Below are positions 1 through 64,000 of a DNA stretch of 64,000 nt, in pieces. The translations under genes were made by a program, and so were the position numbers. This DNA is from Alteromonas aestuariivivens (GTDB lineage: Bacteria; Pseudomonadota; Gammaproteobacteria; Enterobacterales; Alteromonadaceae). A model generated the notes under the pieces. It saw only the letters and a list, made by a program, of their open reading frames with translations. It ran no database searches and was not told where the DNA came from. The stretch covers positions 248,001-312,000 of the forward strand of contig NZ_QRHA01000002.1 in the NCBI RefSeq assembly GCF_003367475.1, in the 5' to 3' direction. The first letter of the stretch is position 1. Each line of letters starts with the position of its first letter.

Positions 1-486
1 GTTCCGGCGCGCTATGAAGGGTTTGGGCCCGGCAACTGTATGGTTATTGTGGATTGTCTGACAGACAACAACAATCGCACTATCACAGATGTACGTAATT
101 GCTTTACCAAAACCGGGGCAAAAATCGGAGCTCCCGGTGCGGTCTCTCACATGTTCGATCATCAGGCGGTGTTTGTATTTGCCGGTGATGATGAAGATGC
201 GGTACTCGAAGTATTGATGGAGGCCGATGCAGACGTAACTGAAGTGGAGTGTGAAGACGGCAGGATCACGGTTTATGCTCCACACACAGAGTTTTATAAT
301 GTGAAAACTGCTTTGGCAGATGCGTATCCTGATATTCAGTTTGAGGCGGAAGAGATCAGTTTTATTCCACAAACTGAAACTGAAATCAGTGAAGATGATC
401 TGCCCATGTTCGAAAAATTCATGGACATGCTAAACGATTGCGATGATGTGCAGGACGTTTATCATAACGCTATTGTGCCCAACTAA
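1..486 (+). CDS. YebC/PmpR-family transcriptional regulator (5' truncated by window)
   Basis: The frame is open from base 1 to the TAA at 484-486, so only the C-terminal ~161 residues are present. They match the YebC/YeeN/TACO1 family: YEGFGPG, then [11 protein letters not shown], the [10 protein letters not shown] segment, a [15 protein letters not shown] helix and the C-terminal DDVQDVYHN. Known members are DNA-binding regulators or act on ribosomes stalled at proline stretches; which role applies here cannot be told from the fragment. An ATG at 40 is internal to the conserved domain and is not the start. The gene is followed after 18 bp by a MITE-like element that separates it from its likely terminator at 774-805. 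Confidence 0.9.
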
Positions 487-504
487 CGTGTGACAGAATG
501 TGAT

Positions 505-771
505 TAGGGCCTGTTGATCTTTGCTGTTCGAAATTTGTTCTCTCTGAGTGGTTTCAGGGCAAGGCGAGAGCCATGAAGCTTAGTCAGCTAAGTAAATGGC
601 GAACAACGCAGTCATGGAAGCACTCAGAGTGAACCCGAAGGGCAGCACTTGTCGCGCTTTTCTGCTGCGTTAGTGATTGTTCATGCAGATGACTACACTT
701 CACAGCCTCTGCCTTGCATAAATGCACGACAATTTGCTGCAAAAGTGAACAGCAAAGATCGACAGGCCCTA
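505..771. mobile_element. MITE-like palindromic element with 25-bp terminal inverted repeats
   Basis: Bases 505-529 (starting TAGGGCCTGTTGATC) and 747-771 are inverted copies of each other with one mismatch in 25. A second, nested inverted repeat lies at 538-550 and 621-633 (12 of 13 matching), so the left half can fold into a long hairpin. No reading frame inside looks real. Each end carries TA, which fits insertion at a TA dinucleotide as in IS630/Tc1-type elements; the parent transposase is inferred only. It lies between the yebC stop (486) and the hairpin-plus-T-run terminator at 774; removing it would put that terminator about 20 bp after the stop. Confidence 0.75.
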
Positions 772-773
772 GG

Positions 774-805
774 TACGCCAGCAATTGTTGCTGGCGTATT
801 TTTTT
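774..805 (+). terminator. Rho-independent terminator, probably of the yebC-like gene
   Basis: An 11-bp perfect stem (774-784 with 788-798, arms TACGCCAGCAA and TTGCTGGCGTA) with a 3-base loop is followed by seven T residues (799-805). It lies between the MITE and rnpB. Confidence 0.85.
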
Positions 806-814
806 GCGGCGGCG

Positions 815-820
815 TACAAT
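815..820 (+). promoter_or_regulatory. -10 box of the rnpB promoter
   Basis: TACAAT ends 7 nt before the predicted 5' end of RNase P RNA at 828, the right spacing for a sigma-70 -10 element. No good -35 box is seen at 17 bp, because that position falls in the T-run of the preceding terminator. Confidence 0.55.
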
Positions 821-827
821 GCGCCGC

Positions 828-1178
<351 letters not shown>

Positions 1179-1599
1179 CTCTTTATATTTTCCGCATACG
1201 AAGCCCCACAGTTCGTGTAATTGCCGTCAAATAGTCCAAAATCATAATAAAGCCTGATACCAATGCGAATCAAAATTTGGAAGGGCTCCTCCCTGCATGG
1301 ACACAAGCATCTGTCGTGATGTACGTTTAATCGGCTGATTAAAAACTACCCAATTTGGGGCAGTTGAAATTATCAAAGTACAATATTAGTGCAAAAAAAC
1401 ATCGCCCATTGTCGAAAAATACTACTTTTTGGCTAGCAAATGACCTAATATCTATGTCTGTTGCACTGATTCGGTCACCCTCGTCCAGTCAGTCCTGTTG
1501 CAGGGCCATCCGTCCGTAAGGAGTATGGCCTAGTCGCGGCTTGAAACAGCGTTTTTGGCTCACCAATTAACGAACGGTAAACTCATTGGTTTGATATCG

Positions 1600-1615
1600 T
1601 TGATTGCGCAATCAA
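1600..1615. promoter_or_regulatory. 16-bp perfect palindrome, candidate operator
   Basis: TTGATTGCGCAATCAA reads identically on both strands and lies about 440 bp before the first EPS gene. Its size and symmetry suit a dimeric repressor or activator. The binding protein is unknown. Confidence 0.4.
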
Positions 1616-1640
1616 ATCTGAGCCACTGCGTGATTGAGGT

Positions 1641-1648
1641 GGCGGTAA
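1641..1648 (+). promoter_or_regulatory. ops-like element (possible RfaH recruitment site)
   Basis: GGCGGTAA matches 7 of 8 bases of the ops core GGCGGTAG that pauses RNA polymerase for RfaH loading in leaders of long surface-polysaccharide operons. Position in a long EPS leader fits. The last base differs, so this is only a candidate. Confidence 0.25.
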
Positions 1649-2054
1649 CCAGAGCGTTGCAAGGTATGTTCATCCTACCTGAAAATGACATAAATCGATG
1701 ATATTAAGTAGTATTTTTGGCGTGTTGGAGAGCTTGCAAGGATATCTGAAGTATGGGCTTTTGCATTTGGAAATGAATGTATGAGCTTATCATCTGTTGT
1801 GAGCTTCCTGATTGCGGTTAATATAAATTACATAATTGACGTGTAATCTGGGTAACCGTAAACCGAGCCAGAGAATTAGTAAGGAGTTGAATAAGAAGTA
1901 TAAATTGCATTTGAGGAGTTTGGTCTGATTCAGACATACCTCAGAAGCATTTTTAAAAGTGCTGCGCAGTTTGGATTGGAACTTGCATTAGATTTACCAA
2001 GCAGTAAAAACGTGATCTCAGTATTGGTTTTTTACAGAACAAGGATGTGTGCTT

Positions 2055-3455
2055 ATGGGTAAGGGATTTGTAAGGAATAACATCAATCAGTTTGCCATTG
2101 TTTATAGGGTCGTTGATTTACTCTGCATTCAAATGGCATTACTAATGGCTGGAATTATTGTTGGCGGAACTAGCCTTAACGTGCATTATTCCCTGTTGGG
2201 ATTAATCGCCTCAATCGCTTATTTGTTGTCAGCCGAATTATTTTGGCTTTATCGTTCATGGCGCATAGGCACTCTGAAGGAGATCCTGTTCTATACAACA
2301 CTGAGTTGGATAGTGGGCATCCTGGCAATTTTGAGTTTTCTGTTTCTTACCAAGTCACTGGATAACTTTTCCCGAGGCATCCTGATGGTTTGGTTTATGT
2401 CAACCGGCGCGGCGCTGTGCCTTTGGCGTTTGGCATTCCGCTATTTTCTGTATCAGGTGCGCATGCTTGGATTTAACTCCCGTACAGTTGGAGTTATCGG
2501 GATGAATGATACAGCACTGGCGCTACTGCATGAGATTAACAGAAGCCCGGAAACCGGTCTGAAATTATTCGGTATTTACGATGATCGCAGCCCCGATCGC
2601 ATTGTTACTCCAGGTGATGTGCACATTGCGGGAAAAATCGAAGATGCGATCACTGCTGTGAACGAAGGGAAGCTAGACCAAATTTTTATATCCTTACCCA
2701 CTACTGCAACAAGACGGATAGAGCAAATATTACACCGTCTGGCTGACACCACAGCGGACGTACATTTCGTACCCAACTTCTTTGTATACAACTTGGTTCA
2801 CTCCAGAATCTGTAACGTTGGTGAGCTTCAGACAATCAGTGTTTTTGACACCCCTATGCGTGGTGCCACTGTTGCCATCAAGCGAGCCGAGGACATTATT
2901 CTCAGTTTGATTATTCTGGCGTTAATTGCATTACCGATGCTATGTATTGCATTGGCAGTAAAGCTTACCTCCAGGGGGCCGGTAATTTTCAAGCAAACCC
3001 GTTATGGTGTAGACGGTAAGCGGATTAAAGTGTGGAAGTTTCGCACCATGAACGTTACGGAGGATGGCGCAGAGGTTAAACAAGCTTCGGCTTCAGACAG
3101 CCGGGTGACGAAAGTCGGAGGCTTTTTGCGAAGGACCTCGCTCGATGAGTTGCCTCAGTTTATCAACGTGTTGCAGGGCAGTATGTCCGTAGTTGGGCCG
3201 CGTCCGCACGCCGTAGCTCACAATGAGGCGTACAGGAAAAAAGTCAGCTACTACATGCTTCGTCACAAAATTAAGCCTGGCATTACCGGCTGGGCCCAGG
3301 TTAATGGCTGGCGCGGCGAAACTGATACCGTGGATAAAATGCAAATGCGGGTGCAGTACGATTTGGATTACATCAGAAACTGGTCACTTTGGCTGGATTT
3401 TAAAATCGTACTATTTACTTTTGTGAAAGGTTTTGTTGGTAAAAATGTTTATTGA
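2055..3455 (+). CDS. Undecaprenyl-phosphate sugar-1-phosphate transferase (WcaJ-like), EPS locus A
   Basis: This polyisoprenyl-phosphate hexose-1-phosphate transferase starts repeat-unit synthesis by moving a sugar phosphate, usually glucose-1-P, from UDP-sugar to undecaprenyl phosphate in the inner membrane. The ~466 residues have the full WcaJ layout: four N-terminal membrane segments, a central nucleotide-binding-like domain (VGVIGMNDTALALLHE), a fifth hydrophobic segment, and the catalytic domain with KVWKFRTM, LRRTSLDELPQFINVLQG, VGPRPHAVAHN and PGITGWAQVNG. The frame is open to a GTG at 2049, but AAGGA at 2041-2045 is correctly spaced only for the ATG at 2055. A paralogue lies at 50141-51592. 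The sugar specificity is not readable. Confidence 0.93.
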   Translation: MGKGFVRNNINQFAIVYRVVDLLCIQMALLMAGIIVGGTSLNVHYSLLGLIASIAYLLSAELFWLYRSWRIGTLKEILFYTTLSWIVGILAILSFLFLTKSLDNFSRGILMVWFMSTGAALCLWRLAFRYFLYQVRMLGFNSRTVGVIGMNDTALALLHEINRSPETGLKLFGIYDDRSPDRIVTPGDVHIAGKIEDAITAVNEGKLDQIFISLPTTATRRIEQILHRLADTTADVHFVPNFFVYNLVHSRICNVGELQTISVFDTPMRGATVAIKRAEDIILSLIILALIALPMLCIALAVKLTSRGPVIFKQTRYGVDGKRIKVWKFRTMNVTEDGAEVKQASASDSRVTKVGGFLRRTSLDELPQFINVLQGSMSVVGPRPHAVAHNEAYRKKVSYYMLRHKIKPGITGWAQVNGWRGETDTVDKMQMRVQYDLDYIRNWSLWLDFKIVLFTFVKGFVGKNVY

Positions 3456-3884
3456 ATAAGAAAGGAAATGAACAATTATTTAATAAAATGTTATCTGCAT
3501 GCGTTATTTTTTGTGGGTAAAAATTATTAAATTGTATGGATTTTTTCTTTGATTGAATTTCGATAATTATACTTGACTTTCATTTGAGGCAATTGCAATA
3601 GTAATCCTAGTTTAGGTTTAAGAAGTGAGTGCCAGTTTTTCTTTTTTATTTTTGCTGTTCGTTTTTTCAGGGAGAAAATTGTACGAACTGACGAAATGAT
3701 AGCTGGCACGTTTTTTATTATTTAAAGGCTCTATAAGATGCAGTTCCCATGAGTGCAATGCAGTTCGCACTCACCGGTGATTTAGGGATGAAGTGAAACA
3801 AGGGAAGAAATTAATGTTTTTTCCAAAAAGTTGTTTGGTGAAATTTTTAGAAAGATATTTCACCGACAAAAGGGATGTTGCATT
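3456..3884. other. AT-rich intergenic region inside EPS locus A
   Basis: This is 429 bp of strongly AT-rich DNA without a supported gene. Near its 3' end are two ATGCAGTTC direct repeats and a 7-bp stem (3750-3756 with 3767-3773, TGAGTGC/GCACTCA). No T-run follows, so this is not a classic terminator. It may hold a second promoter for the genes from 3885 on. Confidence 0.4.
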
Positions 3885-5168
3885 ATGAAAATTTTGATTT
3901 ACTCGCTGAATCACAAACCAGAAAAAACTGGTATCGGCAAATACAACGGAGAACTTGCCGAAAATTTAGTGAAGAAAGGTATCGAAACGGAAGTTTTGTG
4001 TGCGCCGCCGTATTATCCTGAATGGACAGTCAGTTCACCTTACTCAACCAAACGTTACACTACAGAACTTCTGGATGGTGCCAAGGTGTATCGTTGCCCT
4101 GTTTACGTTCCTAAACAGCCATCTACCATAAAACGCCTTCTGCATTTGGGGTCCTTCGCATTTTGCTCGGCCTTAAAGTTGCTGACTCTGTTTAAGAAAA
4201 AATACGATTTTATTTTTTTGGTTCAACCTACCTTTTTCTGTGCCCCATTTGCATTGCTCTTCTGCAAGTTAACTGGTACCAAGCTTGTAATGCACATCCA
4301 GGACTACGAGTTGGATGCGATGCTGGGGCTGGGAATGGCTGGTGACGGAACTCTGGCGAAGCTGCTGCGCAAAGTCGAATCCTGGTTCCTGAAACGAATG
4401 GATGTAGTGTCATCCATCTCTTTCAGTATGCTGGAGCGCGCCAAACAAAAAGGGGTCCCTGAAGACCGTTTAGTCTTTTTCCCAAATTGGTCTGATATTA
4501 ATTTTGTGTCTCCTCAAACTCCCTCGCAGGAATTTCGCGAACGTATTGGCATTGAGCCCTCGGAAAAGATCGTACTTTACGCTGGCAATATGGGTAAAAA
4601 GCAAGGTCTGGAGATTATTCTTGATGCCGCCAAGGAGTTTTCAGATGATGAAAAGGTGCGTTTTTTACTGGTGGGGGCTGGTGCACAGGCTCAGGAGCTC
4701 AAGGAAACTACAAAACAATTGGGCCTGACTAATGTTTCCTATTTGCCACTTCAGGCCTGGGAAGACGTGCCCGCCATGCTTGCTATGGCGGATGTGCATC
4801 TTGTTATCCAGAAAAAAGGGGCCGCCGATGCGGTCTTGCCGTCCAAACTGACCAATATTCTAGCCGCCGGGGGGAATTCCATTGTTACGGCTGAGGCTGG
4901 CACCGAGTTGGGAATCATTCATGAAAAAAATCCAGGAATCTATACCCTGGTTGAGCCCGAAAACCCAGAAGCTTTCATTCTTGCCTTAAGGGAAAATCTT
5001 GAACTGGTATCAAATGCGCACAATGAAGTGGCCAGAACCTACGCTGAGAATAATCTCGATAAGCACGCAATTATAGAAAGTTTTATTTTTGACGTGAAAT
5101 ACAAACTGGATTTGTTGGATGACGATGAATCCGGGTTAAACACTCGCAAACTTGAATCTTTAATTTAA
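3885..5168 (+). CDS. WcaI-like glycosyltransferase (GT4 family)
   Basis: A cytoplasmic glycosyltransferase, 427 residues, resembling the colanic-acid enzyme WcaI. The N-terminal Rossmann half opens [20 protein letters not shown]; the C-terminal half has [17 protein letters not shown] and the donor-site stretch [15 protein letters not shown]. It should add a sugar from a nucleotide-sugar donor to the lipid-linked repeat. The frame is open upstream to a TTG at 3831, but the ATG at 3885 has AGGGA 9 nt upstream and begins exactly at the family start. It precedes gmd by 31 bp and is likely co-transcribed with it. WcaI is thought to be a fucosyltransferase; here the donor is inferred only from the neighbouring GDP-fucose genes. 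Confidence 0.9.
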
Positions 5169-5199
5169 AACGAACACACAGAAGCTTTGGAAACATACT

Positions 5200-6315
5200 A
5201 TGAAAAAAGCACTAATTACCGGTGTAACCGGGCAAGATGGATCATATTTGGCTGAATTTCTGCTGGAAAAAGGCTACGAAGTGCATGGAATTAAACGTCG
5301 TGCTTCGTTATTTAATACTGAACGGGTTGATCACATTTATGAAGACCCGCACAACGAAAATCCAAAGTTTCATCTGCACTATGGTGATCTGACTGATACA
5401 TCGAACCTGACGCGTATTCTTCAGGAAGTACAGCCCGATGAGGTATATAACCTTGGGGCACAATCTCACGTTGCGGTTTCTTTCGAAGCTCCTGAGTATA
5501 CGGCTGACGTAGATGCTATAGGTACATTGCGCTTGCTTGAAGCCATTCGCTTTTTGGGATTGGATAAAAAAACACGTTTTTACCAGGCTTCCACTTCTGA
5601 ACTTTACGGTTTGGTGCAGGAAATTCCGCAAAAAGAAACCACGCCATTTTACCCTCGTTCACCCTACGCCGTAGCAAAAATGTACGCGTACTGGATCACG
5701 GTTAATTACCGCGAATCTTACGGAATGTATGCATGTAACGGGATCCTGTTTAACCATGAGTCTCCGCGCCGTGGTGAGACCTTCGTTACCCGTAAAATTA
5801 CCAGGGGGATTTCAAACATTGCCCAAGGCCTTGAGAAATGCCTTTACCTGGGAAATATGGACGCATTGAGGGATTGGGGTCATGCGAAAGATTATGTCCG
5901 CATGCAATGGATGATGTTGCAGCAGGAACAGCCGGAAGACTTCGTAATTGCAACAGGTAATCAGATTTCGGTTCGAGAGTTTGTAAAAATGTCCGCACAT
6001 AATGCAGGCATTATTTTGGAGTTTAGTGGCTCAGGAGAGTCTGAAATCGCTACTGTTGTGGAGGTTGTTGGTGACAATTCTCCCGGTGTTTCAGTTGGTG
6101 ACGTGATAGTCAAGGTCGATCCGCGGTATTTCCGACCTGCCGAAGTTGAAACGTTATTGGGTGACCCTTCCAATGCAAAAGCGAAGCTGGGTTGGGTACC
6201 TGAGATTTCCGTTGAGGAAATGTGTAAAGAGATGGTTGAAGAAGACCTGGGTAAAGCGAAGCGACTGGCCTTGTTGCGCAGAAACGGATACAGCATTCCT
6301 GTCGCGAAAGAGTAA
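5200..6315 (+). CDS. gmd: GDP-mannose 4,6-dehydratase
   Basis: Converts GDP-D-mannose to GDP-4-keto-6-deoxy-D-mannose, the first step to GDP-L-fucose. The 371 residues show the short-chain dehydrogenase NADP site [15 protein letters not shown], the RR motif in [16 protein letters not shown], the STSELYG segment with the catalytic Thr/Glu region, and YxxxK in [11 protein letters not shown]. The usual C-terminal [19 protein letters not shown] segment is present, so the protein is full length. Its partner, GDP-fucose synthase, is at 10421, separated by the export genes rather than adjacent as in most fucose operons. Product could also be rhamnose-type GDP sugars, but the fcl homologue favours fucose. 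Confidence 0.97.
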
Positions 6316-6335
6316 TCATAAAGGATTGAACCGGG

Positions 6336-7520
6336 ATGTTAGAACGTTTTGCCATTTTAGTGGCATTGTCTTTTAGTTCTATTGTTGCACAGGGAAGTGG
6401 CGCAGCTGAAGGGCTGCGCTTTGAAAACGGTGCACTACTCAACGGGGCTTTGGAAGGGGGGCTTGGTCATGAATCAAATATCTCCCTGAGTGATGAAGAC
6501 CAGATCAGTTCCTGGTTTTGGCAAGTCAGCCCTGAGTTTGAGTTGCTGCTCAGTCCCAGTAATTTCACACATGTATTCAAAGGGAGTAGCCAGATAAGGC
6601 AGTACATGAACTCCCACGAAGATGATTTTGAGGACCTGAAAATTATTTATACCGGCAGGTGGGAGCCCAACAGCCAGCACCGCAGTCGGGCTGTTATTTC
6701 GATAGTTAAAGGGCACCAAAAAAGGGGAGACGGATTCACACAGGATTTAAGTCAACCGCTGGAGGAGGTCATCCAGACAGATGATAAAACTCTGACACTT
6801 GCGCATGAATACGGCAGGCTGGTGGCGAAAGGGCGAATAGGCGGGGAGTTAAGTTATGCAGACCGGGATTTTTCGAATTTGCATGATTTCACCGATCAGT
6901 TTGCTTTTGAACAATACGGCGCTGGAGGCTGGTTTTATTACCGGGTGGGTCAACAAACTAACCTTACCGTAGATGTTGCATACGACACTTATGATTACAA
7001 GTTGGACGAAGATGTACCCCGAGATTCCGACTCTGTAAAACTTCTGCTTGGGGCTGTATGGGAGGGCCTGAGTAAAACTACCGGCCAGTTTAAGTTGGGT
7101 GTCGAAAGAAAGATGTTCGGAAGTGCTGCGCGCAATGATTATACCGGTCTTACGTTTGACGTAGGGGCTACATGGAAACCAAAAACCTACTCTGAATTTG
7201 CATTGGACATGAACCGTGCAATCAGTGAGGCGCGCTTAACCGGAGATCCCATCGTAAAGACCATGATGACAGTTAACTGGATGCATACCTGGTCAGAATA
7301 TATGTCCAGTGGCGCCCGGTATCAGTTAAGAATTGACGATGAGCAAGGAACACGAAATCGACGGGATGAGCGTCACCTGATTGGTGTTAACGTGAGTCGT
7401 AGCTTGGCGAAATCTGTGCTTGTGACCGGTGAAATTGCCTGGGTGTCCAACCACTCCAATTTGCCCGGTTTTGATTATACCAATGCCCTGGTTTCAATTG
7501 GATTGAGAGTAAACTTATGA
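6336..7520 (+). CDS. Outer-membrane beta-barrel protein of EPS export, locus A
   Basis: A 394-residue protein with an N-terminal signal peptide (hydrophobic LERFAILVALSFSSIVA, cleavage near AAE) followed by alternating polar/hydrophobic strands rich in aromatic residues, ending VSIGLRVNL as outer-membrane barrels do. It resembles the BBP2-type barrels found in EPS clusters. The next gene, a short OPX export protein, overlaps it by 4 bp (ATGA), so the two are translationally coupled. A counterpart in the same position exists in locus B (52128-53336). I infer that it is the outer-membrane channel through which the polymer leaves; the sequence alone shows only a barrel-like protein. Confidence 0.8.
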   Translation: MLERFAILVALSFSSIVAQGSGAAEGLRFENGALLNGALEGGLGHESNISLSDEDQISSWFWQVSPEFELLLSPSNFTHVFKGSSQIRQYMNSHEDDFEDLKIIYTGRWEPNSQHRSRAVISIVKGHQKRGDGFTQDLSQPLEEVIQTDDKTLTLAHEYGRLVAKGRIGGELSYADRDFSNLHDFTDQFAFEQYGAGGWFYYRVGQQTNLTVDVAYDTYDYKLDEDVPRDSDSVKLLLGAVWEGLSKTTGQFKLGVERKMFGSAARNDYTGLTFDVGATWKPKTYSEFALDMNRAISEARLTGDPIVKTMMTVNWMHTWSEYMSSGARYQLRIDDEQGTRNRRDERHLIGVNVSRSLAKSVLVTGEIAWVSNHSNLPGFDYTNALVSIGLRVNL

Positions 7521-8044
7521 CAAGAAATACATTAGTAATATTACTGCTTAGCTTTGCCGGACTTGTTTGTGCGCAGGATACCGAAAGCTATCTGATTGGA
7601 ACAGGAGATCGGATCGAAATCTTGGTACACGGGGAAGATGATTTATCGTTTGAAACGACCATTGGCATTGAGGGCACCATCCTCTACCCCTTTTTGGGAG
7701 AGTTAATGATTGCAGGGCGGACCACTAATGAGGTGCGTGGGATTATCACTCAGGGGTTAAAGGGGGACTACCTTGATGCGCCCAGTGTGAATGTATCAAT
7801 CATTGAATACCGGCCATTTTTTATTCTCGGCGAGGTCAAAAGCCCCAAAAGCTATTCCTACCGCCCCGGTCTAACGGTAGATCAGGCGATAGCGATGGCC
7901 GGAGGGCTTTCGGAGCGAGCGAGCTCGGAAGCCATCGAATTGAAAAGAACAATTGATGGTGAGGTCAAGGTATTTAAAAAGGTTTCTCTGAACTATCTAG
8001 TGAAACCCGGCGATACCATCACAGTATCAGAAAGCTTTTTCTAA
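7517..8044 (+). CDS. Short polysaccharide export (OPX/Wza-like) protein, locus A
   Basis: 175 residues: signal peptide cut near LVCA/QD, then a Poly_export domain (YLIGTGDRIEILVHGEDD, TTIGIEGTILYPFLGEL) and one SLBB-like domain (FFILGEVKSPKSYSYRPG, VDQAIAMAGGL). E. coli Wza is about 379 residues and forms its own helical pore in the outer membrane; this protein lacks that part and has no proper lipobox. It therefore fits the short, periplasmic OPX class that relies on a separate barrel protein. The barrel gene directly upstream overlaps by 4 bp, and the Wzc-type kinase follows after 36 bp. Confidence 0.93.
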   Translation: MTRNTLVILLLSFAGLVCAQDTESYLIGTGDRIEILVHGEDDLSFETTIGIEGTILYPFLGELMIAGRTTNEVRGIITQGLKGDYLDAPSVNVSIIEYRPFFILGEVKSPKSYSYRPGLTVDQAIAMAGGLSERASSEAIELKRTIDGEVKVFKKVSLNYLVKPGDTITVSESFF

Positions 8045-8080
8045 AGCGTTCTTTAACTGATTTTGGGATAAGGAGTTAAG

Positions 8081-10279
8081 ATGGACGCAGAACGCAAAAG
8101 AATGGAAAGTCAGGGCGAGATAGATCTTTCCGTTTATATACAGCCATTAATGGAATACAAATGGCGCATTATAGCCGCAGCATTAATTGCAACGGGAATC
8201 GCTGCAGCTTTGTTGACCAAGGTAATACCAGAATTTAAGGCAGAGGCAACGCTACTAATAGAGACGGAAGAGAATAAAGCGGTTTCCATTGGGGATTTTT
8301 ATGCCGTTGATAGCAGTCGTCAGGAATATTTGCTGACTCAATTTGAAATTCTAAAGTCGGAACAGTTGGCTGAGCAGGTGATGGACGAATTCAATCTGCA
8401 GACCAAACCCGAGTTTAATCCCGCTTTGATTGCCGAGAAAAGCTTCCTAGAAAAATTGTTTATTGATCTGTTTGGAAAGGAAAAAGTTTCAAACCAACCC
8501 TCTCAAGAAAAACTGGATTATGAAGCCAGGCAGATAACCTTGGACAATTTCAGATCAAAAATTAAAGTCAGCCCGCTTACGGGAACTCAACTGGTAACTA
8601 TCTCAGTTGAATCGCAAGATCCGGAATTGGCAGCGCAACTTGCGAATGCACTGGGAGATGCATACATTGAAAGTCATCTTGAAGCTCGTATAGGAATGAC
8701 CAACAAAGCTTTAGACTGGTTGAAGGAGCGCAGTGAACGGGTGGCAAGCGAACTCCAGCAGGCAGAACTGGCGTTACAGAAGTTTAAAAACGACGAACAG
8801 ATTGTCGATATGGAAGACGGTTTTCAGACCATGAATTCCAGTACTATTCAGAATCTCAATCGCAGCTTGTTGGAGGTCCGAAATACAAGGATAGAACTCG
8901 AGGCTTTGATTTCCCAACTGGATAGTGCGCTGACTTCAGATTTTGACCTCAGAACAATCAACAAGTTAAATGAGAGTATCGCGGTTCAAGATTTGATAAA
9001 AGCCGAGCGAGTTGCAGAAAGCAGACTTATAGAGTTGGACCAACGATATGGGCCAAAGCACCCAAAAATGATTGCAGCAGAAGCGGATTTAAAGCAAACA
9101 AGAGCCAAGCTTGAATCCCAGTTAAGCAAAGAGGTAAATGAATTAAACAATCAGTTGAAAGCGCTAAAAACCAGGGAGTCACAACTGGAGCGCGATCTTG
9201 GGGAAGCCGAAGGGCAATACCTGTTAACGGGCCAAAAAGAGGGGGAATACCGCAGGCTTCAGGCCAATGTTGAGCGTATTTCTGAGCTTAATAATTTAAT
9301 GGCAACCCGTTTCAAGGAAATGGACATCACCCGGGATTTCAACGCAGCCAATGCCCGTTTTACCGACCCCGCCAAAGTGCCAATTAAACCGGTTAAACCC
9401 AACAAGAAACTGATTTTAGGGTTGACGTTTTTCTTAACCACTTTGATTGGCTGCATTTTTACACTTACGCTGCGTTTCATGAACAACACGGTTCGCACTG
9501 CAACTGATGTTGAGGATGAACTCAGTCAGCGGTTGCTCGGTGTTATCCCAGGCTTAAAGTCAGAAAAAAACAAACCTATCCCTTTATATACCTATTTTGA
9601 TCAAACCAAACACAGCTTCAGTGAAGCGGTAAAATCACTGCGTACCAGTTACTTGCTCACTTACTTAAATCAGCCTAATACCAGTACGCTGATTACATCT
9701 GCTGCGCCGGGAGAAGGAAAATCAACGGTGGCGTTGAATTTTGCCTTTTCGTTGTCGCAAATGGGCAAGGTGCTCTTGATTGATGCGGATATGCGGCGCC
9801 CGTCTATTGCAAAACGCATGTCGCTGCCGGGTTATCAACCGGGGCTTTCCAACGTGCTCTCAGGCAGTCATACCCTGTCGCAATGCATTATTACCGATGC
9901 GAAAAGCGGCGTAGATTTGCTGCCTGCCGGCCAGGTTTCTCCAGACGCACTCGAGTTGATTTCATCCAGTTCCTTTGCAGAGCTGCTGGAAAAACTAAAA
10001 GGGCAGTACAGCAGGATTATCATTGATTCTCCCCCTTGCCAGGCTGTCAGTGATGCGTTGGTGCTTGCAAAGTACGCGGATTCGACCCTGTTTGTCGTGA
10101 AGTCTGCAGCCACAGGTAAAGAGGCAGTGAAAAGTGCGCTGGGCAAGCTAGCATTTGTGGGCGCAAAAATTGATGGGGTAGTGATGAATTCGGTGGATAT
10201 GACGGCTTTTTCCGGTCAGTACAGCGAGTTTTATGGGTACTTGGATTATGCCTCTGAAAAGGAAGCAAAGGCTTCGTAA
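8081..10279 (+). CDS. Wzc-type polysaccharide co-polymerase / tyrosine autokinase, locus A
   Basis: A 732-residue inner-membrane protein that controls chain length and couples synthesis to export. The N-terminal Wzz domain has a first membrane segment (~24-45), a long periplasmic coiled-coil region with the GPKHPKM motif near 325, and a second membrane segment near 450. The cytoplasmic BY-kinase domain has Walker A AAPGEGKST (~543), Walker A' VLLIDADMRRP and Walker B IIIDSPP. The C-terminus carries four tyrosines in QYSEFYGYLDY, the usual autophosphorylation cluster. AAGGAG sits 5 nt before the ATG. A CpsB-type phosphatase is present only in locus B (56122). Confidence 0.95.
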   Translation: MDAERKRMESQGEIDLSVYIQPLMEYKWRIIAAALIATGIAAALLTKVIPEFKAEATLLIETEENKAVSIGDFYAVDSSRQEYLLTQFEILKSEQLAEQVMDEFNLQTKPEFNPALIAEKSFLEKLFIDLFGKEKVSNQPSQEKLDYEARQITLDNFRSKIKVSPLTGTQLVTISVESQDPELAAQLANALGDAYIESHLEARIGMTNKALDWLKERSERVASELQQAELALQKFKNDEQIVDMEDGFQTMNSSTIQNLNRSLLEVRNTRIELEALISQLDSALTSDFDLRTINKLNESIAVQDLIKAERVAESRLIELDQRYGPKHPKMIAAEADLKQTRAKLESQLSKEVNELNNQLKALKTRESQLERDLGEAEGQYLLTGQKEGEYRRLQANVERISELNNLMATRFKEMDITRDFNAANARFTDPAKVPIKPVKPNKKLILGLTFFLTTLIGCIFTLTLRFMNNTVRTATDVEDELSQRLLGVIPGLKSEKNKPIPLYTYFDQTKHSFSEAVKSLRTSYLLTYLNQPNTSTLITSAAPGEGKSTVALNFAFSLSQMGKVLLIDADMRRPSIAKRMSLPGYQPGLSNVLSGSHTLSQCIITDAKSGVDLLPAGQVSPDALELISSSSFAELLEKLKGQYSRIIIDSPPCQAVSDALVLAKYADSTLFVVKSAATGKEAVKSALGKLAFVGAKIDGVVMNSVDMTAFSGQYSEFYGYLDYASEKEAKAS

Positions 10280-10420
10280 TTGTGTGGGCTGCACGGCCAA
10301 AAATTTCTGGCTGAGCGAGAACATGATAAATGGTCTGTTTTTACGTTTTTAACCTGGGCAGACCGCAGCCAACGGTATGGATTAGTTAAGTTAGCCCAAA
10401 AGGGAGCGACGGAGTCTGAT

Positions 10421-11380
10421 ATGAAAAATGTGTTTATAGCGGGCCACAATGGAATGGTTGGTTCTGCCATCCATCGAATACTGGCAAAGCGGCAGGATGT
10501 AAAAGTAGTGACCTGTAGCCGACAGGAACTTAATTTGCTCAGCCAGCAATCAGTGAATAATTTCTTTAAAACCAATCAGCTGGATGAAGTTTACCTGTGC
10601 GCTGCAAAAGTTGGAGGAATTCACGCAAATAATCAGTATCCCGCTGAATTTATCTACGAAAACCTCATGATGGAAGCAAACATCATTCATGCTGCACACA
10701 CACATGATGTTCAACGTCTTCTTTTTCTTGGGTCTTCCTGTATTTACCCCAAAATGGCTGAACAGCCAATAACGGAAACATCGCTTCTAACTGGCAAACT
10801 GGAAGAAACCAACGAACCTTATGCAATCGCAAAGATCGCAGGTATTAAGCTGTGCGAAAGTTATAACAGGCAATATGGCAGAGACTACCGGTCTGTTATG
10901 CCAACAAACCTGTATGGACCCAATGATAATTTTCATCCGGAAAATTCACACGTCATTCCCGCACTCATTCGTAGGTTCCATGAAGCCAAGTTAAGCAACG
11001 AAAAAACGGTCAAGGCCTGGGGTACCGGTAAGCCCATGCGCGAATTTCTGCACGTTGATGACATGGCCCAAGCGAGTGTTTATGTGCTCGAACTGGAATC
11101 GGAAATATACAACCTGCACACAGAACCAATGACCAGTCATGTGAACGTGGGAAGCGGGGTTGATTGCACAATCCGCGAATTGGTTGAAACCGTTGCGGAA
11201 GTGATTGGTTACCAAGGGGAGATTGTTTGGGACACCAGTAAACCTGATGGCACTCCAAGAAAACTAATGGACGTTTCAAAATTAGAAAAGTTGGGATGGA
11301 AAGCAAAGATCACTCTTAAAGAGGGCCTCAGCGAAACCTATCAATGGTTTTTGAGTAATACCGAAACAATTCGTAAGTAA
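10421..11380 (+). CDS. fcl: GDP-L-fucose synthase
   Basis: A 319-residue epimerase/reductase that turns GDP-4-keto-6-deoxymannose into GDP-L-fucose with NADPH. It shows the NADP loop [10 protein letters not shown], the GSSCIYPK active-site segment with Ser and Cys, and YxxxK in [10 protein letters not shown], plus the [20 protein letters not shown] stretch typical of Fcl/WcaG. The frame is open to a TTG at 10280, right after wzc, but GGAG 6 nt before the ATG at 10421 and the conserved [11 protein letters not shown] start fix this as the beginning. With gmd at 5200 it completes GDP-fucose synthesis for locus A. Confidence 0.96.
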
Positions 11381-11414
11381 GTACTGTCTTCGCAGGGAGT
11401 AACGAGATTTTGTT

Positions 11415-12506
11415 ATGTTGATGTTGGTGGATTTACCTAAACCAGTTCATGGTCTTTCGAATATCAATAAGAAAATGGTAGAGGTATTGAAGACAAGAAG
11501 TGTTGATACAAAAGTTATCAATACAGCACCTTCTTACGCGAGTAAATATCACAACCACTGGCAATGGCCGATAATTAAGATATTTCACACTTTGCTGTGT
11601 TATGTGCGTTGTTTATGGAATTTACTCTTCGGTAAACATCGCTATGTATATCGCTCAATCAATGGTGGAACGGGCCAGATTTACGATCTGGCTTATCTTG
11701 GCATGGCCCGCCTTTTGGGGCGCAGTATTCTTATTCACCATCATTCATTCAACTACCTGAATAAACACTCCGGGTTATTTCGCTTCCTTTTAAAAATTGC
11801 AGGAAGGAATGTCTCTCACATCGCGTTGGGCAAGCGAATGAAAGAGAAGCTGACGGAGTTGTACGATGTGCCTGATTCGTCCGTTTTTGTGATTTCAAAT
11901 TTGGCTTTTTCCGAGCTGACTGACTCAGTCTTTGAATACAGTGAAATGAATAATGATGGTGAAGTGAAAATTGGTCACTTGTCGAATTTATGCTTCGAAA
12001 AAGGTCTGGATGTATTTTTAGATGCCTGTAAGGGTTTGGAAGACATCGGTTTTCCATACTCGGCCTACGTTGTAGGGCCTTGTACCGATGACAGGAGCAA
12101 GGGAAAATTAAATGCTTTCTTAGAGACTTCAAATAATTTGTCTTATTTGGGGCCGTTGTACAGTGATGACAAAGAAAATTATTTGAGGTCGCTGGATTGC
12201 TTTGTTTTTCCGACAAAATACCGGAATGAAGCTGAACCACTGGTTTTGTATGAGGCGGCAAGGTACGGATGTTTTCTTATCGGGTCAGACCGGGGATGTA
12301 TGGCCGATTCCATCAATTCATTGGGTGGAATGGTTTTAAAGCAGGCAGTAACGTATGACGAAGTGGTGACTGCTTTAACCGAAGCATTGAAAAACAATAT
12401 GTTTTCAAAAGATAAAAGAGAGGAGCGAATCTCTAAATACCGAAGCTTGGTTGCAGAATCGCACAATGCTTTAAACCACCTGATGGAAGAAATTCATGCC
12501 AAGTAA
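11415..12506 (+). CDS. Glycosyltransferase, GT4 family
   Basis: 363 residues with a GT-B layout. The C-terminal donor half shows IGHLSNLCFEKGLDVFLDA (the GT4 loop after the first strand of the second domain) and the E-x7-E motif in EAEPLVLYEAARYG. The N-terminal half begins MLMLVDLPKPVHGLSN. It should transfer a sugar to the growing lipid-linked repeat on the cytoplasmic face; donor and acceptor are unknown. It overlaps the acetyltransferase gene downstream by 11 bp, so the two are probably co-translated. The region from here to about 17.5 kb is visibly more AT-rich than the flanks, as is usual for repeat-unit genes. Confidence 0.85.
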   Translation: MLMLVDLPKPVHGLSNINKKMVEVLKTRSVDTKVINTAPSYASKYHNHWQWPIIKIFHTLLCYVRCLWNLLFGKHRYVYRSINGGTGQIYDLAYLGMARLLGRSILIHHHSFNYLNKHSGLFRFLLKIAGRNVSHIALGKRMKEKLTELYDVPDSSVFVISNLAFSELTDSVFEYSEMNNDGEVKIGHLSNLCFEKGLDVFLDACKGLEDIGFPYSAYVVGPCTDDRSKGKLNAFLETSNNLSYLGPLYSDDKENYLRSLDCFVFPTKYRNEAEPLVLYEAARYGCFLIGSDRGCMADSINSLGGMVLKQAVTYDEVVTALTEALKNNMFSKDKREERISKYRSLVAESHNALNHLMEEIHAK

Positions 12507-13056
12507 TTATCAGGATCTGAGCCTGTTCAAAGTGCCCGGTGATTTCAGGGGGCGGTCCGCGTTCATTGTGCAATTGTGGTGGTTCGTAAGCGCTACCCTG
12601 TTTAAGTTCTCACCGCAGTTCGCCTATGGTTGGCGAAGAATGCTGTTGAGGATGTTTGGTGCGAAAATAGGTAAAGGGGTTATTGTTCGCCCCACAGCAC
12701 GTATTACTTACCCCTGGAAGCTTTCTATCGGTGATTTTTCATGGGTAGGTGATCATGTTGAATTGTATACCTTAGGAGAAATTTCCATTGGGCGGAACAG
12801 CGTTGTGTCGCAAAGAAGTTACTTGTGCACCGGTAGTCATGACCTGAAGTCTTTGAGTTTTGATATATACCAGCAGCCCATTGTCATTGAGGATGAGGTG
12901 TGGATAGCGACTGATGTATTTGTGGCTCCCGGGGTAACGATAGGTACAGGAACAGTGATTGGTGCAAGAAGCTCAATTTTCAAGGATGTACAGGGCGGCG
13001 TTATTTATATGGAAAAGCGGGCAGTGGTAACCAAGGCACGAAGCGAGAATGGATGA
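12496..13056 (+). CDS. WcaF-like O-acetyltransferase (left-handed beta-helix)
   Basis: 186 residues of the hexapeptide-repeat acyltransferase family, closest in look to colanic-acid WcaF. The N-terminus QDLSLFKVPGDFRGRS is typical of that group; imperfect hexapeptide turns follow (IGKGVIVRPTARI, IGDFSWVGDHVEL, ISIGRNSVVSQRS), then the CTGSHD catalytic His segment and IEDEVWIATDVFVAPGVTIG. It should acetylate a sugar of the repeat unit from acetyl-CoA. Its start lies inside the preceding glycosyltransferase gene. Confidence 0.9.
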   Translation: MPSNYQDLSLFKVPGDFRGRSAFIVQLWWFVSATLFKFSPQFAYGWRRMLLRMFGAKIGKGVIVRPTARITYPWKLSIGDFSWVGDHVELYTLGEISIGRNSVVSQRSYLCTGSHDLKSLSFDIYQQPIVIEDEVWIATDVFVAPGVTIGTGTVIGARSSIFKDVQGGVIYMEKRAVVTKARSENG

Positions 13057-13317
13057 CGGCCCAAAGTTAGCAGATTTCAATAGGAATTTCGTTGGGATTT
13101 TTGATTGTAAGTAATGACCGTATTGTGTGTGATAACGGGTAGTCGTATTTGGTATTGGCTATAAAAATTCAATTAGATTGATGGACAGTAGTTTTACATC
13201 GGAATCACTCAAAGTTTCAGTTGTTTCCGATAGTAGATATTACAGGTGAAAAAGTTCTTTTAATTAAGGAAATTGGTTTTTCATTCATCTTTCTACTTTA
13301 TAACGTTGAGATAATTA

Positions 13318-14811
13318 ATGTCGTTAGATAGTCCTAATTCATCCAGTAGTTTTAAGCGGCGCACGTTAATTGGCTTCATTCTAGCGATTCTGACGATGAT
13401 GGCGACGAAGTTTCTGACCCTTTTGAGCCAATGGATTATCGGTTTCTATCTTGAGCCCCAGGAGTTTGGAGAGTACGGCATCATACTTGGATTGCTCGCC
13501 TTCTTTGGAGCTTTTCAGGAACCGGGAATTGGTAGAATTCACACTCAACTCAGAGCCGCCGCTGGCAATATGTGGCGGCGGTCCATAATTGTGAGTGCTT
13601 TTCTCGGTGTATTTGGTGCAACTGCAATGTGTCTTGCATCATCATTGATTTATGGCATCGACTCACGAGTCACTCTCATGGCACTGATTGTTGCGCTGGC
13701 CTTTCCTGTTTTTGGTCTTGCTAATTTGTTAAAGGCCAAGCTGGAAATTCTGGAGGATTATCGAACCCTTGCCGCCGAGCAGTTTTTGAGAGGTTTTTTA
13801 ACAAATGTGTTGCTTGTTGCCGCGGTTTTAGTGGGCTTTAGCTCGTATTCTTTCTCTCTTTCACTGACACTCGCAGTGGTCATATCCAGTATGTACATGT
13901 TCTATAAAACGAACAGGGTTTCTAATTTGAAAATTGCGTCTATGGATGACTACGAGCCCTACAGTAAAGTGGTTGTGTGGTCGTTAGTTGGTGCCATTCT
14001 ACTGAGCATGTCCATCAGAAGTGATTACTTTGTACTGAGCCTTACGCTGGATGAATACGCTCTTGGGCTTTATTATTTTGGCTTTATGGTTTCCACAAAC
14101 GTTGGAATTCTGCTGACTCAGGCGATACGCTCAATTTTAATGCCAGCGTTCAGCTCGATAGGTTCAGACGTAACTAAATCGGAATACTTCTTTAAGTCCT
14201 GCAGATATCTCCTGTTTTTTACTTCGTTTTTGTCAGTCGCTGCAATCATCCTGCTACCTTCAGCTATCCACTTTTTATGGCAGGGGCGTTGGGATGAAGC
14301 CACTATTATTTGCCAGGTTTTCATTCTCTCGCTTCCGTTGCGATTGCTCACTCCATTGTCTCTGGCCTATCTGGAAAGTATTGGCGAATGGAAAATTCGG
14401 GCCGTCAGTCTGGCCATTGACGGCATTTCTCTCATGATTTTTTGCTACGTTGGCGCGGTACTGGGCGGGTTGATAGGCGCTGTGGTCAGTTGCACTGTTC
14501 AAAGAGGAATATTCGGCCTGGTGCCATTCTTTATTGCCAATCATATTGCAGAGCGAAAAACTGAACAGGATAAGAGCAGGAAGTTGCACGTTGATTTGCT
14601 CCTGTATTATGGATTCATGTTACTTCTGGTTGTGAATTATCAGTTCTTTTATGACGGTAAGGGTATTAGTTCTTACCTGATAGATTCATACCCCCTAATC
14701 TTTGGTGTTTTTCTGTTGTTTAGTGTTGTATTCAGTCGTGATCTTTACCGAGATACTTTTAGATCATTTGCAACTCAATTGTCTTTTGGTTTGAGAAAAA
14801 TAAAGGCTTGA
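13318..14811 (+). CDS. Oligosaccharide flippase, Wzx type
   Basis: 497 residues, almost entirely hydrophobic, with about a dozen membrane segments and the N-terminal layout of the polysaccharide-transport (MOP) superfamily: a positively charged start (FKRRTLIGF), then a first helix and the amphipathic WIIGFYLEPQEFGEYGIILGL segment, where the FGEYG turn is typical of Wzx. It should flip the undecaprenyl-linked repeat across the inner membrane in the Wzx/Wzy route. A 261-bp AT-rich gap without recognisable genes precedes it. The start ATG has only a weak GAG ribosome-binding site. Confidence 0.88.
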   Translation: MSLDSPNSSSSFKRRTLIGFILAILTMMATKFLTLLSQWIIGFYLEPQEFGEYGIILGLLAFFGAFQEPGIGRIHTQLRAAAGNMWRRSIIVSAFLGVFGATAMCLASSLIYGIDSRVTLMALIVALAFPVFGLANLLKAKLEILEDYRTLAAEQFLRGFLTNVLLVAAVLVGFSSYSFSLSLTLAVVISSMYMFYKTNRVSNLKIASMDDYEPYSKVVVWSLVGAILLSMSIRSDYFVLSLTLDEYALGLYYFGFMVSTNVGILLTQAIRSILMPAFSSIGSDVTKSEYFFKSCRYLLFFTSFLSVAAIILLPSAIHFLWQGRWDEATIICQVFILSLPLRLLTPLSLAYLESIGEWKIRAVSLAIDGISLMIFCYVGAVLGGLIGAVVSCTVQRGIFGLVPFFIANHIAERKTEQDKSRKLHVDLLLYYGFMLLLVVNYQFFYDGKGISSYLIDSYPLIFGVFLLFSVVFSRDLYRDTFRSFATQLSFGLRKIKA

Positions 14812-14907
14812 TGGTCAGTAAATTGTAATTGGAGCAGCAATGAATAACTCAATGGAAATTGCTGTGTATCTTAATTGTGGTGCCTTATTTAAAACTTGGT
14901 TGTGTAA

Positions 14908-16296
14908 ATGAGTATGTATATAAGAAAAGGTGTGCTTGGTTCACTGGTTATCGTGATGGCTTTATGCACGCCAGTGCTCATACTCAGTATGTCAGCTGAT
15001 AAGGCTGTCTTTGGCTCATTTATTGCCTTGCTAGCATTTTCTTTGTTGACTTTCATCCATCTTGCGCGCGGGAACCGGGATTTTTTGTATAGCGCAGTGC
15101 TGTCTTTTTTTTACGTTTTTTTGTTTCTCGCACCGGCTTTACAAGTTTACGCTGATAAATATCCATGGATAGGACGATATTCATCCGATGAAATCAACTA
15201 CGGATATATCATTACGTTTCTGTCTCTGGTTGGTTTTGGTTTCGGCTATGAACTTAATAAAAAGTTTGGCGAGAGGAAACAATCTGACATTAAGTATGTG
15301 CTTTCAAATCGGGGGGCATTTCGATTATACATTGTAGGTTTGGTATGTATATTTGTGGGGATAGCCTTTTTGGGAATGGAGTCTATTATTTCACCCAGAA
15401 ACATGGCGACAGATTCTGTTTTAGAGTCATTGGAAAGTAGCGCTGTCGCATCCATACTTCAGTCCTTTTTCAGGGTTTCTGGTTTTCTTTGTCTGGTCAT
15501 ATTGATTGTTGATTGGATCTCAAACCGAAAATCATTGAATCAAAGTCAAATTACGCACAGGCTTCTCATGATAGGTTCCCTGTTTCTAATCGTGATGTTT
15601 TTTAATAATCCTGTTTCAACAGCCCGGTTCTGGTTTGGTTGTATAGTCCTTTCGTTGTTTCTTATTTATATCGTATATCGCACAAAATATTCGGCCGGAT
15701 TTTGGTTTTTACTTAACATTGCTATCGTGACTTGTGTTTTTCCATTGATGGATTTGTATAGGAACAGCCTGGAAACCAGTGTAGTCGAAGCAGTTGTAAA
15801 TCTTGATACATTCAGCGAACTATCCACAAGTCCCGATTTTGATGCCTTTCAGCAACAGTTAAATACCGTCCGCTATACTAATTTGCATGACCATTCGTTT
15901 GGTCTGCAAACACTTTCTTCCTTATTATTTTTTGTACCCAGGAATGTCTGGCCATCCAAAGCACAACCTACGGGTAAAGAGTTAGCTAATAAGCTTGGGT
16001 ATCATTTTGATAATCTTTCTGCGCCCTTATCAGCAGAATTTTATATGGATGGATGGTTGTTTATGGTCGTAGGCGGAATGTTCGCCCTGGGTTTTATATA
16101 TAGATTCTTTTACAACCGCTTCAGAACCAGCACCGATGTATTTAGTGTCTCCTTTTTTATATTCATGTCCTGTTACCAGATGTACTTTCTTCGGGGAAGC
16201 CTGATGGCGGTTATAGGGTATATGGTTGTAGGTATGGCCATTTTATTTTTGATTAGAATGAGCAAAGGGCTCTTCTTTATCCAAAGCAAACATTAA
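14908..16296 (+). CDS. O-antigen/EPS repeat-unit polymerase, Wzy-like
   Basis: 462 residues with roughly twelve predicted membrane helices and a large loop near residues 290-375 (SPDFDAFQQQLNTVRYTN, then FFVPRNVWPSKAQPTGKELA and LSAPLSAEFYMDGW), a pattern shared by oligosaccharide repeat-unit polymerases. It sits between the flippase and a glycosyltransferase, as expected for Wzy. Polymerases diverge fast, so the assignment rests on topology, the PRxxWPxKP-like stretch and context. No strong ribosome-binding site is seen before the ATG at 14908. Confidence 0.8.
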   Translation: MSMYIRKGVLGSLVIVMALCTPVLILSMSADKAVFGSFIALLAFSLLTFIHLARGNRDFLYSAVLSFFYVFLFLAPALQVYADKYPWIGRYSSDEINYGYIITFLSLVGFGFGYELNKKFGERKQSDIKYVLSNRGAFRLYIVGLVCIFVGIAFLGMESIISPRNMATDSVLESLESSAVASILQSFFRVSGFLCLVILIVDWISNRKSLNQSQITHRLLMIGSLFLIVMFFNNPVSTARFWFGCIVLSLFLIYIVYRTKYSAGFWFLLNIAIVTCVFPLMDLYRNSLETSVVEAVVNLDTFSELSTSPDFDAFQQQLNTVRYTNLHDHSFGLQTLSSLLFFVPRNVWPSKAQPTGKELANKLGYHFDNLSAPLSAEFYMDGWLFMVVGGMFALGFIYRFFYNRFRTSTDVFSVSFFIFMSCYQMYFLRGSLMAVIGYMVVGMAILFLIRMSKGLFFIQSKH

Positions 16297-16306
16297 GGCG
16301 AACGCT

Positions 16307-17467
16307 ATGAAGCTACTGTACGTTCAACACCTATTGTCTTCGTATCGGTTACCTCTGTTCAACGATATGGCGACCAACAGTGCAGTGGAACTGACGGTAT
16401 TTGCCAAGCAACCTGATGATGGGATGGGCTATGATGTCAATGATGAGTCAAGCTTTGAGTTCAGATTTATCCCCGCGAACTGGAACGTTTTTGGGCGCGG
16501 CCTTCGCTGGTCTTCAGGGTTTCTGAGGTGCTACCGAGAGACCGATTGCATTATCCATTTCGGTGATTATAAATTTTTGACAATATGGGTATGCCTGCTG
16601 CTTTCGGTTTTTAACAAAAAGAAATTTTTTCTTCACGGACAGGGAGGGTATAAAAATGACAGGCTCGTTGGGCGGCTGATTTACATCATTTTTGTTGCTT
16701 TGTCTGATGGCTATATATGTTACACCGAGTACTCGCGCAAAGCCCTGTTGGGGAAATTACCTTCGTTTCTGCACCGTAAAGTATTTGTGGTTTCCAATAC
16801 GCTGTATTTCCCCAAAATGCCACTTGAAAACAAAGTGACACATGAAAAATCACGTGAAGGGCAGGAATTGCTCTATTTGGGACGACTCCGAAGATCATGT
16901 GGTATTGAGTTCTTACTGGAAGCTGCCACTGAGGCAAAATTGAAGGTTAAGGTGATTGGTGGAGGGGATGAGGAGTACATCAATGCTTTGTCTGAGAAAT
17001 ACAATTCCATTGCCACATTCTATGGCCCTGTATTTGAACTTGAAAAGCAGCGAGAAATCGCCCAGTCTTGTATTGCTGGTGTTTACGGAGGGAATGCGGG
17101 TCTGAGTGTTGTTCATTACCTGTACCTGGGGTTGCCAGTAATTGTGCATAGCGATATTGCCAGTCATATGGGGCCCGAACCCAGCTACATTTCTCACGGT
17201 TATAATGGCATTCTATTTGAAAAAGATAATCCGGAATCTTTAATAAACGCGTTAATCCAAATTAAATCTGACGACTTGTTGCGGGCTAAATTGTCAGAGA
17301 ATGCTTTATCAACTTTCACTGCATTGAGTAAGCCAAGCATGGCAGACAAAATGCTGCAGATTGTTGAAGGCACTGCAAGCAATGAACGTGGTCATGCAGT
17401 ATCCCTGTTGATAGTATTAGCATTTTTGACAACGTTGGTAGCAGACGTTTCGCCTGTGGCCGTTTGA
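16307..17467 (+). CDS. Glycosyltransferase, GT4-like
   Basis: 386 residues. The N-terminus MKLLYVQHLLSSYRLPLFND is the pattern of GT4 enzymes that act on lipid-linked intermediates (HxxxxYRxPLF). The second half carries LLYLGRLRRSCGIEFLLEAA, a GGGDEEY loop, VYGGNAGLSVVHYLYLGLPV in the donor-binding region, and a DNPESLINALIQI helix. The C-terminal ~25 residues (VSLLIVLAFLTTLVADV) are hydrophobic, unusual for the family; they may be a membrane anchor or reflect a late frame shift near the 3' end. It follows the polymerase by 10 bp. Donor and linkage are unknown. Confidence 0.82.
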   Translation: MKLLYVQHLLSSYRLPLFNDMATNSAVELTVFAKQPDDGMGYDVNDESSFEFRFIPANWNVFGRGLRWSSGFLRCYRETDCIIHFGDYKFLTIWVCLLLSVFNKKKFFLHGQGGYKNDRLVGRLIYIIFVALSDGYICYTEYSRKALLGKLPSFLHRKVFVVSNTLYFPKMPLENKVTHEKSREGQELLYLGRLRRSCGIEFLLEAATEAKLKVKVIGGGDEEYINALSEKYNSIATFYGPVFELEKQREIAQSCIAGVYGGNAGLSVVHYLYLGLPVIVHSDIASHMGPEPSYISHGYNGILFEKDNPESLINALIQIKSDDLLRAKLSENALSTFTALSKPSMADKMLQIVEGTASNERGHAVSLLIVLAFLTTLVADVSPVAV

Positions 17468-17779
17468 CAGCAAGTTAAAAAGTGCCGCCGTTGGTGATCA
17501 CTGTCAGCACACATTCATTACCTAATAAACGGATACGGGCGAAAGAGTTTGGTGTGTTTTAAATGTGATCTCGGTCAATAAAATTTTGAACAGTGCGATA
17601 CTCAAAATTTATTGGTGTATTTGATTTTGTGTATTGGGTAGTATAAAAAATGCACTGCCATTAAACTCAGGATGAGTTTATATTTATAAAGGCCTCGGGC
17701 ATAGGCTGCAAGTCGACACGTGTTTGTAAAACGAATCGGAAGATAAACACCATGTTCCAGCTGTCAGGGAGGATTGCAA
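17468..17779. other. Intergenic region before the A-T-TE / HPPD module
   Basis: 312 bp without a supported gene. It is AT-rich, with a TATAAA-like box near 17642. The gap may separate the NRPS-like/HPPD pair as its own transcription unit; no clear terminator hairpin with a T-run was found after the preceding gene. Confidence 0.35.
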
Positions 17780-20371
17780 TTGATATTCGAAGAACGCTCT
17801 AGTGCGGTTGAAGTAGATGGTGACCATAATTTACTGAGGGTTGTTTTTGAAAATGTAATCGCCAAGCCAGACCATATTGCCGCATGTGATTCAAAAAAAT
17901 CCATCACCTATATGCAGCTTTGGCAAAGCTCGCTTGCCTTGGCAAAGGCACTCAAAGGCTGTGGAGTATGTAAAGCCTCATCGGTTGTTGTGTTGTTGGA
18001 TCACAACGCCGACAGTATCACTTCAATGTTGTCCGTGTTTATGTTGGGGGCTGTTTATGTTCCTCTGGACGTGTTCTCCACACAAAAATCACTTCGGGAT
18101 ATTTTAACCAGGCTGTCTCCATCGGCTGTAATTTGCAGCGACAATCATTCTGATCTCATTGCCAGATTAGACATTCCCGTCGTTACTAAGATTGATTATG
18201 CAATATCTTTAGCGGACATCGAGTTACTTGAATACCCGGACGACATAGAGGAGGTTGGGCCCCAGGATCTCTCACATATGTTCTTTACTTCGGGAACGAC
18301 GGGTGTGAGTAAAGGGGTGGTTTCAACGTACGCCGCGCTGCATCAGTACATCGGATCTGCAATGGCTGAATTTGGGTTCAGCCAACAGGACCGGTTTTTG
18401 TCTATTGCCCGGCCTTCTTTCAGCATCAGCCTTTTTGAAATACTGGTACCTGTCGTTGCGGGTGCGGGGGTGCACGTATTGAGCCGGCGGGAAGTTCTGG
18501 ATTTAAGTCTGCTGAGTAAATCCTTAACCAATGTGACTACGGCCCATATTGGGCCAGGGTTGCTGCGCCTGCTTTTGAAGCATCTCGAGAAGATTGGTCA
18601 CGTTAATGGGGAGTACGTAAATCTCAGGCATTTGTCGTCGGGTGGAGATGTCGTCCCTCAGGATTTGCTCACCGAGGCCAGTAAGCTGTTCTCCAACGCC
18701 GAAGTTTTCATTCTGTATGGTTGTACTGAGATTAACTGCATGGGAACTGTCTACAAATTTATTCCCGGAGGTGAAAGCTGGATTGGACGGGTAGGCAAGC
18801 CAATGAAAGGTGTGCAACTGCGATTGCTGGATGATACCGGCGTAGCTGTGGAAAAGGGTGAGGTCGGTTCAGTACACTTTATTTCGGCAGGCTTGGCTAA
18901 ACAGTATTTTCAGGATTCCGTGCTGACGAAACGCAAATTTCACGTAATGCACGGTGGAGAACGTATTTATGATTCCGGAGATTTGGGCCGGATAACGGAG
19001 TCTGGTGATTTGGAGCTTGTAGGGCGTTCGGATTTCCAGGTAAAGGTCCGGGGAATGAGGGTTGAAATTCTCGCCGTTGAAAAGGCCATCCGGGCTTATG
19101 ATTGTGTTGAAGATTGTATGGTAGTAGGGGAGCCTGAAGACAGTGGCGTGGTGAGCCTAAATGCCTATTTGGTGCTTAATAATTCAATGCCCTTTAACCT
19201 GGAAATATTCAGAAACTACTTACGGGCAACATTGAATGACTTCATGATCCCGAACAAAATATACAAAACGCCCAAACTTCCGCTCAATAAAAACTTAAAG
19301 CTAGACAGAAGTAAAGTTCCGGAGCAGGCCGAATTTTTAATACCTTGTCGGAAAAATAGCTCCGGAACGGATGAGAAATCCAAATTATTATCCGAAATCT
19401 GGCAGGAAGTTTTGGGAACCGAAGCTGTAAACAGCGAAGACAGATTTTTTGATGTAGGCGGAGACTCATTAACCGCAGTATCGATGATTGCCAAGATCAT
19501 GGATGTTTATAATGTGACTTTAAGTTTTGATGATTTTATTGAGAACCCTTCATTTCAAGTCTTAGTTGATAAACTGGAAGGCATCCCGGCTCTGAAAGGA
19601 TCCGGCGTTGTTAAACTAAAATCCGGTGATGCTGGTTTGCCACCAGTGATTCTTATTTGTGGGGCGATAATTTACAAAGATCTGGTTGATGCCCTCGATG
19701 TGAAAAATGAAGTTTACGTGATTTATTTAGATGAAGAAGTGGATCTGATTCTTTATGGTGATAAGTCGAATTCCTACCGTAAAGCATCCAAATTTGAATA
19801 TATAGCATCCAGGTACCTGGAAAAAATCGATAATATCAATATTGAAAATGGTTGTTTTTTAGGTGGTCATTCTTTTGGTGGAATATTGGCTCTGGAAATA
19901 GCCTCTACGATTGAGATGAGAGGCGTGCGGGTTTATGGGGTATACCTGTTCGACTCATTGATTCCAAACTATTTCAGCCTGCAAGGTCCGATAAGAAAAA
20001 GTTTGGCGTATTTGAGGAAAAAGCAATTGCTGATCACCTCCATCATTAAAAACAAGATGTTGAAGATAAAAGATTCAAAAATATCCAATAAAGCGTTGCT
20101 TATGGCTCATGTGGATGCGTCTAGCGGATTCAGTTTTCCACAGATTGCTGCAAAAATTGTTTTATTCCGGGCGAAGTCCAGGTGGCTTCTGGACCCCGAT
20201 GTGAAGGATTTGGGGTGGTCTCCGTATTATCCTGAACTCATCGTTAAAGACGTAGACGGTTGTCATATGGGGATCATGGAATCTGATAATGTTCATCAAA
20301 TTGCTGGTGACATTATAAATGACTCGAAATTATATCTCCCGAAAATGAAGGACAGATTATGGGAAACCTGA
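17780..20371 (+). CDS. NRPS-like A-T-TE enzyme (adenylation, carrier, thioesterase; no condensation domain)
   Basis: About 863 residues. The adenylation domain (~15-510) has core motifs FFTSGTTGVSKG (A3), LYGCTE (A5), YDSGDLG (A7), a GRSDFQVKVRG A8 and LPLNKNLKLDR with the A10 lysine. In A4 the usual FDxS reads FSIS, so the Asp that binds the substrate amino group is a Ser. The carrier domain (~530-600) has the phosphopantetheine Ser in VGGDSL. The thioesterase (~615-863) has GGHSFGG, with Ser ~698, Asp ~725 and His ~829 spaced like type I thioesterases. GGGAGG at 17767-17772 is spaced for the TTG at 17780; a TTG at 17774 is too close. Single A-T-TE enzymes such as RalA and XfsA dimerise arylpyruvates; a keto or aryl acid substrate is inferred here. 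The 3' end overlaps the HPPD gene by 13 bp. Confidence 0.88.
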   Translation: MIFEERSSAVEVDGDHNLLRVVFENVIAKPDHIAACDSKKSITYMQLWQSSLALAKALKGCGVCKASSVVVLLDHNADSITSMLSVFMLGAVYVPLDVFSTQKSLRDILTRLSPSAVICSDNHSDLIARLDIPVVTKIDYAISLADIELLEYPDDIEEVGPQDLSHMFFTSGTTGVSKGVVSTYAALHQYIGSAMAEFGFSQQDRFLSIARPSFSISLFEILVPVVAGAGVHVLSRREVLDLSLLSKSLTNVTTAHIGPGLLRLLLKHLEKIGHVNGEYVNLRHLSSGGDVVPQDLLTEASKLFSNAEVFILYGCTEINCMGTVYKFIPGGESWIGRVGKPMKGVQLRLLDDTGVAVEKGEVGSVHFISAGLAKQYFQDSVLTKRKFHVMHGGERIYDSGDLGRITESGDLELVGRSDFQVKVRGMRVEILAVEKAIRAYDCVEDCMVVGEPEDSGVVSLNAYLVLNNSMPFNLEIFRNYLRATLNDFMIPNKIYKTPKLPLNKNLKLDRSKVPEQAEFLIPCRKNSSGTDEKSKLLSEIWQEVLGTEAVNSEDRFFDVGGDSLTAVSMIAKIMDVYNVTLSFDDFIENPSFQVLVDKLEGIPALKGSGVVKLKSGDAGLPPVILICGAIIYKDLVDALDVKNEVYVIYLDEEVDLILYGDKSNSYRKASKFEYIASRYLEKIDNINIENGCFLGGHSFGGILALEIASTIEMRGVRVYGVYLFDSLIPNYFSLQGPIRKSLAYLRKKQLLITSIIKNKMLKIKDSKISNKALLMAHVDASSGFSFPQIAAKIVLFRAKSRWLLDPDVKDLGWSPYYPELIVKDVDGCHMGIMESDNVHQIAGDIINDSKLYLPKMKDRLWET

Positions 20372-21387
20372 CGGAAAAAGTGCATGTTTTGGGATTGTCA
20401 TTTATCGAATTTTCCGGAAGCGAGCCCGAAAAACTTCGTAAAATATTCGACAAAACAGGCCTTAACGAATTCAGCTGGATGGACGACAGCAATGTAACCT
20501 TGCACGTTAACGGTGGTGTGCGCTTTATTTCAAATCCCACTGCCCATCCTCCTCTGCAGCGATTCAGAAATGTTCATGGCAGGGGAGTGAGCGCCATTGC
20601 GTTTATGGTTGACGACTCCGAGCACGCCTTTGCTCTGGCACTAAGGAACGGCGCTGAGCGAGCGGAAAGTGCGTTCTATGGGCTTAGGGCCATCAAAGGG
20701 GTGGGTGAGTCTTTCATTTATTTTATAGATGCTGAAGAGGAACAAGCATTGCTGAAGCGTTTTTCGTTTTTTCAGCAACTCAAAGGCCAGACGAATTATC
20801 TGAAAATAGACCATTTAACTCATAATCTGTTTCCTGGTGGAATTCAAAGATACAAAGATTTTTACAACAGGCTGTTTGGTTTCACGAGTTTGCGAAGCTT
20901 TGATATTAACGGGGCAAAAACAGGCTTAATCAGCGAGGTTGTCGCCAATGAATCGCGGACAGTTATCATTCCGCTAAACGAAACTAAAGATGATAAATCG
21001 CAGATTGCAGAATATTTGCGGGATTACGGCGGTGAAGGAGTTCAGCATATAGCGTTGCTGTCTGCCAACCTGGAGAAGGTTGTTGAGGAATTGTCCGCCG
21101 CAGGCATTGAGTTTCAGGATACGCCGGATACCTATTACGACCTGTTGGATGCCCGCTTGCCCGATCACAAAGAGTCGGTAGAGATTTTGCGTAAGCACCG
21201 CATACTGCTCGATGGAGGGGAAAAGCAGGGCGGGGGTTACCTGCTTCAGATTTTCACTAAAAACAGCATTGGGCCGATCTTTTTTGAGTTCATTCAAAGA
21301 AAAGGTAACGACGGGTTTGGCGAAGGGAATTTTCAGGCTTTGTTCGAGTCCATTGAACTGGATCAGGAGCGCAGGGGCGTTATTTAG
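20359..21387 (+). CDS. hppD: 4-hydroxyphenylpyruvate dioxygenase
   Basis: 342 residues, full length. It is a two-domain vicinal-oxygen-chelate enzyme that converts 4-hydroxyphenylpyruvate and O2 to homogentisate in tyrosine breakdown. The three Fe(II) ligands are visible: His152 (DHLTHN), His230 (GEGVQHIAL) and Glu310 (PIFFEFIQRKG), spaced almost as in the Pseudomonas enzyme. DTYYDLLDARLPDH and the C-terminal DGFGEGNFQALFESIE are the standard signature. Related 4-hydroxymandelate synthase is an alternative, but the C-terminal signature favours HPPD. The usual neighbours (homogentisate dioxygenase, fumarylacetoacetase, tyrosine aminotransferase) are absent; instead it is translationally coupled to the A-T-TE gene. 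Confidence 0.95.
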   Translation: MGNLTEKVHVLGLSFIEFSGSEPEKLRKIFDKTGLNEFSWMDDSNVTLHVNGGVRFISNPTAHPPLQRFRNVHGRGVSAIAFMVDDSEHAFALALRNGAERAESAFYGLRAIKGVGESFIYFIDAEEEQALLKRFSFFQQLKGQTNYLKIDHLTHNLFPGGIQRYKDFYNRLFGFTSLRSFDINGAKTGLISEVVANESRTVIIPLNETKDDKSQIAEYLRDYGGEGVQHIALLSANLEKVVEELSAAGIEFQDTPDTYYDLLDARLPDHKESVEILRKHRILLDGGEKQGGGYLLQIFTKNSIGPIFFEFIQRKGNDGFGEGNFQALFESIELDQERRGVI

Positions 21388-21442
21388 ATTTAGGGCAAGT
21401 GGTATTTAATTTACAATTTAATGCAAATTTCAATTCGGATAA

Positions 21443-21474
21443 AGGTGAGTCAGTCAATCTTGACTGACTCACCT
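21443..21474. terminator. Strong hairpin between convergent genes (likely bidirectional terminator)
   Basis: A perfect 15-bp stem (21443-21457 with 21460-21474, arm AGGTGAGTCAGTCAA) with a 2-base loop lies between the HPPD stop and the convergent GH71-like stop. On the minus strand it is followed by TTTATCC, a short T-rich tail; on the plus strand by CTGTAACT, which is not T-rich. It is best seen as a terminator for the minus-strand gene that may also block read-through from locus A. Confidence 0.7.
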
Positions 21475-21480
21475 CTGTAA

Positions 21481-23583
21481 CTAGAGACTCTGGTTGGCTG
21501 AAGTTACAGTGAAATTATCAACTTTGACAGGCACGTTGAATCTGGCGTTTGATTCAAGTTCAAATTGCAAAGAAGAGATTTCCTGCACTTTGGCTTTTGC
21601 TACAACATTACTGTAACCGACGGAAGTTCCGTCTTCCTTGGTCACTGATATTTCATACTTTTCAGTGTAAGAGTTGGCAGGGTTCACAATTATTCTGATG
21701 TTGTACCATTGATCAGAATTCATGTGGGAATTAGGTATTGCCTGATCACCATTTACAGTGCGGTTTTGCAGTTCACTACTGCTTTTATCGTTATTGCATA
21801 ACTCAATTTCGATACCAGAATTTTTGTCTCCATCGGTTAATTTCGCTACCAACGTTGATCTGCCAATGCAGCGAGACTCTAAGTTAATATCGAAGCTGAT
21901 TACTGTTGCTGAATCAACAGACACCGGAAGAAACTCGTAGGTGAACCCATTTTCCCCTTGTCCTGCAATAAATGTGAGTTGATCTGGTAGGGCATTGCTT
22001 TTTCTTGGAAATGGAGACTGAGAGTTTGCCAGCTCAACAGAACTGCGCCCAGCGCTGTTCGTTTTCCTTGGCCAGCTTAGGTACTGTTGGTTTTGCACTT
22101 CAGCGTGGCGAAGACTGCTCATACCCCAATAAGTAAGGTCCAACACATCCTCTGCATCATGGATATTGATCGACGTTTTACCTACCATCTCCTGAATCAC
22201 TTTATTGTCCCTAAGTATTCTGAATACAGGTCTCCCTTCCTGGAGCGGGATTTTAAAACTTGTCATGCCTGCATCGGCATATTGCTCATAGGTTGTACCA
22301 TCAATTTCTATTGCTAACGTTGCTGGAGTTGTGAGAAATGCCAGCAGTTCAATTTCATTTCTTGGGGCTTCACCATTTACAACATTTACCGAATCGGACT
22401 GAACGTAACCTGACAATGGCGTGTCTGTGCTGTGCTCCCGATAGAAAGCGTACATTGCATCACGCTTTATTTCTGGCTGTTGCTGATTTTTAAACCAATC
22501 AATGTAGTAGGCAGTTAGGTCATAAAAGGCGTATCCAGTTTGTGTACTGGGAGTGATTTGTGTGGATTCAGAGTAATCGTTCCATGTGATAACCTGTACC
22601 CAATCAGCACCGCCGTTTATGGCGCTTTCCCACAGCGTTCTGTAGGCTTCACTATTACCGGCTTCAGTAAAATTAGATCTTTTAGGGCGGGCATCCTGCG
22701 GAGCCACTGGCGCCATCCACCAAACACCTTCGTCGTGGGCCTGGCCAGCATCGTCAAGCAGATTCAATGCGCCGGAAGGAGTTCTCAAGCCCCAGTCAGA
22801 CACGCCAATCACATATTCCTGAAAGGCTTCTGGTTCTTGTTGTTTGAACTGTTGCAGATCTGAAACCCAACCTTGGTAAAGAGGCATAAGAGCGACATTA
22901 ATACCTTCTGCCTTTAGTTGATCGAGAGTTTGTTTCCACCAGGTCGGGCTGAAATTTTCCGCCAAATAAGGTGCTACAACCAATCTCCCATCTTTCAGAC
23001 GAAACGCGGCAGGACTCTTTGATAGTTCTCTGATAGTCGGGATAAACGCTTCCGGTTCTTTGTTGGGATGAAACTGCGCATTCATGTCGGGCATGATCAC
23101 AATTTTGAAGTTGCCTAACTTTTCTGCCGCTTCAACAATCCTCATGGCCCGAGTCCAGGTGCCTCCGGTATTGCTTAGTATATTAACGGTAAAACCATCC
23201 AAACCGATTGCTGCAGCTTGTCTTACTTCGAATTCTGCATCAGCAGTGCCCCATTCAGTACCACTGACGTTGTAAGGTACACGCGCTATCGGGCGTTCTC
23301 TGAGAAGGCCACCCTTATTCAGAAATTTACTGTTTTCGCCATAAGGATTCAGGTAGTGCAGATCATAGTAATCTTCACCAGGGGACATATTGTTCATCAT
23401 CTGTGAATAAGCGGGAAAATAGTGGGCGAACACTAATCTGGACTCTTTTTGTGCTCCGCTTGAATCACTAACAGGGTCAAAGCTCAGGAAGGAAGAAATG
23501 CTGGATTCGGCTGCTGAACTGAAGCTCAGGGGCAGCGTAGAGAATAACGCTGATAGTAAAGTTCTTTTTACTAAACTACACAT
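21481..23583 (-). CDS. Secreted GH71-like glycoside hydrolase with C-terminal lectin-like domain
   Basis: 700 residues with an N-terminal signal peptide (LVKRTLLSALFSTLPLSFSSAA). The main domain (~45-400) has VFAHYFPAYSQ, AAAIGLDGFTVNI and the VITWNDYSES segment seen in GH71 alpha-1,3-glucanases and related GH99-like enzymes. Residues ~520-695 look like a concanavalin-type jelly-roll. GAGG lies 8 nt before the ATG. Placed convergently against locus A, it may trim or release polysaccharide in the periplasm or outside; the alpha-1,3-glucan specificity is family knowledge, not visible here. It is not in the EPS operon strand, so it is separately regulated. Family assignment is by eye and moderately sure. 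Confidence 0.7.
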   Translation of the reverse strand: MCSLVKRTLLSALFSTLPLSFSSAAESSISSFLSFDPVSDSSGAQKESRLVFAHYFPAYSQMMNNMSPGEDYYDLHYLNPYGENSKFLNKGGLLRERPIARVPYNVSGTEWGTADAEFEVRQAAAIGLDGFTVNILSNTGGTWTRAMRIVEAAEKLGNFKIVIMPDMNAQFHPNKEPEAFIPTIRELSKSPAAFRLKDGRLVVAPYLAENFSPTWWKQTLDQLKAEGINVALMPLYQGWVSDLQQFKQQEPEAFQEYVIGVSDWGLRTPSGALNLLDDAGQAHDEGVWWMAPVAPQDARPKRSNFTEAGNSEAYRTLWESAINGGADWVQVITWNDYSESTQITPSTQTGYAFYDLTAYYIDWFKNQQQPEIKRDAMYAFYREHSTDTPLSGYVQSDSVNVVNGEAPRNEIELLAFLTTPATLAIEIDGTTYEQYADAGMTSFKIPLQEGRPVFRILRDNKVIQEMVGKTSINIHDAEDVLDLTYWGMSSLRHAEVQNQQYLSWPRKTNSAGRSSVELANSQSPFPRKSNALPDQLTFIAGQGENGFTYEFLPVSVDSATVISFDINLESRCIGRSTLVAKLTDGDKNSGIEIELCNNDKSSSELQNRTVNGDQAIPNSHMNSDQWYNIRIIVNPANSYTEKYEISVTKEDGTSVGYSNVVAKAKVQEISSLQFELESNARFNVPVKVDNFTVTSANQSL

Positions 23584-23985
23584 ATTAGTAACCTCAAAAG
23601 AATGCGATAACGTATGGTTCTTTATATCTGATGAAAAGAGAGGTCATTAAAGTGCTTTTAAATCGGGTTTTAAATCTCGTTCCGTATACGCGTGTATAAC
23701 TTGGCGTATGTGGGATACCTAACATTCTTCGCATAATCAAAGAGGTATGCTACTGCGAGTCATCGTGAATTTTTCTCACCATGCAGATGTTGTTAGATAT
23801 TCATAATTAACTGAGGCTTTTTGATAGTTATGGATGTTGAGCAAAGCTGTTTGAACGGTGGTTGAAGGTCGTCGACGAAGTGACACTCTGAATTCCAAAC
23901 CACAAATTTGAGGTTGGCAGCCACCGCTTTTTGCTTCCGGGGCTATACTCAGAGCTTACTGGTTTTCAAGGAGCGAGGCAGTGTT
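23584..23985. other. Divergent intergenic region
   Basis: 402 bp between the GH71-like gene and the AsmA-like gene, which point away from each other. It must carry both promoters. An imperfect palindrome around 23684-23697 (TATACGCGTGTATA) is the only structure noted. The frame of the AsmA-like gene is open from a TTG at 23908 but has no ribosome-binding site there. Confidence 0.4.
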
Positions 23986-26121
23986 ATGAGTACCTTTTTC
24001 AAATACATCATACTGGCATTGTTAGCATGCTTGCTTGGTGCTATCGCCTATCTTTGGGTGGCCGATTTTAGTGAGTTAAAGCCATTTATAGAAAAGAAAG
24101 TCAGCGAAGCAACCGGACGGGAGTTTCATATTGACGGTGAGTTTTCACTCAGTGTTCTGCCTACGCCTACTTTAATGGTGGAGAACGTACGTTTGGCAGG
24201 CCCTGAGTGGAGTGAAAAGTCGCAAATGTTGGAAGTAGATAGTCTTTATGCTCAGGTGGGTTTGTGGTCATTGTTGTTTCAACCCATAGAAGTAAATGAC
24301 TTTTCGTTGTCCGGTGTCAATGTTGTGGTCGAAACCAACGCAGATGGTCAGCTTAACTGGCAAATGGGGGAAGCGCAGCCTGAGCCGGATGAACCAGAAG
24401 CGGAGCGCGGCGAGTTTCCGTTAAATGTTCACCGCGCCAGCCTGAACGATATTCGGGTTTCTTATCTTGCCGAGGGCGAACTGAAGCAGGAATTTGTGCT
24501 TTCATCGCTGGATGTGGATGAACAGGAAGATCACAATACAGTATTACTGGCCGCTATGCTGGGCGACATATCGTTGTCAGCAGAAGGAAATGCCAACCGG
24601 GAGATGGCTGCATTTACAGCATTAGCGGGCGATGCTGAGATCAGTTCTGAGCTTCAGTACCCTGATAAGTCTGTTGCATTCAGTCTGAACGTACAGTCCC
24701 TTGCCAGGGTGGGGGAGTTGGTCGAACTGTCTGGTTTACCTGATGAAACACTGGTTTTGAAGGGGGAGCTGGAACTTGACGGTAGCCTTGTCACTTTGAA
24801 ACAGTGGGTTGTCAGCTTAGCTGATGTAGAGGTGCTTCTTGACGGGCAGCTTAATGGTGAGGACAGCACTGTGGCATTGTCTACCCGCATTACCGCAGAT
24901 TCACTGGGCCTGATAGCTCCAGAATTGCCCAAGGTCCGCTTTTCCGCGCAGTCAGAGATAGCCATGGGGCCTGATACTCTGGAGTTAAAGCCATTCAGCC
25001 TGTCGCTCGAAGACAGTAAGCTGAACGGTTTTGCCGTAATACGAAGTGGGGATACTCCCACAATTCAGGTTGAAGCCAGTTCAGAGCTGTTCGACTTATC
25101 ACCCTTGGCGCCTGAATCACAGCAAGGCGAAGTGTCGCAACAGAGCGAATTGCCGAAGGGGGCTGAGCAGAGTGAGGAGGAAGCAGACTCTGAAACGCAA
25201 AATTCTGAGTGGGTATTCGATGAAAAGCCGCTGCCTTTTGAAATGCTGCGAAAATTGGATATGGATATCAAAATTGACATCGCCAGGTTGGTAACGCCCA
25301 ATGCCCAGCTTAATAATGTGGCATTTAGTTCCCGGCTGGATAATGGGGTCCTTGATTTCAAAACCGACTTCGAAGGCCAGTATTCCGGGCAATACCATAC
25401 CCAATTGGGGTTAAACGCCCAATCGGACAATGCCCAGTTCACCCTGGATACCAGTGTTACGGATTTCAAGCTGGCGGCTCTGTCCGGAGCCGACGTGCCC
25501 GAAGATCAAATTCCGCTTACGGCACTTGATATGTCCCTGACTTCGAATGGCTCCTCGCCCAGGCAACTGGCATCAGGGCTCAATGGCAGAGTGGCCTTAA
25601 CACAAGGCGCCGGGAAAGTGAGCAATAAACTAATTGGAAAACTTTCCGGCGATATCCTGGCTCAACTTTTCAGTGCATTAAATCCCTTTGCCGAGGAAGA
25701 GGAATTTACCAATTGGGAGTGCAGTGTTTTTGCGCTGGATTTTGAAGCGGGGGTGGGGGAGATCAGTGGATTTTTGTTTCAAAGCGAGAAGTTGATGGTT
25801 GTTGGCGGAGGCGAACTGGATCTTAATGATGAAAGCATTGATATTGAGTTCAACACCAAACCCAGGAAAGGGGTTGGAGTTAGTGCAGATATGTTCGTTA
25901 CACCTTTTGTGAAACTGTCAGGGTCCCTATCAGAGCCCAGTGTTGGCCTGAATCAGAAAGGCGTGCTCCTTAGTGGAGGAGCTGCGATTCTGACCGGTGG
26001 CCTGTCGTTTCTTTATACCGGGCTGATGGACCGTGCAACCGCTGAAGGCGGGCGTTGTGAAGAGGCGATGCAGGGGTTGCACACTCCTCCTGGGCAGGAA
26101 CAAATTCAAAGCAACGAATAA
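23986..26121 (+). CDS. AsmA-family protein
   Basis: 711 residues: one N-terminal membrane helix (YIILALLACLLGAIAYLWV), then the AsmA signature LKPFIEKKVSEATGREFHID and PTLMVENVRLAGPEW, followed by a long beta-rich periplasmic body with a low-complexity acidic linker near 380-400 (EEADSETQN). AsmA-like proteins are anchored in the inner membrane and reach across the periplasm; the family is linked to phospholipid transport and outer-membrane integrity. The ATG at 23986 has GAGG 8 nt upstream; the frame extends to 23908 without support. It converges with the sulfotransferase gene, 33 bp apart. Confidence 0.9.
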   Translation: MSTFFKYIILALLACLLGAIAYLWVADFSELKPFIEKKVSEATGREFHIDGEFSLSVLPTPTLMVENVRLAGPEWSEKSQMLEVDSLYAQVGLWSLLFQPIEVNDFSLSGVNVVVETNADGQLNWQMGEAQPEPDEPEAERGEFPLNVHRASLNDIRVSYLAEGELKQEFVLSSLDVDEQEDHNTVLLAAMLGDISLSAEGNANREMAAFTALAGDAEISSELQYPDKSVAFSLNVQSLARVGELVELSGLPDETLVLKGELELDGSLVTLKQWVVSLADVEVLLDGQLNGEDSTVALSTRITADSLGLIAPELPKVRFSAQSEIAMGPDTLELKPFSLSLEDSKLNGFAVIRSGDTPTIQVEASSELFDLSPLAPESQQGEVSQQSELPKGAEQSEEEADSETQNSEWVFDEKPLPFEMLRKLDMDIKIDIARLVTPNAQLNNVAFSSRLDNGVLDFKTDFEGQYSGQYHTQLGLNAQSDNAQFTLDTSVTDFKLAALSGADVPEDQIPLTALDMSLTSNGSSPRQLASGLNGRVALTQGAGKVSNKLIGKLSGDILAQLFSALNPFAEEEEFTNWECSVFALDFEAGVGEISGFLFQSEKLMVVGGGELDLNDESIDIEFNTKPRKGVGVSADMFVTPFVKLSGSLSEPSVGLNQKGVLLSGGAAILTGGLSFLYTGLMDRATAEGGRCEEAMQGLHTPPGQEQIQSNE

Positions 26122-26154
26122 AGGTGGCAATCTGCCAGCCAATTTTTGGTTCGG

Positions 26155-27000
26155 CTAGCGTGGTGAGGCAGAAAAACCGGGAGTCGCTGTGCGAAGTTTG
26201 GCGACTCCTTTTAACCAGTCACTGCAATCCCAGCCCAGTGACTTCTCGAGCAAATGAATATCAGGGGCATAAAGGTGCGCCAGATACTCCCGCTCTCTGT
26301 CGGTGATATTGGACTGATAAGGCCTGGAATGCACATTTTTAACCTGTGCCGTTACTTGCGGTGTGATGCCAAGGAAATCACTCACTAACGACAGGGTTTG
26401 ATTGGGGGATTCACGCAAATCTTCGTTTTTTATTACCAGCACCTGTTGTTTTGGGAAATACCGCCATAAATGTTGTATTTGTTGAGCGTAAAAGCCTCGG
26501 TCTACATAGGAATAAATTCGGTGTTGACGCGGCTGGGCCTCAGCGCAACGTTCTTTTTCCCGGGTGATCGCTTCCCAGAAAGGCAGGGATTCGCGTTTAC
26601 GGGCGCATTCCATATTCCAGTGAGAATACGCCCTGTCAATTGGGTTTCGAAGTACTATCAATAGCTTCATGTCGGGGTTGTAGCGCTGTATGCGTTTGGC
26701 TGCCGGGGCCCAATACATATAAATGGGGGTGGATTCACCTAAAATCATATGACCTGGCTTTGGGCTGAACCAGCTGTGATATCTGGCGTAATTTGGGCGC
26801 CCGTGGCAAAACCATGCGTCGCGATCAAAAAAATGAAGTTCTTTTTTTGCAGCCATGCAAATTTGCGGATGCTCTCTCAGATAAGCATCGAGGGCCGAAG
26901 TCCCGCCTTTTTGTGTGCCGGCGATTACAAAATTGACGGTGTAGGGGAAGGGAAGAAATTCCTTTAGCTTACGTTTCACATGCCAAAGCAGTCTGGCCAT
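26155..27000 (-). CDS. PAPS-dependent sulfotransferase
   Basis: 281 residues, single sulfotransferase domain like the heparan-sulfate N-sulfotransferase group. The 5'-phosphosulfate loop is FVIAGTQKGGTSALDAYL, a KELHFFDRD segment follows, and the 3'-phosphate motif is LIVLRNPIDRAYSHWNME. It moves sulfate from PAPS to a hydroxyl or amino group of an acceptor, likely a carbohydrate. The frame extends to an ATG at 27054, but AGGAGGT lies 8 nt before the ATG at 27000, fixing this start. It stands alone, opposite the AsmA-like gene. Two other sulfotransferases are in locus B. Confidence 0.9.
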   Translation of the reverse strand: MARLLWHVKRKLKEFLPFPYTVNFVIAGTQKGGTSALDAYLREHPQICMAAKKELHFFDRDAWFCHGRPNYARYHSWFSPKPGHMILGESTPIYMYWAPAAKRIQRYNPDMKLLIVLRNPIDRAYSHWNMECARKRESLPFWEAITREKERCAEAQPRQHRIYSYVDRGFYAQQIQHLWRYFPKQQVLVIKNEDLRESPNQTLSLVSDFLGITPQVTAQVKNVHSRPYQSNITDREREYLAHLYAPDIHLLEKSLGWDCSDWLKGVAKLRTATPGFSASPR

Positions 27001-27250
27001 TAGGCGGGACCTCCTGAGTTTGAATGGGCTGGCATAATTTGCGCTAACGTCCATTTGGCGCCGAGGTGGGGTTTATTCAGTGTAGTCTTTGTTGTTTGAG
27101 TTTGCACACAGGGCGGCTCAAACTTTGGGTGTATGAGCGAAGATGGCTTCCTGAGTCCAAAAAATTGAATCTTTTTGCACAGCTGACTTGCGTAATTGCA
27201 GGATCCTACATAGCGTTAAAGTACCCGTTGGAATCAAAAACCGCCCCACA

Positions 27251-27784
27251 GTGCAACGCACCGACTCTCCCCCAACCATTATTGATCTGGAAGCCAGCGG
27301 ATTTGGCGCAGCCAGCTATCCCATTGAAATTGGTGTGGCTCGCTCTGACGGGGCGAGGTTTTGCCGGTTGATACGCCCTTACGATGACTGGACCCATTGG
27401 GATACTGACGCCGAGGCATTGCACGGCCTCTCCCGTCAGCATCTGTGTAAGTATGGGCTGCCGGGTGAAGAAGTCTGCCGCGAATTAAATTCATTTTTAG
27501 GGCGTCAAACTGCCTATTCCGACGGCTGGGTGGTGGATTACCCCTGGATGCTCAAGCTTTTTGCCGCGTCTCGTGTAAACATGACGTTTCGTTTCAGTGC
27601 ATTGGAATATGTGCTGACAGAAGCTCAGATGACTCACTGGAAATCGGTCAAAAGTGAGATTTGTGCCCAACTTCCGGGGCATCGGCATCGCGCAAGCATT
27701 GACGCTGAGCTGATTCAGCAAACCTTTATACGGACAGCCAGCGTACAACCGGTTCATCGGAGCGGGCAAAGATCCTCTATTTAA
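27251..27784 (+). CDS. DEDD-type 3'-5' exonuclease-like protein
   Basis: About 177 residues with an RNase H-like exonuclease fold. Visible motifs are Exo I TIIDLEASG (Asp, Glu), LHGLS, Exo II with Asp in SDGWVVDYPWM, and Exo III HRASIDAELI (His and Asp of the DEDDh group). It is shorter than DnaQ or Orn and is not one of those. Substrate is unknown. No good ribosome-binding site exists: the frame opens with a TTG at 27188, while the GTG at 27251 starts just before the domain and is chosen. The neighbours (sulfotransferase and a small secreted protein, both on the other strand) give no hint of role. Confidence 0.7.
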   Translation: MQRTDSPPTIIDLEASGFGAASYPIEIGVARSDGARFCRLIRPYDDWTHWDTDAEALHGLSRQHLCKYGLPGEEVCRELNSFLGRQTAYSDGWVVDYPWMLKLFAASRVNMTFRFSALEYVLTEAQMTHWKSVKSEICAQLPGHRHRASIDAELIQQTFIRTASVQPVHRSGQRSSI

Positions 27785-27801
27785 GGAAACTGGCCCCGGG
27801 G

Positions 27802-28311
27802 TTAGAAAAAGTAATGCACGCCAAGTAAAAGCGCATTGATGTCAGTTTCTCCTACCTCGCGGTATTTGTATTCAACAGCCATTTTCAGGCTTTCCGCGTC
27901 ACCAAATTGCCACCCAAAGCTTGCAGCTACTCCGGCATTGCTGGGCAGGTATATCCAGTCAGTTTGCGGGGAATACGAGCTGTCGCTGGTTTGTAAACTG
28001 GCGAAAATGCGTTGCGGTAATCTGAGCGACAGTTGTCTGCTGGCCGAGAGGGTTACAGAGCGGACAAGTGTGAAGTCATCAATGGAATCAACCCACAGCG
28101 TTGATTGAAGCGGATTCATTTCATCATACTGCACATCAAACGACCATTTTGACAATGCAGAGCTTTGAAAGGAGAACTCCACTTCGTAAGAGCTTTGGGG
28201 GCTGAGAAACGGGTACGAATAATAGTCGCTGGCGATCGTTTCGCTCGCGCCAGCCTGCAGGCTAAGCAATAAGGCCGGTAAAGCAATACACAGAGCATTG
28301 AATCGGTGCAT
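27802..28311 (-). CDS. Small secreted or outer-membrane protein of unknown function
   Basis: 169 residues with a clear signal peptide (FNALCIALPALLLSLQAGAS/E). The rest is rich in short amphipathic beta strands and aromatic residues and ends INALLLGVHYFF, an aromatic C-terminus as used by outer-membrane barrels. The size would suit a small eight-strand barrel. I do not recognise a family. It lies about 220 bp past the metK stop on the same strand, but with a hairpin between (28482-28513), so it is probably a separate unit. Confidence 0.7.
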   Translation of the reverse strand: MHRFNALCIALPALLLSLQAGASETIASDYYSYPFLSPQSSYEVEFSFQSSALSKWSFDVQYDEMNPLQSTLWVDSIDDFTLVRSVTLSASRQLSLRLPQRIFASLQTSDSSYSPQTDWIYLPSNAGVAASFGWQFGDAESLKMAVEYKYREVGETDINALLLGVHYFF

Positions 28312-28481
28312 GGCGGCAGTTCCATTGTCGTAAAAGTTAAGTTACCGCAACAGGGGTTTTATTTTTCAGTGTAGATGGCAACGACAGACTTGGAAATGCA
28401 CTTAGCAAATTTTTTATATTTAAATGATGTCTGTTCAGGAATCGGGGGGCGAAGGGGAAGAGGGCGTGAGCACAATACTAG

Positions 28482-28513
28482 CCGTTGTCCGCCAAATGTT
28501 TGCCGGACAACGG
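28482..28513. terminator. Hairpin downstream of metK, possible terminator
   Basis: A perfect 10-bp stem (28482-28491 with 28504-28513, CCGTTGTCCG/CGGACAACGG) with a 12-base loop sits 20 bp after the metK stop. No T-run follows on either strand, so intrinsic termination is not certain. Confidence 0.45.
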
Positions 28514-28532
28514 AGTCGTTCTTTGTAGTCGG

Positions 28533-29678
28533 TTAAACGGATGCGCGAAGCGCTTCAGCTTTATCGGTGGCTTCCCACGGAAATTCATTGCGGCCAAAGT
28601 GACCGTAAGCTGCCGTTGCACGGTAGATGGGCCGCTCCAAATCCAGCATCTGAATAAGGCCGTACGGGCGCAGGTCAAAATGTTCTCTGACTAATGCAAC
28701 CAAGGTCTTTTCATCCACGATGCCGGTGCCGAACGTCTCAATGCTGATGGAAGTGGGCTCTGCCACACCAATGGCATAAGAAACCTGGATCTCACAGCGT
28801 TTGGCCAGCCCTGCTGCAACAATGTTCTTTGCAACATAGCGCCCAGCGTAAGCCGCAGAACGGTCTACCTTGGACGGATCTTTTCCAGAGAATGCGCCGC
28901 CGCCGTGTCGTGCCATACCACCGTAGGTGTCTACAATGATTTTACGGCCGGTCAGGCCGCAATCACCCATCGGGCCACCAATTACAAAACGCCCGGTGGG
29001 ATTAATGTGGAATCGGGTTTCGGGCTTGAGCCACTCAGCAGGAAGCACCGGTTTAATGATTTCTTCCATTACCGCTTCGCGTACTGTTTGAGTCGAGACG
29101 CTGTCACAATGCTGGGTAGAAAGTACCACGGCATCGATGCCCACGGGCACGTCATTTTCATAAATAAACGTGACCTGGCTTTTGGCATCAGGACGCAACC
29201 ATTCGAGCTGCCCGGATTTCCTTACTTCGGCCTGCTTCTGCACCAGACGGTGGGCATAAGTGACAGGAGCAGGCATTAGCACATCGGTTTCGTCACTGGC
29301 GTAACCGAACATCAAACCCTGATCACCGGCACCCTGTTCTTCCGGAGTCTGGCGATCAACGCCCTGATTGATATCGGGTGATTGCTTGCCAATGGCATTT
29401 AAAACCGCACAGGAGTCGGCATCAAAACCCATATCGGAGTGGGTGTAACCGATATCGCGCACGGTTTTGCGGGTCAGTTCCTCGATGTCTACCCAGGCTG
29501 AGGTGGTGATCTCTCCGCCTACCAGCACCATGCCGGTTTTAACGAAGGTTTCACAGGCTACCCTCGCGCGGGAGTCCTGCTCAAGGATTGCATCCAGTAC
29601 TGCATCAGAAATTTGGTCGGCAATTTTGTCCGGATGGCCCTCAGAGACGGATTCGGACGTGAATAAATGAGTTGCCAT
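28533..29678 (-). CDS. metK: S-adenosylmethionine synthase
   Basis: 381 residues (E. coli MetK has 384). It makes S-adenosylmethionine from methionine and ATP. Signatures: [18 protein letters not shown] (ATP and Mg site), [15 protein letters not shown] and the glycine-rich [19 protein letters not shown] loop. GGAG 5 nt before the ATG at 29678 decides the start; the frame is open to 29702 without a ribosome-binding site. A four-unit array of MetJ-like boxes lies 63-94 bp upstream of the start, in the probable promoter, suggesting repression when SAM is plentiful. Confidence 0.98.
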
Positions 29679-30059
29679 AAATGCTCCGTAACGGTTGGTC
29701 ATTCAGGATTTGCGATATTGTACCCGATCCCTATTTAAATACCAGTCTTTACTTCTGGACGTCTAAAAGTCTATTTGTTGCGTAAAGTTGACAGGCTGTG
29801 TGCTACCAAGCCAACAGTATAGCAGTGTCGTATTTTCTCCGGGGGGAAAAGCTTAAGGCATTGAACTGCTGTGATTCATGGGTGAGAATAGCGCCAGTCA
29901 TTAGGTTCATTCCGGAATTGCCGATGCTTAATCAGGTCGTCGGTATGATTCAATAGTATTCATTGTTCCGTTCTGGGTGTGCCTCAGTGTCAACTTTGTT
30001 CGGGCAGTGGCTGAAATTTCAAATTTTTTATTATTACTCTGGTCCACAGGCGGTATTGA
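29679..30059. other. Divergent intergenic region between metK and epd
   Basis: 381 bp carrying the promoters of two divergent units. The metK-proximal side holds the MetJ-like box array (29741-29772) and, on the minus strand, a TACAAT -10-like box at about 29717-29722. A long minus-strand frame overlapping epd from here is a shadow and is not coding. Confidence 0.5.
29741..29772. promoter_or_regulatory. Tandem met boxes (candidate MetJ operator) before metK
   Basis: Four consecutive 8-mers in phase, ACCAGTCT, TTACTTCT, GGACGTCT and AAAAGTCT, match the MetJ box AGACGTCT at 5, 5, 7 and 6 of 8 positions. MetJ dimers bind such tandem boxes cooperatively with SAM as co-repressor. Position in the metK promoter region fits. 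Individual outer boxes are weak. Confidence 0.6.
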
Positions 30060-31070
30060 ATGGTCAGAATTGCCATTAACGGCTTTGGTCGCATTGGGCG
30101 CAATGTGCTGAGAGCCTTGTATGAAACAGGCCGTAATCGCCAGATACAGGTTGTTGCAATCAATGATATTGCCAAACCTGAAGGTATTGCGCACTTGCTG
30201 AAATATGATACAGCTCACGGGCGTTTTGCATTTGACGTAAATCTTGAAGGTAAAACACTCTGGGTTGCTGGCGATCCAATCGGATTGCTGGCTGAGCCGG
30301 AAGTAACGCGGTTGCCCTGGGAAGCGCTTGGTGTTGATATCGTACTTGAGTGCACTGGCGTTCATGATGATCGCCGTGCCGGAGAAATGCATTTGTCGGC
30401 CGGTGCCAAAAAGGTACTGTTTTCTCAGCCCGGCAGTCCGGACCTGGACAATACCATTATCTTTGGCAGCAATGAGCACACGCTTGCGCCGGAGCACCGG
30501 CTGGTTTCCAACGGTTCCTGTACGACAAACTGTATCGTGCCGGTGATCCAGGCACTGGATGCAGCGTTTGGCGTTCTCAGCGGTACCATTACGACTATTC
30601 ATTCTTCTATGCATGACCAGCAGGTAATCGATGCTTATCATGAAGATTTGCGGCTTACCCGGGCGGCGAGTCAGTCAATTATTCCGGTTGATACCCGGCT
30701 TGCCAGGGGGATAGAGCGTATACTGCCCAAATTTGCCGGGAAGTTTGAAGCCATTGCGGTAAGGGTCCCTACCATCAATGTTACGGCAATGGATTTAAGC
30801 GTGACGCTTCAGACGCCGGTTACCATAGACAAAGTGAATGGGGCTCTCAAGCAGGCTCGCGAAGGACGACTGGCCGGTATACTGGGGTATACCGAAGAAC
30901 CGCTGGTATCGGTGGATTTTAATCATGACCCCCATTCCTGCATCGTGGATGGGACCCAGACACGGGTCAGCCACGGCCAACTGGTGAAAACCTTGGTGTG
31001 GTGTGACAATGAATGGGGGTTTGCAAATCGCATGCTGGATACCACACTGGCGATGCACAAGATCGGTTAA
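30060..31070 (+). CDS. epd: D-erythrose-4-phosphate dehydrogenase
   Basis: 336 residues of the GAPDH superfamily, with [14 protein letters not shown]-type NAD site (here [18 protein letters not shown]), catalytic Cys in SNGSCTTNC, and Epd-like stretches [20 protein letters not shown] and [18 protein letters not shown] that match E. coli Epd better than GapA. It oxidises erythrose-4-phosphate to 4-phosphoerythronate for pyridoxal phosphate synthesis. As in enterobacteria it heads an epd-pgk-aldolase group. The SD sequence before the ATG is weak. GapA activity as a side function cannot be excluded. Confidence 0.93.
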
Positions 31071-31106
31071 CAGAATACAGACAAGACTGAAAATAAGGTG
31101 AACTCT

Positions 31107-32282
31107 ATGGCAATTCCAAGTATGAATGACTTTTCGTTGCAGGGGCTACGGGTGTTGATCCGTCAGGATCTCAACGTGCCGGTTAAAGACGGCAAAGTCA
31201 CTTCAGACGCTCGTATAAAAGCATCTATTCCCACCATTAAAGCGGCGCTGGATGGAGGTGCTGCAGTAATGGTGATGTCACATCTGGGCCGCCCTACCGA
31301 AGGTGAGCCCGCGGAGGAGTTTTCTCTGCAACCAGTAGTGGATTACCTCAATGAGGCTTTGGGACTTCCGGTGAGGCTGGTTAAGGATTACCTCGATGGC
31401 GTTGAGGTTTCCCCCGGCGAGTTGGTGATACTGGAAAATGTGCGCTTCAATCCGGGTGAGAAGAAGGACGACGAAACCCTTGCAAAACAATATGCAGCAT
31501 TGTGTGATTTGTTTGTAATGGATGCCTTCGGGACTGCCCACCGCGCCCAGGCGTCTACTCATGGTGTGGCGAAATTCGCGCCCAAGGCCTGTGCCGGCCC
31601 ATTGCTGGCGGCGGAGTTGGAAGCGCTTGCCAAGGCGCTGGACAATCCTGCGCGGCCAATGGTAGCTATCGTTGGTGGCTCAAAGGTTTCCACCAAGCTA
31701 ACGGTGCTGGATTCTCTTGCTGACAAAGTTGATCAGCTTATTGTTGGCGGAGGAATTGCCAACACCTTTATTGCCGCTCAGGGGCACGAAGTGGGCAAAT
31801 CCCTGGTTGAGATGGATTTGGTTGAAGAGGCAAACCGGCTGATCAGCCAGGCGCAGGCCAACGGCGGTGATATACCAGTGCCTACGGATGTGGTAGTAGG
31901 TACAGAATTCTCGGAATCTACGCCGGCGACCTTAAAGGCCGTGAATGAAATCGGTGCTGAGGACATGGTTTTTGATATTGGCCCGGATTCGATTCAGGTG
32001 CTGGTGGAGATTCTTAAAAAGGCCGGCACCATCGTCTGGAATGGCCCTGTTGGCGTGTTTGAGTTTGAACAGTTCAGCGCCGGAACCAAGGCCATTGCTG
32101 AAGCGATTGCCAATAGCGATGCATTTTCGATTGCGGGCGGTGGAGACACACTGGCAGCGGTAGATAAATATCAAATCGCTGATAAAATTTCCTATATCTC
32201 CACCGGTGGCGGTGCTTTCCTGGAATTTCTGGAAGGTAAAGTGCTGCCGGCAGTTGCGGTACTGGAACAAAAAAATCAATAA
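31107..32282 (+). CDS. pgk: Phosphoglycerate kinase
   Basis: 391 residues. Catalyses 1,3-bisphosphoglycerate + ADP to 3-phosphoglycerate + ATP in glycolysis. It shows [19 protein letters not shown] at the substrate site, [10 protein letters not shown], the [12 protein letters not shown] hinge and the nucleotide-site [13 protein letters not shown] near the C-terminus. AAGGTG 6 nt before the ATG at 31107 sets the start; a GTG at 31098 in the same frame overlaps that site. It follows epd by 36 bp and is likely co-transcribed. Confidence 0.98.
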
Positions 32283-32303
32283 AAACCAGGCCCAACGGCG
32301 GTT

Positions 32304-32389
32304 CCCCGGTTTTATCCGGGGCCCGCTCAGTTGATGAAACAGTGAAGTACATCAACCTAAAAAATACCCTACACCTGCCTTTCAGGCAG
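32304..32389 (+). other. Two hairpins between pgk and the aldolase gene
   Basis: Stem 1 is CCCCGG/CCGGGG (32304-32309 with 32316-32321); stem 2 is CTGCCT/AGGCAG (32375-32380 with 32384-32389) with a 3-base loop. Neither has a T-run. They could stabilise or process the pgk-aldolase message, or act as weak attenuators. Confidence 0.35.
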
Positions 32390-32411
32390 ACTACAAAAAG
32401 GAGTGTTGCGA

Positions 32412-33311
32412 ATGGCATCACAAACTCAGCAAGCTATGCTTGAAAAAATCACATCCGCTCCCGGATTTATCGCTGCCCTTGATCAAAGTGGTGGCAGTAC
32501 TCCAAAGGCATTAAAACTTTACGGCATTGACGAGACGTCCTATCAAAATGATGGGGAAATGTTTGATTTGGTGCATGAAATGCGTACCCGCATCATTACC
32601 AGTGAGGTTTTCAATGGAGATCGCATCCTGGGTGCGATTCTGTTTGAAAATACATTGGACAGAGACATCGAAGGGCTCCCCACCTCTCAGTACCTATGGC
32701 AAAAAAAGCACATAGTACCTTTTCTCAAAGTAGATAAAGGCCTGGCGGATGAAGCTGATGGTGTGCAGCAAATGAAGCCCATAAGCGGGCTTGACGCGTT
32801 GCTTGAAAAGGCCAATCAGAAGGACGTTTTCGGTACAAAGATGCGGTCGGTGATCAAAATGGCCAATCCGCAGGGAATAAAGGCGGTGACTGAACAGCAG
32901 TTTGCCATTGGCCGGCAAATTCTGGCAGCAGGCCTTGTGCCTATTATTGAGCCAGAGGTTGACATTCACAGCCCGCAAAAAGCCGACGCGGAAGCTTTGT
33001 TGAAGCAGGAAATTCTTACTCAGCTAAACCTGCTGGATGACGATCAGCTGGTTATGCTCAAGCTGACGTTACCTTCGAAGGCTAACTTTTACCGTGAACT
33101 GATTGAACACCCGCGGGTAATCAAAGTGGTCGCCTTGTCAGGTGGCTATAGCCGCGAGGATGCGAATACCAAACTGGCAGAAAATAATGGAATGATTGCC
33201 AGTTTTTCCCGTGCACTGACAGAAGGTATTTCCGCTCAGCAGAGTCAGGCAGAGTTTGATGCTACTCTGCATGAAGCAATTGATGGAATATTCCGGGCCT
33301 CGGGTACCTGA
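32412..33311 (+). CDS. fda: Fructose-bisphosphate aldolase, class I
   Basis: 299 residues of the Schiff-base (metal-free) aldolase family as found in Staphylococcus and many marine bacteria. It begins [19 protein letters not shown], followed by [30 protein letters not shown], the IIEPEVDIH strand and the Schiff-base region [13 protein letters not shown]. It splits fructose-1,6-bisphosphate in glycolysis or makes it in gluconeogenesis. AAGGAG 8 nt before the ATG at 32412 decides the start. E. coli has the unrelated class II FbaA at this place, so the family has been swapped here while position is kept. Confidence 0.95.
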
Positions 33312-33330
33312 CCTGGCAGGAAAACCAACA

Positions 33331-33358
33331 GCACGGGCAGCAAAAACACTGTCCGTGC
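33331..33358. terminator. Hairpin between convergent aldolase and ppx genes
   Basis: A 10-bp stem with one G-T pair (GCACGGGCAG at 33331-33340 with CTGTCCGTGC at 33349-33358) lies 20 bp past the aldolase stop and 41 bp past the ppx stop on the other strand. It is followed by GGTTT on the plus strand, a weak tail. Confidence 0.5.
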
Positions 33359-33399
33359 GGTTTAACAGGCTCGCTGGTTATGGCTGCCGGTTGTGGAGG

Positions 33400-34929
33400 C
33401 TAAGCAATTACCAGTTCGAGACCGAGAGGCTGCCAGTATCCGACTTCCAGCGCCAAATCTGCCGCCATAATTGGGCGTTCGTCCAACCATCCTGAAGGAA
33501 AACGCAGTGTGCAGCTATTGTCACTGGCTTCAACGTCAAACTCGGGTACAAAGGATTCCTGACGCTTGATATTCAGCAGACAACCCAGGCGTAGGAGGGC
33601 GATCAGCTTTTTTACCGAATCGGAATTGTACTGAAAAAACGCCACCACATCCTGCGCCCTGATTTTTTTGCGGTGGGTACGCACCAGGGTCGCGAGTAAT
33701 TCCTGCTGTTCCTGGGTAAACCCGGGCATGTCCACATTAGCCAGAATGTAGCCGGAGTGCCGTTGAACGCCTCTTGAATTGATTTGTAATCCTACTTCAT
33801 GAAGCAGGGCGGCCCAGCCCAACATGCTGCGAAAGTCACGGTGCCGCAGTTTCCATGGTCCGCAAAGCCGGTCGAACAGTGTCAGTGTGGTATTGAGTAC
33901 CATATTGGCCTGATTGGTATCAACGTCGTAGCGGGTGGCCAGGCTGGAAGCGGTTCTGCCGCGGATGTCTGCATGATTCAGTTCATCCTCCATCTGGTAG
34001 ATTACACCCTCCCTCAATGCGGCGGCAGAAAAGGTCATTGACTCAATCTTCAGTGCCTTGAAAATACCGATCAATATGGCAAGTCCGGCCGCGACAACGG
34101 TCCGGCGATCGTCACTAAGCCCCTGCAGGGTGAGGTTGTCGGTGTGGCCCGCGTCAATAAACTGCTTCATCAGTTGCATCAGACATTTCAGGGTGACCGG
34201 AATATCATGGCTGTTAGAGCGAAACTGCTGACTCAAATTGCAAAGCGTGCGGATGGTCCCTGAAGTGCCTATGCACTGGCTCCACCCGAGATTGCGGTAT
34301 TTGCCCTCAATAAGTTCCAGTTCCTGCTCGGCGGCCGTGATGGCCTGTTTAAACGCTTTTGCTGTCAGCGCACCGGATTTGAAAAAGCGCTGGGTGTAAC
34401 TCACGCATCCCATTTGCAGGCTTCGGCATAATAAGGGGTCAAACCCCTGACCGATGACAAACTCAGTGGAGCCACCGCCAATGTCGACCACCAGTTTTTT
34501 GCCGTCCACATGATTGGTGTGCGCTACTCCTGAATAGATAAGGCGGGCCTCTTCGGTACCGGAGATGATTTCAATAGGGTACGGCAGCACTTCTTTGGCA
34601 GCTTCCAAAAACTCCCGGGCATTGACCGCCTTGCGCAAGGTATGGGTGGCCACAATTCGCACTGAATCGGGTTCAAACCCCTGCAGGCTGTGGGCTACGA
34701 TTTTGAGCATGTTCACGCCACGCTCGATGGCTTCCTGAGACAGAATGTTGTCTTCGCACAAGCCGTCAGCCAGCCGCACCTTTTGTTTGACTCTGTGAAC
34801 AATCTGAACCGAGCCTGCCAAAATCCGGGCTACTACGAGGTGAAAACTGTTCGAGCCGATATCCAAAGCTGCAACTTTGCTGACTTCTCTGGATGCTACG
34901 CCTTCGAAAGCGGTTTGATGTTGGTTCAT
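33400..34929 (-). CDS. ppx: Exopolyphosphatase (Ppx/GppA family)
   Basis: 509 residues. An ASKHA-fold phosphatase that removes phosphates from the ends of polyphosphate. It shows the N-terminal phosphate loop AALDIGSNSFHLVVARI, the second loop LVVDIGGGSTEFVIGQG, EARLIYSGVAH and the C-terminal HD-type region with HRDFRSMLGWAALLHEVG. The start codon overlaps the ppk stop by ATGA, so ppk and ppx are translationally coupled as in E. coli. GppA, which also acts on pppGpp, is the alternative; pairing with ppk favours Ppx. Confidence 0.94.
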   Translation of the reverse strand: MNQHQTAFEGVASREVSKVAALDIGSNSFHLVVARILAGSVQIVHRVKQKVRLADGLCEDNILSQEAIERGVNMLKIVAHSLQGFEPDSVRIVATHTLRKAVNAREFLEAAKEVLPYPIEIISGTEEARLIYSGVAHTNHVDGKKLVVDIGGGSTEFVIGQGFDPLLCRSLQMGCVSYTQRFFKSGALTAKAFKQAITAAEQELELIEGKYRNLGWSQCIGTSGTIRTLCNLSQQFRSNSHDIPVTLKCLMQLMKQFIDAGHTDNLTLQGLSDDRRTVVAAGLAILIGIFKALKIESMTFSAAALREGVIYQMEDELNHADIRGRTASSLATRYDVDTNQANMVLNTTLTLFDRLCGPWKLRHRDFRSMLGWAALLHEVGLQINSRGVQRHSGYILANVDMPGFTQEQQELLATLVRTHRKKIRAQDVVAFFQYNSDSVKKLIALLRLGCLLNIKRQESFVPEFDVEASDNSCTLRFPSGWLDERPIMAADLALEVGYWQPLGLELVIA

Positions 34930-37007
34930 GTATGGGGCTTGGTCTCTTCGAGTTTTTTGAGATATTCGTAGATTTCTATCTGCGAGCGAAGCTTCTTGCG
35001 ATTGCCCCGACGAACGTAGCGGTTGGTCTGCAGCTTGTCAATTTCACGGGCTTTCAGGGTATCCCGGAACTGAAGTTCCAGAATGTCGACGATTTGCTGC
35101 TGCAGCCGTTTGTCGTAAATAGGGCAGCCGACTTCAATGCGGTTGTCCATGTTTCGGGTCATCCAGTCGGCAGAGGAAATAAACACCTTGCGCTCGCCGC
35201 CGCCTTCAAACACCATGACTCTGGGGTGTTCAAGATAACGGTCTACGATGGACGTCAGCTTGATGTTTTCGCTTATCCCCGGAAGCCCTGGCACCAGGGA
35301 GCACATGCCCCTGACAATGCCACGAATTTTTATTCCTGCCTGGCTTGCCCGGTACAAATCGTCGATCAGTTCCTTGTCCACCAGGTTATTGATCTTAAAT
35401 GTAATTTGCGCCTTTCTACCTTCATTCAGGTGCTGGATTTCCTGCCTTATCAGCGATTGTATTTTGGTGCGCGCATTCAACGGCGAAATTTGCAGATGCT
35501 GGAATTTATAGCGGCGGTAGGGGTATTGGATCAAATCGAAAACCGACACCGCTTCTTCGGCCAGTTCCTGATTGCGGGTAAACAGGCTGAAGTCGGTATA
35601 GATTTTGGCGGTTTTCTCGTTAAAGTTTCCGGTTCCGAAATGGGCGTAATGAATCAGTGAGCCCCGCTCTTCACGGCTTACCACACAAACCTTGCTGTGA
35701 ATTTTAAGGGTTGGAACACCAAGAACCACCCGGATCCCAGCATCGGTCATGCGTTTAGACCACTCAATATTGGCTTCTTCGTCAAAGCGGGCCCGCAATT
35801 CCACAACCACCGTGACTTTTTTGCCGTTATCTACCGCGTCAATCAGGGAGTTGATGATGCGGGAATTACTGGCCACCCGGTAAATATTGATGCGAATGGT
35901 GCGTACACTGGGGTCAAATGCTGCCTGGCGTACGAATTCGGTGAAATGCAGAAAACGGTGGTAAGGATAATGCAGCAGGATATCGTGAGCCGTGATGGCG
36001 TCAAATACGGTGTTGTACTGCGAGAATGCCTTGGTATCGATAGCCGGCATTGGCGCATGTTCAAGATATTCCCGGCCTACATTCGGGAAACCGATGAAAT
36101 CCTTGAAATTGCGATAGTGACCAGCGGCGTGCATGGTGTCCAGTGAGGTAATGCGCAGCCGTTTGCGAAGATCCTGAACCATGTCCTTGGGCATGGCATG
36201 GTCGTAGATGACCCGCACGGGTTCAGCAATCAACCTCTGTTTCATGCTCTCAGACATTTTTTCTACGTAGCTTTCATCGATTTCGTCGTTAATGGAATAC
36301 TCCGCGTCGCGGGTCATTTTAAATGAATAGGCTTCCAGGCTGTCGAATTTAACGAAACCTCTGAATATCTCTTCCAGACACAGCTGAATAATGTCATCCA
36401 GCAAAATAATGTGCTTTTTCTTGCGACTTTTTTCCGGCGGTATCAGCACAAAGCGTGACATTTCCGAAGTGGGCACCTGTACTGCGGCAAATCGGGTGGT
36501 GCGCCCTTCACGCCGTATCGCCACATAAAGGTAAACAGCCGTCCCGTTCAAACGGCTGAGCAGGTCAGTCTTTTTATCAATCAGAATCGGTGCAATGTGC
36601 CGCAAAACCTTGTTCACGAAAAAATTTTTCAGCCACTTTTTCTGATAGTCGTTGAGGTCGTTCTTACGCAGCATATAAATGTTGTAGCGGGCTATGGCTT
36701 TGAGCACATCTTTGTGAATGGCATCAAACTTTTCAGACAACTGGACAACTTTGGCCTGAATTTCTTCCATCAGGCGCATTTTATCCCGGGCCTCCTGCTC
36801 ATTGCCATCATTCTGGGCGATGGTGATCTGACGTTTTACGTCGGCTGCCCTGACCCGGTAAAACTCGTCAAGATTGTTGGAGTAAATACCCAGGAAACGA
36901 ATGCGCTCAATTGCGGGGGTATTTTTATCGGCGGCTTCCTGCAGAACTCGTTCATTGAACGAAAGCCAACTCAGTTCTTTGGGATAATATAGCTCTATAG
37001 GATCCAT
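34926..37007 (-). CDS. ppk: Polyphosphate kinase 1
   Basis: 693 residues, full length. It reversibly makes polyphosphate from ATP. The order of domains is clear: N-terminal helical domain beginning YPKELSWLSFNERVLQEA with IYSNNLDEFYRVR, head domain, and two phospholipase-D-like C domains. The autophosphorylated His is in TLKIHSKVCVVSREE, the FGTGNFNEKTAKIYTDF motif follows, and the second His is in DRYLEHPRVMVF before SSADWMTRNMDNRIEVG. A near-perfect Pho box lies 52 bp upstream of the ATG, so PhoB control under phosphate starvation is likely. Confidence 0.97.
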   Translation of the reverse strand: MDPIELYYPKELSWLSFNERVLQEAADKNTPAIERIRFLGIYSNNLDEFYRVRAADVKRQITIAQNDGNEQEARDKMRLMEEIQAKVVQLSEKFDAIHKDVLKAIARYNIYMLRKNDLNDYQKKWLKNFFVNKVLRHIAPILIDKKTDLLSRLNGTAVYLYVAIRREGRTTRFAAVQVPTSEMSRFVLIPPEKSRKKKHIILLDDIIQLCLEEIFRGFVKFDSLEAYSFKMTRDAEYSINDEIDESYVEKMSESMKQRLIAEPVRVIYDHAMPKDMVQDLRKRLRITSLDTMHAAGHYRNFKDFIGFPNVGREYLEHAPMPAIDTKAFSQYNTVFDAITAHDILLHYPYHRFLHFTEFVRQAAFDPSVRTIRINIYRVASNSRIINSLIDAVDNGKKVTVVVELRARFDEEANIEWSKRMTDAGIRVVLGVPTLKIHSKVCVVSREERGSLIHYAHFGTGNFNEKTAKIYTDFSLFTRNQELAEEAVSVFDLIQYPYRRYKFQHLQISPLNARTKIQSLIRQEIQHLNEGRKAQITFKINNLVDKELIDDLYRASQAGIKIRGIVRGMCSLVPGLPGISENIKLTSIVDRYLEHPRVMVFEGGGERKVFISSADWMTRNMDNRIEVGCPIYDKRLQQQIVDILELQFRDTLKAREIDKLQTNRYVRRGNRKKLRSQIEIYEYLKKLEETKPHT

Positions 37008-37058
37008 GATTTACTAACTGAAATTTATGAATAAATGGCGCAAGCCTGCCAGCAAAGC

Positions 37059-37076
37059 GTGACAGGATTGTGACAG
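37059..37076 (-). promoter_or_regulatory. Pho box upstream of ppk
   Basis: On the minus strand the sequence reads CTGTCACAATCCTGTCAC: two identical CTGTCAC repeats with an 11-bp period, the form recognised by PhoB (consensus repeats CTGTCAT with A/T-rich spacing). It lies 52-69 bp before the ppk start. Confidence 0.75.
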
Positions 37077-37083
37077 CCCGCCA

Positions 37084-37593
37084 CTATTGGCACGACGAAC
37101 CAATGTCAACAACCAGATCGTTGGAAATGGATTCCAGCGCCGATTGCAGGGATTGACTGTCAAAATCTTCCGGTACGCCGATTACGGCGCGGGCCTTAAA
37201 CATCAGGCTTCCCCAGTTCGGCGCACTCTCGCAGCGGGAGTCAAACGATTCGATATTGAGATTAAACTGATTAAGAATGTTGGTGAGTTCCTGAACAATG
37301 CCGGGTTTGTCGTTGCCCATTACTTCAACCGCCAGCGTTTCCTGATAGGAAGACGGAGTGTGAGCAACCGTCACAGACTGAACGGTAAGATCCGGAATGC
37401 TGTCGAGCGCTCTGACTAAAGCCTGGTGGCTGTTTTCCGGTACGTGAATCTCCACAAATCCGGTAAACATTCCCGCCATTCTGGCAAAGCTGCTGCCCTG
37501 CCAGTTTCCCTGATGCTGATAAACGCATTTCGCGACAGCGTCGACCAAGCCGGGCTTGTCTTTGCCCATGATAGTGATGACGATGGATTGCAT
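37084..37593 (-). CDS. GcvR-like protein with two ACT domains
   Basis: 169 residues consisting of two ACT domains: IVITIMGKDKPGLVDAVAKC at the start and AVEVMGNDKPGIVQELTNIL near residue 90, with FDSRCESAPNWGSLMFKARA in the second. This is the layout of GcvR, which holds back the glycine-cleavage activator GcvA when glycine is low. GGGAG lies 6 nt before the ATG. It sits between ppk and the pst genes, which is not informative about role. Identity as GcvR rather than another double-ACT regulator is likely but not certain. Confidence 0.8.
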   Translation of the reverse strand: MQSIVITIMGKDKPGLVDAVAKCVYQHQGNWQGSSFARMAGMFTGFVEIHVPENSHQALVRALDSIPDLTVQSVTVAHTPSSYQETLAVEVMGNDKPGIVQELTNILNQFNLNIESFDSRCESAPNWGSLMFKARAVIGVPEDFDSQSLQSALESISNDLVVDIGSSCQ

Positions 37594-37763
37594 GTGTCAC
37601 TCCCGATTATTTGTGGTCGGGCTGCATACTACCCAGACCGTATTGTTGTTTGAGTGCCCCAAGGCTGATTAGTGCCAAACTTTCGCTTGATATTAACTAC
37701 TAAAATACCACATCATTGGCCGCTAACCAGTGCAATTTCAGCCTTATTTTTTGTTATGGAACA

Positions 37764-39935
37764 ATGAACTCTCCCCCTGAACTTCGACAGAAAGTGCGGG
37801 ATCGAACCGACTCCTTTGTAAGAGTGCTGGTCAGCGCTTTTGGCGGTCTGGTTTTGTTAACCCTGGTTATCTTGATTGTACACCTCATCTATCAGGCCAT
37901 GCCTTTGGCGTATACGCCAAAGCTGGAGCCAGCCCAGCAACTGCGGCTGACTGAGAGAGACCGGATCCTGGCAGCTGGTGATATCGTCGCCGGACAGCCT
38001 CTAATCACCGCGCGCGAAGGTTGCCGGTTATCGTTCTACACCAATAAAAATGGGGTGCTGAGACGAAACCGGGATTATGTGCGTCCTTGTGGGCATGAAT
38101 TGGGCGTTGTTACCGCGCAGGGGCTGCATTTTCTGGTTGATATCTCCCCCAGTGGGCAGGTGCGTATTGTTGACGAACGGGCACTGCAATCCCAGGCGTT
38201 GGCCACTGATTCCCAAACGGCCTTTCCGATGGATGAACCGGCTTCCACGGTAGAGCAGACTGTGATTTCCTTTTCGATTCCCGAGGCGCGTTGGCAGCAG
38301 CGTGAATCCTGGCAGATTTGGCTGGCTGATAAATGGGTGGTAGTGCAAATTCGGCAAAGAGATGAAATTTTCCTCCGTTGGGTGAACATAAGGACGCCAA
38401 CCCAACGCGCAGATCGGGTTTACCCGGCAGGTGTAAACGTGTTGCCACTGCCAGGCACCCGCCAGACGCTGGTAGAGTCAGAAGAGCAGTTGAGTGTGGT
38501 CGATTTGAAGACCAATTTGGCGCACCCCCTGGCGCTCGAGTCTCCGGTTGTCTGGTGGCAAAGCCTGCCCAAAGACCGTTCCGTGCTGATAGCAGATGAG
38601 CAGGGGAATATTACGCGCTGGGTTCTCCAGAACGAACATGGCCAGCTAAGCTACGCCCCCACCTACCAGATTTCGCTGGAACCCGGGACAACACCTCTGA
38701 TGGCGGTACCGCACGCCAGCAGCAATGCCATGGCATTGCTGACAAGTAAGGGCAAGGTTATGTTGATAAACCGAATCACCGGAGAGGTGTTGTCGGTGTC
38801 TGAAATGTCTGTGCCAGCGAGCGGAATGTCCTGGTTTGGAAAGCGGTTGTACACCTACGGCCAGCAGCATATAGACATTTGGCAGATTCAGAACCTGTCC
38901 GGCTTTACCACCTGGTCTTCGTTATTCGAAGCGCAAACCTACGAGGGCTATCTGCAGTCCGAAACGGTGTGGCAGACAACCAGCGCCTCCGATTACCAGG
39001 AAGCCAAATACAGCATAGTGCCGCTTTTGATGGGCAGCCTCAAAGCGTCTCTAATGGCGCTGGTCATTGCCATTCCAATGTCTGTTGGAGCAGCAGTCTA
39101 TACCGCCTACTTTGCTACCAGTCGAGTCCGGCAGGGCCTCAAACCCACAATAGAGTTACTGGAAGCCATTCCCTCGGTTCTGATTGGTTTTATTGCCGCC
39201 ATCTGGCTTGCACCTCTGGCCGAATCCTTTCTGTTTTCATTCGCCCTCTTTGTACTTGTAGTGCCACTGGCACTGTTTCTATTTGCGCTGGTACAACCGA
39301 AGGTAGCCCGCCGTATACCAGTAAATACAAAGGAAGGGACTGGGGTGCTGTTGAGTGGTGGTGTGGTGCTCTTGCTAGGGTATGTGTGCTTTTTTATGGC
39401 CCCGGGTTGGTTTTTTCATTTTGCCGGGGTGCAGGATTTTCAGCAGCTTACGGCTCAATTTGGCAGTCCGGCAGGGAAAAATACTCTGGTGGTGGCAATC
39501 GCCCTGGGTGTGGCCATTTCGCCGAGTATTTATTCACTGGCTGAGGATGCCATAGCGGGGGTACCCAAGGAACTCAAACTGGCTTCCTTCGCTCTCGGAG
39601 CAACCCGTTTGCAGACACTCCAGCATGTGGTGTTAAAGGTGGCGATGCCCGGTGTGCTGGCGGCTATCATGCTAGGCTTTGGGCGAGCTTTTGGCGAGAC
39701 CATGATAGTACTGATGGTTACCGGCAATACTCCGGTCTCCAGTTGGGACCTGTTCGAAGGCTTACGTGCCTTGACGGCAAACCTGGCCATAGAATTGCCC
39801 GAAGCGGATGTTGGCAGTGTGCATTATCAGATACTGTTTTTCACTGCCTGCATATTGTTCGCTTTCACGTTTATAGTGAATACCTGTGCTGAACTGTTAC
39901 GCCAGCGGTTGAGGAGGCAAATCCGGTATGTCTAG
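37764..39935 (+). CDS. pstC: Phosphate ABC transporter permease, long PstC form
   Basis: 723 residues, more than twice the length of E. coli PstC (319). One membrane helix near residues 25-45 is followed by a ~390-residue periplasmic beta-rich insertion, then the permease domain with LMGSLKASLMALVIAIPMSV, ELLEAIPSVLIGFIAAIWLA, SLAEDAIAGVPKELKLASF (the EAA loop) and GFGRAFGETMIVLMVTGN. Long forms of this type are known in Vibrio and other marine gammaproteobacteria. The ATG at 37764 is preferred over a TTG at 37716 since the protein starts there without an odd extension. It overlaps pstA by 8 bp. No pstS gene is in the window. Confidence 0.92.
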   Translation: MNSPPELRQKVRDRTDSFVRVLVSAFGGLVLLTLVILIVHLIYQAMPLAYTPKLEPAQQLRLTERDRILAAGDIVAGQPLITAREGCRLSFYTNKNGVLRRNRDYVRPCGHELGVVTAQGLHFLVDISPSGQVRIVDERALQSQALATDSQTAFPMDEPASTVEQTVISFSIPEARWQQRESWQIWLADKWVVVQIRQRDEIFLRWVNIRTPTQRADRVYPAGVNVLPLPGTRQTLVESEEQLSVVDLKTNLAHPLALESPVVWWQSLPKDRSVLIADEQGNITRWVLQNEHGQLSYAPTYQISLEPGTTPLMAVPHASSNAMALLTSKGKVMLINRITGEVLSVSEMSVPASGMSWFGKRLYTYGQQHIDIWQIQNLSGFTTWSSLFEAQTYEGYLQSETVWQTTSASDYQEAKYSIVPLLMGSLKASLMALVIAIPMSVGAAVYTAYFATSRVRQGLKPTIELLEAIPSVLIGFIAAIWLAPLAESFLFSFALFVLVVPLALFLFALVQPKVARRIPVNTKEGTGVLLSGGVVLLLGYVCFFMAPGWFFHFAGVQDFQQLTAQFGSPAGKNTLVVAIALGVAISPSIYSLAEDAIAGVPKELKLASFALGATRLQTLQHVVLKVAMPGVLAAIMLGFGRAFGETMIVLMVTGNTPVSSWDLFEGLRALTANLAIELPEADVGSVHYQILFFTACILFAFTFIVNTCAELLRQRLRRQIRYV

Positions 39936-41502
39936 GTTTTCGCCCTCGCACTGGTTTTCTTCGGTTCAGAAACAGTCTTTTGCCATCAGTTTCAGCGCAT
40001 TTATGGCTTTGTTACTGACCATTGCCCTGGGCTGTCTGTTATTGATAATTGTTTCCCGTGGCGCGACCTATTTCTGGCCGGCAACCATTTTCAAAGGGGA
40101 ATTTAGGTTGTCGGATGAATCGGCTCCGGTTAAGGCTTACATGCAAATTCGCAATGAGTTTTCCCGATCCGGCAGCGAAGTTATCTGGTTTAAATACAGC
40201 AACCGTGATTTTCCATATGGAAACCAGGCGATGCTGGAAGCGACTCAGATCTCAGGTTTGCAAGCCGCAGATGATGGAGCGCTGATTACCCTTACCGATG
40301 GGCGTACCGTGCTGGCGGAGCCATTGTCGCTGCAATCTGCAGAGCGTGAAGAAAGGGCCCTAGAAGACTATTCCTTAATGCAGGAAGAAGTGCAGCGGAT
40401 AACAAACCAGATTGAGGTCATCCGCACAGAGCGATTGTCGGATATTCATCAGCAGCTTTCAGAGTTGGATATGCGCAATGTTGCCGCAGATGCTCCGGCA
40501 AGAATCCGTTTATCCCGCGACTTTAATAAGTGGCAGGGGCTGATATCCGAGCTTGAAATACAGCGTAACCAATATCGGCTGACAGTGGCTTTCGCTGACG
40601 GTGAGCGGTTTGATCTTGCTCTTGGTGATATTGATGAAATCGTGCGCTCAGGGCGGCTGTCCTATTGGCAGAAGTGGCAGGCTACGCTGACTGCAATAGG
40701 CCGGTTTCTTACGGAAGCTCCCAAGCAGGCTAATACGGCCGGAGGTGTCTTCCCGGCTCTGTTTGGTACCGTATTGATGGTGTTTGTTATGACTCTGATC
40801 GTCACTCCTTTTGGTGTTATGGCAGCAGTATATCTGAGTGAATATGCACCCAACAACGCGCTGACTTCAGTTATCCGAATCAGTGTCAGCAATATGGCTG
40901 GCGTACCGTCGATCGTGTACGGGGTATTCGGGCTGGGTTTCTTTGTGTACGCGGTCGGTGGCAATATCGATACCTTGTTTTTCAGCCACAAATTGCCCGC
41001 TCCCACCATGGGGACGCCCGGATTGTTCTGGGCCTCGCTTACCATGGCTATTCTGACCTTACCGGTAGTTATTGTGGCAACGGAAGAAGGGCTTCGCAGG
41101 GTACCTGAGGGGCTCAAAGCGGGCAGCTATGCGCTCGGCGCTACCAAAGCTGAAACGGTTATGCGTACCATTCTGCCAATCGCGTCTCCGGGGATTATGA
41201 CAGGGGTAATACTGGCCATTGCCCGTGCAGCCGGAGAGGTTGCCCCGCTTATGCTGGTCGGTGCGGTAAAGTTTGCTCCTAATCTGCCAATTGACGGCGA
41301 GTTCCCATATCTGCACCTCGACCGCCAGTTTATGCACCTTGGTGTGCTGATTTACGACGGCGCTTTTCACAGTCAGACTGATGTGAAAGGATCGTCGATG
41401 ATGTTTGCTACCTGCCTGCTGCTATTGCTGGTGGTGTTTATTCTCAACCTTTTGGCGGTTGTTATGCGAATGCGGCTTAGAAAGAAATACCAACAGGGCT
41501 AA
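39928..41502 (+). CDS. pstA: Phosphate ABC transporter permease, long PstA form
   Basis: 524 residues against about 296 in E. coli. The first helix (~20-42) is followed by a periplasmic insertion of about 200 residues with a coiled-coil stretch ([19 protein letters not shown]), then the permease core: [68 protein letters not shown] (EAA loop) and [20 protein letters not shown]. Together with PstC it forms the membrane channel for phosphate. The two insertions in PstC and PstA probably form a joint periplasmic structure. Confidence 0.94.
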
Positions 41503-41510
41503 CCCAAGTC

Positions 41511-42317
41511 ATGCTGAAACTATTTGAACATGAACATCTGGATGTTAAACGGCTTTCCGATGAGGAGACGGCCATAGAGGTCAGAAATTTGAGTCTGCAA
41601 TTTTCTGACAAACCGGTCCTAAACGACATCAGTATGCGGATCCCCAAACATCGTATCACTGCTCTTATAGGCCAGAGCGGGTGTGGGAAATCCACGCTTA
41701 TCAGCTGCTTTAACCGTATGAACGACCTGATCAGCGGCTGCCGCTATCAGGGAGAAATCATTCTCGGTGGCCGTGATATCAATCACAAAAAGGAAAATGT
41801 ATCCCGGCTGCGGACCCAGGTAGGTATGGTCTTTCAACGCCCTAATCCGTTCCCGCTAAGCATTTATGAAAATGTCTGCTATGGTCTTAGACTGCAGGGG
41901 GTAAATGGTCGCAGGCAGCTGGACGATACCGTCGAACAGGCATTGGTGGATGCGGCATTATGGGATGAAGTGAAAGACCGGCTGTTTGAGAGTGCACAGG
42001 TATTGTCCGGAGGGCAGCAGCAACGCCTGGTGATAGCCCGGGCTTTGGCTTTGAAGCCGGATATTTTGCTGCTGGATGAACCAACATCTGCGTTGGACCC
42101 ATTGACCACCCTATATATAGAAGAGCTGATGGCGGGACTGAAAAAGCGCTGCAGCATTATAATAGTCACACATAACATGCAGCAGGCTGCCCGGGTTTCC
42201 GATTATACCGCCTTCCTTCACCAGGGGCGCTTGATCGAGTACTCAGACAGCGACAGTTTGTTTACCATGCCGCATAAGAAACAAACCGAAGATTACATAA
42301 CAGGCCGATACGGCTAG
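41511..42317 (+). CDS. pstB: Phosphate ABC transporter ATP-binding protein
   Basis: 268 residues. It powers the Pst importer. Walker [10 protein letters not shown], the PstB-specific [23 protein letters not shown] signature LSGGQQQRL and Walker [14 protein letters not shown] are all intact, with the switch His in [11 protein letters not shown]. It is in the pstC-pstA-pstB-phoU order, 8 bp after pstA and 19 bp before phoU. Confidence 0.97.
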
Positions 42318-42336
42318 CAGGCGATTAGGATAATCA

Positions 42337-43053
42337 ATGCGTCAGGTTGCGCTTAATACTCACATCTCCGGTAAGTTCAACACTGAACTGGAGAATTTGC
42401 GGAATTCCGTTCTGACCATGGGCGGCGAAGTTGAGCAACAATTGATAGATACGCTCAAAGCCATTCGCACCAATAACGCCGGACTGGCTGAAAAGGTTGT
42501 GCTCAATGATCTGAAAATCAATTCAATGGAAATCCAGATTGATGAGGAGTGTTTGAGGATAATTGCCAAACGTCATCCAACAGCTTCGGACTTGCGTATG
42601 ATCATGACGATTTCCAAAGCCATTACCGACATTGAGCGAATGGGGGACGAAATTGAACGGATTGCACGTTTGGTCACAAAGAATAAGTTGCCGGCGTCAA
42701 AATCCATTCAGAGCAGTATGCTGTTAATTGGTGAGCGTGTTGTGGCGATGATGCGGGGCACTTTTGACGCGCTTGCCCGCCAGGATGAACAGTCAGCCTT
42801 GCAGGTTTATGAACAGGATAACCGAATAGACAGGGAGTACAAGCGGCTGCTCACCTACACAACAGAAGAAATGGAACGCAGTTCGGAAGGGATGCAGGAC
42901 TGGCTGGAAATACTCTGGGCATTGCGTTCGCTGGAACGAATTGGTGACCGTTGTAAAAACCTTTGTGAATATGTGGTGTCGTTAACAAGAGGGCAGGATG
43001 TGAGACACATGCCGTTGGAAAATATGCAGCAAAAAATTGAAAATTTAAGCTGA
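42337..43053 (+). CDS. phoU: Phosphate signalling protein PhoU
   Basis: 238 residues forming two three-helix bundles with the two metal-site motifs typical of PhoU: SKAITDIERMGDEIERIA and LRSLERIGDRCKNLCEYVV. PhoU couples Pst to PhoR and keeps the Pho regulon off when phosphate is plentiful. It closes the pst operon. The gene for the response regulator PhoB and its kinase PhoR are not in the window. Confidence 0.96.
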   Translation: MRQVALNTHISGKFNTELENLRNSVLTMGGEVEQQLIDTLKAIRTNNAGLAEKVVLNDLKINSMEIQIDEECLRIIAKRHPTASDLRMIMTISKAITDIERMGDEIERIARLVTKNKLPASKSIQSSMLLIGERVVAMMRGTFDALARQDEQSALQVYEQDNRIDREYKRLLTYTTEEMERSSEGMQDWLEILWALRSLERIGDRCKNLCEYVVSLTRGQDVRHMPLENMQQKIENLS

Positions 43054-43065
43054 ATTTTTTTTGGC

Positions 43066-43083
43066 TTGTCATAAAACTGAAAC
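43066..43083 (+). promoter_or_regulatory. Pho-box-like site upstream of pit
   Basis: TTGTCATAAAACTGAAAC has the two-repeat layout with 11-bp period; the 13-mer TGTCATAAAACTG is the same as in the E. coli pstS Pho box, but the second half-site is imperfect (CTGAAAC). It lies 13 bp after phoU and about 257 bp before pit, far for a direct promoter site. Confidence 0.4.
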
Positions 43084-43339
43084 ATTTGCCGCTATTATCA
43101 TCGGCTGTGTGCGGGTTTGTGGTAATTTAACGAAATTCGACGATTTTCCACTATGGTCTCGTGCATGATTAAGCTATTATGCGCCGCAACTCAACGAGTT
43201 TAGTATGAAATTTAGTCTAGATTTATGCTCGGATTAAAAATGTTTGTTTACATTAACCCCTGCCAATTAAGGCATCAAAGTTTGCTTCGTCATCTGGCGT
43301 TGTCTTACTTGAATTGCAGATAATTCAGGAGCGATTCTT

Positions 43340-44611
43340 GTGGAATTAATTCAAAGTTATGGCCTGATCCTCATCATAATGGCGGCCGTTGTCGGCTTTG
43401 TTATGGCTTGGGGCATTGGCGCAAATGATGTTGCCAATGCTATGGGCACGTCAGTAGGTTCTAAAGCACTTACCATCAAACAGGCAATTCTGATTGCTAT
43501 GGTATTTGAATTCGCCGGTGCTTATCTGGCGGGTGGTGAAGTTACCTCCACGATCAGAAAAGGCATTATCGACGCGGGTTACTTTACCGACATACCCGAA
43601 TATCTGGTGCTGGGCATGATTGCCTCGCTTCTGGCAGCAGGCATCTGGCTGGCAGTGGCGTCCTGGTTAGGCTGGCCGGTTTCTACAACGCACTCCATTA
43701 TTGGAGCTATCATCGGATTTACCGCGGCTGCGGTAAGCGTAGATGCAGTGGCATGGGGCAAAGTTGGCGGTATTGTGGGGAGCTGGATAGTTACTCCCGC
43801 GATTTCAGGCATCATTGCCTACCTCATCTATATGAGCGCCCACAAGCTGATCTTCAATACGGCAACACCTTTTGCCAATGCCCGTCGTTATGTGCCTTTT
43901 TATATGGCCCTGGCAGGCTTTGTAATGTCACTTGTGACCATCAAGAAAGGGCTTAAGCACGTAGGTCTTGAGATTTCCTCGACCAACGGTTATCTGCTTG
44001 CTATCGGTATTGCAATTCTTGTTGCAATCATTGGTATGATGTTTATCAGAAAACTGACCTTCAGCCATTCGGATGATCCGGATCTGCAAACTGCCAACGT
44101 GGAAAAGGTATTTGCGGTCCTGATGGTTGTGACAGCCTGTTGTATGGCGTTCGCTCATGGTTCAAACGACGTAGCAAATGCCATCGGGCCTTTGGCTGCT
44201 GTTGTTAGCGTGGTTTCCAGTGGTGGGCAGATCAACGCCAGCTCCACACTTGCACCATGGATCCTGCCGCTTGGCGGTATCGGTATCGTTGCAGGTCTGG
44301 CGTTGTTTGGCCACCGGGTTATCAAAACCATCGGCCAGGGCATTACTCATCTGACGCCAAGCCGTGGCTTTGCTGCCGAACTGGCCGCGGCCTGTACAGT
44401 GGTAATTGCATCCGGTACCGGGCTGCCAATCTCCACCACGCAGACCCTGGTAGGAGCTGTTCTGGGTGTTGGTTTGGCCAGGGGCGTTTCTGCACTGAAT
44501 TTCAGTATCGTGCGCACCATTGCAATTTCATGGGTAGTAACCCTGCCTGCGGGTGCCATTCTTTCTGTAATTTTCTTCTTCATTCTTAAAGCGGCATTTG
44601 GGGTAGCGTGA
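43340..44611 (+). CDS. pit: Low-affinity inorganic phosphate transporter (PiT family)
   Basis: 423 residues, ten or more membrane segments. The two inverted PiT signatures are plain: MAWGIGANDVANAMGTSVGS near the N-terminus and AHGSNDVANAIGPLAAV near residue 270, plus WPVSTTHSIIGAIIGF and GLPISTTQTLVGAVLGVG. It imports metal-phosphate driven by the proton gradient. The start is GTG with AGGAG 7-8 nt upstream. Adjacent to pst-phoU, it brings low- and high-affinity uptake together in one island. Confidence 0.96.
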   Translation: MELIQSYGLILIIMAAVVGFVMAWGIGANDVANAMGTSVGSKALTIKQAILIAMVFEFAGAYLAGGEVTSTIRKGIIDAGYFTDIPEYLVLGMIASLLAAGIWLAVASWLGWPVSTTHSIIGAIIGFTAAAVSVDAVAWGKVGGIVGSWIVTPAISGIIAYLIYMSAHKLIFNTATPFANARRYVPFYMALAGFVMSLVTIKKGLKHVGLEISSTNGYLLAIGIAILVAIIGMMFIRKLTFSHSDDPDLQTANVEKVFAVLMVVTACCMAFAHGSNDVANAIGPLAAVVSVVSSGGQINASSTLAPWILPLGGIGIVAGLALFGHRVIKTIGQGITHLTPSRGFAAELAAACTVVIASGTGLPISTTQTLVGAVLGVGLARGVSALNFSIVRTIAISWVVTLPAGAILSVIFFFILKAAFGVA

Positions 44612-44679
44612 CCTTAAAGGGTCACCAACCCGTCTCTTTAAAGCCCCCGTGCCGGATTATTCAATCTCCACGGGGGTTT
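44608..44679. terminator. Hairpins between convergent pit and uspE
   Basis: A 6-bp stem (GTGACC/GGTCAC, 44608-44613 with 44620-44625) spans the pit stop. A GC-rich 8-bp stem (CCCCCGTG at 44644-44651 with CACGGGGG at 44669-44676) follows, with TTTC on the plus side and CTTT on the minus side. The uspE stop codon lies in the loop of the second stem. Best read as a bidirectional terminator. Confidence 0.6.
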
Positions 44680-45634
44680 CAAACCCCTCCGGCTTGATTC
44701 CAACTACCGCACAATGCAACTGCTGAATGGTTTCTTCTGCAGTGCCTCCCATGATAAAGCCCGGTACGCCCAGGCGTGCAACAGTTCCCAGTACAACCAC
44801 ATCTGCTCCAAGTGATGCCGCAGTGGCCGCAATCTCCCGCCGTGGATAGCCGTGTACTATCACGCGCTGGGGTTTGAGGTAATCCATAACTTCCGGCTCC
44901 AGTTCTTTCTCCAGCTCGCTGAAAAGGGACTCCAGTTCATTTTCACGCTCCTGATGTATTGCCGTAAGGTCGCTGTCCAGTGCATCTTCATCAACACTGA
45001 TAAAGCCCTCCCGGAGAATGTGCTGCGGAACCGAATCAAACACGTGCACTACTTTAAGCTGCGCGAACTCAAGCAGGGCAATATGGGTAGCGTGGCGAAG
45101 AATGTCCATGTTGAGTTTTTTGCGCACTGAAATTTCATGCGCGGGATAGTGGTAATTCAAATCCAGTGCCGCAACTACGGATTGGTATTTCCGGTTTTGT
45201 CCGTGACGGACAACCCACACTGGACAGGGACACTTTCGAAACAGTCGCATGTCTTCGCTGCCGAGTCGGTCGGGCGGGAAATCGGAGTCGGATAACTTGA
45301 TAACAAGATCATGTGATTCCTTCACCACCTTACTGATGATCTTGATAAAGGGATGACCAAAACTGACCTTTCCTGCTATCGGATAATCACCTGACCAGTT
45401 GTTGAGTTTATCAGACAGCCAACTTTCGGCCGCGCTCCCGATATTGCGTTCAGATTCAAGGTAGGTAAAGGATTCCATAACCATGCTGGCAGTAGGAGGT
45501 AACGACTCCAGCGCCAGTAAGACGGTAAGTTTCGCCTGATGGCTTTTGGCTATATGGATGGCTTGTTCAATTACCTCATCCTGGTCGTGGGTATCGCTCA
45601 GAACGCAAAGGATATTCTTAAAGTGTCCGCTCAT
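44657..45634 (-). CDS. uspE: Universal stress protein E-like (tandem Usp domains)
   Basis: 325 residues with two Usp domains. The first begins NILCVLSDTHDQDEVIEQAI; the second starts near residue 160 (YQSVVAALDLNYHY) and ends with the nucleotide-loop-like stretch VVLGTVARLGVPGFIMGGTAE and a core C-terminal strand CAVVGIKPEGF. UspE is a cytoplasmic stress protein linked to motility, adhesion and resistance in E. coli. GGGAG lies 6 nt before the ATG. It faces pit convergently. Confidence 0.9.
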   Translation of the reverse strand: MSGHFKNILCVLSDTHDQDEVIEQAIHIAKSHQAKLTVLLALESLPPTASMVMESFTYLESERNIGSAAESWLSDKLNNWSGDYPIAGKVSFGHPFIKIISKVVKESHDLVIKLSDSDFPPDRLGSEDMRLFRKCPCPVWVVRHGQNRKYQSVVAALDLNYHYPAHEISVRKKLNMDILRHATHIALLEFAQLKVVHVFDSVPQHILREGFISVDEDALDSDLTAIHQERENELESLFSELEKELEPEVMDYLKPQRVIVHGYPRREIAATAASLGADVVVLGTVARLGVPGFIMGGTAEETIQQLHCAVVGIKPEGFETPVEIE

Positions 45635-45870
45635 GATTCTCTCCCATCACTGCGTTTCCTTTCAGACTGATTTTGGGTTGTTCACCCTGCAGTGCTTATC
45701 GCTTTTGTAGCTCGTCAAAAGATAAGTATATAGCGACATTGCAGATTCGGCGTTGAGATTGGGTGAATCTTTAATGACTGGGCTTAGACGCAGCATCCAG
45801 CATTGCATCTGGGGATTTCTTGATTAGCATGCTAGATTAAAAACAACATTTTTAATCATAAAGGTTAGTT

Positions 45871-46779
45871 ATGAAGTGGCCAAATCTCAGACACTTGCAT
45901 TACCTGGTTACGCTGCATCAGGAACAGCATTTCCACCGCGCCGCGCAGCGTTGCAATGTCAGTCAGTCAACCTTGAGCACGGCGATCCAGAATCTTGAAG
46001 AGCATTTCCAAAGTCAGTTGCTGGAGAGGGAACACAAGACCTTTGTGTTCACTTCGCTGGGGCTGGAAGTGGTGGAGCGCAGTAAAGTACTGCTTCAGGA
46101 GGCAGGGGAGCTGGTTGAGTACGCCCAAAATGCCGGTAATTGGGAGAAGGGGGCGCTTAAACTTGGCGTCATTCCTACCATCGCCCCATTCATATTCGAG
46201 GGAATGATTGGCGGATTCCGCGCTTTCCTGCCTGAACTGAATGTGGAGATGCAGGAAGATACCACCAGCAACTTACTTCAGCAGCTGGCCGACGGAAGAC
46301 TGGACCTGCTCATTCTGGCTTTGCCTATGGAAACGCCTGGGTGTAAACAAATGGTTCTTGGCCATGATCCCTTTCATCTGGTTGCCCATCAGGACCTCGC
46401 CGAGGCCTTACCGGATCCGCTGGATATTGGGTGCCTACCTAAAAACAGCATTTTTTTGCTGCAAAATGAACATTGTATGACTGGGCACGCAGTGAGTGCC
46501 TGTGGCCTTCAGCACCGTGAGCAGGTTAGCAGTCTGGCGGCAAGCAGTCTGTATACGCTCGTGCAGCTGGCAAACAGTAAGCTTGGATATACATTTCTTC
46601 CGGAGCTGGCATTAAACCAGCAGATTCTGAATAACACTCACGTTAAGGTTTTTCCTGCTGAACAAAATGCCTACCGCGAAGTCGGTCTGGTTTGGCGTTC
46701 GGGGACTACACGAATGCGTTTGTTTCGACGAGTCGGTGAACTGATTGCTCCTTTGTTGCCCGTACCTGCGCTCAAATAA
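45871..46779 (+). CDS. oxyR: Hydrogen-peroxide sensing LysR-type regulator OxyR
   Basis: 302 residues. An N-terminal winged helix (PNLRHLHYLVTLHQEQHFHR, CNVSQSTLSTAIQNLEE) is followed by the LysR effector domain. The two peroxide-sensing cysteines are present at residues 202 and 211 (EHCMTGHAVSAC), with the same spacing as Cys199 and Cys208 of E. coli OxyR. On oxidation they form a disulfide that switches on catalase and peroxidase genes. No target gene lies next to it. Another LysR role is unlikely given both cysteines. Confidence 0.93.
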   Translation: MKWPNLRHLHYLVTLHQEQHFHRAAQRCNVSQSTLSTAIQNLEEHFQSQLLEREHKTFVFTSLGLEVVERSKVLLQEAGELVEYAQNAGNWEKGALKLGVIPTIAPFIFEGMIGGFRAFLPELNVEMQEDTTSNLLQQLADGRLDLLILALPMETPGCKQMVLGHDPFHLVAHQDLAEALPDPLDIGCLPKNSIFLLQNEHCMTGHAVSACGLQHREQVSSLAASSLYTLVQLANSKLGYTFLPELALNQQILNNTHVKVFPAEQNAYREVGLVWRSGTTRMRLFRRVGELIAPLLPVPALK

Positions 46780-46869
46780 AAAAATACCAAATCAGCCAAA
46801 CTTTTTTTGATTCAGCTTCGACTATACAGGCATGCCGAGTTCAATCGGTGATTTTAAAGGGAAGAAATT

Positions 46870-47412
46870 GTGTTTGAAAAAAGTGATGAACACTTGATTC
46901 AGAAGGCGCTCAAAGGCAATAAAAAGGCGTGGTTTACGCTGATTAAACGGTATGAATCCTCGGTTTATCACTATGGTGTGCGTATGACCGGTAACGCACA
47001 TGACGCAGCCGATTTGATGCAGGATATTTTTATGTCTGTTTTTCGCAGTCTGGAAAATTTCCGGGCTGAGGGAAGCTTCAAAAGCTGGCTATTTCGTGTT
47101 GCTCATTATCGATGCATTGAATTCTATCGTCGCTGGCGCCCGGAGCAGGGGTTGGAAGATGTGCCCGAGCCGGTGAGTACAGCTCCCTGCCCTGAGGGGG
47201 AAATACTGAGTGACCACGTCAGCAAGGCGCTTACCAGAGCGATGCAGAATTTACCGCTTACCCAGAAAGCCGTCATTGAATTGAAATTTTTCGGGCAGTT
47301 TACTTTTGACGAAATTGCGCAACAGATGGGATTGTCACCCAATACCGTGAAATCCCGTCTTTATAGTGCGCTGTCAAAACTGAAACTGGATTTGGAGGTT
47401 GAAAATGTCTGA
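46870..47412 (+). CDS. RNA polymerase sigma factor, ECF/sigma-70 family
   Basis: 180 residues with the two ECF domains. Region 2: YHYGVRMTGNAHDAADLMQD and VFRSLENFRAEGSFKSWLFR; region 4: LPLTQKAVIELKFFGQFTFD followed by the helix-turn-helix IAQQMGLSPNTVKSRLYSAL. It directs RNA polymerase to a stress regulon, here unknown. Start is GTG with GGGAAG upstream. It overlaps the next gene by 8 bp, so it is co-translated with a membrane protein that is probably its anti-sigma factor. Confidence 0.93.
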   Translation: MFEKSDEHLIQKALKGNKKAWFTLIKRYESSVYHYGVRMTGNAHDAADLMQDIFMSVFRSLENFRAEGSFKSWLFRVAHYRCIEFYRRWRPEQGLEDVPEPVSTAPCPEGEILSDHVSKALTRAMQNLPLTQKAVIELKFFGQFTFDEIAQQMGLSPNTVKSRLYSALSKLKLDLEVENV

Positions 47413-48076
47413 TTCAAAACAACAGGTGTTGATCAGTAAATGGCTTGACCAACAGCTTACTGAAGACGAACGCAACGAATTCGAATATTTATGTTTGCAT
47501 GATGCCGCATTTGCCGGGTTAGTTGAAACCGCCAGCCGCATCGCGATGGGGGCCGAACAGTTTGAGCAATTGTCGGTACCTGACTGGAACAAATCTGCTA
47601 CGTTTTTGTCGGACGATGCTCCTAGATGGTGGCAGTGGCAGGGGTTACCCATTGCATCAATGACTATGTCATTAGTTGCAATGGTTATGGTTGTCAGTGG
47701 CTTTCACGTTGAGGTATCAGGTAGCAAGCTGTCGATGGGATTTGCAAGAGTGCCCGATGCAGATGCCGTTGCGGCAATAGTGGATACTCGCCTGGAAACC
47801 TATCAGCAATCCAGCCAGACCCTGCTCACACAGTATCTGGACGCGTTGAACACCCAGCAACAACAAAACAGCGCACAGCTGACGCAATACCTGCTGAGTT
47901 CCAGCCGCAAGGAAAGACGTGAAGATTTTGCAGAGCTGGTTAAGTTCATTAATCAGCAACGTACCGATGATCAGCGCTTCGTTGCCCGCCAGATCAATCA
48001 TTTACAACAAGAAATTAGTGCCATCAGTACTGATTATACGGTCACAAATACGCCAATGGAGTTAAACGATGACTAA
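47405..48076 (+). CDS. Probable anti-sigma factor, membrane-anchored
   Basis: 223 residues: a soluble N-terminal ~75 residues (QQVLISKWLDQQLTEDERNE), one membrane helix near 80-100 (IASMTMSLVAMVMVVSGF), then a Gln-rich periplasmic part with coiled-coil tendency (TQYLDALNTQQQQNSAQLTQ). The layout and position right after an ECF sigma gene suggest a membrane-spanning anti-sigma factor. No zinc-binding HxxxCxxC motif is seen, so it is not of the common zinc class. Function is inferred from context and topology only. It overlaps the neighbours on both sides by 8 bp. Confidence 0.7.
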   Translation: MSDSKQQVLISKWLDQQLTEDERNEFEYLCLHDAAFAGLVETASRIAMGAEQFEQLSVPDWNKSATFLSDDAPRWWQWQGLPIASMTMSLVAMVMVVSGFHVEVSGSKLSMGFARVPDADAVAAIVDTRLETYQQSSQTLLTQYLDALNTQQQQNSAQLTQYLLSSSRKERREDFAELVKFINQQRTDDQRFVARQINHLQQEISAISTDYTVTNTPMELNDD

Positions 48077-48995
48077 ACGAATGAATCGCATAGCAAAACA
48101 AGCCGGTCTGAGTGTGGTTTTGTCTGCCTGTCTGAGTGCACACGCCTTCAGCGCCGACATGAAGGAACTGAATCAGGAACTGGAAATCATGACAGGCGTA
48201 CTGGACACAGTACTTAAACAGCACTCCAAACGTCAGGAAGTACGTTATCGTAAACTTGATGCAACCTACCTACTTAATCAGGGGGTGGTATTTGAAGTCA
48301 CTACCACCGACACGTCTGCCGGTTGGGGAGGATGGTCGGAGATAATGTCGCTGATACCTCCCGCGCCTTTAGCTCATATTTCAATCATGGATGGCGATGA
48401 GGATATTGAGATAGTTCAGGAGTGGGAAAGTATTGCAGAAAATGCCATTCGCGAGGTTGAGGAGTCATTCAGGGAAACGCACGAAGAGTTACGTGAACTT
48501 CGTGACCGGAGTCGTGAGATGGCATGGGAGCGAAGGGAGCTGGACCGACAAAAACGGGATCTGGAATTTGAACTTCGCCAGGCTCAGGATAAGCGTCAGA
48601 AGGAAATACGCGAGGATTTGAATGAGCTTGAACAGGAACTGGCCCAACTGGACAGCAAGGAGCGTGAGATAAAGCAGCATGCAGATGAAATAGAGCAGCG
48701 GCAACAAGCCAAGCTGGAACAGCAGAAGCAGGCTCAGCAACAGGCTTATAAAACGTTTCTGGCGAATTTTGAGTCCAGTATTGGTGATGCCCTTTGTCGC
48801 TTTGGTGCCGGGTTGAGGGAATTGCCAGATAATGAACATATCAGTTTTGTATTAAAGGATTTCTCTCTAACAACTCAGGGTAGGGAGCGAAATGACCGGG
48901 TGTATGTCTTCAGTAAATCGAAGGTCAAGCAATGTGCGTCGGAAAAAATCGACGAGTCAAAGCTGCTCGCTTCTGCACAGGTTTACGAGTTTTAA
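48069..48995 (+). CDS. Periplasmic coiled-coil protein of unknown function (ECF operon)
   Basis: 308 residues with a signal peptide (IAKQAGLSVVLSACLSAHAF/SA). Residues ~125-235 form a strongly charged coiled coil (ETHEELRELRDRSREMAWER and similar heptads, Glu/Arg/Gln-rich). The C-terminal ~75 residues (FESSIGDALCRFGAGLRELP and ISFVLKDFSLTTQ) form a small globular part. It is the last gene of the sigma/anti-sigma operon and may sense or execute the response in the periplasm; no family is recognised. A hairpin terminator follows the stop at 49011. Confidence 0.8.
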   Translation: MTKRMNRIAKQAGLSVVLSACLSAHAFSADMKELNQELEIMTGVLDTVLKQHSKRQEVRYRKLDATYLLNQGVVFEVTTTDTSAGWGGWSEIMSLIPPAPLAHISIMDGDEDIEIVQEWESIAENAIREVEESFRETHEELRELRDRSREMAWERRELDRQKRDLEFELRQAQDKRQKEIREDLNELEQELAQLDSKEREIKQHADEIEQRQQAKLEQQKQAQQQAYKTFLANFESSIGDALCRFGAGLRELPDNEHISFVLKDFSLTTQGRERNDRVYVFSKSKVKQCASEKIDESKLLASAQVYEF

Positions 48996-49010
48996 TTATT
49001 AAGAAAATGT

Positions 49011-49042
49011 CAAAGCCGTTTTATGCGGCTTTGCTTTTATTT
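49011..49042 (+). terminator. Rho-independent terminator of the ECF operon
   Basis: An 8-bp stem (CAAAGCCG at 49011-49018 with CGGCTTTG at 49026-49033) and a 7-base loop are followed by CTTTTATTT. It ends the sigma/anti-sigma/coiled-coil operon 16 bp after the last stop. Confidence 0.85.
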
Positions 49043-49645
49043 GGCCAGATTTATGCTATTTTTTGATCAGGGTAAGTTACTGGTATTTCGTTACTGATCA
49101 AAGCCTCTTATTATTTACGGAAATCGGCCTAATCAGTCCAACACCACGAAATACAGGCGCTGGTAATTTACCTCAGGTAGAGGGCATTTATTGCAAATGA
49201 ATGCACGCTCCTGCCTTCCTTCATAGTTATTATCTTTTGCTCAAAATATAAACAAATATACCTTATGACTCCAATGTGAGTGCTAGTATCCCGCGAAGTA
49301 CGCTGACGGATTTCTGCGCTGGCTGGCATCAGAAATGGCCTGTGCGGACTGTCAATCTGTGTGTAATCTCGCAACAGGAAAACACTTATCCGAACTGAGG
49401 GATGCGCAGCCTTTGTGCGTGGATCAACCTAGTGTAAGGGCTACCGGGTAACGGTGTTTGTATGGAATTTCGCAGCCTTGCTGGCCTGCTGCAGTTGAAA
49501 CCTACCTACCATGGAGTTGGGTATCTAGGTTTTAAAGAACAAAAGATGTTAGATTATGTTATTGAATATAGTAGCTAATTGGTTTTATGGAGTTAACTGG
49601 TCAGTGATTAATTCGCGACAGTCTCGAAACTCTTCCGGGCAGGAA
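49043..49645. other. Intergenic region with structured segments
   Basis: About 600 bp with no supported gene. It contains a 9-bp inverted repeat TTTGATCAG/CTGATCAAA (49062-49070 with 49094-49102) and a GC-richer stretch at about 49385-49465 that includes GGGATGCGCAGCC and GGGCTACCGGGTAACGG, which may fold. A 68-codon minus-strand frame at 49168-49374 has no coding character. Confidence 0.4.
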
Positions 49646-50065
49646 ATGAAATGGTTTTTGGTTGCTTGGTTTAAATTGGCCAAATGGCACCTGACCATCA
49701 ATTATCGGGCGTATTCTGTCTGGCGCCATGAAGTCGTTAGTCCTTGTCATGATTTGGTGATCTCCTCCAGTGAGGGGATTGACCCAATGGCACTGATCAA
49801 ACAGGTGGATCTCGCGGCAGACCATCATCTTTTCAAGCTTAATTCGCTGAGACGCTGTGTGGTGCAGCGTGAGATGCTGGTACGAAATGGGGTGCCGGCA
49901 ACGTTGCACTTTGGTGCTTATTCGAAGTTAGGCGATACCAAGGTAAAATGCTGGCTGGATGTGGGTGGTAAGCTTCTAAATGAAAATCCCAGTGAAATTG
50001 CTAAATACAAGGAACTGGATCTAAGTAAACCGAAAGGAATCGATTGGCTGGCTTTTTTACTGTAG
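49646..50065 (+). CDS. Orphan transglutaminase-like protein (lasso peptide B2-like)
   Basis: About 139 residues, the size of the lasso-peptide B2 / transglutaminase-core-3 family. The hydrophobic N-terminus (KWFLVAWFKLAKWHL) is followed by the conserved LNSLRRCVVQREMLVRNGVP, with the putative catalytic Cys71, and then KVKCWLDVGGKLLNE. In the family the last motif reads AHAW; here the His position holds Lys101, so the protease triad looks broken. The frame extends to an ATG at 49556; 49646 is chosen because it matches the family start. No lasso precursor, cyclase or transporter is near. It lies tail-to-tail with the second WcaJ gene, across a terminator. Confidence 0.7.
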   Translation: MKWFLVAWFKLAKWHLTINYRAYSVWRHEVVSPCHDLVISSSEGIDPMALIKQVDLAADHHLFKLNSLRRCVVQREMLVRNGVPATLHFGAYSKLGDTKVKCWLDVGGKLLNENPSEIAKYKELDLSKPKGIDWLAFLL

Positions 50066-50104
50066 CCATCAATTGTCAGTGAACACAAAACTTCCGGAAG
50101 AGAT

Positions 50105-50132
50105 AAAAAAAGCGCCGTTGAGGCGCTTTTTT
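50105..50132. terminator. Bidirectional rho-independent terminator
   Basis: AAAAAAGCGCC, a 6-base gap region and GGCGCTTTTTT give a perfect stem with A/T tails on both sides (50105-50115 with 50122-50132). It serves the B2-like gene and the convergent wcaJ-like gene. Confidence 0.9.
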
Positions 50133-50140
50133 CTGTTCGG

Positions 50141-51592
50141 TTAGTAGGCGTTTTTGCCGGAAAAACCGCCAATGATAGTCATCAAAATGATTTTCATATC
50201 AAACCACACCGACCAGCGGTGCATGTAATCCAAATCGTATTCCACCCGCTTGACCATTTTATTGACGGTTTCTGTTTCTCCACGCAGACCATTCACCTGA
50301 GCCCAGCCAGTAATACCCGGGCGGACCTTGTGTCTGAGCATGTAACCTGTGATCAGCTTACGGTACTGCTCGTTGTGGGCTACCGCATGCGGCCTAGGAC
50401 CAACGATAGACATCCGCCCTTGCAGAACATTAATGAACTGCGGCAACTCATCAAGCGAAGTGCGTCTGAGAAAAGCACCGACTCTGGTAACTCTGGGGTC
50501 GTTCCTTTTAGCTTGAACCACCCGTTCGCCGTTGTCCTGGGTTGTCATGGAGCGAAACTTATAAACGGTAATTTCCTTGCCATCAAGGCCATAACGCTTT
50601 TGCTTGAAGATAACCGGGCCGGGTGACGACAGCTTGACTGCGGCTCCAATTATCAGCATCGGAATGGCCAGAACCAGAAGTATGAGTGCACTGATTATGA
50701 TGTCTTCAAGACGCTTGAGGAAGTCATTGGTGCCCTGAAACGGCGTATCATACACACTCAGAGCCTGCACGTTTCCGACGGTTTGCCAACGTGAGTTGAT
50801 TAACGTGTAAACGAAAAAATTGGGGATGATGTAGACATTCGCTGTGGTATCGCTGCATTTTTCCAAAATATGTTTGATCCGGCTTTCAGCTGCGGTGGGC
50901 AGAGCAATGTATATGTAATCCACACCATGATTCTTAGCCAGCTCAATGGCATCGTCGATACCTCCTTTGATCTGGTTTTTGAATTCATGGCCAAGGCGCT
51001 CTTCTACCCGGTCATCGTAAATGCCGGTAAAATGGATCCCCAAATGACTGTTTTCCACCATTTGCAGGGCCATATCATAACCTATGTGGGTGGCGCCGAT
51101 AATGATAGCACTGCGGCTGTTTAAGCCACTTTTTCTGACTCTAAACAGTGCCTGCCGCATTCCCATGCGCCAAAACAGAAGTAGCGTTAGGGTGGAAGCG
51201 AACCACATCATTACCATAGCTGGTGAAAGCGTCAGACTATGAGCAAAGAAATAGCCAACGGTAAGAGTAACTACACTGCTGACCAGCCAGGTTATTCCGG
51301 TACAGCGTAACATTGAGCTGGTATGACTGCTTCGCCAGGACCGGTACAAATCCATGGCTTCAGCCGTCAGTTGAAACGCGACAACGTTAATAAAAAGGAT
51401 AAACAGGCCGGTTGTCGTATTGATGAGGTCGTAATAAAAAACAGCTGAATAGAAGCACAGTGTGATACAAGAAATATCGATAAGGCGGTAAAAAGTCGAA
51501 AATCCACTCTGGTGCTTGATAGTAATGCCAGCCTGTTCCGCATGGTCCGTTTGACTCTTGAGAAACTGGCCCTGTAAGACATTATTTTCCAT
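50141..51592 (-). CDS. Undecaprenyl-phosphate sugar-1-phosphate transferase (WcaJ-like), EPS locus B
   Basis: 483 residues, a paralogue of the protein at 2055-3455 with the same layout: four N-terminal membrane segments, a central domain (SAIIIGATHIGYDMALQM), a fifth hydrophobic segment and the catalytic part with TVYKFRSM, LRRTSLDELPQFINVLQG, VGPRPHAVAHNEQYRK and GITGWAQVNGLRGETETV. It should prime synthesis of the second polysaccharide. CGGAG lies 8-9 nt before the ATG. It is transcribed away from the barrel/OPX/Wzc operon of locus B, across a 535-bp regulatory gap. The two C-terminal domains differ at many positions, so it is not a recent copy. Confidence 0.94.
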   Translation of the reverse strand: MENNVLQGQFLKSQTDHAEQAGITIKHQSGFSTFYRLIDISCITLCFYSAVFYYDLINTTTGLFILFINVVAFQLTAEAMDLYRSWRSSHTSSMLRCTGITWLVSSVVTLTVGYFFAHSLTLSPAMVMMWFASTLTLLLFWRMGMRQALFRVRKSGLNSRSAIIIGATHIGYDMALQMVENSHLGIHFTGIYDDRVEERLGHEFKNQIKGGIDDAIELAKNHGVDYIYIALPTAAESRIKHILEKCSDTTANVYIIPNFFVYTLINSRWQTVGNVQALSVYDTPFQGTNDFLKRLEDIIISALILLVLAIPMLIIGAAVKLSSPGPVIFKQKRYGLDGKEITVYKFRSMTTQDNGERVVQAKRNDPRVTRVGAFLRRTSLDELPQFINVLQGRMSIVGPRPHAVAHNEQYRKLITGYMLRHKVRPGITGWAQVNGLRGETETVNKMVKRVEYDLDYMHRWSVWFDMKIILMTIIGGFSGKNAY

Positions 51593-52127
51593 ACTTTCAT
51601 TCTCTCCGAATGGTTACACGGTCACTCGCACTGAACGGTTATCCATTTCCATTAAGAACAAAAAAAAAAGGAAGATATTTTTATCATTATTCACACATCC
51701 CAATGCAATAGGCATTCCATTTTTATAGTAGGTATCGATAAGTTACAGAAATGGATAGTGAATGTAAGACTGCGGGACTTTACAGCGCTCTCTAATGGAG
51801 CGAACGTTTGCCCTGTTTGAGACAAACATTGCTAAATCTTAGTGCATGATTGGAGATTTAGAAATTAAAGATGCGAAAAAAATTTTGTCACGAAATCCGT
51901 ACGCGATCAGGCTAATTTTAAAATTTTACTGGCATATTTTTGGCTTGGGTAAATACTTGTAGAGCGTCTGTGAATCTTCGCAGTTTCGCGAGTCACGAGT
52001 TTCATTCACAGGAAATATCTTTCACTTTCAAACAGTAAGAAGTCTACATAACCACCAGAACAGCGTCACGAAGCTGAAGTTAGCTTGAATGGGCTTTGCA
52101 GAGTCCTCATCGCTGACGGGAGATACC
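51593..52127. other. Divergent regulatory region of EPS locus B
   Basis: 535 bp between divergent EPS units, AT-rich with an A-tract near 51660. Inverted repeats include CTAAATCT/AGATTTAG (51832-51839 with 51854-51861), a GTTTG/CAAAC stem close before it, and CTGTGAAT/ATTCACAG (51968-51975 with 52014-52021). These may be operators or leader hairpins. No reading frame with a ribosome-binding site was found. Confidence 0.45.
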
Positions 52128-53336
52128 ATGTTAAGAGGGACCTTGAGTGTCGTTATTGTGTACCTGGCTGGAGTCACCCAGGGCGTCATCGCACAGGACG
52201 CCGGCAAGATAGAACTGGGAGCCTTTGATCTTACCCCCAGGGTATCAGCGGACTTTTCCTATATTGATAATGTTATCTACTCCAGTGATTCCGGTGATCA
52301 GATAGAGAGCTGGCGCACCGTGTTTGCACCGGGTTTGCTCATGTCGACAGAAATTGGTGCAAATAAGCTACAGTTGGATTACCACCTTTCACGAGGCACT
52401 TTTTTCTCCAGCCAGGCTGACAATTACACCGATAATTTTGTCACTCTTCTCAGCGAATATGAAATCAATAGCCGCCACCGTCTGAAGGGTGAGTATCGCT
52501 TTGAAGACAGCCACGATGATCGGGGCCGACGCTTTTCCAATGGCTCAGGAAGTGAGCTGGGTTCACCGGATACGTTTAAATCCAACAGGCTCATTGGTGT
52601 GTATTCTTTTGGGTCCAGTGAGTCTGCTGCCAATGTTGATGTCAATCTGGATTACATGAATTTGGACTACGATATTGATGAAGGGGATTATGTTTATCGA
52701 GATAGGGTGGCAACAGAATTGTCTGCGCAGCTTTATTACCGCCTGTCTACCCGCAGCCGGTTTGTGATTGATCTGGGGCGCACCGATGTCAATTACGACC
52801 TTGCGCGCTCTACGGCCCGTTCTCTTGACAGCGTTCGCACTAAGATGCTTGCCGGTTTTACCTGGGGGTCAACACCTGCAAGCACCAGTTACGTAAAAGT
52901 GGGCTACGAGACGAAGGAGTTTGATTCACCCGATCGTGAGGATTTCGAGGGGTTGGACTGGGAGGTTGGGCTTCGCTGGCATCCTCTTTCCTATTCAACG
53001 GTGGAAATAACGACTTTATCCGACACACGGGAAACGAACGGTGAGAGCGACTTTATTGACAGCCAGGAATATGGCGTCCGCTGGGATCACGCCTGGTTGC
53101 AACGCCTCTCTACATATCTGGACTTGCGTTACGTCGAAAACGTCTATGTTGGTGATCTTGAAATTGAAGACGATCGCCGGGACAAAATGTCCAACCTCAG
53201 AATGGGGGTCAGTTACGATTTTCGGCGCTGGCTTAATCTGGGGGTTTATTACCATTTGTCTTCGCGAAGCAGTAATCGTGAATCGGTTGAATTTGATCGA
53301 AACATTTTCGGAATCACTGCAAAGGTAACACTTTAA
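52128..53336 (+). CDS. Outer-membrane beta-barrel protein of EPS export, locus B
   Basis: 402 residues with a signal peptide (RGTLSVVIVYLAGVTQGVIA/Q) and a body of amphipathic strands rich in Tyr, Asp and Arg, ending NIFGITAKVTL. It is the counterpart of the protein at 6336-7520 and lies in the same position directly before the OPX gene. GGGAG 5 nt before the ATG at 52128 sets the start; the frame is open to 52089 with no ribosome-binding site. The start of the next gene follows the stop with no gap. Role as the outer-membrane exit channel is inferred. Confidence 0.82.
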   Translation: MLRGTLSVVIVYLAGVTQGVIAQDAGKIELGAFDLTPRVSADFSYIDNVIYSSDSGDQIESWRTVFAPGLLMSTEIGANKLQLDYHLSRGTFFSSQADNYTDNFVTLLSEYEINSRHRLKGEYRFEDSHDDRGRRFSNGSGSELGSPDTFKSNRLIGVYSFGSSESAANVDVNLDYMNLDYDIDEGDYVYRDRVATELSAQLYYRLSTRSRFVIDLGRTDVNYDLARSTARSLDSVRTKMLAGFTWGSTPASTSYVKVGYETKEFDSPDREDFEGLDWEVGLRWHPLSYSTVEITTLSDTRETNGESDFIDSQEYGVRWDHAWLQRLSTYLDLRYVENVYVGDLEIEDDRRDKMSNLRMGVSYDFRRWLNLGVYYHLSSRSSNRESVEFDRNIFGITAKVTL

Positions 53337-53882
53337 ATGGTTAATTCATTGAAATTCGCATTCGGAATATGCCTGCTTTTTCTGACGTACTGCTCCCAGG
53401 CGCAACAGGGCAATCTTAGTATGAGCCAGTACAGGCTTGGGGCGGGCGACAAAATTGCCATAAAGGTATATGGAGAGGAGCAATTGTCGGTGGAAACCCG
53501 CCTTCCCGATGTCGGTACAATCAGCTACCCGTTTTTGGGGGAAGTGAAACTGGTTGGTTTAACACTTTCGGAAGTAGAGGCGCTGATTTATGAAGGGTTA
53601 AGAGGGGACTACCTGGTAAATCCCTCGGTTTCCGTAACCATGGTTGAGTACCGACCGTTTTTCATCGACGGAGAAGTTAAAAAACCCGGAGGTTATCCAT
53701 ATCAGCCAGGTTTGTCTGTGAATAAGGCGGCCGCGTTGGCAGGGGGTTATACGGAGCGTGCTTCCAAGTCTGATATCCAGATCATTCGGGATATGGGAAA
53801 TGGTAAGCAGACCCTGGAGGTGGCTGTCAGCAGCATGATTCAACCCGGGGATATTATTACTGTTAATCAGCGCTTTTTCTAA
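53337..53882 (+). CDS. Short polysaccharide export (OPX/Wza-like) protein, locus B
   Basis: 181 residues: signal peptide (LKFAFGICLLFLTYCSQAQ), a Poly_export domain (YRLGAGDKIAIKVYGEEQLS, VGTISYPFLGEVKLVGL) and one SLBB-like domain (FFIDGEVKKPGGYPYQPG, AAALAGGYTERA). It closely parallels the locus A protein at 7517-8044 and, like it, lacks the C-terminal part that makes the outer-membrane pore in E. coli Wza. It begins immediately after the barrel gene. Confidence 0.93.
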   Translation: MVNSLKFAFGICLLFLTYCSQAQQGNLSMSQYRLGAGDKIAIKVYGEEQLSVETRLPDVGTISYPFLGEVKLVGLTLSEVEALIYEGLRGDYLVNPSVSVTMVEYRPFFIDGEVKKPGGYPYQPGLSVNKAAALAGGYTERASKSDIQIIRDMGNGKQTLEVAVSSMIQPGDIITVNQRFF

Positions 53883-53910
53883 GCTCGCCTATTCACGTTA
53901 AGGACATGCG

Positions 53911-56115
53911 ATGTCAATTAATATTAAGGATGGGGTTGTTCCGGGAGTATTAGACGATGAAACCCTCGACCTTGCTCACTATTGGAAAATAGTGCGGCGT
54001 TCAGCGTTTAAAATTTTTCTGTTTGCATTGCTGTTTACTCTGATTGTGTCGTTTTTCGTGTCCAGAATGACACCGCTTTATACCGCGAAAGCGGTATTGC
54101 TGATAGAAACCAAGCCTGCGAAGCCAATGTCCATTGAAGAAGTATATGGCAACGACACCAGTCGCAAGGACTACATGCAAACCCAGTTTGAAATATTGCG
54201 TTCAAGAAACATTGCGGAGCGTACGGTTCAGCGTCTGGATTTATCGAATAATCTTGAGTTTTTACCGCAAAAAGCGCCGGGAATGATGGCCGGGGTATCG
54301 AGTGCACTGTCGTCACTGTTTTCCGAAGATGTTGCCGATTTGTCAGAAGAAAAGCGCGATGAGAAGAGATTCCGAGCGGCGGTTACCAAGCTGATGTCGA
54401 TCGTCAATGTTACCCTTCTTGATAACACTCAGATAATTGAAGTGAGAGTCACTACAGTGTCGCCGGAATTGTCCGCAGACATTGCCAATACCCTGAGTGA
54501 AGTATTTGTTGAAAGTTACCTGCGGGCCAGGGTAGACATGACCTCTAAGGCAACGGTTTTTCTTACCGGCAGCCTGGATGAATTACGTACGAAACTTGAG
54601 GTCGCAGAAGCCAATCTGGCACAGTTTGATGAGAACAATGAACTGGTTAATCTTAATGGCGTGGTCGGTCTGGCGTCGGACGAGCTGGAGCGTCTAACGT
54701 CTGAATTACTCGATGCCCAGGCTCGTTTGAAGCAAAACCGTGCCATTTATGAGCAGGCGGTAAACAATAAAGCCGATCTGGATGCAATTGCCAGGCTGCC
54801 TGAAGTGCTTAATCACGATACCATTCGAGATGTCCGGCGGCAGGAATCTGAAGCCTTGAGCCGGGTATCTGAGCTGAAGGAAATTTATGGTCCCAAACAT
54901 CCCAACATGATTGCCGCCACCGCAGAACTGACTGCAGTGCGGGAAATTCTCGAAAAACAGATTTCGGATTTGGTGGCCAGTATCACAACCCAGTATGAGG
55001 TATCCAGGCAGCGCGTGTCCGAACTTCAGGCCGATTTGACAGTGGCCAAGGCGAAATACCGGAAACTTTCCAATCTTGAGAGTACCCGGCAGGTATTGCA
55101 GCGGGAGGTGGATATAAACCAGCAGTTGTACGACGCCTTTTTTACCCGACTGAAAGAAACCAGCCAGCTGGGCGGGTTTGACTCAACAAATGCCCGGGTA
55201 TTGGATTCTGCAGTAGCGCCATCTCAGCCTTCCGAACCCAATACCAATATGATGATTGGTTTTGCCTTTGTATTTAGCCTGGTAACTGGCGTGATTGTGG
55301 CCATTGGCGTGGAGGCTTTTAACAGTGCCATTCGCTCTGTGGATGATGTTGAAAAGAAACTCGGCCAGAGAATGCTGGGGCTGATTCCGTTGCTTGCAGA
55401 CTTCAGAAAATCCGGGTTGCCGTTACGGGCATTTTTTGATCGCCGCAACTATCAGTTTGGTGAAGCCATCAGAACGTTGCGCACCGGTCTGTCACTGTTG
55501 AACATTGAGAAAAACACCAAGTCGATTATGGTAACTTCCAGTGTGCCTCAGGAAGGAAAGACTACCGTATCGATTAACCTTGCCTTTGCATTGGGAAAGC
55601 TTGATAAAACCGTGCTTATTGATGCCGATTTACGGCGTCCCTCCGTAGGTACGCAGTTTGACATTCCAAACTATCAGCCAGGACTCACTAACCTGATTAT
55701 GAAGACCCATACTCTGGATGAGTGCATGGTCCACGATGAGCAGTCAGATATCGATATCATTCCTGCCGGCAGCATGGTGTCCAACCCCCAGGAGTTGTTA
55801 GCGGGGAACCATCTGACCGAAATAGTGCAGTCCCTGAAGGAGAAATACAAATATGTAGTGGTGGACACCGTACCGACCCAGGCGGTCAGTGATTCGGTGA
55901 TTGTGTCCAAAGCCTGTGACTCGGTGGTGTATGTAGTAAAGGCGGACAGCACCAGTGAGAAGGTGGTACTCAAAGGGCTAGGGCGTTTTTTGCAAATCGG
56001 TCACAGAATCGATGGTGTGGTTCTGAACCAGGTCGATCTCAGTAAGGCTGATGCCGGTGAACGATATGCCGGCTTTTATGATCAATATGGATATGGAGCG
56101 GCCAAAAATGAATGA
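53911..56115 (+). CDS. Wzc-type polysaccharide co-polymerase / tyrosine autokinase, locus B
   Basis: 734 residues with the same layout as the locus A protein: first membrane helix (IFLFALLFTLIVSFFVS), long periplasmic coiled-coil part with YGPKHPNMIAA, second helix near 450, and a cytoplasmic BY-kinase domain with Walker A SVPQEGKTT (~546), Walker A' VLIDADLRRPS and Walker B YVVVDTVP. The C-terminal cluster YAGFYDQYGYG offers four tyrosines for autophosphorylation. A CpsB-type phosphatase that would reverse this follows 6 bp downstream. Confidence 0.95.
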   Translation: MSINIKDGVVPGVLDDETLDLAHYWKIVRRSAFKIFLFALLFTLIVSFFVSRMTPLYTAKAVLLIETKPAKPMSIEEVYGNDTSRKDYMQTQFEILRSRNIAERTVQRLDLSNNLEFLPQKAPGMMAGVSSALSSLFSEDVADLSEEKRDEKRFRAAVTKLMSIVNVTLLDNTQIIEVRVTTVSPELSADIANTLSEVFVESYLRARVDMTSKATVFLTGSLDELRTKLEVAEANLAQFDENNELVNLNGVVGLASDELERLTSELLDAQARLKQNRAIYEQAVNNKADLDAIARLPEVLNHDTIRDVRRQESEALSRVSELKEIYGPKHPNMIAATAELTAVREILEKQISDLVASITTQYEVSRQRVSELQADLTVAKAKYRKLSNLESTRQVLQREVDINQQLYDAFFTRLKETSQLGGFDSTNARVLDSAVAPSQPSEPNTNMMIGFAFVFSLVTGVIVAIGVEAFNSAIRSVDDVEKKLGQRMLGLIPLLADFRKSGLPLRAFFDRRNYQFGEAIRTLRTGLSLLNIEKNTKSIMVTSSVPQEGKTTVSINLAFALGKLDKTVLIDADLRRPSVGTQFDIPNYQPGLTNLIMKTHTLDECMVHDEQSDIDIIPAGSMVSNPQELLAGNHLTEIVQSLKEKYKYVVVDTVPTQAVSDSVIVSKACDSVVYVVKADSTSEKVVLKGLGRFLQIGHRIDGVVLNQVDLSKADAGERYAGFYDQYGYGAAKNE

Positions 56116-56121
56116 GTCGGC

Positions 56122-56931
56122 ATGATAGATCTGCACAGCCACATATTGCCCGGTATTGACGATGGGGCCAGAAGCATTTCAATGTCGCTGTTGATGGCGC
56201 AGCAGGCCGTTGATGCAGGTGTAACCCATATGGTTTGCACGCCCCACATCCATCAGGGGCACTATGATAATACCACACAATCGATTGTCGCCAGCTTTGA
56301 ACTGCTGCAGCAACAGCTATCAGCGCGCGATTTTCCTCTGACACTATCCTATGCTGCAGAAGTCAGGGTGAATGAGTTGTTGCCGGCCTGGATCCGGCAA
56401 GGGGAAATCCCCTTTCTGGGACATTATCGGGGTTACCGCCTATTATTACTGGAAATGCCTCACAGCCACTTTCCCGTGGGCATGGAACATTTGGTGCGCT
56501 GGCTAAAACATAACGGTGTCCGGCCGTTGGTGGCGCATCCGGAACGAAATCGTGAAATTCAGCGTAACCCTGAGCTTGTATCGCGCTTGCGGGGCATGGG
56601 GTGCTTATTGCAGGTTACTGCGGGCGCCCTGACTGGCCGATTTGGGCCTGCTGCAGAAACACTCGCTTTTGATATGCTCGAAAAAGACAAAATCGATGTT
56701 GTCGCTTCCGATACTCATGATATTCAAAGACGTCCGAATGACATGCGCCTGGCTTATGAATTCATTTCCGGGCACCACGGAGAATCCAGGGCACAAAGGT
56801 TATGTTTAACAACACCCAGAGAGATCATTACAGGTCAACTGGTTTATCCGAAATTAGTCCGGAACCAGCCCCAGATGCCAAGGGAAAAATTCTCAAACAG
56901 ATCAATTCCCAAAGCAGATTTGACCAAGTAG
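56122..56931 (+). CDS. Tyrosine-protein phosphatase, CpsB/YwqE (PHP) family
   Basis: 269 residues of the metal-dependent PHP phosphatases that dephosphorylate BY-kinases. Metal-binding residues are visible in MIDLHSHILPGIDDG, CTPHIHQGHY, RPLVAHPERN and VASDTHDIQRRP. It acts on the Wzc homologue encoded just upstream, resetting the chain-length control cycle. Its last 29 codons overlap a gene on the other strand. No counterpart exists in locus A, so this enzyme may serve both kinases. Confidence 0.94.
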   Translation: MIDLHSHILPGIDDGARSISMSLLMAQQAVDAGVTHMVCTPHIHQGHYDNTTQSIVASFELLQQQLSARDFPLTLSYAAEVRVNELLPAWIRQGEIPFLGHYRGYRLLLLEMPHSHFPVGMEHLVRWLKHNGVRPLVAHPERNREIQRNPELVSRLRGMGCLLQVTAGALTGRFGPAAETLAFDMLEKDKIDVVASDTHDIQRRPNDMRLAYEFISGHHGESRAQRLCLTTPREIITGQLVYPKLVRNQPQMPREKFSNRSIPKADLTK

Positions 56932-57257
56932 AGCACCAGTAGCCCAAGCAATGCACAACCGGTTAAAAACAGCGTAGTGAACAATGCCATTGATAATCGT
57001 GCCAGTTCGCTTTCGGTTCGGGACAGCGCCCTTACGTCGCGACCTGCCAATATCACCAGATAGTACTTTTTGCGCCAAAAATTAAGGGTGAAGCGGCAAT
57101 CCACCCGGTGTTTACCCCAGCGTCGGCCGGCAAGCGCCTTATTCAGTTCAAATAGCTGATTGTCGTCAAAGGAGTCTGCGATGTCGGTATTCATGCGGGA
57201 CAATAAGTTGTGGATGTTTGGATGCTGGCGAATGGGGGAATGCAGCTTGCGCTTCAT
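56844..57257 (-). CDS. Small membrane protein of unknown function
   Basis: 137 residues: a basic soluble N-terminal half (RQHPNIHNLLSRMNTDIADS, AGRRWGKHRVDCRF) and one strong membrane helix near 92-113 (ALFTTLFLTGCALLGLLVLY) followed by a short tail. AAGGAAG 5 nt before the ATG shows that it is a real gene. Its 3' end overlaps the 3' end of the phosphatase gene by 88 bp on the other strand. I do not recognise a family. It is the only minus-strand gene inside the locus B operon region. Confidence 0.75.
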   Translation of the reverse strand: MKRKLHSPIRQHPNIHNLLSRMNTDIADSFDDNQLFELNKALAGRRWGKHRVDCRFTLNFWRKKYYLVILAGRDVRALSRTESELARLSMALFTTLFLTGCALLGLLVLYLVKSALGIDLFENFSLGIWGWFRTNFG

Positions 57258-57870
57258 TAAGACTTCCTTGTTTTACTGCTTAAGTGCCAAAGGCATTGTT
57301 TCTTGTCAGGGTTCAATTTACGCAATTGTGGCGTTGCGGTAAACCGTGTGCAGCACATTATTTAAGCAGGAGGGCTGTTTAGGGAGGGTGCGGCTGGCGT
57401 AAAATACGTAGCACGTAATAAATTCCGGAGGGCTTTTCGTCAGCGTGTTCTGTGAGAAAGTGCACAACACGAAAAAACAGCGCTGTGGCTGTATTTAATC
57501 TCATTATTGGACTATTTTTTGGTAACAAATCTGACGTTTTTCCTGCAGATTCAATTTACCTCGGTAATAACGCAAGTGTGGGAAGCCCTATATCGTTCGC
57601 TAACGTCAGAAGCCACCATGCTTCTGTTTCGCTACACCAGTTAATCGCGCGGCCATTAAGGTAAACCGTCCGATTACGCCGTTTTCGCAACTTCACAATT
57701 ATCTCAAGTATTTTACTGTTGTATTGCCTTACATAGGGAGGGAAGGGTGACCGTTTTATTGCAGAATAAATTGCTTGAATACAGCGCAATAACAGGGAAA
57801 ACAACGGGTTTGCAGATGCCAACCATGGTTGATGGGGCTGTGAGATTGGGCCTGCGGAAAGTCAACGCCA
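57258..57870. other. Intergenic region within EPS locus B
   Basis: 613 bp with no supported gene. Short frames on both strands (70 codons at 57452, 88 codons at 57556 on the minus strand) have no ribosome-binding site and no protein-like composition. A TAAAAT box near 57401 and a CAGAAGC/GCTTCTG hairpin near 57607 are the only signals noted. It probably carries a promoter for the polymerase and following genes. Confidence 0.4.
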
Positions 57871-59217
57871 ATGTTTGAACTGGTCAAAGTGCCTTTTGCA
57901 TTGCTCTCGGGTTTCCTGGTTTACCGGGCAATCTGCAATGACTGCAACAGATACCTTGCATTTGCGATTATTGCCGTCTGGCTGAGACTGATGTTGGCAG
58001 CGTTTCCCCAGTACACAGTCCCGTCACTTTTTGCGGGATTTTCGGTGAGTGCACTGTGTTCGATAATGGTGGCGTCTGTTGGATTGATGATGCTTCCTCC
58101 AAAAGTTTTGCTGCTGCGGAAAATGGCAGCTTTCTATTTTGTGTATGTTGCCATTGCGATCAGTGGCATGCTGACCGCGCATTGGGTAGGCACCATCAGT
58201 GTGTTGGTAAAGTGGTGTTATTTTCTGGTAATCGCAAACTGTTTGATATTGTCCATCCGTTCTCAGGGGCTGGACCACAGTATGAAAAAACTGCTGGTTG
58301 CGTTCCATTTGCCCATTTGGCTGCAGATTCTGTCTGTATTGCTGGGGCATTATAAAGACAATGAATCGGATGGATCTGTAAGCTATATTGGGGGGTACAA
58401 CCACGAGTCTACCTTCTCAATTATTCTGGTTGCTTTCATGTACATTGTTGGGGTTATACGGCCCGGAGCAATGCGATACCGGGCCCCACTTTTCTTTTTG
58501 GGGCTGATTCTGCTATTGCTGGCAAACTACCGAACTTCATTGCTCGCGGTGTTGCCGATCGTTTTTATCTTTGTGTTCAATCAGGTCGAGCATCGCATCG
58601 AAAAACGCCACAAACTGCCAGTGATGATTCTGGTATCCGCAGGGTTGGCTGTCGCGTTGGTTGCAGTTTCCTTTCTTATGCGGGAACGATTTTCTGATAT
58701 CTGGGTGCTGGTGAGCAATGTCGACAGTCTGGTTAAGGCTCCGGTGTACTACACCGAAAAGGAGCAGGACATATTGTCCCAGCGCGTCTACATTTGGAGC
58801 ATTTATCTGTACAACTATTATGCTCACGGCAGCTGGCTGAACTGGCTATTCGGATTCGGGCCGGAATCCTGGCAGGAATTGTTTCACAGGTATGCGCACA
58901 ATACATTTATTTCCTATATTTACGAGTACGGTATTGTAGGGCTTTCAGCTTTCCTGCTGGTAAACCTGACAATGATTGTTCAGGCTTTCAGAGTAAGTGA
59001 TACGCACCTTTCCCGAACAACGTTTTATACCCTGCTCGGATTCATGTTGATGAATATGTCCACCATGCCGCTGTGGAACGTCGAGGGGTTAATTTTTTAC
59101 GCCATTTTGGTCGCTACCATAGTCGGTGCCCGTGAGCCCGGGTGGGAGCGTTATATACTCAGGCACAAGTTCCAGCAGCCGGCTAACTCTCAGTCGAGTA
59201 GAAACGTGCACGTCTAA
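57871..59217 (+). CDS. O-antigen ligase / Wzy-type polymerase family membrane protein
   Basis: 448 residues with about ten to twelve membrane helices. The stretch LLLLANYRTSLLAVLPIVF and a long periplasmic loop near 285-350 (YYTEKEQDILSQRVYIWSIY, FGFGPESWQELFHRYAHNTF) are hallmarks of the O-antigen ligase/polymerase superfamily, where the Arg in NYRTS and the His in HN(T/S)F are functionally important. In an EPS locus without lipopolysaccharide genes, the polymerase role (Wzy) is more likely than ligase. Confidence 0.85.
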   Translation: MFELVKVPFALLSGFLVYRAICNDCNRYLAFAIIAVWLRLMLAAFPQYTVPSLFAGFSVSALCSIMVASVGLMMLPPKVLLLRKMAAFYFVYVAIAISGMLTAHWVGTISVLVKWCYFLVIANCLILSIRSQGLDHSMKKLLVAFHLPIWLQILSVLLGHYKDNESDGSVSYIGGYNHESTFSIILVAFMYIVGVIRPGAMRYRAPLFFLGLILLLLANYRTSLLAVLPIVFIFVFNQVEHRIEKRHKLPVMILVSAGLAVALVAVSFLMRERFSDIWVLVSNVDSLVKAPVYYTEKEQDILSQRVYIWSIYLYNYYAHGSWLNWLFGFGPESWQELFHRYAHNTFISYIYEYGIVGLSAFLLVNLTMIVQAFRVSDTHLSRTTFYTLLGFMLMNMSTMPLWNVEGLIFYAILVATIVGAREPGWERYILRHKFQQPANSQSSRNVHV

Positions 59218-59427
59218 TCGCATCAATTACGGTCTGAGGAACCGGGCTGCACTTTATGCACACGGTCTTTGGATGAAAAAGTACATTTTCGGGGGCCTGC
59301 GGGGCAATCAGATGACAGAACAGGCAAACGTATTCGTATTGCACTTTGTGCAACCCAGCGGCTTTCAACGAAGAGGCCGCTAAATTGTGGTTTGAAGACA
59401 GAGCTTGAGAGAGGGCAGGAGCCAACG

Positions 59428-60264
59428 ATGAAAATAAGCGTTGTGATCACAACCTGTAATCGCCCGGATTACTTGCGCGAATCGGTGGCCAGTGTGCTAA
59501 GCCAAACAAGGCCTGCGGATGAAATTCTGATTGTAGATGATGCGTCTGTACGTTCATACGAGCAAGTATTGGCTGAGCTTGATGCTACCCGGGTGCGATA
59601 TGCAAAACTGCCTCAGTCTGGCGGGGCCAACAGGGCGCGTAATTATGGGATTGAACACACCAGTGGAGATGTGGTGACCTTTTTGGACGATGATGACGCC
59701 TGGTTACCTGAATATCTCATGCAGGTTGAGCGTCAGTACGAACAAGGTGCGGACGCGGTGGTTACCGGCTACAAGCGTATGGGTGACGAGGATATCAGCT
59801 GCGTTTATCCGGGAAAATGGGTAACCAGGGAAGCACTGCAGAGGGGAAATCCTTACTGTGGGATGAGCGGATTCAGTGCAACACGGGTTTGTCTGCAAGG
59901 GCTGATGTTTGACGAAGCGCTGTTAAATGGGCAGGACTGGGACATGTATGTGCGTATTTATTGTGCCGGCTGTTGCTTTGTGAATATTTCCAGGCCCCTG
60001 TTTCTCTATCGGTTTCAAAACCTGGACGGCATCGGTGCAAAGCTCAGGAGTATGTCTGTCAGTCAAATTGAATCAAGATTCAAGTCGGCCATTAAACATA
60101 AGGCGTTCCTGGGAGATTACTTCTATCGAAAACGGATTTGTGAACAAATTTTGATAAATCTGAAGTACAAAAAAAACAGGCTAAGTTGGGTGCGTAAGTC
60201 GTTGGAAACCGTGGGTTTATTTCATACGGCACGGTTTTTCATCGACCGCCTTGGTTCCCGTTAG
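59428..60264 (+). CDS. Glycosyltransferase, GT2 family
   Basis: 278 residues with a GT-A fold: ISVVITTCNRPDYLRESVAS at the start, EILIVDDAS, the DxD-type FLDDDDAWLPEYL for the metal and nucleotide sugar, and the acceptor-region GQDWDMYVRIY (GxDxD). AGGAG 7 nt before the ATG at 59428 decides the start; the upstream frame to 59269 is not coding. It overlaps the next gene frame only if that gene started upstream; with its likely start at 60314 there is no overlap. Confidence 0.92.
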   Translation: MKISVVITTCNRPDYLRESVASVLSQTRPADEILIVDDASVRSYEQVLAELDATRVRYAKLPQSGGANRARNYGIEHTSGDVVTFLDDDDAWLPEYLMQVERQYEQGADAVVTGYKRMGDEDISCVYPGKWVTREALQRGNPYCGMSGFSATRVCLQGLMFDEALLNGQDWDMYVRIYCAGCCFVNISRPLFLYRFQNLDGIGAKLRSMSVSQIESRFKSAIKHKAFLGDYFYRKRICEQILINLKYKKNRLSWVRKSLETVGLFHTARFFIDRLGSR

Positions 60265-60313
60265 CTATAAAAATGTGCGCTGGTGCAGAACGTTGACAGA
60301 AAAGGAGTTAAGT

Positions 60314-61336
60314 TTGAGGGATCACAATGTGGCTACCGTAAAAACAGCTTTCTTTTATCCTTTTGAGCACAGAAATAGGTTTGTGCTCAATACCATGCAG
60401 GTATTTCAGCAACTCGGTTGTGAAGTGCAGCCGCTAAAGCACATTCTATTGCCGCGTAATTTGGGCCACAGGAGCAGCAATGCGGTGATACTGAACTGGT
60501 ATGAGGATCAGTTATTCCGGCAAAATTTCTCTTGGTTTGAGCGAGGTTTGTTCCTGGGCTACTTTGTCCTGTCTGTGCTGCTGTTTCCGTTGCTGAGCAA
60601 GCGGGTCTATTGGGTACGGCACAACTATAAACCGCACGGTTTGGGTAAATCTTCCTGGGTACATCGCCTCTCCACCGCCATGCTGAACAGGGCCGCTCAC
60701 AAAGTCGTAACCCTGGAGCCTGCGAATGGATTCGAGTCGGAGGTGGTCAAGCATCCTCTTTATGTGTCAGACCGGGCGCTGCTCGAGGCCATCGACAGGA
60801 TCCGCGCACAGCGAGCCGCGGCTGGTGGTGCATCCTTGCATCGTTTTCTGTATTTTGGTTCTATTAAACCCTACAAAGGGGTATCCGGGCTGTTAAAAAG
60901 CTGGCCCCGGGATCTTCCGCTGACTATTGCAGGGTTATGCCAGGACGGGGCCTATACGGCAACGCTGAAACAGATCATTGTGCAGCGCAGACTATCGGTA
61001 GAGTGGCTGAATGAGTATGTCGAGGATAGCGTGCTTGAGCAACTGGTTCAGGAGCATGAGTTTGTCCTTTTACCTCACAAGGACGGAACCATGATTTCGT
61101 CGGGTACTTTTTATTTTGCAATTAGTTATGGTGCCAATGTTGTGGGCTTCGACAGTCAGTTTATTCGTATGAAGGCGAAAGAGCATCAATTCGTACACAG
61201 AGTAAATCAAAATGAACTAAAAAATTCACTGGTCAGTTTAAAACCTGTACCCAGAGAAGAAGTGCTTGAACAGGCGTTGCAGCATTACGGAGAGTCCAAA
61301 ATCCGTGACAGTTGGGCACCGCTGCTAACCAAATAA
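60314..61336 (+). CDS. Glycosyltransferase, GT-B type (GumK/GT4-like)
   Basis: About 340 residues. N-terminal half: TAFFYPFEHRNRFVLNTMQV and VYWVRHNYKPHG; C-terminal half: RFLYFGSIKPYKGVSGLL, the typical GT-B donor-loop opening, and FVLLPHKDGTMISSGTFYFA near the donor site. AAAGGAG ends 6 nt before the TTG at 60314, so a TTG start is proposed; the next in-frame start is a GTG at 60329, also possible. The longer frame to 60251 lacks a ribosome-binding site. Sugar donor unknown. Confidence 0.8.
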   Translation: MRDHNVATVKTAFFYPFEHRNRFVLNTMQVFQQLGCEVQPLKHILLPRNLGHRSSNAVILNWYEDQLFRQNFSWFERGLFLGYFVLSVLLFPLLSKRVYWVRHNYKPHGLGKSSWVHRLSTAMLNRAAHKVVTLEPANGFESEVVKHPLYVSDRALLEAIDRIRAQRAAAGGASLHRFLYFGSIKPYKGVSGLLKSWPRDLPLTIAGLCQDGAYTATLKQIIVQRRLSVEWLNEYVEDSVLEQLVQEHEFVLLPHKDGTMISSGTFYFAISYGANVVGFDSQFIRMKAKEHQFVHRVNQNELKNSLVSLKPVPREEVLEQALQHYGESKIRDSWAPLLTK

Positions 61337-61383
61337 TCACTGCTGTACTTTCCCAGTAATTTTTCCCCACTTGAGGCATATCC

Positions 61384-62343
61384 ATGCGAGCACGGGACTC
61401 AAAACAGCAGCACGAACCTGCATCATCACTGGTAAAGCCGCCGAGAGTTTCGGTGATCCTGCCCGTATACAACTGCAGGGACCATCTTCGCGAAGCAGTG
61501 GAAAGCATTTTGCTGCAGTCGCTGTCAGACATTGAACTTCTGGTGTTGAACGACGGCTCCACTGATGACTCAATTGATCAGATAAAAGACATCTCCGATC
61601 CCCGAATGCGTGTTTTCAGCCGTGAAAACCGAGGTCTGATTGCCACATTGAATGAGGGGGTGAGACTCAGTCGCAGCCACTATATCGCAAGAATGGATGC
61701 GGATGACATCGCTTATCCCACGAGATTGGAGCGACAACTGGCCTATTTGGAGCAACACCCCAAGTGCGCAATATGCTGTACTGCAGTTGATCGGATTGAC
61801 GTGGAGGGAAAGTTGTTGCAGCGGGAGAAATTGCGCCGGGATACGCCAATTTTCCCGGAGGATTTGGTATTCGGCTGCCCGATTTGCCACCCAACAGTGA
61901 TGTTTAATGTGGGGGTTATCGGCCGGACCCGGTTGTTTTACGACCCCGAGTACAAAAATGCCGAAGACTTTGAATTATGGTGCAGGCTGTTACGACAATA
62001 CAGAGGCGTAAAGTTGGCGCAACCGTTGCTGGGCTATCGCATTCATGAGGGCAGCATAACGTCTCAGTTTTCGGGCTCGCAACGCAGTAAAGGTATTCAG
62101 GCGCTGCTTTCCCAGGTGTTCTTCAAGCCGAACAGTCAAAGCCTGAAGCAGCGTCTGGACATCGTGTATCGCACCAATCTGACTTCCTATGGAGTTATCG
62201 ATTTCCTGAGCAGCAATCTCTATCTGTTGGTGTATGCCATGGTGCACCCGGAACTCAGTTTTTTCAGACAGAGTTTAAGTTCCATTCGGATGATTAGGGT
62301 TCGCTTACTCAGTATCTTCAAAAAGCAAAGAGTGAGAGCGTGA
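61384..62343 (+). CDS. Glycosyltransferase, GT2 family
   Basis: 319 residues. GT-A fold with VSVILPVYNCRDHLREAVES, LLVLNDGSTDDS, the DxD motif in ARMDADDIAYPTRLE and the acceptor-region NAEDFELWCRLL (ED motif). The C-terminal ~70 residues include a hydrophobic stretch (SNLYLLVYAMVHPEL) that may attach it to the membrane. The stop overlaps the next start as TGATG, so it is translationally coupled to the sulfotransferase. Confidence 0.93.
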   Translation: MRARDSKQQHEPASSLVKPPRVSVILPVYNCRDHLREAVESILLQSLSDIELLVLNDGSTDDSIDQIKDISDPRMRVFSRENRGLIATLNEGVRLSRSHYIARMDADDIAYPTRLERQLAYLEQHPKCAICCTAVDRIDVEGKLLQREKLRRDTPIFPEDLVFGCPICHPTVMFNVGVIGRTRLFYDPEYKNAEDFELWCRLLRQYRGVKLAQPLLGYRIHEGSITSQFSGSQRSKGIQALLSQVFFKPNSQSLKQRLDIVYRTNLTSYGVIDFLSSNLYLLVYAMVHPELSFFRQSLSSIRMIRVRLLSIFKKQRVRA

Positions 62344-63314
62344 TGCCAAAGAAAGTGCCATTGTTGAAAAGGATCAGGCAAATTTGTTCGAATAAACTGT
62401 GTCTCCTCAATCAGCGATATCGCAACGTTTACTGGCTTTTGGGGGATGGCCGCAGTGGCACAACCTGGATTGCGAGTCTGCTCAACAGTGACCAGCGCTT
62501 GAGGGAGATGTTTGAACCATTCCATCCCTGGGAAGTGCGGGAGGCTGCTCAATTTTCCGCCAATATGTATGTCCGGCCGTGCGCGTCTTACCCCGAACTG
62601 CGCCACTTTTGTCAGCAGACATTCGAAGGCAAAATCAGCTCCTCGTGGATAGACAAAGACAATCATCGGCTTTTGTACGACGGATTGCTGGTAAAAGACA
62701 TCTTCGCCAACCTGATGGCAAGCTGGGCGTGTCGCCAGTTTGACTTCGTGAAACCGGTGCTGTTGGTTCGTAACCCGCTGGCTGTCGCCGCATCAAAGAA
62801 TAAAACCCGCCACTGGCACTGGCAGTCGTCTACGCTGGAGTTTTTCGCTGATGAAAAGCTGGTGGAAGACTATCTGAGACCTTTCGAAGCGTTGGCTGAA
62901 CACGTACACAAAAAGCACGACTACTTTCTGACTCAGGTATTCAATTGGTGTGTGATTCATTTTGTGTTGTTTCAACAGCTGGATTTTGAGCGTGTGCCAG
63001 TGATTTTTTACGAAGACGTGTACTTGAATCCACACCAACAGATATCGCGCCTGAGAGAACAGCTGGGCATGCCTGACAGTCAGGTAGATAATGAACTGAT
63101 TACCAGGGCTTCAAGGGTTTCCTTTGGTGCCAGTGCAATACTGAATAATCAGCATCCTTTGGTTTACTGGCGTTCTCAGGTTTCCGAAATGCAAATGGTA
63201 ATGTCCAAAACCATTCTGTATGAATTTGGACTGCAGCAGGTTTATCCCGACTTGATTTTGCCGGGAGAAACTCCCTGGGCCAGTTTTGATACCAGGCGGG
63301 AGGTTTGCGGATGA
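62343..63314 (+). CDS. PAPS-dependent sulfotransferase, locus B (first)
   Basis: 323 residues. The 5'-phosphosulfate loop is WLLGDGRSGTTWIASLL and the 3'-phosphate motif LLVRNPLAVAASKNKT. A middle insertion and a C-terminal helical part follow, as in carbohydrate sulfotransferases. It should transfer sulfate from PAPS to the repeat unit or its precursor. Start ATG overlaps the previous stop by one base (TGATG); a GTG directly before is an alternative. The stop overlaps the next sulfotransferase start (ATGA). Confidence 0.88.
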   Translation: MPKKVPLLKRIRQICSNKLCLLNQRYRNVYWLLGDGRSGTTWIASLLNSDQRLREMFEPFHPWEVREAAQFSANMYVRPCASYPELRHFCQQTFEGKISSSWIDKDNHRLLYDGLLVKDIFANLMASWACRQFDFVKPVLLVRNPLAVAASKNKTRHWHWQSSTLEFFADEKLVEDYLRPFEALAEHVHKKHDYFLTQVFNWCVIHFVLFQQLDFERVPVIFYEDVYLNPHQQISRLREQLGMPDSQVDNELITRASRVSFGASAILNNQHPLVYWRSQVSEMQMVMSKTILYEFGLQQVYPDLILPGETPWASFDTRREVCG

Positions 63315-64000
63315 CCAGCTGGTCGGAGACACTGCAGAGAAAGTGGGATGGTGTTCTGCTTCGGGGCCTGAATCTGGCCAGTCAGTTGAGTCGCCGGCGA
63401 TTTGTGCCCAATAGTGTGCTGCTGATGTCCTATCCCCGAAGTGGTTCTTCCTGGGTAGGGAAGGTACTTGCGACGTCAGAACAATTTGCCTATCTGCGGG
63501 AACCCGTGACCCAGCCTTACCTGAAAGTGCATCGGGGTGTGCATGCGCTGGTGGATCCCAAATCCGATCCATACACGCTGCGGGTATATAGCCGGCTTGC
63601 AGAGCAGGCTTTTAGCGGAGTTCCAAGTACCCATTACGGTGTGGTTGATAACAAGAAGGATTTTTGGCCCTTCTTTTATTCAACGGCTGCAGACACTTTG
63701 CTAATCAAAGAGGTCAATCCCCGTGCAATACCCCTCTTTTGCGAAAACTATCAGCCATTCGTCATTTTACTGATGCGACATCCTGCAGCGGTGGCCCTGA
63801 GTTTCAGTCAGAAAGGATGGCTCGAGAAATCAGATGCTCAGGCAAGCAATGATCTTAATCTGCATCTGGATAAATGGGGGAAATTTGGATTTGCTTACGG
63901 AGAGTGCCTGTACAGAGGGCAAAGCTATTTAGATAGGTATCCGGCCCATTGCATTGTCAGATATGAAGATCTTGCCTTTCAACCTGAACGACAGTTTATG
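63311..64000 (+). CDS. PAPS-dependent sulfotransferase, locus B (second, runs off the window)
   Basis: The ATG at 63311 overlaps the preceding stop by 4 bp, and the frame is open through 64000 (230 codons), so the 3' end is missing. The phosphosulfate loop is LLMSYPRSGSSWVGKVL near residues 38-54, and the 3'-phosphate motif VILLMRHPAAVALSFSQKGW lies near 155-175. It differs clearly from the sulfotransferase just upstream, so the pair is not a recent duplication; two positions of the polymer may be sulfated. Confidence 0.88.
   Translation, partial: MTSWSETLQRKWDGVLLRGLNLASQLSRRRFVPNSVLLMSYPRSGSSWVGKVLATSEQFAYLREPVTQPYLKVHRGVHALVDPKSDPYTLRVYSRLAEQAFSGVPSTHYGVVDNKKDFWPFFYSTAADTLLIKEVNPRAIPLFCENYQPFVILLMRHPAAVALSFSQKGWLEKSDAQASNDLNLHLDKWGKFGFAYGECLYRGQSYLDRYPAHCIVRYEDLAFQPERQFM

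Follow-up and report, generated by a model that had tools for sequence, protein, structure and literature searches.

Why would a bacterium encode a nonribosomal peptide synthetase (NRPS)-like enzyme and a 4-hydroxyphenylpyruvate dioxygenase (HPPD) as overlapping genes at the end of an exopolysaccharide (EPS) locus? The question is raised by a 64,000-nt stretch of Alteromonas aestuariivivens DNA (GCF_003367475.1, NZ_QRHA01000002.1, positions 248,001-312,000, forward strand), hereafter the window, whose own numbering is used throughout. The synthetase gene (17780..20371, + strand) starts with TTG at 17780, 7 bases after a GGAGG Shine-Dalgarno motif (motif and start codon, 17768..17782, +), and ends with a stop codon at 20369-20371. 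Its 863-aa product, assigned from Pfam domains, pocket code and an A-domain tree, has an A-T-TE layout ending in a thioesterase (TE), with all Pfam scores above cut-off (AMP-binding 190 bits, AMP-binding_C 26.9, PP-binding 49.5, Thioesterase 41.5) and no condensation (C) domain detected in the same scan. The neighbouring gene (20359..21387, +; 342 aa) is identified as an HPPD by NCBIfam, site alignment and tree placement, and scores 325.6 bits against TIGR01263, where the equivalog cut-off is 277. The 13-bp overlap that the original prediction reported is confirmed, the shared bases being 20359-20371.

The prediction had also placed the pair at the end of an EPS locus, and the upstream genes, all on the + strand, do form one of Wzx/Wzy type. 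It starts with the undecaprenyl-phosphate glucose phosphotransferase WcaJ (2049..3455; TIGR03023, 536 bits), followed by a glycosyltransferase read from the letters rather than by profile scan (3831..5168), the GDP-mannose 4,6-dehydratase Gmd (5200..6315; profile scan), a Wza-type polysaccharide export protein (Poly_export; 7517..8044; PF02563, 74 bits), a Wzc-type co-polymerase/tyrosine kinase (8081..10279; profile scans) and the GDP-L-fucose synthase Fcl (10280..11380; NF047922, 539 bits), whose true start is probably within the frame. Then come a group 1 glycosyltransferase (11415..12506; Pfam), a WcaF-family hexapeptide acetyltransferase (12496..13056; NF007797, 261.8 bits), a Wzx-type flippase (13318..14811; PF13440, 66 bits), a Wzy-like polymerase (14908..16296; Pfam/NCBIfam) and another group 1 glycosyltransferase (16307..17467; Pfam), the final gene ahead of the pair, 312 bp upstream. 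PGT, Wza, Wzc, Wzx and Wzy are all represented, Wzy only below curated cut-offs. The WcaF-type enzyme is the sole acyltransferase recognised in the locus, and a phmmer search with one MBOAT query (E ≤ 1e-3) found none in the 64 kb. Convergent with the HPPD gene lies a GH71 family hydrolase (21481..23583, - strand; Pfam) that has no match among the 58 other genus genomes searched.

A matching pair at a locus of another genome (L179) has the same gene order and strand, with 56% identity for the A-T-TE protein and 70% for HPPD. Identity at codon positions 1, 2 and 3 is 0.62, 0.75 and 0.36 for the A-T-TE gene and 0.76, 0.83 and 0.35 for HPPD. The third position is the least identical and the first two the most, so selection acts on both proteins. 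Judged from this match and the codon-position pattern, chance is not the source of the gene pair.

What might the A domain activate? Its pocket code, mapped by motif alignment, reads S-I-F-H-S-G-L-C-M-K, with Ser at position 1, where the amino-acid-binding Asp stands in 9/9 comparison A domains. All seven HPPD-partnered A-T-TE rows, the window included, carry SIFHSG[IL]CMK, and 12/12 rows with a compact HPPD-like partner carry SIFH[LI]G[NC]C[ML]K. In the A-domain tree the S-I-F rows make up one side of a branch with support 100/100, and by these criteria the S-I-F A domains are a distinct clade with a predicted non-amino-acid pocket. The TE triad is kept, its Asp and His occurring in 15/15 rows and its Ser in no fewer than 90%. 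In two genomes the S-I-F A domain stands at the head of a multi-module NRPS, first in an A-T-C-A arrangement in one (L243/L247) and ahead of the first C domain in the other (L244/L248). As a starter it would therefore load an acid for onward transfer, and S-I-F A domains in general probably load an acid passed to a next step.

The dioxygenase is equally distinctive. Seven of the eight adjacent HPPDs and the window HPPD fall in one clade, apart from ordinary HPPDs and from the host's second copy (support 100/100 for 8 rows, L247 not yet among them, against 58 others; equal clustering in 0/500 shuffles), and with L247 added the 9 rows remain a single group (SH-aLRT 100). The clade is marked by 21 positions. 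The adjacent HPPD of L248 falls outside it and, from its tree position, is an apparently independently recruited partner. The window HPPD keeps its metal ligands (H152, H230 and E310) and the examined substrate-site residues, whose roles we presume to be the usual ones; 13 of 14 sites examined hold a single residue in all 8 clade members, and the 2-His-1-Glu ligands are identical in 8/8 clade rows and 58/58 others. A hydroxymandelate synthase is an unlikely identity, given that the Phe of the LLQIF motif, which we take to mark HPPD off from mandelate synthase, is kept.

Is this HPPD part of tyrosine degradation? No HmgA-like gene occurs in the 64-kb window, in any of 27 loci (0/27) or in L247-L249, compared with 31/80 control HPPD loci, and a by-eye reading of the window's ORF lists noticed no other tyrosine-catabolism genes. 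The host's second HPPD does adjoin an HmgA-like gene. These results bear out the claim that the pair lacks the usual HPPD pathway neighbours, and the paired loci, with no HmgA-like neighbour, do not present the pattern of pairs confined to tyrosine-degradation operons that would have told against the prediction. Gene context thus supports the view that the A-T-TE-linked HPPD is not part of tyrosine degradation.

Exact-word scanning for the two window proteins drew a blank, for A-T-TE in both viral_contigs and genome_contigs and for HPPD in viral_contigs; alignment scans of viral_contigs gave distant matches only, and the best plasmid tblastn identities were 28% for the NRPS and 46% for HPPD. 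Among 146 relatives, 369 class and 59 genus genomes, nothing but the window's own gene exceeded 225 bits. An HPPD alignment scan matched at least 593 stretches; the best HPPD among the matches listed (L076) belongs to a genome in which a full-length A-T-TE relative lies at another place, and 293 relatives of that genome were searched by profile (E ≤ 1e-80, three candidates scored per genome). We read 33 of the best 34 places, the omitted one having an internal stop, and locus counts are lower bounds. When 369 class and 398 phylum genomes were searched by profile (E ≤ 1e-130, two candidates per genome), no new member emerged among the 37 loci viewed; FSIS was seen in none, the A4 motif being unreadable in two.

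Beyond the window, the S-I-F clade occupies at least 26 loci in 25 genomes. The A domain adjoins an HPPD in 8 of these (L179, L180, L181, L198, L199, L201, L247 and L248), a compact HPPD-like protein in 12 and neither in 6, where the stretch read holds no dioxygenase; two partner-less genomes were checked (G511 and G816), and both have an HPPD elsewhere. This recurrence favours the proposal that the two genes work together. Both wza and wzc lie near 14 of the 26 loci, against 0/80 control HPPD loci (0/43 of those of at least 19 kb) and 0/3 Asp-code A-T-TE loci, which makes EPS loci a recurrent home of the A-T-TE clade. The suggested co-occurrence of A-T-TE and HPPD near wzx/wzy genes held in part: the pair recurs and the export genes recur, but among the eight HPPD-partnered loci the two coincide only in L199, which has glycosyltransferase, PGT, Wzc, Wza and NDP-sugar dehydratase genes. 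L179, less clearly a polysaccharide locus than the window and L199, has rmlABCD-type genes and an O-antigen-ligase-type gene. An NRPS adjoins L180, L247 and L248 are NRPS loci in which no EPS genes were found, and L181 and L198 have asparagine-synthase-like genes and no recognised EPS locus. Every compact-partner locus (12/12) is an EPS locus. Among the sister loci, 8 have MBOAT and SGNH-like genes and 4 have AT3. The twelve compact-partner loci are one lineage, and the EPS link may therefore represent only three or four events.

So, what does the pair do? It may supply the slime polysaccharide with an aromatic building group. We lean, at a little short of even confidence, towards an aryl-acyl cassette serving the EPS locus of the window, in which HPPD would provide an aryl acid that the A-T-TE enzyme activates and that is transferred to the polysaccharide or acts together with it. 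Given its canonical active site, HPPD would convert 4-hydroxyphenylpyruvate to homogentisate, which is probably the product acid. The A domain would adenylate homogentisate, or 4-hydroxyphenylpyruvate itself, and load the T domain. The TE could then pass the aryl acyl group on, the likeliest acceptor being a sugar in the locus polysaccharide or in a precursor of it. In compact-partner loci, by analogy with the Dlt pathway, the MBOAT-SGNH pair or AT3 protein could perform the last transfer. The more specific proposal, a hitherto undescribed class of EPS with hydroquinone (homogentisyl) or related aryl groups made via a dedicated HPPD and A-T-TE, is on balance unlikely.

Several observations count against EPS decoration: the restriction of wza and wzc to one of the eight HPPD-partnered loci, the single lineage behind the compact-partner loci, the six loci with no dioxygenase in the stretch read, the position of the L248 HPPD outside the clade, and a host genome in which one PF01648 PPTase of AcpS size was seen, leaving loading of the window T domain putative. 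A Dlt-like scheme could also do without the TE that is kept here and that condensing A-T-TE enzymes have, and acetyl is a common cargo of MBOAT-SGNH and AT3 proteins. The window is without the membrane acyltransferase that 11 compact-partner loci have, and single-query phmmer searches, which divergent proteins could escape, found no MBOAT or AT3 in the window and the 8 HPPD-partnered loci.

Would a secreted small molecule explain the pair as well? The A domain could activate 4-hydroxyphenylpyruvate and the TE join two units into a furanone, pulvinone or quinone, as in RalA or the atromentin synthetases, with HPPD sharing the pool or giving a homogentisate unit and the product merely associated with the slime. 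The C-less layout, the TE triad and the loss of Asp at position 1, as in keto-acid domains, all fit, yet position 1 is Ser rather than the reported aliphatic residue, position 5 is Ser instead of the Asn of fungal enzymes that use 4-hydroxyphenylpyruvate, the C domain that follows the same A-domain type in two genomes implies an acyl donor, and a purely diffusible product leaves the export genes at 14/26 loci unexplained; we regard this outcome as rather improbable. There is a small chance that the acceptor is a small alcohol or amine, to which the TE moves an HPPD-derived acid loaded by the A-T-TE enzyme, and that the EPS position is incidental. The mixed setting of the HPPD-partnered loci, with their NRPS clusters and asparagine-synthase-like genes, speaks for such an ester or amide, and the polysaccharide loci of the window, L199 and, less clearly, L179 speak against it, as does the compact-partner branch.

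The remaining readings fare worse. One is a pigment or crosslinker, formed when a homogentisyl product undergoes oxidation and polymerisation in the EPS matrix with no enzymatic attachment to sugar. This would agree with the HPPD active site, which is canonical in each of the 8 clade members compared, and with the missing HmgA-like gene near the pair, but the host already has a second HPPD, beside an HmgA-like gene, so homogentisate alone would need no A-T-TE, and we give this little credence. Scant likelihood attaches to the two genes being unrelated neighbours, the A domain taking some other non-amino acid and HPPD being a second tyrosine-degradation copy: six loci do lack a dioxygenase, but the adjacency recurs across several A-domain tree lineages, with a separate HPPD clade, one independently recruited HPPD, the 13-bp overlap and no HmgA-like gene alongside. 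An amino acid loaded by the A domain and moved to the EPS, with HPPD incidental, is hardly credible as an explanation. The clade sits within the NRPS A-domain superfamily and sister loci have Dlt-like neighbours; against this, Ser replaces the conserved Asp, and the sequence gives no sign of the ordinary amino-acid activation that would have undercut the original prediction.

The recurrent pair ties bacterial slime to NRPS-like chemistry and to aryl acids derived from tyrosine. Should the polymer carry the aryl group, this would be a polysaccharide decoration of a new kind, one likely to affect adhesion, metal binding and redox behaviour; homogentisyl groups in particular could bind metals, crosslink upon oxidation and glue cells to surfaces, much as catechols do in mussel adhesive. 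If the product is instead a small molecule, a new natural-product family with a recognisable starter unit would emerge. Under either outcome the pair, the pocket code and the two dioxygenase types are testable handles.

How does the system compare with those already known? The A-T-TE protein resembles RalA, XfsA and the fungal atromentin and polyporic acid synthetases in lacking a C domain, in its non-Asp position 1 and in its TE triad. Compared by architecture and pocket code, RalA-type enzymes have Val at position 1, whereas the window enzyme has Ser at positions 1 and 5, and the S-I-F clade is tied to HPPD or an HPPD-like protein, often in EPS loci, with NRPS starters as relatives. Keto-acid A domains are reported to have an aliphatic residue at position 1 (PMC10316625, PMC10949194), and the extra dioxygenase domain of PpaA1, putatively of Fe/2OG type, has been judged inactive and is not an HPPD (PMC10316625). 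The window HPPD passes the TIGR01263 equivalog cut-off and shares the metal ligands and substrate residues of that family, but its clade is separate, with its marking positions and no HmgA-like neighbour, and some loci use a one-domain relative. The exosortase-A-associated acyl ligase set (TIGR03098 and others) likewise places an adenylating enzyme within an EPS locus; the window A-T-TE scores 152.5 against a TIGR03098 cut-off of 592, and architecture and partners differ. L198 has a hydrolase-1-like gene of that set at 78.6 bits (cut-off 168). The Dlt pathway joins the ligase DltA and carrier DltC to the MBOAT DltB and SGNH protein DltD. An MBOAT, not found in the window with the single query, and an SGNH-like protein accompany the adenylating enzyme and carrier in 8/26 sister loci, the MBOAT of L188 scoring 172.7 against the DltB profile, below its cut-off of 375. 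Unlike Dlt, the S-I-F loci fuse the A, T and TE domains into a single protein, with a predicted non-amino-acid pocket, an HPPD-like partner and EPS of Wza/Wzc type.

The synthetase gene A-T-TE (17780-20371; TTG start at 17780, GGAGG seven bases upstream) and the 4-hydroxyphenylpyruvate dioxygenase gene HPPD (20359-21387) have 13 bp in common, which bears out the overlap claimed in the original prediction. By Pfam, A-T-TE contains AMP-binding, AMP-binding_C, PP-binding and Thioesterase domains, each above cut-off, and no condensation domain. The HPPD passes its equivalog cut-off (325.6 bits versus 277), and its closest solved structures are HPPDs. The genes upstream of the pair make up an EPS locus: they include WcaJ, Gmd, Wza, Wzc, Fcl, WcaF, Wzx and a Wzy-like gene. 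GC content is 0.44 in A-T-TE and the EPS genes, 0.47 in HPPD and 0.51 downstream. Convergent with HPPD is a GH71 hydrolase gene (21481-23583, minus strand), with no match in 58 other genomes of the genus and a 44% paralogue at G000:C12:57619-58902; it could trim the EPS. A second EPS locus (50141-63314) encodes, by phmmer, WcaJ-like (50141-51592, minus strand), outer-membrane (52089-53336), Wza-like (53337-53882) and Wzc-like (53911-56115) proteins, followed by genes judged by eye to be glycosyltransferase- and sulfotransferase-like.

The A4 Asp of A domains, described as the residue that binds an amino acid's amino group (PMC11355689), occurs in all nine comparison NRPS A domains, and Ser aligns to it in the window protein. 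Keto-acid domains are described as usually having an aliphatic residue there (PMC10949194; PMC10316625). By our own mapping onto the motifs, the window pocket code is S-I-F-H-S-G-L-C-M-K.

An HPPD alignment scan of genome_contigs, in which 80 loci were kept among the matches listed, had as its best listed locus L076 (55%), from an uncultured Alteromonadales genome. A-T-TE is absent from that stretch, and a full-length relative is encoded elsewhere in the genome (377.8 bits, 33%); in 24 other genomes tried, no match exceeded 215.6 bits. A profile of these two synthetases was searched in 293 relatives of the L076 genome, and 33 of the 34 best places were examined. Twenty-four are A-T-TE proteins with a pocket beginning S-I-F (the TE part of L198 is unaligned, and the T-TE of L201 is a separate frame); three A-T-TE-like loci (L200, L203, L204) have the usual Asp. 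Six further places include two with the motif, L243 (a frame of 2,105 aa) and one L244 place (3,303 aa); the other four, among them a second L244 place, lack it. Besides the window, these 33 places thus hold 26 S-I-F loci in 25 genomes. In a tree with the window and without L243/L244, a branch at 100/100 separates the 25 S-I-F rows from 12 others. The clade looks narrow, since loci examined from broad samples (369 class and 398 phylum genomes) held no further member. N-terminal extensions of 220-290 aa, with no Pfam match in those scanned, occur in the ~1,100-aa A-T-TE frames of L183, L185 and L186 (by length, also L184 and L197) and in the A proteins of L201 and L243. In three genomes (L162, L190, L248) the S-I-F gene is located, judged by eye, where the S10 ribosomal-protein operon begins, an odd housekeeping site; GT2 and ilvH adjoin it in two, HPPD in the third.

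The two homologues co-occur in other genomes, as the original prediction proposed to check: HPPD is found near A-T-TE in six of 24 A-T-TE loci and adjoins both NRPSs with an S-I-F start (L243/L247, L244/L248). It lies 40 bp downstream in L179 (70% identical to the window HPPD), 79 bp away in L199, 6 bp upstream in L201, and in other orientations in L180, L181 and L198. Twelve further loci carry beside A-T-TE a compact protein of ~220 aa related to the HPPD catalytic half. Two that were scanned match TIGR01263 below cut-off (6e-8 and 5e-6), and one matches HPPDs among solved structures at 1e-5; the remainder were assigned by match to that of L188. By eye, the H, H, E positions are kept. Neither partner occurs in the stretches of six of 26 loci (L162, L202, L182, L183, L184, L190), and for L162 and L202 an HPPD is found elsewhere in the genome (L076 and L199, respectively).

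The pocket differs by partner type. The code is SIFHSG[IL]CMK in all seven HPPD-partnered rows and SIFH[LI]G[NC]C[ML]K in all 12 rows with a compact partner; partner-less rows read SIFHSGICMK (five) or SIFLSGICMK (one). Although one evolutionary change may account for this pattern, it is consistent with the partner supplying the substrate.

The window HPPD is a second copy in its host genome. The other (421.5 bits), 43% identical to it, lies beside a TyrR-like regulator (491 bits versus a cut-off of 576) and an HgmA-like protein (PF20510 at 53 bits, above cut-off; NCBIfam hmgA at 78.5 versus 511). No other HPPD in 146 relatives searched exceeds 47% identity to the window protein. The window HPPD groups at 100/100 with those of L179, L180, L181, L198, L199, L201 and L076, against 58 others (the host's other copy, those of relatives and alternate loci from the remaining 79 of the scan), and none of 500 shuffles was as clustered. 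The L247 HPPD, 87% identical to that of L201, joins this clade (nine rows, SH-aLRT 100). That of L248, an ordinary, divergently placed HPPD outside the clade, is an independent recruitment. Fourteen active-site positions were compared, and 13 of them are invariant across the eight clade members; the remaining one follows the metal Glu and holds F or Y in the clade versus mainly I elsewhere. Another 21 positions mark the clade. Given the kept active site, the reaction is likely the ordinary one, to homogentisate.

An HgmA-like gene is present in 31 of 80 control HPPD loci (20 of the 43 that are at least 19 kb) versus none in the window, in keeping with the predicted lack of HPPD pathway neighbours. 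Nor are the pairs confined to complete tyrosine-degradation operons: such a gene occurs in none of 27 loci and none of L247-L249. The predicted setting beside EPS genes held in part. Wza and Wzc are both present in 14 of 26 S-I-F loci (the 12 compact-partner loci, L183 and L199) and in none of the 80 controls, 43 of them at least 19 kb, or the three Asp-code loci; but only L199 of eight HPPD-partnered loci has them. Because the compact-partner loci form one group in the A-domain tree (91/99), the EPS link perhaps counts as three or four events and not as fourteen. Neighbours include rmlABCD-type genes and a gene of O-antigen-ligase type in L179, a GT2 in L180 and L201, and a PPTase in L183; the host genome yielded one PPTase (PF01648), which is of AcpS size. 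Beside A-T-TE in L180 is a 1,569-aa NRPS (3554-8263) with a formyltransferase, a luciferase-like monooxygenase inserted in an A domain and a carrier, with HPPD and GT2 near. Asparagine-synthase-like amidotransferases occur near A-T-TE in L181 and L198 (Pfam) and L202 (by eye). In L199, a 296-aa protein (5862-6749) between HPPD and a sugar phosphotransferase has a weak GNAT-like match (E 0.17) and is a candidate for an acyl-transfer step.

We favour a route in which HPPD would make homogentisate, A-T-TE would activate and load an aryl acid, and, at the window locus, the aryl group would be transferred to the polysaccharide. The steps after loading are inferred; transfer could be by the TE or a putative further transferase. 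The main points against this route are that the TE is kept, that no MBOAT was found in the window and that HPPD-partnered relatives occur in mixed settings; these keep small-product alternatives alive, namely RalA-like self-condensation or an aryl ester or amide unrelated to the polysaccharide. The NRPSs bear on the former. In L243 the domains run A (S-I-F), T, C, A. The L244 protein has three A domains, two C domains and a TE, with the S-I-F domain ahead of its first C domain. In these two genomes, then, the acid would be loaded first and joined by condensation to the unit that follows, and an HPPD is adjacent. This starter position argues that the acid serves as an acyl donor and not solely as a keto acid condensing with itself. 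The HPPDs of L201 and L247 (87% identical) precede an A protein with a separate T-TE and an A-T-C-A NRPS, respectively, so the module behind the starter has been swapped.

Within the coverage of open-access literature, which leaves out most subscription journals, no title or abstract describing the A-T-TE and HPPD pairing was found. In fungal enzymes, Asn at code position 5 is described as going with 4-hydroxyphenylpyruvate and Ile/Val with phenylpyruvate (PMC10316625), whereas the S-I-F clade has Ser or Leu/Ile. An MBOAT and an SGNH-like protein occur in eight loci and an AT3 in four, together covering 11 of 12 compact-partner loci and L184. The MBOATs of L188, L189 and L193 and the AT3 proteins of L184, L185, L186 and L197 are above Pfam cut-offs; the SGNH-like label, for a protein without Pfam match, rests on the motifs GSNSLFG and DTEYHLN, seen by eye. 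Neither MBOAT nor AT3 was found in the window or the HPPD-partnered loci by a single-query test, which may miss divergent ones. In the Dlt pathway, an MBOAT and an SGNH protein are described as taking a carrier-bound group (PMC12148441), and the compact-partner loci resemble this layout.
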